NCBI GenBank assembly: GCA_012845835.1
Contig: JABAKD010000019.1
Location: 6,061,494 to 6,125,493, forward strand
Direction of reading: 5' to 3'
Length of the DNA: 64,000 nt
Origin: Undaria pinnatifida
Taxonomy: Eukaryota > Sar > Phaeophyceae > Laminariales > Alariaceae
The notes under the pieces were generated by a model. That model did not search any database. It saw only the letters and a list, made by a program, of their open reading frames with translations, and was not told where the DNA came from. Positions 1-64,000 of this stretch are shown in pieces (positions within the stretch are counted from its first letter, which is position 1; the number at the start of each line of letters is the position of its first letter). Position numbers and translations under genes: made by a program.

Positions 1-59
1 TCAAACAGTGCATATGTGTGATTGGTACAACGCCCGCTCTTCTGCTGTAGTTTGTACTT

Positions 60-590
60 TTTCATTGTGATAAATGCCCTGGTAATCTCGTTGGCGTAAT
101 GCCGTCGTAATTTTGTTTGTGATGATGCAGTTGTAATTTTAATATGACGATGGCGTCGTAATGTCATGGCGACGACGCTGTTGTAATTTCTTTGTGACGA
201 TCCCGCTGTGATGATGCGGTTGTAGATCCGTTGAAGTCCGAATCTGATTATAGTGCCGTTGTGATTCCGTTGTGGTGTCCTTGTGATGCCACTGCAGTTG
301 CGTCGTGAATATGTTGCCATTCCGTTGTTGTGTTACCGTTGTAATTTTATGTCGTTATAACCCACCTAGGATTTCACGGTGATAACGTCCTTGAAAACAC
401 ATTTTTGGTTTACCCTTGTTACAAACGCCAGGTACCAAAGGCGGTTCGGTTCTAGTTCGGGTGTACTTCCGCTTTGAGTTCCGCTCTAGTTGCGTTCTGA
501 TGCCGTTCTATTTCCATGTTGATTCGGTTGTTTATCCAGAATAGTAATCCCGTTGTAACTCCATTGCAATAACGTTGTATTTCCGCAGGA
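60..590. repeat. Degenerate CGTTGTRAT-type minisatellite
   Basis: The stretch is built from imperfect copies of a roughly 12-base motif like TCCGTTGTRAT (for example near 100-190, 255-345 and 535-575). It lies upstream of the first visible carrier exon and probably belongs to an intron or the upstream part of that gene. No exon was recognised in 1-1216. Confidence 0.6.
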
Positions 591-1216
591 TTTCAAACGA
601 TAGTGATCACGACGACAACGATAATCGTGACCATGACGTTGACGATCATGCCGGTGACGATGATCATGATCATGACAATGATGATGAATGACGTCATTTA
701 CCCATCCGTGTATCGTCTACAGTACGGTGCCCAGCTTAAGAGCGTCCGCAATCACAGACAACGCCTTCACAACTGGAAACCCGTTTTGGGGGACAAAATT
801 ACTTGAAGATAGTATTGGGAGAGTTTTTGGTGGCCATACGCGCGATCAAATTGGCTTGTCGCGTCTTGTGAAACCTATGCCAATACCTGCATGAGGCCCC
901 ACTTGAGATCAGAGCGGTGCGGAGGTAAGAGCTGTGCTACTTGCCTGTCCTTGGCAAAGATCGGTTGCCGGTCTAATTTTGTCCCGTCAAGGCCTCGTTA
1001 GACGTAATATGCCGGTTAGTATGAAGCGGTCCTTGACGCTTGTCCGCCAATAGTCAAGGGTGCCGTCAACCGGTATCTTCGGTTCCTGGGGGCGCTTAAT
1101 CCCTTTAAAGCCCCCAAATTTATCCCTATACTAAATCCAAGTAAGTTTGTCCCCAAAAAAAGGTTTCCAGTTGCAAAGGCGTTAAGCCGGGTACCCCACT
1201 GTACTTTTCTTCTCAG

Positions 1217-3344
1217 GTTTATGGGTCCGTTGCGGCTCGCGTCCGCCCCCCCAGCCTACCTCCTTGCGGGAGCATTGGCAGGCGCCTGCGCCAGCGGCCT
1301 GACCACGCCCTTCGACGTGCTAAAGACAAGGGTAAGTCGTGCTTTAAGACAAGGGTAAGACGTGTTTAAGATCAGGGTAAGACGTGTTTAAAATCAGGGT
1401 AAGACGTGTTTAAGATCAGGGTAAGACGTGTTTAAGATCAGGGTAAGACGTGTTTAAGACCGGGTAAGACGTGTTTAAGACCAGGGTAAGGCGTGGTCAT
1501 GACAAGGGTAAAACCTGTTTTACCCTTTCACTACAAGAAAAGAATCCCCTACCAATTCCAGGTATATGGTCCCCAAAAATGTGGACGCAGGTTGAAAGGG
1601 GATAAGACAAGGGTAAGGCGTGCTTAAGACAGGGGTTAATCGTGCTTAGGACTTCGGGTAAAACTGTGTTTAGGGCACGAGTAAGACGTGCTTACGACAA
1701 GGGCAAGGGGTGCTTGAAACAACGGTGAATGTGAGACAAGGGCAATTCGTGCGTAAGACAACCTGTAAGACTGTGTTAAGGACAAGGGTAACCCGTGTTT
1801 GATGTATTAAACCGTGCTTAACCTTTTTAGAGCCATAAACCCCTCCCTATACCAATCCCAGACCCCCCCCCCAAAAAACACGGGTTTCCGGTTGTGAATG
1901 GAGTAAGGCAAGGGTAAGTCGTGCATAAAGACAAGGGTAAGGGTGGCCTGCTTTACAGACCGCGAGCGAGGAAGTCGACGGGGAGTCAGGGCGGGGTTTA
2001 GTGTGTGTGGAGCAATTGGGCGCGGGAGGGAAAGCACCCCCTTCAAGTTGGGGGAAAGGGGGGGGGGGATGCGAGCTACCATTGCCACACCTGGTACGCC
2101 TCACTAGACCTATTCAATCAAGGCCTACTGCACGTTTGTTTTTTCAGCTTTTACGATTTTTTGTTCGTTCCGACGTTGGTTCTTGCACTTGTTTCTTGTT
2201 CGTTATTTCCTCGGCTTCTGAAGGTGGCGACGGGGTCCCTGGACGGAGGAAGGGGGTTCGCAACCAACATGGCGGCCATCGTTGCGGAGGACGGGTGGAA
2301 GGGTCTCTACGGTGAGCTGTCATATTTGTAGTCATAAAGCATTCGAACGAAATTACTAGTCTATTAATAGCATGCCCTTCAAGGGTATAGTACACCCTTA
2401 CAAGGTAGTCTATTAATAGCATGCCCTTCAAGGGTATAGTACACCCTTACAAGGTATATGTATTTTCAGCTTGGCACTGCCGGCCTAACCTGTTTGTGTT
2501 GAGAGAAACATGAGCGGAAGGTGCAGGCCATTCAGCTCTCGACTTTTTTTTTCGTATACCAAACCCATACTTGTATGTTAGGGCCATTATTCAACTCAAC
2601 ACGCAGAGGACGTATCGTGTCGGCGTGCGGTATACCTGGTACCAGAGAAAACACCTATTACACTATAGAGAAAAGTTTGCACTTGCGCGTTCAGGGGTAC
2701 TCAACCGCCAACCAACCCTCGCCCCCCAACCCTCCCCCCATACCCCCGCCCCCGTCCTCCACCCTTACTCTCACGCCCACCCCCACTCCCCCTGCCCTCG
2801 CCCCCGCCCCCATCCCTGACATCGCCCCCACCGCTGCTACCGCCTCCGCAACCACCCTACTCCCCTGGCCTCTACTCCCACCCCAAACGCCACCGCCACC
2901 CCTACCGCCACCGCCGTCGCTACCGCCACCCTCACCGTCACCCCACTCCCCACCCCACCCCCACCGCCACCATCACCGCCGCTACCGCCACTCCCGTCTT
3001 TTTTATGACCGTTTGGGAAATGCCTTCTGATGTAACGCCTGGTTATAGCGGGTTTCCAACCTCGAGTGGTCATGTCGGCGCTGTTTACAGCTGTGGGGTT
3101 CGGGTCGTTTGAGACTATCAAGACAGCGCTCGGGGTGTCGCCGCTGCCTCCTCCGGCGGTGGCGGAGGCGGGGGGTTCAGGCAAACCGCGTGCCCCGCAG
3201 GGTAATACTCGCCGCCGCGGTAGCACTATCAGCGGTAGCGGTAGCAGTAGCGGCGGTGAAAACAACAGCGGAAGCAGTAGCGATAGCAACAAAAGAAGCG
3301 AAAAGCGCCAGAAAGCTGCAGTGAGTCGATTGAGTCGATCGTGA
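1217..3344 (+). CDS. Mitochondrial carrier family protein, C-terminal exons (gene starts left of window)
   Basis: Three exons join in phase: 1217-1331, 2224-2311 and 3049-3344. All introns are GT-AG (donors GTAAGT and GTGAGC; acceptors CTCAG, TGAAG, TATAG). The joined peptide is the last of the three repeats of a mitochondrial solute carrier: a transmembrane helix rich in small residues, the signature PFDVLKTR (PxDxxK/R), a matrix loop, EDGWKGLYAGFQPRV (the [D/E]G...[F/Y]xG signature) and the sixth helix ending near GSFETIK. After that comes a Ser/Gly/Arg-rich tail of about 65 residues not typical of the family, which may be tail sequence or an unrecognised intron. Such proteins exchange metabolites across the inner mitochondrial membrane. 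The substrate cannot be assigned; the S-adenosylmethionine carrier group is one possibility. The first two repeats must lie upstream of the window. Confidence 0.85.
1320..1945 (+). repeat. 22-bp minisatellite made of 5' splice-site copies
   Basis: Beginning with the last codons of the carrier exon (Lys-Thr-Arg) and its donor, the unit AAGACAAGGGTAAGTCGTG is repeated with small changes. About nine near-contiguous copies lie in 1320-1520, and about eight more degenerate copies in 1600-1945. Each copy keeps AGG|GTAAG or a close variant. Between the blocks is a second, longer repeated segment (CCCTATACC...CCCCAAAAA...GGTTTCC) seen near 1120, 1545 and 1845. Confidence 0.85.
2357..2454 (+). repeat. 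Perfect 49-bp tandem duplication in carrier intron
   Basis: Two identical 49-base units abut at 2357-2405 and 2406-2454, starting TAGTCTATTAATAGCATGCC. They lie in the intron between 2312 and 3048. The rest of that intron (2700-2990) is a C-rich CCCCCAC/CCGCCAC tract that gives spurious Pro-rich reading frames. Confidence 0.9.
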
Positions 3345-5057
3345 GAAACCTGTGGGGGTGGGGGGGCGGTGTTGCTGTTATATTCGTTGGTGTCAAATGG
3401 CAGCAACAAGAAAGATAGCAGCTCTCGCAGTTTAATACCAGGAATGCAGCAGCAGTGGAAAGCAGCAGCAGCGAAAACAGTAGCAAAAACAGCAAAAACA
3501 GAGTTGAATCGGACGTTACCGTACGATGCCTAACGTGACACACCGGGGGCGGGTGTTGTTCTTGCTGGTGCGTTTTTTTCGGTGTGGAGATGTTGAACAC
3601 GTTGGAGCAGTGAGGTACGAAGGCGGGGGGTGATGGTTGGTCCGACGGGGAGAGCGGAGGGAGGCGGTGGGAAGGGGGGGGGGGGGCGGGGGGGTAGGGG
3701 GCGGGGTGAAATTGGAGCGGTGAAAACATGCGGTGTTTGTTGTGATCGCAGCCGTACTTCGTACTAGATTGGAGGTTAAGCGCGCGCGGGAGAGGTGGGT
3801 TAATGTGGTAGGCATCAGCAGGGAAACTTTTTTAACGGAAACTTGTTTTCTACTTATGAATGAACGGCGTGTTTTGCCTTTTTTTTGGTGTTTTGATAGA
3901 CGATAGCATGAGGGCGCTCTTAGGATGGTCGTCGGAGCAAGCACATGTACCAGTGGTATCGTATAATACGCTATGGGTGCCTTTCGGAGAGACCGTGCCA
4001 GTTATGGGTATAGTACAGCAGCAGTAGTATCGCATGATTAATATTAGTAGTAGGTACAACAGCAGCAGTATCGTGCCAGTAAGCACACCAGCAGCAGTAG
4101 TATCGTACGATACGCTTGCGTTTTGGAGATTCGTCTGGCGTGTGCTCCAAGGTTTGAGTGGGAATCGGTTCGAAGCAACGGGCGGCTCGTGCTCGTGCGG
4201 TTGATTGGCTATCGGAGGATACCAAGATGTGTATGTGACTCTTTTCGGCAAATATAGGAAAACTAAGAGGTTTCTTGGATGGTGTATGGCTTATGGTAGA
4301 CATATGTGTACCCGGTATAAATTTGTACCAGTTACAAGGTTCCCGTTCGAAACGTGGTTGACTTATATTCCTGTGGGTGTTGTCACAAGTTGAAGAGGGG
4401 GACAAAATTCTGGTAAAAACTAGGAAGAAAAAAAATTAGCGACCGCCCAAGTAACCCGGCAAGTCGCACCGACAAGCCCAAACGCGGTTTATATCTTACC
4501 TGGTAGTCTAGTCTGCCGTATAACACGCCATGTGCAAGATACCAGCCCCTTGGATCGATTTCCGAGGCGTTTTTCTCCCAAACTAGGGGGGCGCCTGCAT
4601 GCAGCAGTGATGGCCCTGGAGATGTTTTGTTGACACATTTTCGAGATATTTTCGCGCTCCGCTCGGCGCTGGTTCTTTCCCTGTTGCGGGGAACACCAGC
4701 CCGGAATTTCGCCCGAGGGCGTGTGTTGTCTTGCGTGTTGTTCGGCGTTATTTTTTAGAGTACATTTGTGTTGTGTGGTGTTTCTTTTTTTCCAAGCATT
4801 ACAGTACAGCAGCACAGGACCCCTTACGATTTTTCGAAATGGACCGCTGGTCTAGACTGGCTTGCTTGCTTTGGGGGAAAATAATTCATTCTGGAATGTT
4901 TTACATTTTTTTTGACGTCAGCTGTGAGTTCGACGATTGGGGTAGAAGAGCACATTTTGCCCCCAAAGAAATGTTTTTCGAACGACAGGGTGCATCTTAA
5001 CGCAAAACTGTCCGAATGTCATTCTTTTCTTGCAACACGTTTTTTTTTTTTGTATAC

Positions 5058-5206
5058 CCAGGCCGTAGGATTGTTCATCGCGGTGCACTTTCATTTTTCA
5101 TCAAGTGTCAGCTTTTTTTGGCTGAGGTATTATTACCGATACATAGAGCTCCTCAAGGGGTTAGGAACCTCGTAAAACAATTGGTGCACCTCTACCCTGT
5201 AGAATG
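5058..5206 (+). repeat. Dispersed repeat family A, copy 1
   Basis: It shares a diverged order of blocks with 16200-16352, 16745-16906 and 47839-47985: GGCC-TAGG/ATGG, TTGTTCATCG-GGTTGC, a T-rich stretch, then AGCTCCTCAAGGGGTTAGGA and GGTGCACCTCTA. It contains no reading frame. Confidence 0.6.
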
Positions 5207-6129
5207 TATGTGTCTTTTGCTGCCCCAGCTCCGGATTTTTTTTAGTGATCGTTTTCTTAGCATATGGTAGGCGCCCTGTACTGCTGTGACAGTGTTTGGT
5301 TGTAGCGGATCGCGATGACAAAAGGCGATGGTACGTTAATGGTGGTGGTGTGGTTGTGATGGTTGAGCGGTAGTGACTGTGAAAGCAGCATGAACGTACG
5401 TGTGGTCTGGGTTGGCGGTGATGAGTAGGAGGACAGAACGAGAGAGAGCGGAGGGGGGGGGGGGGGGAGGGGGGGGCTTTTGGTGTTGGTGTTTGTATGT
5501 GTGTAGAACAGTTATTCTGTTGTTGATTTTGGCCGAAAGCACACCTTGAACCTTGAGAGGAGAGATACACGCACATACGCATGCGAGCGACAGTCTTTTT
5601 CGGGAGTCGCCGATTTGCTTATTCTCTGAATCGTTCGATTCTTGAACCTGCTGCTCGTGTGCGTTCTTACTTCTGTTTCACCATCCCCATCCCGACTCGG
5701 ACATTTATGTTCTTTGTTTGCGATACCCCTTTCGTGAATCTACTTAAGTAAACGGAATGCTAAGCTCGATTTTGCTTCAGAAATCATGGGGGGGCATCCT
5801 TATTCGGAGGCCACCATTTTTTGCGTAAACCTCCTGAATCTTGAACCCCACTGAACGTTGCATCTGCTGAACGTACTGACTGAAAGAGACAGAAACGCTG
5901 GCCAAGGCAGGAATTCTTTTCAAGAGAAACGGTGTTTTTCACACAGTGTATGTTTCCGGTAAATCAGCCTGATTTTCTTGACAGTGAGCAGAGGGCGACA
6001 CGGGTTGTGCGATCGAAACACACATGTTTCCATGCCGGGTTGTCGAGGAGAAGCCACCGATACGCGTCCGCCCCTGGCCTGTGCGGCTCGGTGCGCTCAT
6101 TGGCCATCTCTCAACGCCATCGTTAGGCG

Positions 6130-6600
6130 GGGCTTAGGCCAGAAGGACGAGCATGCCAGGCGATCCAGCACGCCAGGATCATATGTGTCATGAAGGTATA
6201 CAAAAACAAAACATTTACAAGCAAGCTTTTCGATCTTTGGTTTCGTCCTCTGTAACGGAAAATCCAAACACATCATATATATTCTGATTTGATGTTTCTG
6301 AAGCAATATTGCTGACGTTGGTTTTCTCCACGCGATCCAGCACGCAAGGGCTATATCTTGCCGCGCTCTGATGATATCAATGTGTCTAATTAGCAATATT
6401 GGTGACGTGTTTTTCCAAGCGATCCAGCACGCCAGGACTATTCCTTGATTATTTGGCAATATTGCTGACGTTGGTTTTCTCCAGGCGATCCAGCATGCCA
6501 GGACCAAGTCTCGCCGGACTCTGATGGTACAGTGATTTAGCAATATTGCTAAAGTTGGGTTTTCTCAGGCGATCCAGCACGCCAGGACTATTTTATGCCG
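6130..6600 (+). repeat. Minisatellite with 65-85-bp unit
   Basis: Five imperfect copies share the core GCGATCCAGCACGCCAGGAC, and the later four are preceded by CAATATTGCTGACGTTGG. Copy starts are near 6155, 6305, 6393, 6456 and 6540. Confidence 0.75.
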
Positions 6601-6894
6601 GAAGGGCGTATAACACCAAGTATTTCGCCCCTGGTTTCGTCCTTTGCAACGGAATGCCCAAACGTGCGTCATATTCTGATGCTACGTTTCTTTAGTAATA
6701 CTATTGGCGTTGGGATAGGAGCCCCCCCTTCCCTCACCTACTCGCACTCGCAGTGGTACTGTCGCGTGCCATGCGTCAAAAGAACTCAAAACAGCAGCGC
6801 TCTTTTAGTATTTTCCCACACTCTCAGTTACCTCCGCCATCGACTTTGCGATCGCTAAATATGCCAACACAAACAAAAATACTGTCGCCACCCA

Positions 6895-6962
6895 CCTCAC
6901 CCACCCACCCACCCACCCACCCACCCATCCACCCACCCACCCACCCACCCATCCACCCACCC
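6895..6962 (+). repeat. CCCA tetranucleotide microsatellite
   Basis: An almost uninterrupted run of CCCA units with occasional CCAT variants. Confidence 0.9.
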
Positions 6963-7806
6963 CGAGCCACCCACTCGTTGACCGACAAACAACAAGGCCT
7001 CCCGCCTGAACCAAACAATACAATCCACCACGAATACACGCCACCGCGTGCGGGCACGTACACAGCAGAACCTACCATGCTGCATTGTGGCAAGTCCGCC
7101 CAACAGTCACTCGGCATCCAACAGAAAACCAGATCTGACCCGACCCGACTAAACCAAGCCCAACCAAACCGAACCTGACCAAGCCCAACCAAACCGAACC
7201 TGAACAAGCCAGACCAAACCATGCCATACCAAACCTAGGCTAACGAACCCAACAAACCCACACCAAGTCCAACAAAGCCAAACCAAACAAACCAAATCAA
7301 ACCCAACCAGACAAAATAGGCGACAAATCCCACGCCGTGCCCCGGCCTCAGCAGGCTGCGCTTCTTCCCACTCATCCCTCCAAGCAAAAGAGCCTAGGCG
7401 ACCGATTCACTGGACCATACCCACTCCTTCCCTAAGGCATACCAGGGGACGATTCAGAAGAGATCGCGTCCCTCTTCTGCGAGGACGCTACAGCATGCAA
7501 CTAGTATGGTCCAGATAAGAGATGCGATCTCTAACGCAGAGCAGATTAAAAAAAACACGCCCATGTATAAATTTGGACGAATATTTCGAACTATTTGATA
7601 GTGAATATACGCATGGGCATGGGATGACCTCGCAAATTTTCAAAAAATCGTGAAGTCAACAATTCCTAAAACTCGTGAAAAGCCTAAAAAATTCATGACT
7701 TCACCATGTCTTAAAATTCATAAATAAACCATGAACTTCACAAGTTCACAATTTAATGAATTAATCAAATATATGAATTAAAAAAATCTTCAAAAAAAAA
7801 AAAAAA

Positions 7807-10800
7807 TCAGAAGAGCGAGGCGAGGTCGATATCAAGCAGGTTGGCCATAACCCGGTCGACCGTCGTCCCGATGGCCCTCGTCAGGTCGTGCTGGGTCCGA
7901 GCGTCGAGGCCCACGAAGCGCCACAGCAGGCTCCCGTCGAGCATATTCTGCTTCGTCTCGTGCCGAAACGTGGGGCCGTGGTCGAACAGCCGATACGCCC
8001 TGTGTCAGGGCCGGATTCGGTCGACCGATCGAGGAAAGTCGGCAACGAGCACAATGAGGAGGCGGGAGAGAAACGGGACCGGGGGATGAGGTGGATGTGA
8101 GGATTGGAAGCAGGGGGGGGGGGGGGTGAGGATGGAGAGGGGGGGAGGTGGAGGGGGTCAGGGGGGCGGGAGGGGTGGAGGGGGGGGTTGGTTGGCGGAG
8201 GGTGGCCGTGGGAAGGGGGGGATTGAAAAGCAACGTTGTCGCTTGGCAGGTTGCTGTTCATCAGCTTCGCCACCATCGGTTCCTCCGCAGTGACGGCGAA
8301 GATGGATTACTACATGGTGCACGTGTTGGAGGCTGGCGCGCGCATATAAACCTAACTCAAGCTCTCAGACAAGAGGAGCACTCCATTCTTCGCCCCCAAA
8401 AAAACGGCTTTCAGAATAATTGAAAGTGCAACCAACCAATCAAAAATCCGACGGCTGTGTGGTATCGTACAAGAAACGATTTAGCAAAACACAAATGGTA
8501 CTTAACCCCTTTCCAACTCTCAAAGTTTTCAGTCTAATTCCAACTGTTTTGTCCCCATATCGGGAGTGCGGTGCTAAAAGACGTGTTCGGTCGTTCCTCG
8601 GTCGAGGAGCCACATAAGTCAGAAATAGGCAAAGCAAAAAAAGAGTGCAACCCGTATTTGGCAAGCGTCTCGTACCTCGGGTTGGCGGCGCCAGTGTGTC
8701 CAAGAGCGTTGCTCATGATCCCCTGCAGAGCGTAAAGTCTCCGGAACACGCGTTCGTCCACGGGGAGGATCGCTCCCAGCCCCCCATCCATCGTCCCGGC
8801 CAGGAGGCAGTAGCGCGCACCGCCTCGCAGGTTGCCGCGCGTTCGTCTTCTTGTCAGCTGCACGGGAGGGGGAGGGGGAAGCTCAAAGTAGAGTAAAGAA
8901 ACGTCGAGCCACTAAAGACAAAAAAAGAAGTAATAGACTACCAGGGGCACACGCAAGCAAAAATAAAACGACACCACCCCCGCCACCATGTCGGAATGAA
9001 AAATGAACCACGATTTCGTACTGGGTTTGGGTTTTGGCTCAACTTGTGCACAATACAGAAGGAACCCATTTCGTATTCGTACTGAATCTACGGTAGGACG
9101 CATCCTGCCTCCCGTAAAATCTTGAGCCTAGTCCAAAATGAGAATTTCGTCGCGCACCGTATGCCTAACAATAGTCAGCGTTTTTCACGGATCGGGTCAC
9201 TTCTCGCTGTTCGGGTCGGGTCGGGGAAGGATATCCCGAACCCGATCCGACACGTGAGCTTTGAAAACCTCCTGACCCAACTCGACCCGACGCTTGAGAT
9301 CTCAAACACCTCCTGACCCGACCCGGCTCGACCTGCGAGAGTTTTTATAACCTCCCGACCCGACCCGACCCGACCCGACCCGACCCGACCCGACCCGACC
9401 GGACCCGACCCGACCCGACCCGACCCGACGGGTCGGGTCGTGACCCGTAAAAAGCCCTGAAAACATCAAGTGTGTGTGCGGGGGGGTTCGGCGGGCGCAT
9501 GTCACCTTAGCCACCCTAGAGCCGAGGTAGAAGTCAGATTGGCACAGCAGCTTGGTACCTCCGCGAGAGTTTGGGGCATTGGGCGCATACTGCAGCACCT
9601 GTAGCATCAAAACGCCAGAACACGAAAAGTACAAAATAAAACAGAGAGACGTACAGTAGACAGAGATACAGAGAGACAGACAAACAGACAGACAGACAGA
9701 AAAACAGAGAATCACTCGAACGGAAATAACCAAGACTTGGGGTTGAGTTGATACTGGTATAACACCCGGCATTTGAAATAAATCCACGAGGCGAACAAAC
9801 ACGACCAAACACCAAAAGAGACAGGTAGGCGCAAGAAAGAAACCAGCGAAAAAAAATGAGGTTGGTCTTTTATAGAAGACGTGCGATCGATGTTAGTATA
9901 AACTCAAGAGCCACTCAAAGGGGTTACGTCTATCCCTGCCTCGTGTCTTCAAGCTCCTTCGTCTTCAAGAAAATTCACACATCGGACAGATTACGATCTA
10001 GATCATCTATATCATATAGGTCATATACATCCTATATCTGTTCATTAATTTGATATGTATGTTGTGCACGATCTGTGCCGTACAGATCCAACCCAGCAAA
10101 CATGATCTATAGGCCGTGCAGATCGTACAGATCAGGGACCTGCATGCCCTGAAAGACACAGATCATATAGACCACCACTAGGGATTTGATTTTCCGACCG
10201 TTGATTAACGTTCAATTTTCCGCCTGATTCTTGCCTTCAAGTTCCTTCGGCCATCCGAGACAACGATGCCCATGCCCGGCTCGTCGATAAGGTATTCCGC
10301 CGAAAACACCTCACAGTCTTCGTGGTCCTTTGACAGTGCCGTCAAAGAGTGGTCCTCTTCCCGCCAGACGACCAACTGCACGAGGCAAACAAAGATAGGG
10401 GGGTTGTGTGAAACAGAGGAGAAACGAAAAGGGAGGGGGTGGTTGTGAGGGTGGGCGTGCGGGGGGTGGGGGGTGGGGAAGGGGGGACCAAGGGTGGTGG
10501 TGGTGGTGGTGGTGGTGGTGGTGGGGAGGAGGGAGGCTGAGGGGTAGGGATGGTAGTGGTAGCGGTGGTGCCGGTGGTGGTGGTGGTAGTAGGGTGGTAG
10601 GGGTGGTGGTAGTGGTGGTGGTGGTGGTGATGGTGGTGGTGGTGGGGGCGGCGACAGCGGTGGTGGTGGTGGTAGTGGTATGCGTCGAAATAAGATAGAG
10701 GCGTTGCGCGAAACAAGAGATGAAAAAAGGGGGGTGTACTTGGCAGAGGAGCGAAACAAAGGGAGGCATGTCTGTCGTCGTTTTGGCGGTGTTTATGCTT

Positions 10801-13439
10801 ATGGTGGTGGGTGCGTCGCAACAGCATGGGGTGATGTTGTGCGAAACGCAGGAGCAAAAACATGTGGGTGGTGGTGATAGTGGTGGGGCGGAGGTGGGGG
10901 GTGGGGACGGGTGGTGATATTGGTGGCGGTGGTGGCGGTGGCAGCGGTGCAGGGGGGTAGGGGTGGTGGTAGTGGTGGTAGTGGCGGGGGTGTTGGCGGT
11001 GCAAGGGGTGATGGTGGTGGTGGGTAGGGGTGAAGGAGGTAGTGTTAGTGATGGCGGCGGTAGTGATGGTGGTGATGGTGGTAGTAATGGTGGTGGTGGA
11101 GGTGGTGATAGCCGTGTGGTAGTGGTGGTGGATTTAGTGGTATTGGTAATGGTGGTGGTGGGGATGGTGGGAATGGGAGTGGTGTTGCTGTTGGTGGTAC
11201 GGGTGTTGGTGGTGTTGGTGTTGGTGGTGGTAGGGGTGATGGTGGTGGTCTTGGTGTATATGGCGATGGTGGGCGCCTCGCGTAGGGTAATTGGTGATAG
11301 TACTTGGTGATAAGTGGCGGTTACGCGTGACGCTTCAAGTTATTGCCGTGCTTGTTGACGTGGTTGTTGTGGTTTTCGTCGTTGTCGTTGTCAGCTGCTC
11401 TAGTTTTCAACTGTCACTTCTCACCATCGTCAGCGTCGTTCCTATTTTGAGCGGCACATTACTACTTATCCTAACAATTCATCCTGTCGAGCATGTTTAC
11501 CCCCCACCCCGCCCCCCCAAGCAATTTCTGCCTGGTCGGCGAAACCCTGGCATGTGCTCCATCCTGGCTTTGCAGGGATGCGAAGGTCTACGGTCTAAAT
11601 ACTACGGCCAAGCCTGACAATGAGTACCCCCTTCCCCCAGTTCTATGTACTACCGAGTGTAGACCAGCATACGTACCGTAGCGTAGAGATATCAAATGAC
11701 TGCTCTTGGGATGCACACATAGCGAAAGTAACAGGCAAGGGTAAATCACAAGTAGGCAAGATGGATGTGATCCTAACAGACCCGCACCTTGACACTAGGA
11801 TTAAAATATGTATTCTGATGAATGTGATTGGACCAAAGTTAGAGTATGCAGGAGAAGTATGGGAAGGGAACGCGAAGCTCGTAAAACAACTGGAACCAGT
11901 GCAGATGACAGTAGCTAAATATATGCTAGGATGCTCAAGTACGACGAGTATTGCAGTATTAAGAGCAGAACTGGGAATGTACCCACATAAAACGAATAGA
12001 GACGCGACAAAGTTAAACGGCAATATAAAGTAAATAATACGCCAGAAAAAAGGTTGCCAGCCAGAGTTGATAGGGCTGTATGGGAGAAACTAACAAAAGG
12101 CGAGCTGGAACAAGATGGGATAACGTAGTCGAGAAAATATGGAAGGCTTTAGGGGGGGACCAAGAAGAGGTGCTGTGTATAGAGAAGCTTGGCGGGTACA
12201 AGACAGAAGTAAAATAAATAATAGAAGAAAGGGAAAAGCTAGCGCTAAGAAGTAAGGTGAAAGAGGAGAAGCATTTAGATATATAAGGGGGGTTGAGAGA
12301 AGATATTGGAATGAAAACGTATATGCATGGTCCAATGGACTACGCGAAAAAGCTGACACTGCGATTTCGTGTAGGGGACCTGGACCCACCAGAAAGAAGA
12401 AAGAAATATAGCAGTGGTGGGGAGGAGGAGGGCGTGGCTACAAATATGTGCCCGTGTGGGACAACAACAGAGAGTAGGACTCACATAGTAGGAGCATGTG
12501 AAATATACAAGGAGGAACGGGATGCGTTAGAAGAGATGAGGAAATTAGACGTATGTGACATGGAAGAGTTTGATAGATTAGAGAGCTGCGAGGATACGAT
12601 CGCTATCCTAGAGATAGATGGTGGCCGCAGACGACGAAACAGGACGGGGATAGGATAAGCAAACAGTTTCTACGTAATATATGGAAGAAGCGTAACGAGC
12701 ACCCAAATGTTGGAGGTGTCTCTATTCGGAGTAGGAACGGTGCTCCGTCTCGAAAGGGATGCGTGGTCAAGGGCTAAATGACTCAGGGAAACAACAAATG
12801 AGTACGCCCCCCCCAGTTTTACACGTAATATGTGGAGAAAACGTAACGGTCGCCCAAATGTTTGAGGTGCCTCTTGCCCGAGTAGGGGCGGAGTTCCGTC
12901 GCGAAAGGAATGCGTGGTCAACGATTAAACGACTAAGGCACGCATGAAACAAGTACTCCCCCCGCCCCATGGTGCAAGCAACGTCTGTTTGGTAGGTGAA
13001 AATCGGACATCCTCCGTCCCGGTGTTGTAGGGATGCGAGGGTCTACGGTCCTACGGGCTTCGGCTATGCATGATATATTATTACATCCGTCTCTCTCCCT
13101 CCCCCCCCTCCCCCGACCCCCCGTTTTTTCCTCCAGCTGATTGCTCACCTGTACCGAGCCGTAAGCATCACCCACAAGAACGAATTTGTTCTTGACGACC
13201 GACAGGCCCACCACGTAAACACGCGGGTCGTGGAAGCCGATGAGCTCGAGAGTGCATGACTTAGGGTCCCATCTGTCAAGCGTAACGTTTGTTTTCGCAT
13301 GTGGGTAAATGGTTAAACGTAAATGAAGGGAGGGAGGGAGGGAGGGAGGGAAGGAGGGAGAGAGGGAGGGAGGGAGGGAGGGACGGACGGACGGACGGAG
13401 AGGGAGAGCCAGATAGGCACACAGACAAACCAGTTACGT

Positions 13440-13484
<45 letters not shown>

Positions 13485-16400
13485 AAACAGCATACATATA
13501 CAGTTAGACAGCCACACAGAGATGCAAACAAGACAACGTATCGGCTTTGATCGAACGCTACAATTTATCGGTCGATCCATCTGTTGATATCACCATATGC
13601 TAGTGCCGTATCTCATGTGTGTTGTCCTCTCACCTGTTGACGATAACCTTTTTGCCGACGCTGAGGATGAGATGGCGCCCGAGCTGCGCGATGGCGGACA
13701 CAGGACCGGACTGTCGTGGACGCAGATTCGAGCGCGGCAGAGGAACAGCCAATGGGAAAGGGGTGCCGCGACTAAGAAAACATCCACAATGAAACACGAG
13801 GTAAGAAACATGAAAAACAAATGATAAAAACTACAGCAGTGATGAGCACAACAACAATGTATTCTGTTGGCTGTCAAGTGCTTCTCACTGGTCTATAGAC
13901 GTTGTCACGTAACTACTGCGGCTAGTGGGCAGCTGTTGCACAGCCCACACAACCTTCACCCCTCTCACTTCCACCCACCCAACCAACCCACCTCGCCCGA
14001 GACCGGACCGAGCTGCTCCTTGGCGAAGATCTGCCTAAGCTTGACGGCGTACTCGTGCGTCCCGTCCTCCCTGGCAAGGTAGGCATAGTCCACCTCCAGC
14101 ATCAGAAGTCGCCCTCGAGCCTGCCCGATCAAGCAAGTAGACAAGCGGGATGACGTGTCCGCAGGTTTCACGATGGGTCGAAAACGTTTGGCAAATGTGT
14201 CGATTTTGCCAAAAAAACAAACACATTAAATGGGGCAAGAAAATATTTTATCCACAGTTTTTTTTCGCACCCCAGCAACAAGTCTAAAAAGAGTCCACGC
14301 AAACAAGCAGAAACAAGCAGACAGTATGCAGGCTGGAAGCAAGTCGAAGAGGTGTGGTTGCAGTGCAGATGGCAAGGTTTACATTCACGTTGCGGGAAGA
14401 TGGTTGCGTACGGACACACCTACAAAAAATACACCTGCCCGGCCTATAAACTCAAAATACAATTCCAAAAGGTAAAAAACACCATCCAAAATGAAAACAA
14501 AAACATATTACCTGTATACTTCAAAGCATACAATACCCGTACCAGGTATTGTATACGTTTTCTACACCAGGCATAATACATCCATGCAACGCCCTTTCGT
14601 CTCCCTGAACCTCATTCATTCCGGTCCCCACGGCCACAAACATCCTGGGAGACCAAAAAAAATAAAAGTCAATCAGCTACCCAAGTAAAAAACCACGATC
14701 CCAACAAAAAATAAAAACATCAAAACGCCACCCCAAACCCAAAGAAACCGATTAATACCCATACCAAGATGTTACGTGCATCAGGCATAATACTCCCACG
14801 CACCGCCTTGTCCTCGCCCTGCACCTCGTTCATTCCGGTCCCCACGGCCACGTACATTCTGGGAGACCCTCCCTGTTCCAGCCTCACCAAGGTCATGCAA
14901 AGCCCGTTCTCTCCTGAGTCCAATGGATGAGATTCCACCGCCGCCGCCGACAGCAACCCTCCGGGTATACCGCCACCGTCCTCCCCCCACCCCGCATCCC
15001 GCCCCCCATCCCTACCACCGCTACCGCTACTACCGCTACTACCGCTTCCTTTTTTTCTGCCTTCTCCGGACTTACGGTCCGGATTAGCTTTGCCACCACC
15101 CCTCCTCGTCCCCTCGCCATCGCCAACTTTAACGTGAGAACTAGCATCACCATCACCGCCGCTTTTACCGTTACCACCACCATCATCAACTTCTGTTCCT
15201 TCGTCGTCGTCTTCTTCCTCATCATCGCCGCCCCCCCCCCCCTCCCGGTTAGCGGTGGAGGAGGACGGGTGGGAGTTACCAGACGCTGCGGTAGAGCCAG
15301 CCACCCCGGGGGCTAGCGCAAGGACGCGTAGCTCGAACTTGTGTACGAAGAGGGGAGGCGCACCTCCGAGTGCGGGATCAGCCACCGTCCAGTTCTGCCG
15401 GTAAGGCATACGGGGAGGAGGGACTGGGTTAGCGTTGGGAGGCGTTTATGAGGACGTCGATCCGCCAGTCGTGCCACGGAAAAACATACTGGTACCTGTT
15501 CCTAGATAAAAGCACCAAGCATTTTACAATTGATGGCTTGTTTTTTTGGTGCTTTCGAGTGTTCTTCTTTACCGGGTACAAATCAAGAGAGGGCGTCGAT
15601 CCAACCCAACCCACACTCTAACCCCAACCCTGACCCAGGCTAAGGCTGTGCCCGAGCGCGCGCCATCGCACGCTTTGGATTTCTCGAGCTATTACTCCAC
15701 TCCAGAGCTATTGTAAGATCCTGTGCTGCGCACACGAATGTTATGGCGATGCGTTGACGCGAGAATAACCACCACCGGATCAAACTTGCACTTTCTTCTC
15801 GAGGTGTTGTTCCATTCCAACGTTATTGAAGCGCCTGTCCTACACCCCGGCGAATCAACCCATGGCGACGCGTTAATGCGAGAAAAAATCACAGCTACGC
15901 TCACCTTGTGCTCCACCATATGCCTTCCCTGCGGGCCTTCCACCTCCTCGTCCTCTCCTTCCTCCTGCTCCTCCTCCTGGCCCGTCTTTCTCACCCCCTG
16001 CCACGAAAGAGTCGGGGTCAGAACGCGCAAGAAGGCGGCTGGTAAGACGTCTGCTACGAAACGCCAGCACTTTTTGGCAAACATGTTTCTGAAATTTTCG
16101 GGACTCCTTCACCCAATATGGCCGAAATTTCATACATATATGATACATACATAATATATATATATACATATTTCGCATTTTCTTCTGCTTTGTTCCTACA
16201 GTAGGCCATGGTATTGTTCATCGGGTTGCGCCCTCGTTCGCTATCAAAATCAGTGTTTCGGGTGGGGTATACTATTAATACAATATAGCTCCTCAAGTGG
16301 TTAGGAGCCGAGCCCCGGAAAAAAATGTGGTACACCTCTATCATACTATTGGTAGCATATATCGTATGGTAAACGAACTCCGAGGGTGGGTGCTACGACG

Positions 16401-19400
16401 GTGGTAGCTTATTATCACGGGTTTCCACGGGTCGGGTCGGGTTTTCACGGGTCGGGTGGGGTCGGCTCGGGTCGGGTCAGGGTGACCCGCGCCGATCCGT
16501 AACATATTTGAACAACTCCTGGCCCGACCCGTTCCGACCCGTGAGAGCCCAAACTATCTCCTGACCCGACCCGTGAGAACATGAACTATCTCCTGACCGT
16601 ATCCGACTCGACCCGTGAGATTTTGGGAACCTCCTGACCCGACGGGTCATGACCCGCGAAAAGCCCTGCTAATTATAACACTTTTTTTTTTCCAGGTTGC
16701 CGGGCTCCTCAAGCGAGGAAACCATCCAATACCGTGGTTATACACAGTAGGCCATGGGACGGGATTGTCGATCGCGTTGCACCTTTTCATTTTGTTGTTG
16801 CCATAGTCATTTTTTTCAAGCGGAGGAATACTGGAATTTTGTAGAGCTCGTCAAGGGAGGAAGGAGCCTTCGAGAAAATGGGTGCATCTCTATGCCCCAT
16901 TGCATGGGTCCAAGGGAAGTTTCTCAGAAGTTTCTACTCTGTCTGGTGGTACTATGCTGCGGGAAATATGGGGACTACTATACTACGAGTAGCAGTAGTT
17001 GCAGTTGTGGGTTCCAGCAGAAGTATTCTGCGCAATTGATACGTACATCCCTGCGTACAATATATGTCTGCGCGCAGAATTATGATTATCCACTTTATTC
17101 GCCCTTGACGAAGTCCAGGAGATTCATATATCTTCAAGGAGTAAAAAACGCGCGACCGGAGTATCGCGCAGCTTGCAAAAATGAGTATCGACCCTTAAAT
17201 TGATCGAACTCACGGCTGACGTACTTGTAACATCTAAAAAATGTATACCTGGCATGCTTGTGTACACATTAAATAAAACGATTGTCAAAATTCTTCAAAT
17301 TACATAAACCGACAAAAACAAAAAACTTGACGGCGTATACACAATATGTCCCGTCGCGCGAGTTCCCACCAGCAGCGACAACTATATATACACGAGTAGC
17401 TTGTTTGTTGACTTACTTGAGGCTCTTCAGCGAGGGCATCTTCCATCGTGGACACGAGCGCGACGTAGTGGCCTTTCCTCAGCAAAAGCCTCTTCAAGAT
17501 CTCGCCGGTCCTACCCGTTTGCGCTAGCTGGTGGGGGAGGTGTACCACACCGTGAACGGTAGCCCCGACTCCGACCTAACGCCGACGAAGAGGGGGAGGG
17601 AGGGGGAGGAGAACAAGGAGCAGGCCATCGATGTCGGTGGTGGTGGTGGTGGTGATGGGGTAGTGGTGGTGGTGGTGGTGGTGGTGGTGGTGGTGGCGGT
17701 GGTGGTGGGGATGGTGGTGGTGGTGGTGGTGGTGGCGGGTTGTGGGAGTGGTGGTGGTGGTGGTGATGGGGTGGTGGTGGTGGTGGTGGTGGTGGTGGTG
17801 GTGGTGGCAGGTTGTGGGTGTGGTGGTGGTGGTGACGGTGGCGGTGGTGGTGGTGGTGATGTGGTGTTGTGTAGGTATTGGTGTTGGTGGTGTCAGTGTT
17901 GTCGGTGTCGGTGTCGGTGTTGTTGGTAATTGTGTTGGTAATGGTGGCAATGGTGGTGGTGGTTAGTGGTGGTGGCGGTGGTGGTATTGGTAGTGTGAGT
18001 GGTGTTGATGTTGGTGTTGGTGGTATTAGTGATATTCGTAGCGGCGGGGGTGGCAGCGGCAGTGGTGGCGGCGGTGGTGACGGCAGGAAGGCAGGCGGGG
18101 TGGGGGGGTGGGGTGTGTGATGAAAATAAGTGTGCCCGACGAAAAACATCCTTACGCCGTGGCCCTCAACCCCCCCGTTGAGCGAGCGGCCAAAACACTG
18201 GCACTAAGGTTCAACAATGCCAGCACAACTGGAATGAAAGCAACGGCCGAGCCGACGTGAGCACGCGCACGGGTACCACACTTCAGGAGGAGGAAGGTGG
18301 GATGGGCGGTGGAGCGGGGAGAGGAGGAGCCATACACAACTACCGCTACATAGCTCTCATAACTGACCTTCGCGGCAACAAAGTGCCCCTGTCCTCCCCC
18401 CCCCAAACCGCCTCCTCCGCTCGCCCCAGGAGTAACAAGCTGCGACCCGACGGGGGCCGCTGAAATAAACCTCAACCTGCCCCCCCCCGCCGTTATCCCA
18501 GCGAATCCCCCCGCGGGAAATGCGGCGTGATTAAGGATGGGCGCTACCGAGCCTAGCCCTATGCCCGCCCAGGAAGGCGGTGCTCCGGGGGGGAGGGGGG
18601 GAGAGCCCGAGCCATCTCCGAGGTCGTCTTGCGCGATGGGAGTGACGCACACGGCTCCCCTCTCCGCTAGGATCTGGTGGTAAGGAGAGTGGGCGCGTGG
18701 GGGGCGTGAGGGCGGGGACTAAGTTGGCTCCCAACAACACTGCCTCTCACCAACGTATGGTAGGGGGAATTTCACGTTTATCTCTTTTTTGGCGGATGTA
18801 CCACATGCGTCAGCAATGGCATATACGATACGACTTGCGTGTCAGCAAGAATTATACCTGTAACACTTTTAGCTTGTTTCATTCATTTTTCCCGGCTTGT
18901 TCTTCCATTCCGGAGTGATTGGGGCCTGTCCTGTGACCACCGACTTGATTATGCGAGTCGATGTGAGCTTAACGATATACGAGGGGATTCCCCAATCCAC
19001 CACCCAGACCACTCGCGCGAGTGACTCAATACCTCATTAAAAAAACGGACGTCAAGTATATTGTCACGGCGCAACGTCACAAACAAATCATTAACGGCGG
19101 CGTATATCGAGAAACAGAAAAACACGAAGAAACAGGGTATACAGCCACCCTAGGGCGAGTGGGTGGCTCTGGGCCCCTGAAAAGTGTGGCCCAAAAAGTA
19201 GCCCCCCCCCACCGTATCCGTCTGCCTCTAGCCAAATAAGTCGTTGGGGGGTTCGCCGTCTTTCTTGCGTAGACACTACCAAGCGTGAGCTAATCCAGCG
19301 TCTCCTGTTGAAGGCTCGGGAGACAATGAACTTGAAAATATTCCATCCATCACTTGCGCTGTCAGCTGCCATGATTAGCAATAGTATGAGCACGTACGGA

Positions 19401-22400
19401 ATCTGGGTCCTAGCACTCACCAAGGCAGATCGGCAGCCTGGTCGCGCGAAACACACCCCCTGCTGTCCCGCCGCCGACCGTACGCCTCGAAGGGCGCGCC
19501 CCCTGCTGGGGTTGGGCAAGGCCGCTTCGGGTGGAACTCCCTTGACTGGGCGGGTGATGAGGTCGTGTGACAGCTTCGAGAAGCACACAATCTGCGGTAC
19601 AGGAAGAGGATGTGCACAAATAGCAAGGATAGGATGTCCACATATAAGAATAAGACGTGCACATACGAATTTTAGTAAGAATAGGACACGCGCATACAGC
19701 AATAAATTCGGTGTTTTGAGGGGGGAGGGAGCGTGGAGGAGTGGCATAGAGGTAAGGCACGGGAGAAAGGAAGCAAGCCTCCGGTGGAACTCGTTAAACG
19801 GGTCGCGTGATTAGGCCTTGTGACAGCTTCGAGAAGCATAAAAATCGGTGGTCAGGATATAGGATGTGCACATACAGTTATTGAGTCGGTATTGTGGTTT
19901 AGAGGGGAAGGGGTGGGAGGGGGGTAGCGGTAAGACAAAAATCTAGACAAGGCAAAGCAAAGCAAAGCGGAGCTTAGCAACGCAATCCAACCTAATCAAA
20001 CCAAACCAAACCAAACCAAACCAAACCAAACCAAACCAAACCAAACCAAACCAAACCAAACCAAACCAAACCAAACCAAACCAAACCAACCCCACCCAAA
20101 CCAACCCAAACCAAACAACAATAACACAACAAAAGAAACTTACCTGCTCGCGGCCGCCCGAGGCCGACGGCGACAGTCTCGCCTCATAGATCAGCAAGTT
20201 ACCGTTGTCCAGATGCATCGCCAGTACAAGGCGCCGCAGCATCGCGGGACCTTCGACCGCCCCCACGGGGTGAACGATAACGTCCGACACCGACGGGCAC
20301 AACATCCCGTCATCCCCCCCCCCTCCCCCTGCCACCGCCGTCTCCCCCGCTACCGTTCCTTGTCCTCCTCTTCTTCCTTCCGTACCCTCCGCCGAGTTAC
20401 CGTTACTATTACCGCCACCGCTACCGCTACCGGTGCCGGTACCATTTCCGCTACCATCCCCGCCACGGGTACCGGTACCGCCACCACTACCATCACCATT
20501 ACCGCTACCATCACCGGTACCGGTACCGCTACCATTAGCGATACCGTTAGCGATACCGTTAGCAACGGCGGTGACGGTGGCAGAAGAAGCCACCTCCTGG
20601 GCTCCCGCTCCCATCCCTCCCTCTCCCCGGTCTTCTGCAGCCCCCGCTACCGCCTCCACTTCCGCCCCCGCTTCCGGCGCCGGAGACGAACCACCGGTCT
20701 TTTCAGTCGACGGCGATCGAGGGTGTTCAGTCCCAGCGGCGGCAGAGGTGGCGGCAGCGCCGGCTTCTTGTGGGGAGGCGTCGACCTCCATAGGATCGGA
20801 GGGTGTCTTCGTATTCGATTCGTCGTCCGACCCGCCCTCTCCCCCTTTTCTAACCGACGCCTTCCCCGTTCCTCGACGGGCATTCGTCACTACAACTCCC
20901 GTCGCGACCGCCATGTCCCTGCCTCCCCCCCCCCCCCTCTTCCTCTTCGTCCATCGCCAAGCGAACCCCACCATTCAACAAAGAGTGCGCCCCCCTCCCC
21001 CCCCCCCCCCCCCCGTCCCGCTCTTCCTCCTCCTCCTCCTCTCCCTCCCCCGCGGCAGAGGTCTCCGAGCGAGACAGGAGCTCGTTCCACAAGGTGGAGC
21101 GCGCGAGCGCCGCCCCTGATGTCCGAAATACCGGCCTCGTCATCGCCTCTTTCCCTCGACCCTCGCACGTCAGCACCTCCAGCAACCCTCCCCGCCGGCA
21201 TACCACGAGGTATGACGTCAACGCGTCGCCTCCGCTTGCCGCGCTTAACTCGGCCGCGCTTGATTCGGCCGCGTTTAAGTCCGCCGTGTTTGAATCTGCC
21301 TCACCGCCACCAGTGCTGGGGCCGACTGCGTCCGAACCCCCCCCCCCCCCCCCACGCTGACCCTCCCCACCATCCCTTATCTTGCCCGACACCATCACCA
21401 CCACCCTTACCGCGGCTATCACCGCTTTTGTCACCGCTAACCGCTAACCGTCCTTTCCCCTTCATCTGATCATCACCATAATCATTATTGTCATCGTTGT
21501 CATTGGCACCATCACCGTCAGAGGCATGTCGGAACGGGGTTTCCATTGGCGGACGCCATAGGTGTCCGGGACAGGGGTCGAGAATGCTCCTCCCGCTCGC
21601 GGCGCCGTAGAGGGTGGCCCATTCCTCGTCCTCCGACGCATAACCCCCACCCCCACCCCCGCCTCCGTCATCACCACCATCGACAACACCACCACCAGTA
21701 TCCTCCTCTCCACCCCCCTCCTCTTCCTCCTCCTCTTCTTCCTCTTCCTCGAAGCCTGCTCCCGGGAAAACATTCTCTACAGGCGATCCTTCACGCAGGA
21801 ACAGCCCATCTCTTGGGGGACTACCACTACCGCCACCGTCGCCGCCGCCGTCACCATCACTCTTATCTCCGCTTGTGTTCTCGCCTGTTCTTAAGCCCGG
21901 CGATGATGAGTGAGAGGGAGTCGGAGCGGCACCGGCAGAGGGGAACGTTCCTCGTTGCTCCTGGTGGGGCGGGGCGGCGCGGGGCGGAGGGGGGGGGAGG
22001 GGAGGGGGCGTGCTCATTGGTTGCTTGCCCTAGTTATTTGGCCATCGACCACGCGTCTCTTTCGAGACGGAGGCGGGCGGAGGGGGCATCATTGGGGAGG
22101 CGAGTCGCAGCGAGGCAGAGCAAGGAAAGGGGACGCCGAAGGGAACCAGGTCGTGCTGGTGTCGTTGTGGAGCGAGGAAAGAGGGGAAACACAGATCGTT
22201 CGCCCTGCTCAAGGCAGACGTTGTTGTCGTTGTTGTTGCTGCTGCTGTTGCCGTTACTACTACCACCAGTACTACTACCACCATTACTACTACCACCACT
22301 ACAAATACAGCTACCACCACCGCTGAAACACCATGGCATGAACGCTGCCATGGCGTTCCTCACAGGATGTCCTATTTGATCCCATGGGATACCGAATGTG

Positions 22401-25400
22401 ATACCCAGTGAGACCAACGCTTCTATGGGGTCACATGGGATCATCCTGGGATAAATATTCCATTCGGTACCACATTGAACATACGACCCACTTACCCCCC
22501 CCCCCCGCTCCACACACACCTGAACGCCAAACATGCACATAGCTTCCACCTCCTCCCAGACCCCCCCTCCCCCCTCCCCCTCCTCCCCTCCGTCGATATC
22601 CACCGGCAACAAATCCGCCTCCCCCTCATCCCCTTCCTCGAGGGCCATTAGGTGCAGACGAGAGTTCGACAGGAGGCAGCAGGCGTGGACTCCCGCGGCC
22701 GCCGCTCGTTTGACGGTAACGTCCAGATCGGCCCCGAGCCCGTCCATCTCTGGATCCTCAGAAGCAAGAACGTCCTGCACGCCCTGGCGGTAGCGCGTCA
22801 CTCGGAGGCCCTGTTGGGGTTGGGTTTGGAGATGGGGTTGGCGTTGGGGTGGAGTTGGGTTTGGGCTAGGACTAGGGTCAAGGCGGTCGGGTTATGGTTC
22901 GGGTTCGGGTTACGGGTACGGTTAGGGTCGGAGTTGGGGTTAAGGGCTGGGGTTGGAGCTGGGGAACGGAGTGGGATTGGGGGTTGGGGTTGGGGTTGGA
23001 GTGAGGGCCCCCCAAGCACTACCGTACCGTACAGGGCTCGCCCCCCCCGCAACCAGCACCACACCGTACTAATGTACCCACCCTCCGCCCCTGGCACTAC
23101 CTTGCCCCGCCCCCCTCCTCCCTCCAGCACTTCCGTACCGTACCAACCCACCACCCGGCCCGCTTAACCAGCACCACCATACTGAACCCCCCCCTGCCCA
23201 AACCAGGCCTACAATACACTTTACCTACCCCCCCCCTTCCATACGACTGCGGCCATGAATGAAACGAGTACACCCCCGCCGACTCCACACCAACCCAACC
23301 ACCGACCCACCTGCGCGTGAGCCTGCACGACCGTACCCCCCGCCATGGCGCACACATCCACCGTCGCCGCATCACAAACAAACGGGTTATCCTCCCCCTC
23401 GGCCAGCTCCACCACCCTCAAGTCTTCCTTAAACGCCAACACTCGCGTGTACCCCGCCCTAACCCCCCGCCCACCACCGCCTCCGGCCAGAAGGGGTGAA
23501 GAGGAGGAGACGAGCACGAGGGTGTCTTGCAAGCCCCGCTGGCCGCTACCGCCTTCCGAGGTGCTGAAAACCCCCGTTGCGCCCGGCACGGCTAGGTCGA
23601 CCACCACCTGCGTCGAGAGGTTGGGTTTGGGTTGGGTTTGGGTTGGGTTGGGTTGGTTGGGTTGAACTCGGTTGGGCTTCGGTTTTGGCTTCCATTTCGG
23701 TTTGGCATGTTGGTCCAACACCCACCGCGACCGCCCCCACCCCAACTCTCCACCCCCCCTGCCGCCCCCACCCCCCCTTTTCCCCTTTACGCATCCACGA
23801 TTGTGAGCAAACACAAATTGGAAAGTGTGGAACATGTTTCGCAGTAGGAAAACGTTTTCACATCTTAGAATCGCACCCATGATTTTATGGGGAAAAAAAG
23901 GACGTGGATCTACTGTAGGATGCATACATTTTTCACCAGTAAAAGGGTAAAACACCCTCTTATTACCTCTTACCTCCGTCCGAAGTCCAGCCGAAAAAAC
24001 AGTCAGCGCCCCTTCCTGCCCATAGCCCGCCGCGCACACGAGGCTTGTGCGAATGCCCCCCCCAGATGTCCCCCCCGCCCCCACCCCTACCCCACCCCCA
24101 GCACCTGCCGCCACCGCTGACCCCCTTCCTGTTCGGGATGGGTGCATTCGGTTGCTCCTGGTATTGCTGCCGCCCCCCCCCCCCCCCCGAGGAGCTCGCG
24201 GAGGCCTTAGGGACGTGGTATGCGCAGGGCACAAGGGCGGCGTCCACGATGGGACCGAGCGTGCAGAGGGAGTCCACAACCTTTGAGGAGGGGGGAGGAG
24301 GGAGGGGGTAGGAGATAGAGGTTTAGCTTGTGCTGGGGGTTGGGGTCACGATGGTTGTTGTGGGGTGGGGGAGGGCGCAATTGCTTTCATGCAGGCCGTA
24401 GTTTGTAAGGCCATACACGCTCGCATCCCTACAATGTCAAGAAGGGGGGTGAGGTGGAGGTTGGGGTGGGGGTTGGGTTCGGAGTTGGGGTTGAGGTTTG
24501 GGAAGGGGGCTGGGGTATGCGGGCGAGGGTTGGGGTTGGGCTTGGGGATAGGGGTGGAGGATGGGGACGGAGTAGGGTGGGAGAGCAGGAGGTGGGGTTG
24601 GACGCGCACATCTTGAGGGTGGAGGAGGGGAGGGGAGGGGGGGGGGTCGATGTGCAAACCTCGCAGGCTATCAAACTCGCTAGGAAGTGTTGATGGTTTA
24701 CACATGCTTAGGCCGGCGGGGGGGTGGGGGCGAGGGGCGGAGGATGTCGTGGCGTACGCGGCGCAACAGGCTGGTCCTACCATTGCCACGGGTGTGTACT
24801 TGCTTCGTCCACACCGGCGCTCTCGCAAAGGTGATTCTCGAGGTCACCCACCTTCAGTCGGAACCCCACCGCCTCGATCGTGCGCCCCCCCCCCAGAGGC
24901 CCCAGGCGCGCCAGGTTCCGCCCGACGACGACCTTCCCCTCCGGCGAGGGCCCCAGCCTCGCGCCGTACAGCTGCTCCTCCTCCTCGATCATCTCGCGCT
25001 CTTTTCGGCTGAGCGCTTCGAGAGGGGCAGCGTTAGCCGGCGCTACCGTTTCCCGGTTAGCTTCAATCGTAGCCGCCTCCTCCACCTCAGCAGCAGCATC
25101 AGCAGCGGCATCAGCAGCAGCGGCATCAGCATCAGCATCAGCAGCATCAGCAGCATCAGCCGCGGCAGGAGACGCGTTCTTCGGAACGGCTCCTTCCCTT
25201 CCATCGAGCGGATCGTCCACGACACGACCCGGGGGTGCCGTCAAGCCTTCCACTTTTCGCTTTTTAGGTTCTGTACCTATGTCTCTCGCCCCCGCCTGGC
25301 CCTCCCCGTCTCCGGCAGCGTCACCCACCCCGTTTTTGGCGCTCGCTTCCTTCGAAAGGCGAGCCTTTTTCTTCGGCTGGTCACCATCATCGGCGGCGGC

Positions 25401-28400
25401 GGCGGCTGTGCCTTGGCTGTCTTCCTCCCCCTCTTCCTTCTCGCCGCTCTCCTTCTCTCCTCCTCCCTTCCCGTCTCCCTCCTTCCCTTCGCTTCCCCTG
25501 CCTTCACCCTCGTTCTCTTCTACCTCTTTCTCTTCGCCCCCCTCCCCTCCGCTCTCGCCCCCCGCCGCCTCCACTCCCGCCCCCGCAGGCTCGGGCGAGA
25601 GCTGGTCGCGGCCCCGCTTCGAGCGGACGCCTCCCTCCAGAGAGTCGTCGTCGACATCCATAGCTTCCCTGCCCAGCCGTGGCTGCTCACCAGCATCCCC
25701 ACTCTCACCCTCACCCTCCGTTAGGTCCGCCGCAGGCCACGGGGGTGCTACCACCACTGGCTCCGCTATCGCTGCAACATCATCGTCGCCACCGCCCCCG
25801 CTGCCGTCGCCACCCCCATCCCTTCTCCGGGAACCGACGCCATCAACTAGGCTCGCCATTTCAGCTCCGTCAGCCCTTATCTCCACCTTCGCCGCCATTA
25901 GACCCTCAGCCACGCCCCCGCCCCGCTCCACTGTATCCTCGCCCCGGCCCCCGACCTCCTCATCGCCCGGCTCCATCGCCCGTGGCGACGCTGCCGCGGG
26001 GGCGTCTTTTCCGGCTACAACGTCGGCTGCACCGCCGGCGGCCCCGCCATCTACAGCTTCCCTCCGTCCCTCCCCAGATTTTTCGGCGACCGCGGCTGCC
26101 CCCGTCTTCAGAGGCGCCACCGTTTCCCTCCCAGCCCCCGAACCCGTCCCTTTCCCCCTCCCCAACACCGCCTCTTCCTTCTGCTCTTTCTTAGGTTCAC
26201 GCTTCACCGCTCTCTCCCCGCGGGCTCCCGGTCGCGTACCGGCGCTCTCAATGCCGTATTTGACGAGGAGGGAATCGCCCACCCTAGACCCCATGAACAC
26301 TAACCCAGTTGACGACCGAGCACTCACCTCTGCCCCATCGTCACCCCAACCCCCACCCCCGCCTCCGCCAATATCTACGTCCTTCCGGCCAGCCGATACT
26401 GCGAGCACGGAGCAGGGGGAAGCCCGGCCGATGGGGCGTAACGACTGCCCGACCACTCTATCAGGCGCACAGCCCCCCCCGCCCCCCCCACCACCACCAC
26501 CGGCTAGGTGCAAGCGGAGCGCGTAGACCTCTCCCCCGCGGAGCGAGAGCAGCAGGGACGTGGGGGTGAGGAAAGCGCAGCGCACCACATCCAGCTCGAT
26601 GCACACATCGTAAGAACTCAAGTCAACCACTTCGAGTGCAGACTTTGAGTGCCTGGAAGAGCAGCGACCATCATCAACACCACCACCGCCGCAGCAGCAG
26701 CCGCCGCCACGGGGGGAAATGACCATGCGAACGCGAGCGCAAACACGGGACGGAGCGTGGCCGGAAGGGGCGTGGCGGGAAGGATTGGAGGGGGTTGTGA
26801 CGTTCGTGAGCACACCGGCGTTTGTTCAGGACCAAACGACCCAACGCGCTGAGCGACAAGAGGTGACCGCAGACCGGAAAACAGAATTTGGAGAGCAAAG
26901 CAGAGCCCGCGCCTCAACCACCGCCTCCACCCACCAACTCCAGTCTACCTACCTGAACGATGCCCCCACTTTGCAGCGGGCAAACCAGCTACAGCGACTG
27001 TTGAGGGAAAATCAGGGCGATTCATAAGGAAGAAATCCCCAGATAATTGACATCGAGGGCAATGATAGTGGGTGGCGGGGAAGAGAGGGAGGGAAGGAAA
27101 GAGGACCTACCTGAACGATGCCCACCCCCAGTCATTGTCCCCGCCTCGCATGGGGCAACCAAGAAGGCCATCGTCCACCGTTGCCCTCGCGTACCCGTTA
27201 ACGGCAAGGATAGACAGCACCTCCGACTGGTTCACATGTATCACGGCGTTCGTCGAAATCACCTTGGCGGGGAACGGAGGAAGGGAGGGAGGAAAGGAGT
27301 TCGAGAAAGGCGCGCTCTAGAGGTTCCACCATGGGGTAAACAAAAGAGTACCGGCATGGTTGGTGAGAACTGACGAGCTCATCGGCCAGGGGGGGGGAGA
27401 GAGGGGGGCGTGGGGTTACTAGGGCTGGTCGGCTAAGCAAACCCCTATTCTTGAATTAAACATAGCGGAACGGTTCTGGATCAACTGCAGCGGCAATCAT
27501 CGTTTAACGTGAGAACGAGCAAGCGAGAGCACACAGGCCTCACCTGCACACCCCCTATTGGAGAGGGCACGGCGATCAGGTCCCAGCTGTCGTGGGGCAG
27601 GTTGGTCACCTGCCAGATCACCGGCGCCTGACCCTGAAAATAAAAGCACACAATCGAGAGCGGCCGACGGGTAAAACAGGCACCCCCCCGCAGCGACTGT
27701 TAGCTTCGCTCCGACACGTTTGTTAGCGTAGCTTAGGTCCGACGAGTTTGACAGCTTCACTTCGACGAGTCTGCTAGTTTAGTTCGACGGGTCTGTTACC
27801 TAGGCTTCGACGCATATGTTAGCTTAGCTTGGAGGGGTAAGGCGAAGCAGGCAGGCAGGCAGGCAGGCAGAAACCAGTGGTGACACCAGGATGCGAAGCG
27901 AACTGAAACACCGCCGCTGCTACGATTGCGAGGTCCAAGGCACAATTAGCGCCGATCCGTACCAATATCAAACGCCGACTGTGCTGAGGAGATCTTATTG
28001 TGTTATTGTTTTCAATCGTTTGGTACGAACATGATTCGCCGCGAGTTCGGTTACGTAACAAACGCTCTCACATACGCCGTCTATGCTTACACCACGCCGG
28101 CCAAATATGTGACAAAGACAAGTTAGCCAGCTGTAAAGTCAAAGAAAATGGTGGATAATACCCAACTGCTCTGAAAGCTGAGAAAATGTAGCAGTATCGC
28201 GTGATCTACAGCTTCCTGTAAACTGATTGAGTATACGTACGCCGCCTTACAGAAGCAGTAATCAGTACCACCAAGTTTCGACAAGTGGGGGGGGAATACA
28301 AATACTAAATTATTTCACAACAACTACGAGCAACTATTTCGTACTACTTCCAAGACACAGAGTAACTTAAACATACAAGGGCGTCAATACCCTCATCCTC

Positions 28401-30567
28401 AAAAAAAGGTAAGAGGTGCCACCCCCTTTTCCTCGAGCGCTTCATTTCGTCTCCCCGAATCCCGATTTTGTTCAATGATCGGCCAACCTCCCTTCGTTCC
28501 ACTCCCCCCCGAACAAACAATCATTGTCATTAACTAATTAGGCTACCCCTCTATAACATTTCATTTTCACCTGGGTCAAGTTGACGGACAGCAGCACCAG
28601 CCGACACGTGGACCGCATCGACGCCAGCCGACCCGCGTATGTCTGAATAGGCTCGAACAGTATCGCCAGCGCGGGCTCGTGGAAACCCTCTAGAAACGTC
28701 GCAGCCTTGATAAACCTGAATAAAATACCAGGGTATATTCGTACACGTTGGCAGATGAAGTGGGGCGGTCTTGTGATGCTGTGTTGATCGAATCTCTTTT
28801 TCTGTCTTTCTTTACCTCTCCCTTCCCTCTCCCCTCTCTTGTCTGTCTGTCTGTCGCGCTCTACCCCCCCGTCTCCTCTCTCTATCTCTTTGTCTTTTCC
28901 TCTGGCAAACAACTCCCAAGGAGAAAGGTGGATCTTGACGAGTCTGACTGGTGCCTGCATCGTATCATATTAGTGTCGGCTTCTGTGCAGCCGCGGCAAA
29001 AAAGGGCTACCTTTACGGGCGCCCCGTTTGCGTATGCGCAGTATGCATGCATGACACGTGCGATACGTGTTTCTCTATCTGTACCAACACCAACGAGGCT
29101 CGTGCATGCGCAGTATACACGCACGATATGCGCGAGGAGTCTTCTTGAACGTGTATCATCACCATCAACACCAGGAAGGCACATCAACCCCGACGGTCTG
29201 CAGGGCGCCGAGGATAGCTGGCACCTGATGCTCAATCACGCCATTCTAGCAAAACAGCAGTTCATGTTACGCCCCCTCCCCAACCCTTTCTCCCGCAACG
29301 AAAAACGTATAGATGCTCCTCGCCAAAAACAAAGGCATACAAATCACGACTGAGCTACGCTGAACTGGTTGCATTACAACTACAGTACAGACAGACATGC
29401 CTACAACGCCAGGACTGAGAACGGGGGCCATTCTGGGAACCCTCACCCAGTGAAGCCGGCCTCCTCAAGATTTATCGTGAACGGTTTCAAAACTGCCAGG
29501 CGCGGCCCTCCATCCCTTGGCCCGTCACTCCTGATCGACCCGTCCCCCTCTCCCCCGCCTGGGGCTCCCTTAGCCCCCTCCTCGCCATTTCTGCCGTCCC
29601 AACCGACAACACCGTTACGGCCCATGCTACCGTAGTCCGACGCCCCCCCTCCCCCACCCCCGCCCCCCCCTGCTACCGCCGCCTCCATCGGAAACCCGGC
29701 GTCATCCCCAGCCGTCTCCTCGCTCGACAAGGGCGCCAACAATCCTCTTCTCCGCAGGTTTCTGTTCCGCCGCCGCTGGAGCTGTTGGGCGCGCTGCCTA
29801 GCCTCTTCGCTGACGAAAACCGAATGGGGCACGTGTTTCTTGGTGGGTAGGACGACCAGCTGGCAGCCGGCGACGATAGCAGCGAGGCACCGGCCCGACG
29901 GGTCGCTGGTGGAGATGGTGGCCGGGCGATCCTTGAGGGCGGAGGCGAGGCCGTACCCGGGCTCGATGCCGCCGGCACCGGGGCCGATGGCCTCTGCGTC
30001 GAAATTGTGTATGGAGAGGGTGCCCAGCCGGCCGAGCAGGGAGTCGTAGGCGACGAGGGCCATCTTGGCCGGACCGAATGAGACCACGAGGATGTCTTGC
30101 TCCTGTTGCTGCTGCCGCCGCCGCCGCCGCGCCGCCTCGATAGTCGTTGCGTCGGCGTCCGTGTCGGAGGCGGAGGTGTTGGTGCAGGCGTCGGCGGAGG
30201 CGTTTGTATTGGCTGTCGTGGGGGGGAGGATGTCGCCCCCCACAACGGGGATGACGGCAAGGGACGTGATGGTGCCGGCGATCGGGAAGGTGCCGGCCAA
30301 CTCGAGGAAGAAGGAGCTCGCATCGTCGTCATCGTCGTCGTTACCACCGTTCGAAGAAGCAGTGGCAGCAGTTGCGTCGTTTCTTGTTGCTGCTGCTGGG
30401 TCGCTGTCGGGACCGACACGGTGCACGCGGTAGAGCTCGAGGATAGACGCCTTCGCGACCACGAGGTCGTGGGAGCCGGCGGCGGTGATGCTGCCGAAGA
30501 CGGCATGATCTACCCCAGTTGGTGGGTGAAGCTGCCTGTAGCAGGTGTAGATTGCCGTTGAGGTCAT
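7807..30567 (-). CDS. CPSF1: Cleavage and polyadenylation specificity factor 160-kDa subunit, 21 exons
   Basis: CPSF160 scaffolds the nuclear complex that recognises the poly(A) signal. Exons in gene order: 30567-29447, 28715-28571, 27633-27544, 27262-27111, 26652-24852, 24280-23974, 23607-23311, 22810-22520, 21960-20144, 19591-19421, 18673-18368, 17575-17417, 15997-15905, 15394-14804, 14120-13992, 13683-13634, 13272-13149, 10375-10235, 9598-9506, 8857-8676, 7999-7807. Each exon matches consecutive parts of the CPSF160/DDB1-like beta-propeller family: the N terminus YRQLHPPTG, then FLEGFHEPALAILFEP, HVNQSEVLSILAVNG, LGSR-like MGSRVGDSLLVKYG, and the C-terminal CPSF_A region with VVSDGRRNL, MDGGLGAILP and LDGSLLWRF, ending IDLASLF. 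Splice phases agree at all 20 junctions; three +1 frame breaks sit inside exons 6 and 9. The product is about 2,750 residues, against about 1,440 in animals. The excess is acidic or Gly/Ala-rich linker, mainly in exons 5, 9 and 14. All introns are GT-AG except the GC-AG intron 18. Confidence 0.95.
9176..9459. mobile_element. GGGTC-rich palindromic (MITE-like) element, copy 1
   Basis: It begins CAGCGTTTTTCACGG and ends CCGTAAAAAGCCCTG, so the ends are imperfect inverted repeats. The interior is made of GGGTCGGGTC on the left and GACCCGACCC on the right, including a nearly pure CCCGA run at 9355-9430. It lies in CPSF1 intron 19 (8858-9505). A related copy is at 16415-16669. No target-site duplication was identified. 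Confidence 0.5.
9599..10234 (-). other. CPSF1: GC-AG intron 18 of CPSF1
   Basis: Exon 18 ends AACTTGAAG and is followed by GCAAGA; no usable GT is nearby. Exon 19 begins after GATGCTACAG. The phase-0 join gives NLKVLQYAPN, matching the conserved family segment, so the GC donor is strongly supported by conservation. Confidence 0.8.
10490..11275 (+). repeat. Imperfect GGT trinucleotide tract in CPSF1 intron
   Basis: Long GGT/GTG-rich purine-biased sequence in intron 17. It yields artefactual poly-Val, poly-Gly or poly-Trp frames on one strand and His/Pro/Thr frames on the other. Confidence 0.85.
11489..13068 (+). mobile_element. Degenerate, 5'-truncated LINE fragments inside CPSF1 intron 17
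   Basis: From about 11,677 to 12,780 a broken reading frame encodes a LINE region downstream of the reverse transcriptase active site (VEISNDCSWDAHI, KLEYAGEVWEGN, MLGCSSTT, then NMCPCGTTTESRTHIVG in another frame) and a terminal NIWKKRNEHPNVGG. Stops and frame changes near 12,030, 12,127 and 12,216 make it a pseudogene. No YxDD motif is present, so it is 5'-truncated. A second degenerate copy of the tail follows at 12,801-12,950. A diverged 3' UTR-like segment occurs both before (11489-11600) and after (12955-13068). The junctions share AATGAGTAC followed by a C run. Orientation is antisense to CPSF1. Family assignment rests on remembered similarity to brown-algal LINE proteins. Confidence 0.7.
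13326..13485 (+). repeat. GGGA and GCCA tetranucleotide microsatellites
   Basis: GGGA/GGAC units fill 13326-13400 and GCCA units fill 13441-13483. They lie in CPSF1 intron 16, close to exon 17. Confidence 0.9.
14530..14654 (-). pseudogene. Partial duplicate of CPSF1 exon 14 within intron 14
   Basis: The segment 14568-14654 duplicates the 3' end of exon 14 (14782-14869). On the minus strand it still reads SPRMFVAVGTGMNEVQG in the same frame, against SPRMYVAVGTGMNEVQG in the parent. Many differences are synonymous or conservative (AGA/AGG, AAC/AAT, Y/F, D/E, K/R). A pyrimidine-rich stretch ending TCTCCCAG|G precedes it, like an acceptor. The parent's donor GCG|GTGCGT is GCGTTGCAT here, so the original donor is lost. 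An inverted repeat sits at 14527-14557. Confidence 0.65.
16200..16352 (+). repeat. Dispersed repeat family A, copy 2
   Basis: Shares GTAGGCCATGG, TTGTTCATCGGGTTGCGCC, AGCTCCTCAAGTGGTTAGGA and GTACACCTCTA blocks with the other copies. Located in CPSF1 intron 12. Confidence 0.6.
16415..16669. mobile_element. GGGTC-rich palindromic (MITE-like) element, copy 2
   Basis: It runs from CACGGGTTTCCACGGGTCGG to GACCCGCGAAAAGCCCTG. It has the same left-GGGTC/right-GACCC organisation and the same AAAAGCCCTG terminus as the copy at 9176-9459. It lies in CPSF1 intron 12. Confidence 0.5.
16745..16906 (+). repeat. Dispersed repeat family A, copy 3
   Basis: Shares CAGTAGGCCATGGG, GATCGCGTTGCACC, a T-rich block, GAGCTCGTCAAGGGAGGAAG and GGGTGCATCTCTA with the other copies. 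A further fragment (GGGCTCCTCAAGCGAGGAAA) lies just upstream near 16703. Confidence 0.55.
17147..17222 (+). repeat. Dispersed repeat family B, copy 1
   Basis: The core CGGAGTATC...GCTTGCAAAAATGAGTATCGAC recurs at 43517-43589 on the plus strand and near 58740-58822 on the minus strand. Confidence 0.6.
17636..18015 (+). repeat. GGT trinucleotide tract in CPSF1 intron 11
   Basis: GGTGGT runs with occasional substitutions fill most of intron 11. They read as ACC repeats on the CPSF1 sense strand. Confidence 0.9.
19997..20091 (+). repeat. CCAAA pentanucleotide microsatellite
   Basis: About 18 near-perfect CCAAA units in CPSF1 intron 9, roughly 50 bases inside the donor at 20143 (TTTGG on the sense strand). 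Confidence 0.95.
20925..21014 (-). other. CPSF1: Frame break 3 in CPSF1 exon 9 (C runs 20925-20937 and 20997-21014)
   Basis: The frame carrying SYLVVCRRGGLLEVLT upstream and the frame carrying SDVIVHPVGAVEGP downstream differ by +1. Both conserved blocks belong to the CPSF160 family. The switch must occur near these 13- and 18-base homopolymers. Confidence 0.7.
21337..21353 (-). other. CPSF1: Frame break 2 in CPSF1 exon 9 (17-base C run)
   Basis: The frame holding SEDEEWATLYGAASG upstream and the frame holding SYLVVCRRGGLLEV downstream differ by +1. The overlap region contains this uninterrupted 17-base run (G on the sense strand). Confidence 0.7.
22811..23000 (+). repeat. GGGTTGGGGTT-type tract in CPSF1 intron 7
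   Basis: Degenerate GGGTT/GGGGTTG units fill the part of intron 7 next to exon 8. Similar tracts occur in intron 6 (23620-23690) and intron 5 (24440-24600). They are not telomeric TTTAGGG arrays. Confidence 0.7.
24173..24188 (-). other. CPSF1: Frame break 1 in CPSF1 exon 6 (16-base C run)
   Basis: Exon 6 is 307 bases although both flanking junctions are phase 0. Its start reads VVDSLCTLGPIVDAALVP, and its end reads SLVCAAGYGQEGALTVFS in a frame shifted by one. The 16-base G run (sense strand) between them is the likeliest place. Confidence 0.75.
26948..26965 (-). repeat. Copy of the CPSF1 exon 4 donor site in intron 4
   Basis: Eighteen bases identical to 27106-27123, the end of exon 4 with its donor (TTCAG|GTAGG on the sense strand). 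This is a possible decoy or alternative 5' splice site 158 bases downstream of the real one. Confidence 0.6.
27699..27871 (+). repeat. Degenerate ~34-bp tandem repeat and GGCA run
   Basis: About five copies resembling GTTAGCTTAGCTTCGACGAG fill 27699-27836, followed by a GGCA run (27849-27871). Both lie in CPSF1 intron 2. Confidence 0.7.
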
Positions 30568-30953
30568 GTTTTCTCTCTACCGTCCGGGTAGTTTCTGCTA
30601 GATAATGGAGCGGCTGGTATGATACCCGTGGCTCTCTTTCAGGTTTTGATCGTAGTTGCTGCTGCTGTTGCAGTTGCTGCTGTCGCTGGCGCCTCTGTTG
30701 CTGCTGTTGCTGCTGCTCTCTGCTAGGAGTACGTGATGCACCTCGACGAGCAAGCAAGATCAACGGTGGTCGATTGTGGTGTTTGATTCCGCTTCTCGTC
30801 AGCAACCCACGGTCTCTTTCCGCATGCCTCCTCTGCAGCAAGGAAAGGCCAACGCACTCCCTACGGAGAACGAGAGAGCAGGGCCTACGACACAAGCTAT
30901 GGCTGCGCCGTGAGGTGCATCCTCTCTCACGGTGTTTGCTGGCGATTTGTTCC
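30568..30953 (-). promoter_or_regulatory. CPSF1 5' flank / 5' UTR, truncated by MULE insertion
   Basis: Only 387 bases separate the CPSF1 start codon from the transposon. The sense strand carries CAG/CAA-rich stretches near 30655-30720. No TATA box or defined core element could be assigned. The last ten bases (30944-30953) are the left target-site duplication. Confidence 0.5.
30944..30953 (+). repeat. Left target-site duplication of the MULE
   Basis: GATTTGTTCC immediately before the left inverted repeat, identical to 42739-42748. Confidence 0.95.
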
Positions 30954-31249
30954 GGGGAGTGATAATGACACACATGTGGGTGTCATTTTTTTGACACACA
31001 GGGGACAAAAGAGCTCCATCCCCGGGTTTCCACCCTCTGGTTTATGCTTATCGGACACAGCATGCACCTCTCTTTGAGGTCGCAAAGAAGGCTGGATGTC
31101 GCGCCCTGTAGGCACGCCGACACCACCGCAGACAGCAGCACGTAGTCTGCACATCACTGACCCTTCCATATCCAAGTCGTGGAGCCGGAGATGGAAAAAT
31201 CGTCCAGAACGAGCTCCCTTCGTGGTGCCGTCACCACAGCAGCAGCAGC
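30954..31249 (+). repeat. Left terminal inverted repeat of the MULE
   Basis: 296 bases matching the reverse complement of 42443-42738 with one mismatch seen. It contains a short internal palindrome (TGACACACATGTGGGTGTCA). Homology ends inside a CAG run. Confidence 0.95.
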
Positions 31250-32545
31250 ACGCAGATCAAACATGCTGCCTGCACTCAATCACCACAGATAGCAGCAGGT
31301 AGGATAGATCTTTATCACCGTCAGATATCCGACTGTTGGCGATCATGATGGAGAAAACGTGGACATAGAGCTTAGTTTGAGACACCTTCACAGGCGCAGC
31401 AGCAAACAGCAGCACTGATGCCGGGCCACTGATGCCCCGTAGTACAACCACCAGCACGCAAAGATGAAAGAAGGAACGAGGCAGATCAAGCGCGTTGCTG
31501 GCACGCCATCACCACGATAGATAGCGGACGCAATCTATGCATTGTTGCTGATCCTACATATCTCCGTTTAGGGGTTCGAGACCGACAAATCAGCACGTAG
31601 TCTGCACATCACTGACCTTTCCATATCCAAGTCGTGGAGCCAGAGATGGAAAAATCGTCGAGAACGAGCTCCCTTCGTGGTGCCGTCATCAGAGCAGCAG
31701 CAGCACGCAGATCAAACATGCTGCCTGCCGCACGCAGTCACCTCAACAGAGAGCAGCAGCTAGGCTAGATGTTTATCACCGTCACATATCCGACTTTTGG
31801 CGTTCATGATGGAGAAAACGCGGAGATAGAGCTTAGTTTGAGATGATACCTTCACAGGCGCAGCAGCAAACAGCAGCACTACTAGTGCCCCGTAGTACAA
31901 CCACCAGCACGCAAAGATGAAAGAAGGAACGAGGCAGATCAAGCGCGTTGCTGCCACGCTATGACGATAGACAGCGGACGCAATCTATGCATTGAATCTA
32001 TGCATTGTTGCTGACCCTAGATAGCCCTAGATATCTCCGTTTAGGGGTTCGAGACCGACAAATCAGCACGTAGTCTGCACATCACTGACCCTTCCATATC
32101 CAAGTCGTGGAGCCGGAGATGAAAAAATCGTCGAGAACGAGCTCCCTTCGTGGTGTCGTCATCAGAGCAGCAGCAGCATAGGCACCCGCGCCAGCCACCA
32201 AAGATCTCCGCGGCGGAGACGCAGATCAAACATGCTGCCTGCACGCAATCACCTCCACAGATAGTAGCAGCTAGGCTAGATGGTTATGACCGTCAGATAT
32301 CCGACGTTTGGCGTTCATGATGGAGAAAACGTGGAGATAGAGCTTAGTTTGAGACACCTTCACAGGCGCAGCAGCAAACAGCAGCACTGGTGTCACGAAG
32401 TACAACCACTACCAGGACGCAAAGATGAAAGAAGGAACGAGGCAGATCAAGCGCGTTGCTGGCACGCCATCACCACGATAGACAGCGGACGCAATCTATG
32501 CATTGTTGTTGACCCTAGATATCTCCGTTCAGGGGTTCGAGACCG
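31141..32545 (+). repeat. Three tandem subterminal repeats of the MULE
   Basis: Units of about 455, 473 and 477 bases start at 31141, 31596 and 32069 with CGTAGTCTGCACATCACTGA. Each continues through an AGCTCCCTTCGTGGTG block, a GATGGAGAAAACG block and a CAGGCGCAGCAGCAAACAGC block, and each ends near GGGGTTCGAGACCG. The first unit overlaps the inner part of the left inverted repeat. Copy 3 keeps a block of about 40 bases, absent from copies 1 and 2, that also occurs next to the right inverted repeat. Confidence 0.9.
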
Positions 32546-32899
32546 GGAAATCGAGACAGGGAAATCGTCAGAGTCTGATGCACTACACCCCATCGTTTGA
32601 AATACCCGTCGACAGGTTCGTCCTCCACTAGAATCTCACCCTGATTGTTCTGGTAGGCGAAGGTGCTGTATGCATGGGCTGCGCCCTCCCGGAGGGAACA
32701 GTATACGCCATCCAACGTCAGACCGTCTTCAAATACCACACAAACAAAACCGGTGACAACAGCAGCATAAAACCACCAATGAACCAGCACATAGACATGT
32801 TTTCCACCCAGGCAGGCTCTCTCCCCAATCCTCGCGGCCCATGGACACGAGCAAGGCAAACACCAAGCGCGGTTCAAAACAGCAAACAGCTGGAAGTTC

Positions 32900-35800
32900 C
32901 TATTCCTTCTTTACCCTTTTCGCGCTCCCCCTGCCACTCTCCGTGCAATCCTTCGTCCGAGTCTGCTTCCTATTTCTTGTCAACTGGAGCGGAGGGTCTC
33001 GTATTCCGCTCCAAGTCTCTGAAACGTTACTCTCGCCTCGCCGGGCCCATGCATCAACGGCGCGGCCCAGTTCGCTGAACATCCCCATCTCGCCAGGTCT
33101 AGTGTCCTTCGTCATGTTGTCGGTGTACTTGCGAGCGGCCCTTGTGCAAAGCTCCATGATATTCGCGAACGTCCTACCTCTGATGACAGACAGCATACGG
33201 TCGGGTGCCGCTTCTTCAGTGCTGGCGTCTCCGAAATCAGCAGGCCCGTCCCAGTCACCAGTGAACCCGCCATTGTAAGACCCACCCCCATCCTCGTCAA
33301 ACTTCCCCAAGCCCGCTTTATCCAGGCTCCAATGCTCTGAAGAGGAACGCCACCGTGGGTGTATGGATTCTCCTTTGAACTCTTTGCCACGTTTTAGGTG
33401 CGTGACAAGCGCGGCGAGAACGTGCCTGCATTGCAGCCCTCGCCTCAGTATCTGCAAGCACGTGCACAGTTGAAAGCCACCAGGGCCTATGACAACGAGG
33501 TGTCCTACTTTTCGGTCAGCTTTGTGTTTGTACAAAACTTTCACTATGGAATCAACTTCCACTCCCGCAACAAGACGATAAAAAGAAACCAAGGATGTGG
33601 TGCCAAACATAGTGATATCAGGTTCCCCCCTTTCCTGGAATACCTCTTCAGGAACCTGGCAACACACGTCGTCCCCTTCAACGTCGATGCACATATCGTC
33701 GTCAGATGATCCGCTGACGTCGTCCGCGGAGCGCGCCGCCAGATTTTGTAGTAACTGCATCGATCCACGCCCCTCCACCAAAACGCTTGTTTCGTACGCC
33801 GAGCTTGCTAACATTTCGGCCAGTACTTCCTGTCGAGATAAATAGGAGCAAGTCCGAAAAGGATGCGGGGGTGAGCGCAAGGACACAACCGGTCAACCGG
33901 TCGCGCCAGGGGAGCATCGGACAGCGTCTGACATTCGCGTCACAAAAGCGTGTGCCAACCGCAGCAAATGCTCGTCAAAGTGACACGGCCGCGGCAACAC
34001 ACAAGAATAGAGCTTACCTCCGCTGCGTACTTACTGGCTCCAACTTTCTCGTACGCTGTTAGGACTGGTTCAAGCGATCTCTTGATGTCGTTTTCGACGT
34101 GAGCTTTCCCCAAAGAAGCGCGTTTGGTGCTTTGCCTGCAGTACGGACGTTGTCGAAAGGTGCCTGTCAGCATTATTCGCAACGGCCGTACGTGTACAAT
34201 GCAGACGAACAAAATGTGCCCAAAAAGGGCGCCAAAAACGAAGACTTCAGAGCATCGTTCCTGCCCGGGGTTGATATGAAACTACCGACACGCCGTGCGC
34301 AGTACCACACCAAACGAGCAATGGAGCGAAAACCCGGTGGGGACGTTGTGTCACTTACATTCGGGATGCCAGGGCGAGGTCTTCCGCGACTTGTTCGACT
34401 CTCTGCCTCACTTGACGAAACGTCGAGTTTCTCTTCAGGTTCCGGCCGTTCTTTATCGCGCTGAAAATACCCTCAACGCGCTGAGTGGCTGTCATACCCA
34501 AGGTCATGGTTGTCGGGAAAAAACAGCGCGCCCAATACGTGCGTATGCTGCGAACGGCACGTGCGAGGCGAGAAGGCGCCAGGGACGGTATGTCAAAGGC
34601 TTCGTTGGAAAGAGGAAGAGTTCTTCGCGGCGACCAAGTGTTACGACAAGCGGCCACATATACACTAGGTTGTCCAAAGGGTCGCCTACGCAAATTAAAA
34701 CCGAAGACAAAAAGGCGTGCAGAAGCGCCCTCACCTGTATAGGTGCTCGTTGACGTATTTTTCACACGCTGTGCCCTTCACGAGCTGCTTCACGCCCTCC
34801 CACACGCGATCAAAGGCCTGGAGACGGGAAAAAAAGAAAAACATGCAGTAAGCTCCTGGAGAACAGACGCGACAAACTGCTTTCACAACAACATGAGTCT
34901 CCATTTCATTCAAGGCAGGCGCGCAAAAAAAAAGAACCCAAGTAAAACCCTGTTCCATTGGTACTGCGATCTTCCCACCTCAGTCGATGTCGCATAGGAA
35001 GCCGCCGTGAACCGCCGGAGCAATTCCGTGCATCCTGCTTTTTGCAAGGCCCCCATACAATGCTTCTTGATGTTCTTACAGATGTGCCAGGAGCAGTACA
35101 AGTGCTTCGTGTGAGGAAGAAGCGTCGAGATCGAACTCGTCATTGCTCCGTCGGCATCTGTGATGATTACCTAAGGACGGCCGTGGGAGGTTGGCGCTGT
35201 GAACATAATATACGTGATGACGGCGATTGAGCAACACCGTTGACACCGAAGCAAACCCGAACTACTCAGTAGGCTCCGCGATCCATTCATTCATCATACA
35301 AAAAAAACGTGAAGACAAGCTCACCTTCGGGTGGCCCCCGCAAATCTCCAGGAAGAACTGGTTTGCGAAGTCGAATGTTTCGCTTTGTTCGTTGCCGAGA
35401 AAACCCTGGGCGAAAACGATGGTCTTATTCTCAGAGTCGACGCCCACATACAAACACAGCTTGAAGTCGTACCTGTCGAAAATGCAGTGTACGTGGGTGG
35501 GTCGTCATCGTTTGCACGGCAATGATTGCCGATCCGGAGGAAAGGCATCTTTTACTACTGGACGAAGCCCTCACACGTACGAACAACGTCGTCACATCAA
35601 TGGGAGGGTAGGAGGCAATTGAAGACTTCCACACCCTCCTCACCTGTTGGTGAGACACGTATTGTCCTGGATAACAACACCGCCATAGGTTCTTGCCAGC
35701 ATAACTTGTTCGGGTGAAGCCCACATGATGGACCGTAGCACCTGGTCGGCATCAACATCCCACTTCACGGTCTGCGGTCCTCTTTCCAGCTCCGCCACAA

Positions 35801-38800
35801 GGTTGAGAGCGTCTTCGCCCGATGCCCAGCGCCCACGTAGCACCTTCGCCGACAAATTGCGCACCTGCGTGGGACACAGGAGGACAAAGGCGAGGAGGAC
35901 GCTACTGTGTAGTTGTTGCAATCACACAACCGATTTCGTGACATCAACCTACGCGCAAAAGCATAGACGGAAGTCATATGAAACACCCGTTGAGGATACT
36001 ATCTAACCGAGGCGAAGGTAGACAAGATGCTGAGGAGGCGGGGGTTCGATTCACCGCTCGCCCTTCAGCAAAGTACGAAGGGTGTTGTGGTATGTCTCTA
36101 CGCCAGTAGTGACATTTTGAATCGGAACGAGGGGACCGACGCCGACACAGGCAACCAAAAATAAACCGAAACTTTCAGAGGTACCGTAATGACCGGTTCA
36201 CCGTGTTCACACCTTTCGTGCACCCTGCGGGCCGAGCTTGTACGGCTTCATTTCCTCCGCAACGCAGCGGTAGATGAGGTGTGGTCTCACCCCCCCCAAC
36301 GTCATCTTGCGGATTTGACCCATGCAACGCTTTTCAATCTCATCCACAGGGACCAAGTTCTCTTGCTCGAGTTGGGACGCGCGAGAATCCATATCACAGG
36401 CGGCAGCGTGCTCAAGATGGACCTGAAGAAAACAATGGACGGGAGGGCACAAGTGAGGGCGGACATCGTCCCACACTATTCTGTGTACAGCTCCATATAC
36501 TTCGAGGTGCCAATCTCTTCCTCGCCACATCTTCGTCTACACAGACCAATTCACGGTCGGGTCGTATTTACCTTCGTGATTGTCGGTGGGTCTTTGGTGT
36601 TCCAGGCGACAGCCACGCGAAAGTCACACTCGCACTGCACGGCGGAACAATCGCGGTCAAGAGACAGGCACAACAGAAGGCCGGTCAGAGGGCACGAGTG
36701 ACAATCGCGAATAAAAACACGCTCCAAACTTGGACGGAACATTCCGGATGACATGGCATCTCGGTTACATCGAGAAATACTTGCCTTCGCCGACCATGAT
36801 GTTCTCCTTGGCGCCGGCAACTTCGAGGTTCTCGCCCTCCCATAAGCGGCGCACCTCAACGTAATCCGGCTCGGTCGGCTACCTTTCCCTGCGATCTGTT
36901 TAGGGTGGTACGTGCTGGTGTGAGAATGCCGTTGTCTACTCTGACGAGATCCGGATTCGAGAGGGATGCTACTGGCACAAGGGTGGGCAAACACGCGATT
37001 TGTTGTCGTTCTTTTTACGCACCGGGTCTCCTTTGATTGTGGACTTATTTCCGGTGAAACCCTGGCGTCGAAGCTCCGCCTTGATCCTGCGGATCACCAT
37101 TTCCCAGGTAGATTCGGCATCGTCAAGAACGGAGAACGCGTACCCAGACTCGATCTTTAACGGCTCTTCCGTAGGGGTCTCCTCGTTTTCATCTGCGTCA
37201 AAGAGCGAGCAAGATATAAGCATGCCATTGCTCTACCCTCGTAATATCCGTTGAATGGCTGTTTAGTTGATTGTTTCCAAGTGATCGAAACGAAACCATC
37301 AATCCGGGGGTAACACTGACTGAGGTCGGCAACCGCACACCCTTCGACATATTTTCCTTCACCGGTTTCGCCCAACCTAAAGCACGTCCTGGGCGCGGTG
37401 CTCATGCGCAATCGCTCGCGTGGTCTTCGACATCCCACCCTCGGTAGCCGCATGAGACCGCATGAGACCGACGAACGGGGAAACAGCGGCTATCGTGTGA
37501 TGATGTACGGCCATTGTACCCTCTACTCACCCTCTTCATCGTCTTCACTCTCCCACCCACTCCAACTATCGGACCCATATTCGACGTCGTCGTCGCTGGC
37601 GTCCTTCCACCTCGAGTCGTTGCCACCGTCATTAATTTCAATGTCCGTGGGGTTGGAGGCCTGATAAATCTGCAACACGTGCGGACAAACGACGAAACAG
37701 GGGAGAAGCTGTCCTGTTCAACCCTAAACACTGTGACCATAAGACACAGAACAACGTTCCTTGGGCGCGAAACCGCATGCAGGTACGTAAGACAGACGTC
37801 TCGTCCACATGCTGCAGAGGACATGCTCGAATAGTCCACAAACACGGCGAATGTGTCCCAGATGGTTAGGTTTCTGAACCCACGCGTGGATCCGCGGCCC
37901 CCACCTTCCGTGAGGCTACCTGCGCCTTCTTGTACGTCTTCCAGGCTTTGATCGCCGCAGTTTTCGCAGCTCGGGCCAGGTCGATGGAGTTCTCCCGATT
38001 AGCTCTGTCCACCCCCTCCCCCCCGTCGTCCTCCTCCTCGCTCTCCTCGTGCCCATTTGCAATACCGGACTCCTGCGTCAGGCGACAGACACACTCGTTT
38101 CGATCAGCAAACAAAATGCCCCGAGCGGGGAAGTGCGCCGAAACTTCGCGAATGCTGGCGGAAGGCACCGTCCTACCTCACACCACTTTCCCATCAACCC
38201 TTACCCGCAACAGTCTCTTGTACTTTTTCTTCGCGTCTTTTGCGGCAACACGAAGAATCTCGACGTGGTCCGCCTCCTCCTTTCGCGCCGCCGCTGCTGC
38301 GCTCGCCGCCATGCGTACCGAGTCCTCCAACCCGTCCAAATCGCCTGCATCGCCAGGACGTTCGCAAAGACGCACGGCACAAGCCACCAAGGCGCCTGAT
38401 AACGACTCTGTTTGACACAGAGGAATGGATACAGACCCGCGTGTTCCGACGTTGATAACGTATAAACTGCTCTCACCTTCGCACGAGGACAGATCGTCGT
38501 CGCTGAACCAGTCGTGTTGAGTGTCGCTGTCGTCGTCACTGTTACTGAGGTTCTCGGCGCCGCTGTTATTGCGACCGTCCTCGTGCCATACACCCTCGCT
38601 GACACACAACTGCAACAATTCGGCCACGTAAGGGTCAAAAATTGTATCGCAGTTGATGGGGTGTGTGCATGGAACAATTTCCATTTTCATCGGTCGACTA
38701 AACATGCTAGAATACACGATGCCATCAACGAACAGCGCAACGTCTCATGACCCGGCATGGCGCAGTATGACGCGGCAAATTTCCGATACAACAGCATGCT

Positions 38801-41599
38801 AACCATCGTGGTCTTGAATACCTTGTGCTTGACTTCGATCAACTACCTGTGCATTCGAGGCCCGGGCGTCCGTACAACCGACTTGTTGGCGACGGTGCGT
38901 TGTAAGTGGCTCGACAGCTGACGCCAAGGCACCATGGGCCCCCAAACGGAAACTATCTGGGACACACCTTCCTTTCTTGACGCATGAATCGGCGTATCGC
39001 AGACTCAGCACGGTCATATTTACGTCGGGCCTGAGCTGCTGCGACTCTCCCCTTCGCAAGCTCCAGCCGTAGGTTTGAGACTACTGGGACGTAGTTGTAC
39101 ATGGCGTCTTGCCCACGCTTCTTCTGCTGGGTTTGGGCAAAGTGGATTTCCTGTTCGGTTGGGACAACAGACGGCACACCGAACGAACAAAATGACATGG
39201 TAATGGCGACCACGTCAATCACAAAAGTTGACCGCGTGGAAACCACTCTGTCGTATTCGCGACAATAAAGCGGATGTGTTACAACCCCCTTTGACTCTGA
39301 TGACTGCGACCTTGCACTCCATCTCACCTTCTTGAGCCTGTGGTATCTGGTCTTGTGCTTTTTTGCGGCGGCCCTGGCCTCGGCCTTCCTCTTCTGAATC
39401 GCATCAAACTCGGCTGCTTGTGCTTCACCACGGCACGAGTCGGAATCCGACCCCCCAACCCACGCCGACCCCCCGAACCACTCAGGTTGTCCCCCGGGAT
39501 CCTCCCCCGCTCCAGCCGCCGTCCCTTCGCCATGTGCTGCTGCTGTCTCCGCCCCACCCTCCACCCCACTTTTGTCCTCCATCTCACCTTTCATCCCATC
39601 ACCCTCAGTGCTTCCCGTCCCCAACCCAGTCCCCTCTTCTTCTGTTCCTTCGGCCGCCGCTTCCTTCCCGTCGCCACCTACATTTTCTCCGCCCGCACCA
39701 TCCAACCCACCATCTCCGTCTTTTGCCTCAGCACCTTTCCTCTCCCCCTCCTGCCTCTCACGCTCCCTCTCCCTCTCCTCTTCCTCTTTCTTCTCTTCGC
39801 GCTGTTTCTCTACCTCCCTAACCCTTGCATCCGCCAACTCGTTCTGCTTCAGCCGCAAGTTCTCTGCGACTAAGTCCAGCCTCGCCTGTCGCCTCATGTC
39901 CGCAGCCTTCTCCGCCGCGGATTGCACTTTCTCTGCCGTCGTCGAGCCAAATGTAGCCTCTCGCCTCGCGTTGTAGGCAGCGACTTCGTCATCGAACGCT
40001 TCCTGGAACTTCTCGTCCTAGAGGGAGCGAAACGTTAATGAATGCTCAGCGACCAAAATAGATATGGGATTGTCCGTTGTACCCGTTCTCCCTCATTTTA
40101 CTGTCCGGTTCCCGCATCAACCCTGCGACCCAGGTGGTGTTCGCCGGCAAAGAAACGACGAAAAACATACTACGGTACTGTAACTGTAACTCACTTGAAC
40201 CTGGAACAGAGGGGGTGACACCGCGACCACAGGGAAAGGGGGAAACGTGCCGTCCCTCTTCGCAAAAGTTCCGAAGTGGCACCCTGCTTCTAACGTTGTA
40301 TCCTTTCCAACTTCGGGGATGTCGGACAAGTCCTTTTGACGGGCTATCTGGCAGCCGTGCGTTAGCACCACGGCAACCTCCTCGATAAGGCGCTCGCCGC
40401 CGTCTGCTCCAGCTACGCGGTACACAAGCTGGGCTTCGTCCGGCAGAAAGTCTCGGGAATGGCGGTAGTCGTCGACCGTATTCGTGCCCTTCCTACCCGT
40501 CCCGTGAAAAGGCGCTGCCCCCTGCGCATCATACTGCTTCCTGCTCTTCCTATCTATGGGGACGAGCATCTTCACTCGTAGTCGGAGCGCCTGTGAGGCC
40601 ATCAGCATAGTCAAATCACCCCCCCAGCGCTTGGGTTCTCCGAAAAGAGCAACGGAAGCAATAACCATCTTGATGTTGCCTTGGCGAGTCGACAGAACGT
40701 CTCCCTCGCTAGAAAATCTGGCGTACTTCATGACCGCTTGGGGGTAGTAACGCGTGCAATTCCACAGGATGCCACCCTCCGATACAAGCTCCTCCGCGTT
40801 TGCCGCGGTCCATGCGAGGACCGCAAGCTTTAGTGGAGCCCAGTACACATCAGAGCCCCAAATTCCCATCGCCAAGGCCCGCCAGGCACAGTTTCCGTCG
40901 CCGGCGACAAACTTCGCTATCCACCCCTCGTCGCGCACCTCCTTCGGGAGAACCATGGTGCCAAAGTAGTCGTGGGCAATCTTCTCGTCGCACACGTTGG
41001 AAGCAGGGGAGGGTGGATGGGGATTATAACGTACGGGCAAACAACGCAGGCTTCGAAGTGCCGTGCCCAGGCTGGAAGGGGTTGATTTCTATGGCATATC
41101 GCCTTGCAGAAAACGCGTTCACGGTCACTGCAAACAGACGTGTTGGAGATCGCGCTACTTTGCCGGGACCCGGTATTCCAACCGGAGGCCTAAAGTTCTT
41201 CGCGGACAAAAGCGTATCATACACGCCCACCCCCTCGCGGCTACCGGTTACTGTTTCCACAAAAAGCAATATATCCACATTCTCACTGTGAGCTCTAAGA
41301 AAAGATTCTGCATTGGAGTGTGAACCCTCCGCACCTCGTGCTTCGTGTCGTCTTTGTTCTCGCCCACAAGAGACTTTGGCACTGCTGGCAGCTCTCCGCA
41401 TGTCGTTCCGAAAATTTTCTCCACAGCGCATGTGTTCGAAAAGTCCTTCACACGCTCGAATGGTGTTTTCGGTTTCCCCTGTACCCCATTTCCGTCAACC
41501 ACCGACGCCGTGTCCCGTGCAGGTCTCGGTGCCACCACCCCATTGCAGAAACCTACGAGCTGCCGCAGTAGTTCTAAGGCCTTCGCCTCCGAGATAACA
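32900..41599 (-). CDS. OTU-domain MULE transposase with SWIM zinc finger, multi-exon
   Basis: Proposed exons: 41599-41335, 40983-40195, 40017-39328, 39150-38968, 38917-38847, 38697-38477, 38407-38184, 38072-37905, 37669-37531, 37192-37023, one unresolved near 36880-36800, 36634-36572, 36422-36213, 35864-35644, 35472-35325, 35170-34979, 34817-34735, 34685-34359, 34135-34018, 33829-32900. Phases agree at every junction except around the unresolved exon. Domains in order: an OTU-like cysteine protease (AGDGNCAWRAL with the Asp/Cys pair, later WGGDLTMLMASQ; His candidate VVLTHG); a charged coiled-coil segment (40017-38968); acidic segments; a C..C..H..C DNA-binding finger (CECDF...LEHAAACD); a DDE core with VVIQDNTCLTNR, VIITDADGAM plus CSWHICKNIKKH, and TATQRVEGIFSAIK; and a SWIM finger (CTCLQ...CRHVLAAL). 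The product would be roughly 1,750 residues. The N terminus is not fixed: exon 41599 begins in phase 2, so at least one upstream exon is expected. The single-gene model is inferred from phases, not from transcripts. Confidence 0.8.
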
Positions 41600-41779
41600 C
41601 TGACCGAAACAGCGCAGCAACAAAGGACAGGATGGTCTCAGCATCACCCGCCTACAGGATGGTCTCAGCATCACCTGCCTATGTGCATTCTACACCCTGC
41701 CCGTACTGCTGTACTGCTGTAGGCACTACCGTCTACAAGAATTTAGAGTAGTTCCGTCGTAGAAGGATACACGCCGTTT

Positions 41780-41780
<1 letters not shown>

Positions 41781-41840
<60 letters not shown>
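41781..41840 (+). repeat. Perfect (CAG)20 microsatellite inside the MULE
   Basis: Twenty uninterrupted CAG units (CTG on the transposase sense strand), about 180 bases upstream of the first exon identified. Confidence 0.97.
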
Positions 41841-41842
<2 letters not shown>

Positions 41843-42053
41843 CAACGTGCACTTACCAGGGCCGCAATTGGGGCCAGGTGGGGGTGGCCCCCCAAGAGTA
41901 GAGGCGTCATACACACGACGACACGATTACAGCAGTTGTCTGCTATCTCCCTTGACGTTTTGTATCTGAAGACATCAGTGCACCTGCGAAACAAACCCAT
42001 CCCAAGAATATGTTCTACTTGGACCGATCTGTAGACATGAGCGCACCTGCGGA

Positions 42054-42261
42054 GCAACTGCATGTGTGCATACCGGAGTATGCCCTGGGGTATGCATACT
42101 GCGAGTACATGGCGCAAACTCCAAATTCAAACTCAAGGCAAAAAGTTCGCGCGGGTAGCAACTGCATGTGTGCATACCGGATGATGTCCTGGGGTATACA
42201 TACTGCGAGGACATGGCGCAACTTTCAAATTCAAACACAAGGCAAAAAGTTCGCGCGGGTA
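42054..42261 (+). repeat. 104-bp tandem duplication near the right end of the MULE
   Basis: Two copies start at 42054 and 42158 with GCAACTGCATGTGTGCATAC and end AAAAAGTTCGCGCGGGTA, with about ten differences. No coding assignment. Confidence 0.85.
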
Positions 42262-42442
42262 CGCGAAACACGCAGAGAGCCTAACTTGACCGGCAGTGAC
42301 GGCAATCTTCGCAACGCCACGCTAGAACAGATTTGACATGGGCCGCTGCACACATGAGACACACCTCCTTTGCGGACGGGAAAGCAATGCGCCGCGGAGA
42401 TCTTTGGCGGCTGGCGCGGGTGCCTGTGCTGCCTGTGCTGGG

Positions 42443-42738
42443 GCTGCTGCTGCTGTGGTGACGGCACCACGAAGGGAGCTCGTTCTGGACGATTTTTCCA
42501 TCTCCGGCTTCACGACTTGGATATGGAAGGGTCAGTGATGTGCAGACTACGTGCTGCTGTCTGCGGTGGTGTCGGCGTGCCTACAGGGCGCGACATCCAG
42601 CCTTCTTTGCGACCTCAAAGAGAGGTGCATGCTGTGTCCGATAAGCATAAACCAGAGGGTGGAAACCCGGGGATGGAGCTCTTTTGTCCCCTGTGTGTCA
42701 AAAAAATGACACCCACATGTGTGTCATTATCACTCCCC
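42443..42738 (-). repeat. Right terminal inverted repeat of the MULE
   Basis: Reverse complement of 30954-31249. Beyond its inner end (42385-42442), sequence similar to subterminal copy 3 continues (GGTGCC/GGCACC...AAAGATCTCCGCGGCG), so the original inverted repeat was probably longer. Confidence 0.95.
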
Positions 42739-42748
42739 GATTTGTTCC
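42739..42748 (+). repeat. Right target-site duplication of the MULE
   Basis: GATTTGTTCC immediately after the right inverted repeat, identical to 30944-30953. Confidence 0.95.
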
Positions 42749-43344
42749 TCATGTAGTAGGCCTCCACATCAGTTGGAACTCCCAGTTCGGGTTCTTTTCA
42801 AAACTGGGCAGCCTTGGTGCCCTTCGCGCCTGCGTCACGCACACAGCCGAGCGGCGGAAAGCCTGGTTTAACAGGTGAGCCTTCTCCCTCCTTCACGGTA
42901 TCGCTTCATACCTTCGGCAAAGTATCACGCGGGTGATACTCGTTGGTTTTGTGCTGCTTGCTTTTTTCGTGTATTTTTTGTATTTTTGAATTTTGGGGTG
43001 ATTTCCACGCCTACTACAAGTACAGTATCTGCTCTACCACCAGTACCAGAGTGAAGGTTTGTGGCCGCAAGTCATCGATCGTGTTTCACATCACTACAGC
43101 AGTAGCAGTGACGTCAACCTCATGATAGCCAGGAGCACCACCGCCGCTGCATCCCCGCTGCACGCAGTCTTTCCAGCGCGCCCTGGGCCCGCTTGCGAGA
43201 TCGCCATTTTCCCTGATACTCATATGCTCTGAAGGCTTGTGACTTCGAGTCATCAATCGGTGCTCGTACACGGCAGCACCTGGTACACAACAGTCCAGTA
43301 CAACAGCAGTATCATCAACCTTATGATAGCCAGGGGCACCGCCG

Positions 43345-43735
43345 CAGGCAGTGTTCTTTTCCGAGATCACCATTTTCCTGGTGCTTGACGAGCAGTTGCG
43401 ATATCATTCCACCCTCGTGGAGGTACTACTGTGCTGATGCCGCAGGAAGTGTTCTTTTCCGAGATCACCATTTTCCTGGTGCTTGACGAGCAGTTGCAAT
43501 ATAAACACCCGTAATACGCGCGATCGGAGTATCACACACAGCTTGCAAAGATGAGTTTCGACAAAATATTCGATCTCACAGCTGGAGTGTATTTTAATTT
43601 TTACAATAATTTACCCTCGTAGAGGTACTACTGTGCTGATGCCGCTGGCAGTGTTCTATACCGAGATCACCATTTTCCTGGTGCTTGACGAGCAGTTGCA
43701 ATTTAATTTACCCTCGTGGAAGTACTACTGTGCTG
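43345..43735 (+). repeat. Three-copy direct repeat
   Basis: GAGATCACCATTTTCCTGGT followed by GCTTGACGAGCAGTTGC occurs near 43362, 43457 and 43660. Each copy is followed by CCCTCGTGGAGGTACTACTG and GTGCTGATGC. The middle unit is interrupted by about 100 bases containing repeat family B. Confidence 0.8.
43517..43589 (+). repeat. Dispersed repeat family B, copy 2
   Basis: Shares CGCGATCGGAGTATC and GCTTGCAAAGATGAGTTTCG with 17147-17222 and, inverted, 58740-58822. It appears inserted in a unit of the three-copy repeat. Confidence 0.6.
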
Positions 43736-44172
43736 ATACGTATACATAGTCTGCCTGTTACATGCGTACCGGTAGCAGCGTAGCAGTACAGCCGGCTTTG
43801 GCAAATGGCCCTACCGCCCGCCCCTTCGGCACTACGCTTCAGCCCGTAAATTTGTCTGGCCTTCACAGCGTGACACGTATTCCCTTCTGACGTTGTCTTC
43901 GCGCCTATACCTTCCACTTTGGCTTCCTTCGCATCCGTGCGCTCAGCGGCCGCGCCCTCCGTGTTTTCGTAGGCCGATTGCTGCTGGTATACCGTAGGCA
44001 ACCTTCCTCGAGCTCTCACGGTTGTGAGCTCCATCATAGGGTTGTAAATCTTGCGATGAGGCATTTTAGCCTCAATGTTACGAGGTGAGGGGGAATCTAT
44101 AGCCTCATTTTCGTTTGTTTCGAATAGCCGTATCTTCGATCCCCTTTCCAATTCTGGATGTTTTGTTGACAT
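43708..44172 (-). CDS. Unassigned 154-residue reading frame
   Basis: An uninterrupted ATG-initiated frame with mixed, non-repetitive composition (for example ELERGSKIRLFETNENEA and NPMMELTTVRARGRLPTVYQ). No domain is recognised and no splice partners were found. It could be a transposon remnant or a chance frame; it overlaps the end of the three-copy repeat. Confidence 0.25.
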   Translation of the reverse strand: MSTKHPELERGSKIRLFETNENEAIDSPSPRNIEAKMPHRKIYNPMMELTTVRARGRLPTVYQQQSAYENTEGAAAERTDAKEAKVEGIGAKTTSEGNTCHAVKARQIYGLKRSAEGAGGRAICQSRLYCYAATGTHVTGRLCIRISTVVLPRG

Positions 44173-45228
44173 CCTTTGGTTGCCAGGTGATCTGCATCTA
44201 CGACCATTCAGGGTAGCCTAATGTAATGGAGTGCCTTTCGTAGAAGGATAGTTTATAGATTCGACGTAAAACCATGTCATGGTTGAGGTGAAATCACGTG
44301 ATATTAGATGTCACATTCACGTCAAGGCCATCGTAGAGGGGCGATAATGTAGGTGGCGATGATGGGACAAGCAGGACTCTCCTCATCTCACTACCCTGCT
44401 CTACCCTACCCAACCCTGCACTACCGTGCCCTACCCTACTTAGCCCGGTTATGTCTGTCTCTTAGTATTCTATGTAGGGAAATAATGCATAAGCTTTGAG
44501 TCTATCCAGCGACCCATGAGGAGAGACCAACCAAAGACACCGGAGCCCATGACGGGGTAGGCAAAACATCATACACCAGGTATAGGTCTACGGGTAGTCT
44601 AGACCGCTCCTGTTTTGTCATTATATATCCCCATTTACAACTGCAGTCAGTTTAGTCTCCGTGGTTCTGCCGTGTCTTGTGGGACTTGCGACTTCCGACC
44701 ACAAGGTCGGTGCTGGTCAACTCTACAGCAATGTGATCGTGCTGCGCGCGTGTTGTGCCACTATTTGTATTGCGGTTCGGCCACTTGCTTTACCATACCG
44801 ACAGCGCCAAACTGCTTCGCGTCGACGAGGCTGTAATCGTCACTTTGCTCCCCTTAACCCCCAATGGAGTTAATCCCTGGAACTGCTGTGTACTCTAAGC
44901 TCGTACTTACTCTGTTTGCCTCTTTGCTTTTTACCGCACAAGCGGTACAAGGTAGAACCGCTGCACCCACGCAGAGTACAATGTGGCCATAGTACGTGGA
45001 ACTAGACTCGATGCTTTTTTTTTGCGGTATATTATACTCGTATTCCAGGTATAGCACGGCACTGTAGTACCGTACCAGAGACTTGTGAACATTTCCTTGA
45101 ATAATTCATACACACCTATACCAGGTAAAAGCACCAGGTTTATGCTAACAGTTTTGACTCTCAATATATGCTGTTTTTTTTTGCCTGCTTTTGCCCGCGA
45201 AACAAAACAGTACTGAAAATACAAGATA

Positions 45229-48200
45229 ATGCCGAGCGCAAAGAAGGAACGCTCGAAGAAGAAGAAGGCGGCCAAGCGTGCTGGTCCTCCTGGCCTCGAG
45301 GCCGCGACGGCCAGAATCAAGGCCGCCAATGCCACTGAAGACCTTTCCAACGGACTTGAGGCGTTTTTATCGATCGACCTGCCCGGGAGTCAGAGTATGG
45401 CGACCCCAGGTGCGGCATCTCGTCCAACAAATAGGGCGGGCGTCAATCTCTTTGGAAACACACCCGTTTTTGGGGGAGGAAATGCTTGGAAATAGTGTAG
45501 GGTCATTTTTGAAGGAGCAAAAGTACTAAGATTGAGGTGTTCGGAACCATCGCCGTGTACCGGTGCTGGTTGGACAGCACTGCTGTTGTCGTGGTTGTGG
45601 ATGTGAATACGTTATGTTCATGTTCGTGGTTTTGGTTGTGATTGTGAATATTGTGTAATTGTTGCGGTTGCGGGTACAGTGTCATGCTTGTGGTTGTTGT
45701 TGCTGGTTCAGTCTGCTGTTGAGCGTCACCTGTCTTCTGGCGCGGTTATGCCACGACTGATCAGCAGAAACGAAACTAGCAACGCGAATATCGCAAACTA
45801 TTCGCAACTCGCCACTGGCGACCCACGGCTTGACCCTTTTGAACCATCTTGGGACTTTGGATTAATAATCATAGCACTGCTACTGTAGCCGCATGACGCA
45901 CGCCGCACTCCCCGCTCGGCTAAAAACCCAAATACTCAAAGCCACAACGCGCGACTGGGCCTGAAAACCGGCTTCTTTTTTGTTTCCCTACCCCTGCGCG
46001 TGCCCGCACAGCAGTCGGTGGTGCGAAACCAGACGCAAACGCTGCCGCGACGACTGCGGCGGCTACCGTCGCCCCCGACCACGTACACCTTGAAATCCGC
46101 GCGCCTAAAGACCTGGCGGAAGGGGACACGCAGAGCATGTACGACTTGCTCAAGGCCAACATGCACGACATGTACGTGGAGGCAGGGTGGGGCTGGGACG
46201 CGGCGGAGAAGAGGCGGGAGATGGAGCATCGAGACGCGCGCTTTCTGATCGCTCGTTGTCGCGGTAGTGGAGGGGATGAGGGAGGCGCGGCGGCGGCGGT
46301 AGCCTCGCCGCAACCTATGGCGAGTTGTGCCGTCGGCAGCGAAGCAGAGGGAGACGCGGGCGCCGTTAAGGCGTCCTCCACGGAGGTGCGCGCGGCAGCG
46401 GTAGAGGACACGAAGTCTTTGGCGAGTGTAAGCGACGACAGCGCAGTGCGGTGTGACGGAAACCCTGTGGGAGGAGGCGCGCGCGTTGAGGACGGCGCTA
46501 GCGACAACGCTGTGAATGTGAAGGAGGAGGCGGTGTTGCCAGCGGGAGAGGAGAGCGAGAGAGGGCGGTTGGCGGGATTCTGCCACTTCCGGTTCGCGTG
46601 GGACGAGGACGAGAACGAGGACGGGGAGGGGGTCGGGGGCAAGGAGGATGTGCTGTACGTGTACGAACTGCAGGTGGCGCCGTGGACTAAGCGGAGGGGT
46701 CTCGGACGACGGATGATGCAGGCGCTTGAGGTATGCCAGTTGCTCGGTGTCAGGGGAGGAGAGGGGAGGGGGGCGGGTACTCATAATCATGCATGGCCGC
46801 ATCCCTACAATATCGGGATGGAGCACGTCGGTTTTCTGTCTACCAGACAGTCATTGATTGCATCATGCATGGAGGAGGGCGGGGGGGCGGGATTCGGGGA
46901 GCGCTTGCGGTGTGCGAGGAGTGTACATGCGTGTCTGCTATTAATTGTTTACAAGGATGCAGTACGGTGTGAAAACGGGGGCGAGCCACTTTGTGTGGCA
47001 TACGTATATCGTGTATATATATCACGCGATGTAATTGTTTCGATGTGCGTTATGTTTTTGTGCTATGCTATTGTTTCTGGACCAGCTGTTGACTCTGTCA
47101 CGTCTCTTGTGGTGTCGATCATGATCGTTTAGACTCTCGTCGCTTTGTGGGTGCAGGTTAGATCCCCTTTCACGATCTGGATTTAATCGTTGGACAGAAC
47201 ATGTCCCATTTCTCGATCTGAATATTTTGTGGCAAGATATATCCATGAGTTGCATGATCTGGGCGATGTAGACCATGGGATCTGTAGGACCCGGCTCCTG
47301 CGCTCATGTTTTCCGGGCGGGTTCTGTATTAATCGGCTCTTACGCAACATCTCATAGCGCGAAATGAAGAAACCAACGTAGATATTCTAGGTCGTGAGCT
47401 GTCTGATGTGTGTAAACCATTCCCTCACGGTTGTGTTTGTTTGTGTTCACCGAAGCCTCTCCTCCTCCCGAAGGTCTATGGTCATACGACTACGGCCATG
47501 CACAAAATGAATAGACCTCCCCTCTCCCCCTCCCCCCCCCCCCCCCCCTCGGCTTCCATTCCCCACGAGCAGCTTTTGGCGAACAGGCACGGCATGTCGA
47601 AGGTAATGCTGACGGTGTTTAAGGAGAACAAGCAGGCGATGTCGTTCTACACGAAGAAGTGAGTGCACGTCGACTGGCGACCAATCGCACGCTTCACCCG
47701 TGCTACGATAGGGGCGGACTTTTTTTTTTTTTCAACACAATGTTTCTATGTGAAGCGACTCCTCGACTACGGAATCAGCTTGTGTACCCAGTATCGTTGG
47801 AACACGATTTTTGAATTTGATTAATGTTCGTTGTTTACCTAGGCCACGGGTACTATCAATCGGTGGTACTGTCAATCGGGTTGCAAGTTCGTTTTTTTTT
47901 TCACGGTCAGTTTTGGTTTTGGTTGAGGTATTTATTTAATAGTAAGCTGCTCAAAATGAGGAGCCGTAGAAAGTTTGTGTGCGCCCCCGCCGTAGCAGGC
48001 GTCGCTTAGTCGTGCGCGAACCGTCGTCGCCGCGGCGAAGGGTGGAGCTAATAAACCGAGAGAGATAGATGTAAGGAAAGGCGGCATTTTGTTTGGCTCG
48101 CAAGGACAAGGCATGCAGCAGATGCAGAGCGTCACAGGTAGCGTGAAGGGAAAGCTCGGCAAGCCGAAAAAGAGGGGCGTTCAACCCTGCGGCTCGTTTG

Positions 48201-48833
48201 TGTACCAAAGAGCAACGCGGCTGGTGTGCCGTGCTGCGCCTCTGGCAGGCGACCCGACGGGCACCTTCGCGAACCGAGGTTTCAAAAGAGTTTGGAACGA
48301 AAAGAGTATGAAGCTGTCCGTTTTGACAGCCGCTCTTCACCCGTTTAGAGCTACTTGGTACATGCACGTTTTTGGTGGCAAACAAGTTGGAACTAGCGGG
48401 GAGTATTTTTTTACAGTTCCCAAAGGGTTAGCCAAGATAACTCGACGACAACAAACCCTACAGCAGGCCTAAGGTACGTGACGTTACGCAGCAAGTCGTA
48501 CGCAATCATCGTCGCCGCCGCTCCCGCCGACTCCGCTTCTCGCTTCGCTGCCTCCGCTGCTCCCGCCGTCGCGTTTCCGACACGTGTTGCTCTTATCCAT
48601 GCGCGACCGTGGATTTTTATCATTTGCGCCGCTCTTGCGTTTGCATGCGGCCCGGGGATGATGCCGCGCGCTGACTTTGGGCTGCCGCCTGCAGAATGAA
48701 GTACGGCAGAGACAAGGACTCCCCGTTCAACTGGGACCAGCCGGACGCAGTGTACGAGATCCTTAGCAAGCCCACGCGGCAGGGGGCGATAAGAGGGAAA
48801 GAAGCACTGCGAGAGACGGCAGTCTTGCGCTAG
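45229..48833 (+). CDS. NAA40: N-alpha-acetyltransferase 40 (NatD), histone H4/H2A N-terminal acetyltransferase, 4 exons
   Basis: Exons 45229-45409, 46012-46730, 47570-47658 and 48695-48833 join in phase (1, 0, 2) with GT-AG introns and give 375 residues. NatD transfers acetyl from acetyl-CoA to the N-terminal Ser of histones H4 and H2A. Visible features: a Lys-rich N terminus (KKERSKKKKAAKR) followed by a helix as in animal NAA40; YVEAGWGWDAAEKRREM; DARFLIAR; FCHFRFAWDED; VLYVYELQVAPW; the acetyl-CoA-binding RxxGxG-type motif in KRRGLGRRMM; SKVMLTVFKENKQAMSFY; and a C-terminal AVYEILSK. The family is usually about 237 residues. Here an insertion of about 100 residues, Ala/Gly/Glu-rich, sits between the LIAR strand and the HFRF strand (about residues 141-245). 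Intron 3 holds dispersed repeat A. Confidence 0.94.
47839..47985 (+). repeat. Dispersed repeat family A, copy 4
   Basis: The most diverged copy (AGGCCACGGG, GTCAATCGGGTTGCAAG, T-rich block, GGTTGAGGTATT, AGCTGCTCAAAATGAGGAGC), lying in NAA40 intron 3. Confidence 0.45.
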
Positions 48834-51800
48834 CAATGTTCGTAGCACCGCTGGCTGTCTGCGGCCATGATCGATCCTGGGTGCCGTATTGTTGTCCGCC
48901 CCAGCCTTTGTGTTTTGTGCAGGTGGGTGGGTGGGTGGGTGGGCGGATGGCTGGGTGGGAGAGTGGGTGAGTTTCTGGTGCTGCAGGTTTGCCAGGGATG
49001 CGGCAGAGAAGTTTTCCCATCCTCAGAGGATTTGGCTTTGTTGGTTTGGTTTTGGTTCGTTGGGAGCGGTCGGTTTTTGCGTTCTGGTGATGGTTGCTGG
49101 CGACTTGCCGACGTTGTCATTCTGTGGTCGGTTGCATTGACCGTCTCTGAGTTGACGGCTAAACGCACGCGCGGATGGAGGGGGGTGATGCTTGTCACGT
49201 TCAAACAAGAATAGACGATCAAGGCGTGATGAAGATGAAGTTACGCTAATCCGGCAAGTCCGAATGAAGAACGGCGCTTAATCTCCACAGCGCTACGAAT
49301 GAGGTAGTGGCAGACTTCTCGTTCCCTTACTGTAGGAAAGACCCTGGGTTAGCCACGAACGCTCTCCAAGCCGTCCCACCTGTCGATGACGATCTGCTCT
49401 GGCCCATGAACAGGCGAGCATGAAAATCGTTTGAATTGACAGCGAAAAATCATGCTCATTCGTTAATACACCGAAATTAGACGCTGGAAAGGGGTTTCAG
49501 TCGCGGGGACCCGAGGTATCACGTTGACATTTTCGGAAAACGTGGCATTGTGCGAGTATGACCTGATTCGTAAGCAGGGAACACGAGGTAATCGTTTTTC
49601 TCAAGCCAAGCGACCCCTGCTTTCGTTTTGAGCTCTGCTGGTGCCCTGAAACGCACGGGGTGCTCACCTGGGAAATGGCTGTGGGCAGGAACCGTTGATT
49701 TAGCCGTTCACGGGAGTTCACTCTACGGTGTGTGTTGCCACAACCTCAAGATCTTTCTCGCCAATCGAATGAAGGTGTCCTCGGTTCTCAATTGAACAGG
49801 CGTTCTCATTACTCAGGACAACACGTATTCTCGTTGCTCACGCGATAAGCATTCTCGAATTTTGTTATTTTCAGTACTTGAAAGTATCCAGCTTCGAACA
49901 TTTGGTGCTAGGCACCTGCACGGCAAGAAACCGTCCTGGGGTGTTGGATCGCCTGGCGTGGTCAACAACGCCAGGAACGCAGCAGTCGCCAATGTTCAGG
50001 CAGGCGTCAGGCAGATATTCATGCTTTTGCTCGATCCACCAGTGATGCGAGGCGCGAGTATTTCGCGTTCGTATTGCCGTTGGTCGACGGCTGCAAACCT
50101 GCTACTGTCGAGCCGTAATGGGAATTAGCGCTTTGTCCACAAGAAACCCATAAGCTCATGGCTGAAGCTCGTCCCAAGTGCTTCGTGCAGAAATAACACC
50201 GTAAAGTTGGCGTTCGCAATGCCGCGGGTTGAGACTTCCGACACTGTAATTCTCCGGGCAATGGTTGGAATTAGCATAATGGCTATCCATAGAAAGTCCG
50301 CTAGGTTATGGCTGAATCTCACACTAAGTGCAGCAACTTCATATCGTAAGGTTGCGGTACTGTATCCCGATCCCCCAAACTTGTGGCTGAAAGTACGCAA
50401 CAAATGTGGCTAAGAAAATTGCGGGGATCTGGAACGTTGCGATACGCTTGGTTATACCAGGTGCGGCAAAGTTCTTTCTGTAAAATCGCGGCGTACGGGA
50501 TACGTAATCGAGCGGCACGACCGAACCAGGTGCGGCACAGGACAATAGTTGTTCGCAATATGGAGGACACCAGCACCAACAAAGTGGCAACTATGGCACA
50601 GAGCCTCCCGCAGTTCGACGGCAGGGACAAGCAAGCCCATCGCAACCGGAGGGCGCGCGTGAAAGTTCGCCTGAAAAATGTCTGCGCCAGGCATTTACGA
50701 CAATGTCCAGTCAAATACGTTAGAACCGGCACCGGCTTAACCCCGCATTCGCCGGAGAAACCGTACGTATTGCGTGGATGGTGCTCTGTACGTTAATACG
50801 ACTTCATTCTTGATGGTCGTATGCTTTACACTTGAACGGCCAGCAAACGAACGGCACTGCTGTTATGATCTTCTAAAACAAAAAACACTCACGCTATTGT
50901 AATAATGGTGGTATAGACTAGTACCCATACGAGTGTCGATGTATACTCCAAGACAGGTCAGACTTTGTGTTAGCAAGAAGAAAATCTATATGAGCTATCC
51001 TCCTGACTGCGTCTCAACAACATAGTCTATGGATTCACCATTTTAACAATCGGTATGTCGACCAAGAAATAGAAGCAACTAGCAGCATGCAATATTTCTG
51101 CCCCCACCATGAAAAAACAAGACATGCGGTGATGCAGAACGAGTACTCCCGCCAAGCAGGTGTAACCCCGGGATATGTCGATTTTCCGGCGATCCATACG
51201 ATTATGTTTCGGCGATCCTAAAAACGATGCCCCGGTACTCTCAAACGACGATGTTGGGGCGAGAGGCTGCCCCCCCGGCAACCCCATAACGAAAGGATTG
51301 TGACTCAGTTCGGCAGGACGTCTCTCCGGCGGTCTCACGGCAACTGAGTGGTGATTGCAAAGACGGTGTTCCGGTAATCTTACGATGAATGGCCCTGAGC
51401 GATACGACGCCCCAGCGTTCCATGATGATGACGGTGATCCTAGACATTGACTCTATCCTTGCTGGGGGAGTACATGTGCTCTTAGAACTGAAAGCTGCGG
51501 TCAAAGTAGTCGTCAGAATAGTTCACGACCGCCTTCCTCTCCCGTCGCCGTCAGAATGCAGAGAATCGACGACAAGAACAACAGCGAGAGACAAACCGCC
51601 CTCCTTCGCGTGCGGCGCTCTCTGCTTGTAGCATCATTAGCGACTTTCGCAAAACAAAACATGGAAGCAAAACATTTGCTAATGGACGTAGTTGCTCAGG
51701 GTATCGCGGCAAAAGAAAAAGTTGGCGGCTAAACTAGACCATGAGGACATTATTTTAATATTGTTGCTCAGGGGGAGTAGTGCTTTCAAAATAGCCCCCG

Positions 51801-52660
51801 ACTCTGGCAAATAAACTACAATGGGTTAAGGTCATGAAACAGAGATCAGGCGGTATAAGGGGTGTCTGCACCATCGCGAAAGCGAATTCCGACTCGCCGC
51901 CACAGCGTAGGGTGACAGGGCGCGCCAGCTCCTCGGCCCAGGAGTGGCTGCGAGGCGCTGTGGCCGCGAAAATAACGTTGTCCGAACTCGAAAAGCAGGA
52001 CTACATTGGTGATACGGTGACTTGGCGAGCTATCTCGGGTGTTCATGCACACATGTGAACACAATGGTTTGCCATATTGCACATTAATCAGGGTTTTAAA
52101 TTTACTTGTTCTTTTCACATCGGGGTTCTGAACCGCGAGGTACAGCTACAACACCCAGGATAATTTCCAGCGGTGCTGCTCTGTACTACCTTCTTGGAAG
52201 GCGTTATTGCCACCCTGACTGTTTCGAATTTAATTCGCCGCCCAAACAAATCGTATTTCCCAGCCCACAGAACTACCCGTCCCTTCTCTGCGCCCGATTA
52301 AGCCACACCCATATAGCCATGGACATTACCCACCGTACCTTTATGTCCCACGTCATCCCGCCACCGTAACACTCTCCCAAGTCTGGTACGGTCCTCCGAA
52401 CTTAGAAGAATGCGGCCCCGGTTGACGGAATGAAATGCCCACGCTGCCTGCAACACCCTTCCTTCCAAGTCTGGTATGACCTTTCAGAGCTTCATGGAGT
52501 GCGGCTTCGGTCAGTGGAACATTCAGTATTGCCCTTCTCAGCCAGACCTGCCGTCTGAGCACACGGCTTAGGCGGAGGCCTTGAATCCTTTCCAGATTCC
52601 GCTCAAGTTGCAGTCGCCAATTCCTTTCCTTGTTTGACCTCTTCACGATTTAGCTCCTCC
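48834..52660. other. Gene-free interval downstream of NAA40
   Basis: No conserved coding region was found. A GGGT tetranucleotide run lies at 48920-48945. Near 50105-50410, degenerate copies of about 150 bases repeat GGGAATTAGC...CTCATGGCTGAA and related text. Reading frames here are short and of mixed composition without recognisable motifs. Confidence 0.5.
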
Positions 52661-55260
52661 CAGTCACCGTCTGGGTATTTTACGCCAATACATGTTGCTG
52701 ACGTCGTACACTTCCCATAGCCAGATCCACCGTTTGAGAAAACGGTTTCGGCAGGACGCCAGCCCCTTCTTTCTCCGTTGAGGTCCTTGACAAGGCCAGT
52801 CTCTTCCGGTCTCCATTAGAATAGTCCACTCGTTAATCTTGATAATGGAAGTCATACACCTCCACAGCCAATGAAAAATCCCAGCTTTCATCTTGGTTCC
52901 GATCGGGTGCGGTCGAAGCGCTTTTTTTCTCTCCCCGGCGCCGCCGCCGCTACAACACTTCTCCCTGGCGCCACCGTCACTGCAACATCCCGGTATTCGA
53001 AAACAGCCCGTACATCTCTCTCCTCCGCTCATCTCCGTCGGTTCAATGTTGCAACGCGCCTCCTTCCGCAGTGTCAATGTTGGACGGTGGTGAGATGAGG
53101 TCCCGATCTTCGCATTTCCTACACACAGTAGCATTCGACCAGCCGACGGTTCAGACCAAAGATAATCCCACTCCAGAAGCACAATCCCGAGCAGGCACTC
53201 ACCTTCGTCTGCCCGTTGGACAATATAATGACAAATGCATGCCTCCACGTCGAAATGCTACCGTCAAACCTACTTGTAACACTCGCGGCAGATGCTTGCC
53301 TCACCTCGCGACCAGCAGCGATTGACAACGTCCTCACCTCACAGTTCAACCAAATACCGCCAGGACTACACGAAGGCTCTTACCTTCGCCAGCATAGATA
53401 AAGACGCTCACCTTCGCCATCATAGAAATGAAACGAAGAAAATCAGTCCCTCAACACTAACCACACACAACACAGAAAGTCAGTGTCAACGCCTCTTTGA
53501 CAGTGTGGAAATACCACTCGTGTGTACCTGGTATAGACTATCCATAATGTCGACAGAAATGCATAAAAATCCACGAGCTACACTCGTCAACGCAAACCTG
53601 TACCATTAGCTCCTACACGAGGCAGTGGGACCGTTAGACTCTAAATACACGAACTGATTATCGGTGCATTCGTGTCATAATCCAAATACTCGTACTACTC
53701 GGTACATAATAGACTATACCTAAAATATAAGTCTAGACTACACCAAGTAAAAATATAGACTAGAGCTTCCACGTAGATTTTAAAAGGAAAATAGTTTGAA
53801 AAACAACTCGTGTCTTACGTGTTTTTTTTCCCCATGCGGCTCTTGCGGGCTGTCCGAAAAATAAAAAAAGCTGTTCGTACCAGGGGCCAGGTAGCCAGGT
53901 AGCAAGCAAGCCGCAGGCGAGAGGCGAGAGCGCGAGGACTCACTCGTACCAAACTGCTGTGGATTTCAAAGCACCGAGCTGTCTAGAGCACTACACACAG
54001 AGCAAGACTATCCCTACTCGCATGGTGCGGCAGCGGCATTAGTAGTGCAAGACCGATGCTGCTAGGTTTTGGCCGTGTGGGGGGCGATAGCTTCCGTAAT
54101 CTCCATTGGCGCGAGCTGGCCTCCATCCAAAGCGACCTCGCGTACTCGTATTCCACCCAACGCCACCAAATTTTGTTTATGTTTTGAGATACTCCAAGAC
54201 TCCACACACACGGCAACACACTCCTTATCAGGGGGGGTGGAGCGGCAACATGAACACTATACACACGAGGCTGCTTGTATTCAACCGTGGCGGGCCCGGT
54301 AGCTACTGCAGTCGTCAACGGCGTGGGGTGATCTCTCAGGAAGAAGCTCGATTCTTCCCCGCGAAGCACAGCAGATCCCAGGAGCTTGACTTAGCATTTT
54401 CATAACAACGGAGTTCGCTCAAACACCACACACAGGACGGGACGAGCCCTACCCGCTTGCTGCGGCGGCGAAGTATGACGAGCACCAGGCACCACACGCT
54501 GCTGAGTTTCATTTGAGGGTGCGATGACTGCCCTAGTCGTGTGTGCTGTCTGCTGCTGCTGCTGTTGTCTGCGGCGGTGCTCTTGCTGGCCAAAAAACAA
54601 ATTATCTCGCATGTGCTCCGCATGTCACAGCGACCGGGCTACTCGCACTGCTGTACACTCAACTCAAGTTGTTTCGTAAGGGATAATTTGTCTAACCAAT
54701 CCAAACGCGTTGAAGTTATTCAGCATTTTTGGAATCACTCTGGAAATTTTCACGGCCAAAAATCTTGGTGCAACCTACGACTCCGGTTAAAATTTCCAAG
54801 CTAAAGCGCAATTTGTCGGCCATTATTTCTACGTGGAAACTCTATAATGTATACCACCAGCACCAAACAGCTCCCCAGAAGTCCAAAACGCTGGGAAGGT
54901 GCTACCCCACCTCTCCTGTTCAGCGGCAGAAAGACTGCTCACCTTCACTGTCTGGAAGCTACCACTGAACCAATGCTTAAAACACATCAGAGAGCTGCTC
55001 ACCTTCAGCGTCCCGCTCAGCAGCGGTTGCAGCACGTGCTTACCTTCGCGTCTGAACCCAATACTGCTGGCATCTGTTCCAAGAACAACCCAGAGAAGCG
55101 CCCATCTCACTTTCCTATCTATTCAGCCATAGCTTCACATGTGCTTACCTCCACTGTGCAGATGCTATCACTGAACTCATAACAACACTCACAAGAGTTG
55201 CTTAGCTCAGCTTTTCATGCTCAATAGCGGTTAGCGCACGTGTTTACCTCCACCTTCCAA
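52660..55260 (-). repeat. Degenerate units carrying repeated donor-like GAAG|GTGAGC motifs
   Basis: On the minus strand, AAG/GAG followed by GTGAGC, GTAAGC, GTAAGA or GTGAGG recurs near 53197, 53303, 53330, 53380, 53408, 54946, 54996, 55038, 55141 and 55233. The motifs sit in related contexts such as CAGTGGTAGC...CAGTGAAG and GGTAAGCACGTGCTGCAACC. No protein family is recognised. A separate diverged duplication links about 53985-54080 with 54418-54510. Confidence 0.45.
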
Positions 55261-55289
55261 CCGAATAGTCCAGCCGAATACTGCTGATA

Positions 55290-56400
55290 TGTACTCTACA
55301 GATTAATTCATCTACGTCGTCTATGCAGCCGGCCAGGTTGCTTATGACGATCCCCTTGTTGGTATCCTCGGTAGAGTTGAATGGCACTCAGCGTCGTGGT
55401 GCGATTCCCACAAAATATGGAATACCACTGTGCCGTGGTGTGACTCCCACACACCCATGTAAGGGTAAGGGCGGGGACACAGAGTGTCCCCTGCAGGTCT
55501 GCCAATTGAGCAGGTTCTCGGAGAGTACTCACGTTTTTAGCCTTCGAAGAGACGTATCTTTATTCGATTCCACCAGAGACCCGGATGGCTTGTGAGATCG
55601 GAGGCGCGTGTTTCCGATCTATTCCCTGACTATCCCGAATATAAAGCGCCAATCTTATCATAGGAAACCCATATAAATGATCTCAAGTGGGATAGTTACA
55701 GGCCTTTCGAGGCCGTATCTTAACACTAGCCCATCCTGATGAGCCGCATAGGCAGAAACATGGGAGATTCGGGGAAACTCCGGTTCTACGAACTAGGCCA
55801 TGGGTCGAAGATGGGGCTCCTCAAAACCCACTCCACCACACCTCTAACGGTCTGGCTATGGAGCCAGGAACACGCGAAGAATAGCAGTTGAAGGAAACGC
55901 AGACCCTACAACAAGGCAAAAGCCACCCATCAAATACCTGCCGCGTACCGCCGGTGTGGCGGGGGGGGGGGCAGAAAAGGCTCTAGAGCCTGCCGCATAC
56001 CACCGGTGTGGCGGGGGGGGGCAGGAAAGGCTCTACGGCAAACCAACCACGGAAAGGGCACCATGGCGAGGCGAGGCCTCGTCGATATGGAGGGGAACAC
56101 AGGCGATAATACAAAGGATAAATCATGCCAAAAACCACCCGCGGGCGGGGTGTTAGACGAGGAAACGACAAATACCCGGGATGGAAGGTGGCAACACCTA
56201 CGGCCCCGCGAGGGAGGGGGGTGTTTAGCCGGAAAAACAAAGTAGAACAAAAGCAGTACACAAAAAAATAAAAGATGACACACAGGCCCGTACATAGCCC
56301 TGTACCACGTTACGCGCGAACAGGGTACCCTGGTCGCCCCTCGGCTCTGGGCTGAGGAGAGCGTTGGCAGGGCAACACCCAGCATAAGCGGAGTGAAACT
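55290..56400 (+). other. Unassigned transposon-like sequence with 51-bp tandem duplication
   Basis: CCTGCCGCRTACCRCCGGTG followed by a G run and AAAGGCTCTA occurs twice (55939-55985 and 55990-56036). A short frame from 56063 (MARRGLVDMEGNTG...) lacks a recognisable domain. The composition resembles the 5' end of a retroelement, but no polymerase, LTR or terminal repeat was identified. Confidence 0.3.
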
Positions 56401-56629
56401 CTCTCTCCCATCATCCTTGTTAGGTCAAGTGGGTTGTAAACTTGATACTTATGTGTCTCACATGCCGCTCGAAGGCATGCGATCGATCAGCACGTATAAC
56501 TGTGCCACCATCGTCAGATGCCCGCGAATCGCGCAACCTCATCTTGGACGGCATGGCGTGGTCTTGCGGTGCATTCATAAATAGGCGTGATGTCCGCCTC
56601 AGAGAATGAACACATCGATGTTCGGCATG

Positions 56630-57440
56630 ACAACCGTCCGTGATAGGTATGACGGGCATTCAGGAAAACACAACACACATTGGTAGCAAGCATGATGAGA
56701 TTCACCGACAACCCTCTCCTGACGTTTCCAGAGATAAATACATCAGTGCGTTAGCGCAGGAAATTACTTGATATCTGCAGCAGAGCCCTTTATTTGATAT
56801 CCGCCGCAGTCCTTCATCCCCTTTGGGATACTCCACCAGTTGAGATTAATCGTGGCTTTGAGTCCACAGTGTGTCGTCGAGTGACCCACTTTTGAACATC
56901 GGGATGCACAGGTTGCACCACGAATAACATGCCATGCGCCACACACAGAGAATGAAGGATTCACCATGTCCAGGATGACGATCATCCATGCTAGGCATGA
57001 CGAACATTTTGGGTGGGCGTAGGATACATCAGTGGCAAAGGAGTAACATACATCCATGAATGGTGAGTGCCACCGACACTTTCCTCCAGGTAGTTCCAGC
57101 GTTAGCCACGTTCGTGGCTCTGCCCATCACCCTGAGAGAAACATTATACCCCGGCTTGACAAACGTCATTGAAAGGTATGATGGACATATAAGGCAGGGA
57201 TAACACACACCAGCGATAGGTGCCATAAGTGTGTCACCGACACCTCTCTTGGCGTTTCCTGCCTCGGACGCGTCATCCGAGTGTCGTTCAAGCAGATTGT
57301 ATATGCCTGCCGTGCGTCCTTGCACAGTGAAGGAAGTTCCACCGTACTGAGGTACCTTTCGCACCTCGCGACCCCATCTTTATCAACTGTGACGAGAACC
57401 AGCTGGAATCGTTCCGTTTCTGCCACGTTGATGAGTACTT
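56630..57440 (-). repeat. Three diverged tandem units, one with a longer open frame
   Basis: On the minus strand, a GGAAACGYCARGAGAG-like block followed by GTGTCGGTGA recurs near 56730, 57090 and 57250. Each copy is accompanied by a block like GTATGATGGACATA on the plus strand. The copy at 57166-57426 has an open frame (RFQLVLVTVDKDGVARCERY) ending at a donor-like GAGAG|GTGTCG. The protein is not recognised. Confidence 0.4.
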
Positions 57441-59494
57441 CCTGCCCACCTCAGGGATGTGACATCCGACATCACATTCATGGCACTCCTTACTCCATTC
57501 TCACAATTATTCTGAGGACTCAGTCTCAAGGCGTGAGCAGCAACTCAGTCAGTCGTTACCTTGGAGTCGCCTGCCCTTACCTTTCACCTGTTAACCTTGG
57601 ACAGCATTCCCCCCCTTTGCGTTTCGCTGTATCGAGCGAACGAAAGCCTAGGTTGTGCTATCGTGTTCCGGCAGACCTTTGGCGTCGCGATATGCATGCA
57701 TGCGATATCAAGCGCATTGGACAGGCATGTACGTGCTAACGACGAGCACGCACCCATAAAGCATGTCGAGAGCATTGAACATGTCAACGACGAGCATGCA
57801 TTCCTTCATGATGAAATAATGAGAACATGCACGGAGCATGCAGTCATGAAAGGGCCAGATGGAGCCCCAGAGTCCAGCGATGTTTCCGTTCATCTGGGGA
57901 GTAAGCCCGGAGACTCACAACGCAGAGCCTCAAGTACGCGCTTGGTGCATTCTGGCGTTCACGGCGTGGCCACTCTGCCCCCCCCCCCTTTACGTTGTCC
58001 CGGAAAAAAATAGCAAAGTGCGCGCAACCACAAAAAATCTGATTACCCCCTCTACAGAAACAAAATATCAGTGCTCGCCGCTTCGTCTATGCATTCAACT
58101 TCCTCTTCAAAACTCGCAGTAGCTTTATTCTGACGCCAGACAACAACGTGTAGTTGATTATATATGTCCCATAATGGTAAAGTGCGTGGTGTTAAGCAAC
58201 GTTAGTTTCCAAACACAACATCTTCTGTTTAGGTGTGCCCTCACCAGCGTCACCAGTATTATTTCTGGCTTCGCGGTTTTTATGTTTTCTCGGTTCAAAC
58301 GAACCGTTTCTAGAGTTTATCGTTTTTTGGTGTTATTACGCGAGATGCTCTTCTTGTCTGGTTGGTTTTTGTTTTTGATAAAACTAAACATGAAAACACG
58401 GCCTTTGCGATGGCATAATCCTTCAATATAGAGGAGATATACTGGTATACCAGCATAGTTTTCTCATTTAATACTAATAACTTATTCCATGTTATCACAT
58501 TATTATATGATCTGTGGCCTCGTTCCTTTGTTTTTGCGGGCACGCCGAAAACATCATGTTTCGTAGACTATTGCTTGCCAGGTTTCATTTAGCCACTTGT
58601 GAGCTGTTTGTTCAACTCCAATTTCGCATGTTGTTTTGCATTTCGGTACGATGCTCTGTCAGATTGGTGGTATACGTATACGCAAACCAAAAATGTATCA
58701 CATAGTTAAATCACTCCTCCGGAGCAGCTGTAGCATTTTATAGAGTTGCTTCGAATGTGTCGGCGACCAATTTAAGAGTCGATAACTCATCTTTGCAAAC
58801 TGTGTAATACTCCGGCCACCGTTCACGGATACATTTCTTTTTGAAGAGGTATGTCAATATCTTCCCTGGTTTTTGTCAGGATGTGGCGGAAATAGGCATC
58901 CTGACAGGATGGACAGGGCGATTTCGATTGTGCATTTCTGTTCATGTCGGTCAATACCCATTCTGACCTGTATGACCATTATTACTGATACTTACATCTT
59001 GCCTTTTTTCTTTTCTTTTCTTTCCTTCGTTTCTACCGTCCTCCGTTGTTTCAGTAAACAGCAACAGTCTGGACACTGTTGCAGTACTTAAAATGTATTT
59101 ATGTCTGCTTTTGCCATTGTTAGTTGAGTTGGATGATGCCTCGAAACATTAATATACTTTCGGTCATACTTCGAAGTAATGATACAACGATACACCGTCT
59201 CAACGTCTCAAAAGCATGGGAATAGCGTGACTCCATAGCAGTAAATTGCAACGTTGTACATGTTACAGAGTAGCGTACTTCTCCATGAAATATTGTACCT
59301 GGTACATGATGTAGAGTACAGTATGTAATATCGTCAACCAACTTCAGGTTCCCACGGTTGGCACAAAAGTTGGAATCATATGTTTGCTACCAATTACTAG
59401 GACTGTCTATGAAGCGAGCTCACTCGTGTTGTTGTCCCCGAAATCCTCGACGAGATACCAGCGAGGAGCGGAAAAAGTTAAGAGGATAGACACG
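57440..59494. other. Gene-free, locally AT-rich interval
   Basis: No coding segment or RNA gene was recognised. The only identified item is repeat family B copy 3 (58740-58822, minus). A run of GAGCATG/CATGCA motifs near 57700-57850 gives short spurious frames. Confidence 0.5.
58740..58822 (-). repeat. Dispersed repeat family B, copy 3
   Basis: The reverse complement reads GCCGGAGTATTACACAG, TTTGCAAAGATGAGTTATCG and ACTCTTAAATTGG, closely paralleling 17147-17222. Confidence 0.6.
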
Positions 59495-60019
59495 ATGCCC
59501 AGGACGCGCTCGTCGGCAACGCCAGGCCGGGCGCCCACACCCGCTCCGACGCCCGCACCTGGCCCTGCACCCGGGGCGTCTCCAGCGCTTTCGCCGATTT
59601 CGTCCGCTTCACCGCTGCCTCCCCCGAATCCGCGGCGCGACACGGCGGTGCGTGTGACCCCATCGACTCCGCTGGGCCAACTCCCGTGTTTCACGGCGAT
59701 TCTGGGGGCGCCCCCGACGCTAGACGTCACCAGGGTCTTCACTCCCGACAACATGAGTTGTGGGGAGGGATCCAGGCAGGAACTCGTCCTACACCTCCAA
59801 CCAATCCTCACGAAGTTTGCGCCAATTCCGGGATCGGAATATTTTTTGACGGTGTGCGAGGAGGCCGAGGAAAAAGCCCATAGCGCACGCGGGGTGGGGT
59901 CGGCTTCATTTCGTTGCAACGAGGCTAAGGCGATGGTGGTGGCCCATGTGGTGGACCTCCTGCGACGGTGGTTGGCTTACGACGAGCCTGCCTCCGCCGC
60001 ACGATATTTATTGAAATAA
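59495..60019 (+). CDS. Unknown 174-residue protein, Pro/Ala-rich N terminus
   Basis: ATG at 59495 (CACGATGCCC context), stop at 60017-60019; the frame is also open upstream to 59384. Residues 1-50 are rich in Pro, Ala and Ser (PTPAPTPAPGPAPG). The rest is of ordinary composition and ends with a helix-like AKAMVVAHVVDLLRRWLAYD. No family is recognised. It lies just upstream of the gag-like and recombinase frames and could be part of the same element, or an unrelated gene. Confidence 0.4.
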   Translation: MPRTRSSATPGRAPTPAPTPAPGPAPGASPALSPISSASPLPPPNPRRDTAVRVTPSTPLGQLPCFTAILGAPPTLDVTRVFTPDNMSCGEGSRQELVLHLQPILTKFAPIPGSEYFLTVCEEAEEKAHSARGVGSASFRCNEAKAMVVAHVVDLLRRWLAYDEPASAARYLLK

Positions 60020-60040
60020 ATAAATAAATTTTGAATATTA

Positions 60041-60375
60041 CTTTATACCGTCTGGAGCTGCTAGTGGTTTACAGCGCGGCTGGTTGGCGAGTATGTTAAG
60101 GACAAGTGCTACAGGCGTTGCCCGTGCCGCACGATATTCTCGAGTTCGCAGGACTCTCCGGCGTCGCCGGGGGTACCCTCCAGCGTGGCTGGTTGTTCTG
60201 GCGTTGCCACCTGCAAGCAGCGCTGCTGTTTCGGCGGTCTGTTTCAACGAGATTGCCTCTACCGCACGAGGTTCATTTAAAATATTAATTTATTTATTCA
60301 GTTGAATGTTATTCTATACCGCCTGGAGCTGCCAGCGGTATACAGCGCTGCTGTTTGGCGAGTACGTTCAGGTTA
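60041..60375 (+). repeat. Direct repeat pair with AAAT-rich spacer
   Basis: TATACCGYCTGGAGCTGCYA, followed by GTTTACAGCGC/GTATACAGCGC and TTGGCGAGTAYGTT, occurs at about 60046-60100 and 60320-60375. Both are preceded by TTTATT/AAATAAAT-rich sequence. Confidence 0.65.
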
Positions 60376-60730
60376 AGGGTTCCAGGCGCTGCCGGGGCCC
60401 ACGTTGGCAGAACTGTAAGATTTCGAACGGTCGGATCTCGTCGTCTATTTACGGCTTAGCAGTCTCGGCGAGTGCACCGCCTATGCGCCTCGCCAGGGCA
60501 CGATGCCCTCAGCGGTACTGGTTGGCCGACCACCGTTGGTTTCCTGGTTGACAGTCTCTTACGGAGTTGAAATCTCTGCGGCAGTGGGCATGTGATCGTG
60601 CGCGGCACACCAGTATCGAGCGGCCCGTCATTCGGGTCAGGTTACCGTGCTCTGTTCCTCGGCGCCAAGGCTTACCATGGGGCTTCCTCTCTTCTTTGTA
60701 TCGTGTGTCTTCGCCCTGCGCTAATCACAG

Positions 60731-61478
60731 ATGGGTTTGCTCATCGTAAACATTGTCCGGGTTATGCGGAACTCTGACGAGCGGTACTCGTGGTTCGATC
60801 TGGAAGACGCCCTTCTGCAGGCTTCTCGCCTGGCCCAGGACACAGGGCTCGAACGTGAGCGAACAATCCTTGACAAGGTGATATTCCGCGGGCAGCGGAT
60901 GATGAGTCTATGTCCTTCCCAACACAAGGGGAGTAGAGCAAACACAACTCCCTCGGGACGTCAAGGCGCTCCATCGGGTCCGGAAGGCGAACGGTCTCCC
61001 GGCCGCAGCGCTGGGCGGGGGGTTAGGGGCTAGGCTGTCTTCCGCCGCCCAGGCTCAGCGGCCGCACGTTGGCCACCCCAAAAGAGGGGGGTACCCAGGG
61101 GGGAGCGTTTATAACCCACCTGCCCGCGGGCCGTCGGTGTTCGCGGGGCCGCCGGTCATCATTCCGCTGCACGGGGGTCAAGGAAAAGGGCGGTCCAAGG
61201 CTAGGGCCGGCCAGCCGGGGCAAAGTCACGGCCAGGCCGGTAAGGGCCACTCCCAACCTTTGTCGAACCAAAAACTGGCGATAACCAACATGGAAAATAA
61301 GCGCGTGCAGGACATGTACCAAGACCATCAGGAAGTACCCGGGGCATCTACCTGCGACTCCTGTCGCGGAAAGCAGCGGAACCCCAACCACCACCACCTG
61401 CTGTGCCCCTTCACGATTTGTCGCAAGTGCAAGCGTGGGGGGCACCGCTCGAATACCTGTCCGTATTTGATCGATTAG
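60731..61478 (+). pseudogene. Gag-like zinc-knuckle protein with frame break
   Basis: The first part (60731-61033) encodes a helical segment (SWFDLEDALLQASRLAQDTG) and a Ser/Gly/Arg-rich stretch. The second part, in the next frame, is open from well before the first frame's stop and ends at 61478 with CDSCRGKQ and a CX2CX4HX4C knuckle (CRKCKRGGHRSNTC). A one-base frame difference at the G run 61017-61022 separates them. The zinc knuckle suggests a nucleic-acid-binding Gag-like protein of a mobile element. The frame break may be decay, programmed shifting or a sequence error. Confidence 0.45.
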
Positions 61479-62584
61479 CGTGGACAGGAGCCATGGGGAC
61501 GGCTAGTTTTCCCTTTGGGTGCCCTGGGGAGCCTTGATTGCTAAACTTTCCTTGTTCGGTAGCATTCAGTGGTAGGAATAGACATTCTTTTCTCGGAAGG
61601 GGGGTCCCTTTCGACACCGGGTGAAACATCGAGAGTTCATATAGACATACCTGGTGTATATATATCTCGTTCATTACCTGGTTGAGCCTGGCCGTACCCT
61701 TGAGTAATGATAGGATGGGTACCCATCCTCGATATTCCAAGAGCACATCACGCTGGGCGGCAGACAGGGGTCTGCGTATGGGCACGGGTTTCTGTCGTTG
61801 CGACAGGCGAGGGACGGTTTGAGCTTTAGTGAGTTGGGACGAAGCTGGCCCCCGGGTCGTATATATACATATATATATTCATATTGACAGTCGATTGCTA
61901 GGTATTTCACTGCCCATCGAGTTTGGGTTCGCCCCCTTTAGACGGGGGGTACTTGATATTTGGGGTCCGACACGGAGGTGTTGGAGGTACGCAAGCGCGT
62001 CATATAACGGTCCGGCGGGGCGACCGAGGAATCCCTCGGCCCCACGGTCGTCAACAAAAACTTTCGTCGTCACGTTACCCCGTTACCCCATTAGGTTTGA
62101 GGCACTGGCGTGACTCGCCCCCCCCCCCGCCCCCCCTCGTTGCCCCTTACGTCTTTGCTATGGGACGCTTGGGCGTCTACTCGTGGGATCTGCCTTTGGG
62201 TGTTGCTTCCCACCACCGGGGATGGCCGGGCATATTAGCATATGGCAGAGTGCAACGCGCACGCGGTGATTCTCGTCCCGCATACAAAAACGTATTGGTT
62301 TCCGCAGGCGAAACAGGCCACGGTCCGATCTAGGGTTGTAGCCAGGAGGGGTCAAGAGGGTGTATTCCAGTGGCCTAGTCAGGACGGCACCCTTAAAAAG
62401 TGGCGGTACCCTAGGTGGCCCATGGTAGCATACTAGGTGGATTTCCGCTGCGGCTGAATGTTAATTTCCATTTCTGCGTTATTCGTTGTCTGTTGGGTGT
62501 CGGTACTGGTTTGTGCAGAGTGCCTCGCGACATCTCGGGGGGGGGAGGCCGTTCTCACGGGCACCTAGCCGAGTCGGGATCTTC
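61479..62584 (+). other. Interval between gag-like and recombinase frames
   Basis: No reverse transcriptase or RNase H motif was found in any frame. Short frames (for example 62242-62436) have no recognisable domain. A TATATATACATATATATATT stretch occurs near 61860. Confidence 0.4.
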
Positions 62585-63925
62585 ATGCGGCAAGAGCTCT
62601 GCACTAAGTGTTACTCGTCGAACGTGCTGCAGTTTAACTTTTGTTGGCATTGCGGCACACCTCCGTACCGTGGACCACCGGTCCCGCGGGATCCGAGGGT
62701 ACCACCGGTCTAGATTGATCTGGATAAACTGCGGGCCCGTCGCGACGTGGTGCTAGCAGGTATGGCGCAACAACCCGGGCAACAACGGAAGTGCAAGGTA
62801 GCCGATGATTTCGATGCATTCCTCCGCGCTTATTCGGCTGGGCTTCACGGGCGGGAATCTGGGATCGATCACGATGTGTTTGCTTGGTGTTGCTACCTTG
62901 ACTCACACGGGAAGGGTACCACTTGGGTGCACGACGTGTCATGCTCCAACGTTGGCTCCAACACCGCCGACGACTGCCCGGCTGCTACGAACTGCGCACA
63001 ACGATATGCGGCCAATTCTCTCGACAAAGGCAAAGTATCTAAGTCAAAAATGGCCTACCGGGAGCAGCTCGGCAGGGGGGAGGATTGGGACCCGGTTGGG
63101 AAGCTCGGTAACCCTTGCTCGAGTCAGCTGGTCAACGCCTACCTCTCGTACGTTAGTGTAGAGCAGAAGCGGGTAGGAGTCCCGGTTAACCAAGCGAACC
63201 CCACGTTAGCGCACGTGTTGGCCGAGTTACGGGAAGACATGCGATCATGGGCGCAGCTCGTGGAGTCTTTGGCTCAGCGAATTGCTATCACTAGGGACAT
63301 CGCCTTGTATTCTCTAGCATATGCTTCTATGAGGCGGGGGCACGACCTGTCCTTCACTAAAAGATCACAGGCTCTGCGCCTTCCACAGTCTAGGGGGCTG
63401 GTAGTTAACTTTCAATTGGGAAAGACGTTGAGAAAGTCTAGCGAGGCAGTCGTGGTGTTGGCGGACAACGAATGCGCTCAAATTTGTGAGTTCCAGGGGG
63501 TCACGGAATACATTTCGGCAGCGTATAGTGTCGATTGGGACCTCGCCAAAGGACATTTGTTTCCGGTAGTTTTGCCAGGTGGGGGTCGGGGAGACGTCGC
63601 GCTGACTGCACCGCGCATGGTCACAGCGCTGCAGGGGCGCCTGCGAGCGGCCGGGCTGCCCAGTAAGTTAACAATGCATTCATTTCGCTCAGGCGGCTCC
63701 CTGAGTAAGTCGCTAGCAGGAACCCCAATGGACGAGATCATGCACATGGGCGGCTGGAAGACGGAGAGCATGGCACGATACTATCTTGGGTCTACCATTA
63801 GTACGAGGGTAGCAGGGGCTAAGCTGCAACGGGAGCAGGCTTGTGCCGATGCCTCCGGCTTGCCACTGTCGCCGGCCTTCGCGGAAGATTTTGCTGCATG
63901 TTCGCCGAAGTTCCATTTTAAGTAA
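62585..63925 (+). pseudogene. Zinc-ribbon tyrosine recombinase with in-frame TAG
   Basis: Tyrosine recombinases cut and rejoin DNA through a covalent Tyr intermediate. From ATG 62585 the frame encodes a zinc ribbon (CTKC...CWHCG), is stopped by TAG at 62711-62713, and resumes in the same frame to 63925. The downstream part has an N-terminal helical core-binding region and a catalytic domain with the first Arg in YASMRRGHDLSF (about 63,332), the HxxR box HSFRSGG (63,677-63,688) and GGWKTESMARYYLG carrying the Trp and the candidate Tyr (about 63,780). If translation restarts after the stop, the recombinase domain alone could still be made. The upstream zinc-knuckle frame and absence of a polymerase fit a Crypton-like or decayed DIRS/Ngaro-like element that continues past the window. 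Confidence 0.7.
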
Positions 63926-64000
63926 TGTAAGTGTGGGTGGGTTGAGGTAACATGGCTCCAGGCTGGTGGTCAGAAAAGAGAGAAGTTCGGGTGGAACCAC

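Follow-up and report, generated by a model that had tools for sequence, protein, structure and literature searches.

The window analysed, a stretch of 64,000 nucleotides from contig JABAKD010000019.1 of Undaria pinnatifida, contains a long gene on the minus strand. The corresponding public gene model (EukProt jgi/Undpi1/7840, labelled HiC_scaffold_23; P0001 hereafter) maps to the window copy with all 1,497 residues at 100% identity, in 15 blocks running from 42501 to 32903. P0001 and the two models used for comparison, P0002 and P0003, were made by others and are predictions. Predicted exon 1 (42367-42501, ends approximate to a codon) is Ala/Pro-rich and supplies residues 1-45 of P0001, followed by predicted exon 2 (41335-41601, residues 46-134). 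Exon 3 (residues 135-396) carries the OTU domain and is directly followed by the donor gtgagt; a preliminary description of this DNA had put an OTU-like exon at 40983-40195, and the public model agrees, reading 40980-40195. Exon 4 (39328-40017, residues 397-626), placed by the P0001 mapping and exon phases, encodes a coiled coil and an acidic, low-complexity linker, and has an equivalent in the corresponding position of relatives, by visual comparison, and of P0002. Exon 5 (38968-39150, residues 627-687) is a coiled coil with 51% identity to the subfamily sub27 over 39 amino acids. Predicted exon 6 (38364-38609, residues 688-769) is an acidic segment with an uncertain 3' end and an uncertain connection to exon 7. 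P0002 uses further segments in this region; the P0001 join at 769/770 bypasses them, so the real protein is probably longer.

The remaining exons build the transposase. Predicted exon 7 (36569-36667; 61% identity to sub27 over 23 amino acids) probably encodes, judging by eye, the first half of a zinc finger, and exon 8 (36210-36419; P0001 mapping, exon phases) probably the second half together with a DNA-binding region. The DDE core starts in exon 9 (35643-35861, first Asp codon 35666-35664) and continues through exon 10 (35322-35471) and exon 11 (34979-35167, second Asp codon 35158-35156), all three located by both PF10551 and the P0001 mapping. Exons 12 (34737-34817) and 14 (34018-34134) are placed by the same mapping. 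Between them, exon 13 (34358-34549) has a putative catalytic Glu (codon 34474-34472), which the subfamily sub24 keeps as TASQRVEG. Exon 15 (32900-33829; PF04434, P0001 mapping) encodes the SWIM zinc finger (33475-33407), the C-terminus and the stop (32902-32900). The MULE transposase domain of Pfam (PF10551) is matched over its full length, positions 1-99 of 99, with E=1e-18 and 68 bits against a cut-off of 27.6, so the DDE core named in the preliminary description is well founded. The SWIM finger named with it follows the DDE part and is less secure: PF04434 gives 15.6 bits in the window copy, under the cut-off of 19.6, which P0002 exceeds with 21.7 bits. The DDE residues follow in the order QDN, TDAD, RVEG in the window copy and in sub24 (by eye). 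Parts of the core are missing from sub27, P0002 and P0003; neither model includes the exon for catalytic Asp number two, and the Glu exon is missing from P0003 as well.

Termini and copies of the element

The gene lies within a larger unit, and the range first proposed for it, 32900-41599, proved too narrow. The whole MULE element extends from 30954 to 42738 (11,785 bp, coding on the minus strand) between paired 296-bp terminal inverted repeats (TIRs). One repeat is on the 3' side of the gene (30954-31249) and starts GGGGAGTGAT; the other, on the 5' side (42443-42738), includes the predicted start codon (42501). As in MULEs, the TIRs are long, and they are perfect complements, pairing at 100% over 297 nt when one base of the target-site duplication (TSD) is counted in. 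The 10-bp TSD copies, GATTTGTTCC, flank the element at 30944-30953 on the left and 42739-42748 on the right. MULEs make target-site duplications of 8-11 bp. The MULE core, TIRs and TSDs together point to transposition of the element itself. Pack-MULEs hold gene fragments between their TIRs and no transposase; this element has a full MULE transposase there and is not one of them.

We searched the 511-Mb assembly (68 contigs) for further copies. At E<=0.001 the OTU exon is matched 49 times. Of these matches, 22 are full-length at 100%, counting that of the window itself, one is a partial match at 99%, and the remainder are divergent, at 29-47%. A SWIM exon lies downstream of 32 of the 49 and is absent for 17. 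It is present on the same strand in 20 of the 22 identical matches, at a spacing of 6,362-6,366 bp in 17, and in 7/7 members of the 38-39% subfamily of L028-L030. These linkage counts rest on 58 of 92 SWIM rows, mostly the stronger ones, the 34 left out being weak or broken. Among the 58, 26 have no OTU match within 15 kb upstream, two of which belong to the window family at 100%. The search with the TIR, in which 40 of 85 candidates were scored, gave at least 41 matches and at least 17 pairs, seven matches being unpaired. Every one of the 17 pairs contains both the OTU and the SWIM exon; 14 are near full length (11.3-11.8 kb), one measures 10.1 kb and two 6.3 kb. Their TSDs are exact over 10 bp in 12 and extend over 9 bp in one and 5 bp in another, with none in three. 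Ten other copies were compared whole. Six match the window element end to end at 99.7-99.9%, L039 has an internal deletion, and the alignments of L033, L035 and L041 reach only element positions 2,647, 7,929 and 10,238. The TIR pairs enclosing both exons, together with the near-identical copies, indicate that OTU and transposase have been mobile together, and recently.

Deletion derivatives occur as well. The two 6.3-kb copies (L018 and L022) have one common deletion that removes the DDE exons, yet different TSDs, and so were mobilised in trans. Both sub24 copies examined (L055 and L056) have lost the OTU exon through internal deletion; with the SWIM rows that have no upstream OTU match, they indicate that copies can spread without an OTU domain in cis. 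A common short form was considered for four short copies in which 922-934 bp separate the OTU and SWIM exons, and was rejected because they derive from two different shared internal deletions.

The OTU domain and its predicted junction with the transposase

The OTU assignment made in the preliminary description fared unevenly. The window exon alone matches nothing in Pfam even at E<=10, an outcome that the preliminary description had named as a refutation, and the best member of its family scores 22.2 bits against the Pfam OTU cut-off of 23.3, which no tested member reaches. A profile of six relatives, compared with the PDB, gave 18 matches at E<=1, of which 17 are recognisably OTU proteases (best 5.8e-7). 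An AlphaFold model from six sequences was poor (pLDDT 53.7), and a model from ten sequences was used for the fold; in its VIA-align comparison all 50 matches listed are OTU-family proteins. By this predicted model and the family profile, exon 3 carries an OTU fold, and the two outweigh the negative Pfam result. The silence of Pfam on the lone exon would suit a chance or low-complexity artefact; with 17/18 profile matches and all listed structure alignments recognisably of the OTU family, the probability of such an artefact is negligible. The solved structures of nairovirus vOTU and of human OTUD3, OTUD1 and OTUD5 are among the best profile and fold matches, although the kelp domain has 262 residues against 129-169 in these targets, and identity to known OTUs in the structure alignments is about 11-18%. 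The one other match of the profile search was 11nq_A, a viral polymerase chain.

The motif GDGNC described earlier is found at 40902-40888. It includes the Cys box DGNC (40888-40899, minus strand), with the putative catalytic Cys codon at 40890-40888. The best candidate for the catalytic His is that of CHFGTF (40278-40276, minus strand), inside strand 233-241 of the predicted structure. It is followed by F in seven of ten aligned rows (all the MULE-linked ones and L053) and by V in the three array copies of contig C26. Asp, Cys and His are all invariant in 10/10 relatives; the preliminary description had not placed the His. The fold could instead serve as a non-catalytic docking or ubiquitin-binding module, as the strong divergence from known OTUs might suggest, but the conservation of the three residues while overall identity falls to 24% makes this quite improbable. 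With moderate confidence, we take the domain to be catalytic and to hydrolyse ubiquitin or a ubiquitin-like protein.

The element might hold two genes, a passenger OTU gene and a separate transposase, as Pack-MULE-like cargo or in a MuDR-like arrangement. Retention of the intron after the OTU exon would bring a stop after 25 codons, so that a short OTU product is possible; contig C26 has OTU-like genes without a SWIM exon within 15 kb downstream; and the fusion is known from gene predictions. Against this, the OTU exon ends without a stop, in open frame at GTGAGT, in 4/4 subfamilies (window, sub24, sub27 and L028). A downstream exon starting with Asp is found at the same place by eye and is read that way in P0002. 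In L053 of contig C26 the OTU domain continues intronless, in an uninterrupted 930-residue frame, into sequence that resembles exon 4 by eye. Three gene models in two subfamilies fuse OTU and transposase, namely P0001 (window family) and P0002 and P0003 (38% subfamily). We regard two separate genes as very improbable. The exon phases connect exons J to Q, and OTU to B to C, without a stop, as first described. The full order of OTU, coiled coil, zinc finger, DDE core and SWIM finger is retained in sub24; sub27 has the same order, with no match for exons L to O. These features strongly indicate that splicing connects OTU to transposase, the gene models being predicted. Of the fusion first proposed, what stands is an OTU fold inside a single mobile MULE, which three models connect with the transposase.

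Our reading of the locus is that it is probably a Mutator-like transposon of the cut-and-paste type, active in the recent past, and that its transposase has an OTU cysteine-protease domain at the N-terminus of the same polypeptide. The product would have about 1,500 residues or more, with OTU domain, coiled-coil/acidic linker, zinc finger, MULE DDE core and SWIM finger.

Related transposons and a possible role of the protease

No description of an OTU-MULE fusion was found in the literature searched, which was thin in subscription papers, in line with the preliminary description, which knew of none. The main text of a broad MULE survey does not contain OTU, protease or Ulp1 (PMC6446971). The full-length homologue search returned one match among 7,987 candidates sharing most words. 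Two region searches, one of them among candidates sharing most words, found no relatives outside Undaria; the word filter required shared 5-mers and a candidate length of 0.55-1.75 times the query, so absence elsewhere does not follow. Phage records gave no match, and none of 19 pattern matches in viral contigs or 34 in bacterial and archaeal contigs was a relative. Some plant FAR1/MULE-type proteins in public databases may carry an OTU domain at the C-terminus. If so, databases would already hold the domain pair, and the kelp protein would be a further, N-terminal version.

Several known transposons carry comparable proteases. Ginger1 transposases have OTU or Ulp1 at the C-terminus, and Ulp1 is found in plant, Hydra and lancelet Mutator elements, according to the Ginger paper (PMC2836005). 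An OTU-like protease is reported in animal and fungal Helitrons/Helentrons (PMC6431247). Ginger1 resembles the kelp element as a cut-and-paste DNA transposon with an OTU on its transposase, but has a Gypsy-integrase-type core, a C-terminal OTU and animal hosts, whereas the kelp element combines a MULE core with an N-terminal OTU in a brown alga. P0001 has no Gypsy-type integrase core by Pfam at E<=10, MULE being matched instead, and the element is not a Ginger1. The Helitron and Helentron proteins also include an OTU-like protease, within a rolling-circle RepHel protein, while the kelp protein is a DDE transposase. The Ulp1-bearing Mutator elements are likewise MULEs that captured a protease acting on ubiquitin-like proteins; theirs is Ulp1, of the SUMO protease family, and that of the kelp is OTU. 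No Ulp1 peptidase domain was matched in P0001 or P0002 at E<=10, and the element is not of the Ulp1-carrying kind. The Ulp1-bearing elements go by the names KI-MULE and CUMULE.

The physical fusion suggests that OTU acts at the transposase or its complex. Acting in cis, it might trim ubiquitin off the transposase, or off chromatin or repair proteins at the transposition complex, and the complex might then last long enough to complete excision and insertion. An active OTU could instead target host factors in trans, such as those of silencing, histone ubiquitin, DNA repair or proteasome targeting. The DDE-less copies mobilised in trans and the OTU-less copies would fit this, as would the role of the protease in transposition, through DNA repair, suggested by the Ginger authors (PMC2836005). 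The physical link with the transposase speaks for a local effect, and we think action on host factors rather unlikely. Action at the element's own complex is part of a fuller reading that we put forward tentatively, as somewhat short of probable: in a kelp MULE lineage, a catalytic OTU deubiquitinase would have become a permanent N-terminal part of the transposase, selected through several subfamilies, recently mobile and convergent with Ginger1 and Helitrons, and would edit ubiquitin at its own transposition complex.

In the cited papers, proteases of the ubiquitin/SUMO systems recur in transposons that are not related to each other: Mutator has Ulp1, Helitrons have OTU, and Ginger1 has either. 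Brown algae would join their hosts as a multicellular lineage of separate origin. The domain organisation suggests that the kelp transposon carries its own tool for the ubiquitin system of the cell. If true, the fuller reading would directly exemplify a transposon that edits the ubiquitin marks of the complex in which it transposes. The kelp element offers a clean test of why transposons have such proteases, in which one transposase is compared with OTU, without OTU, or with a changed OTU cysteine, because it combines near-identical recent copies, OTU-less internal-deletion derivatives and intact catalytic residues.

Internal features and deleted derivatives

The element contains three sub-terminal, tandemly repeated units, each about 450-510 bp long (window 31098-32552), and, in the intron separating exons 1 and 2, a CTG/CAG run (41782-41847). 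Copies of the element differ in length by a few bases, and these differences possibly arise at the CTG/CAG run. The predicted transposase start codon (42501) falls within one terminal inverted repeat, and therefore the same peptide start is present in the other.

Deleted derivatives were found. Two short copies of 6.3 kb (L018 and L022) have a common deletion, bordered by a fold-back in which a portion of the coiled-coil exon is duplicated in inverted orientation, and they occupy two sites with different TSDs. In L055 and L056, which belong to the divergent subfamily sub24, the OTU exon has been lost through internal deletion. Further SWIM-only loci are also present in the genome, as scored with 58 of the 92 SWIM exon rows.

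Unpaired OTU and SWIM exons

Contig C30 carries a window-family OTU exon without SWIM (G000:C30:3372709, minus strand) and a window-family SWIM exon without OTU (G000:C30:3509038, plus strand), with about 134 kb between them and opposite orientations. At locus L035, the match to the element ends at element position 7,929. A candidate inversion with its breakpoint within one element would fit these observations.

The genome search also detected a cluster of OTU-like sequences on G000 contig C26 (4.49-4.75 Mb; L054:527-4900 and L053:1504-4296), with 11 matches to the OTU exon. Some of them form a tandem array that repeats about every 1.77 kb, and across the cluster no SWIM exon match was found up to 15 kb downstream with 58 of the 92 SWIM rows. 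The OTU domain may have come from this cluster, as its origin in the host, or the cluster may be a domesticated remnant.

Neighboring gene and other frames

Window 29443-30576 (minus strand) is the probable first exon of a putative CPSF1-like gene; its match to the RSE1/DDB1/CPSF1 propeller (E=7.5e-4, 19 bits) is below the cut-off of 26.9. The ATG, near 30567, is about 0.39 kb from the element on the same strand, thus the transposon is located immediately upstream of this gene.

Two other frames lie on the plus strand. One is GNAT acetyltransferase-like (45924-47132; PF00583, 4.9e-5). The other is tyrosine-recombinase-like (62714-63925); it matches the ALOG domain (2.4e-6) and, weakly, phage integrase (0.0023), and is possibly a Crypton or DIRS-type element.
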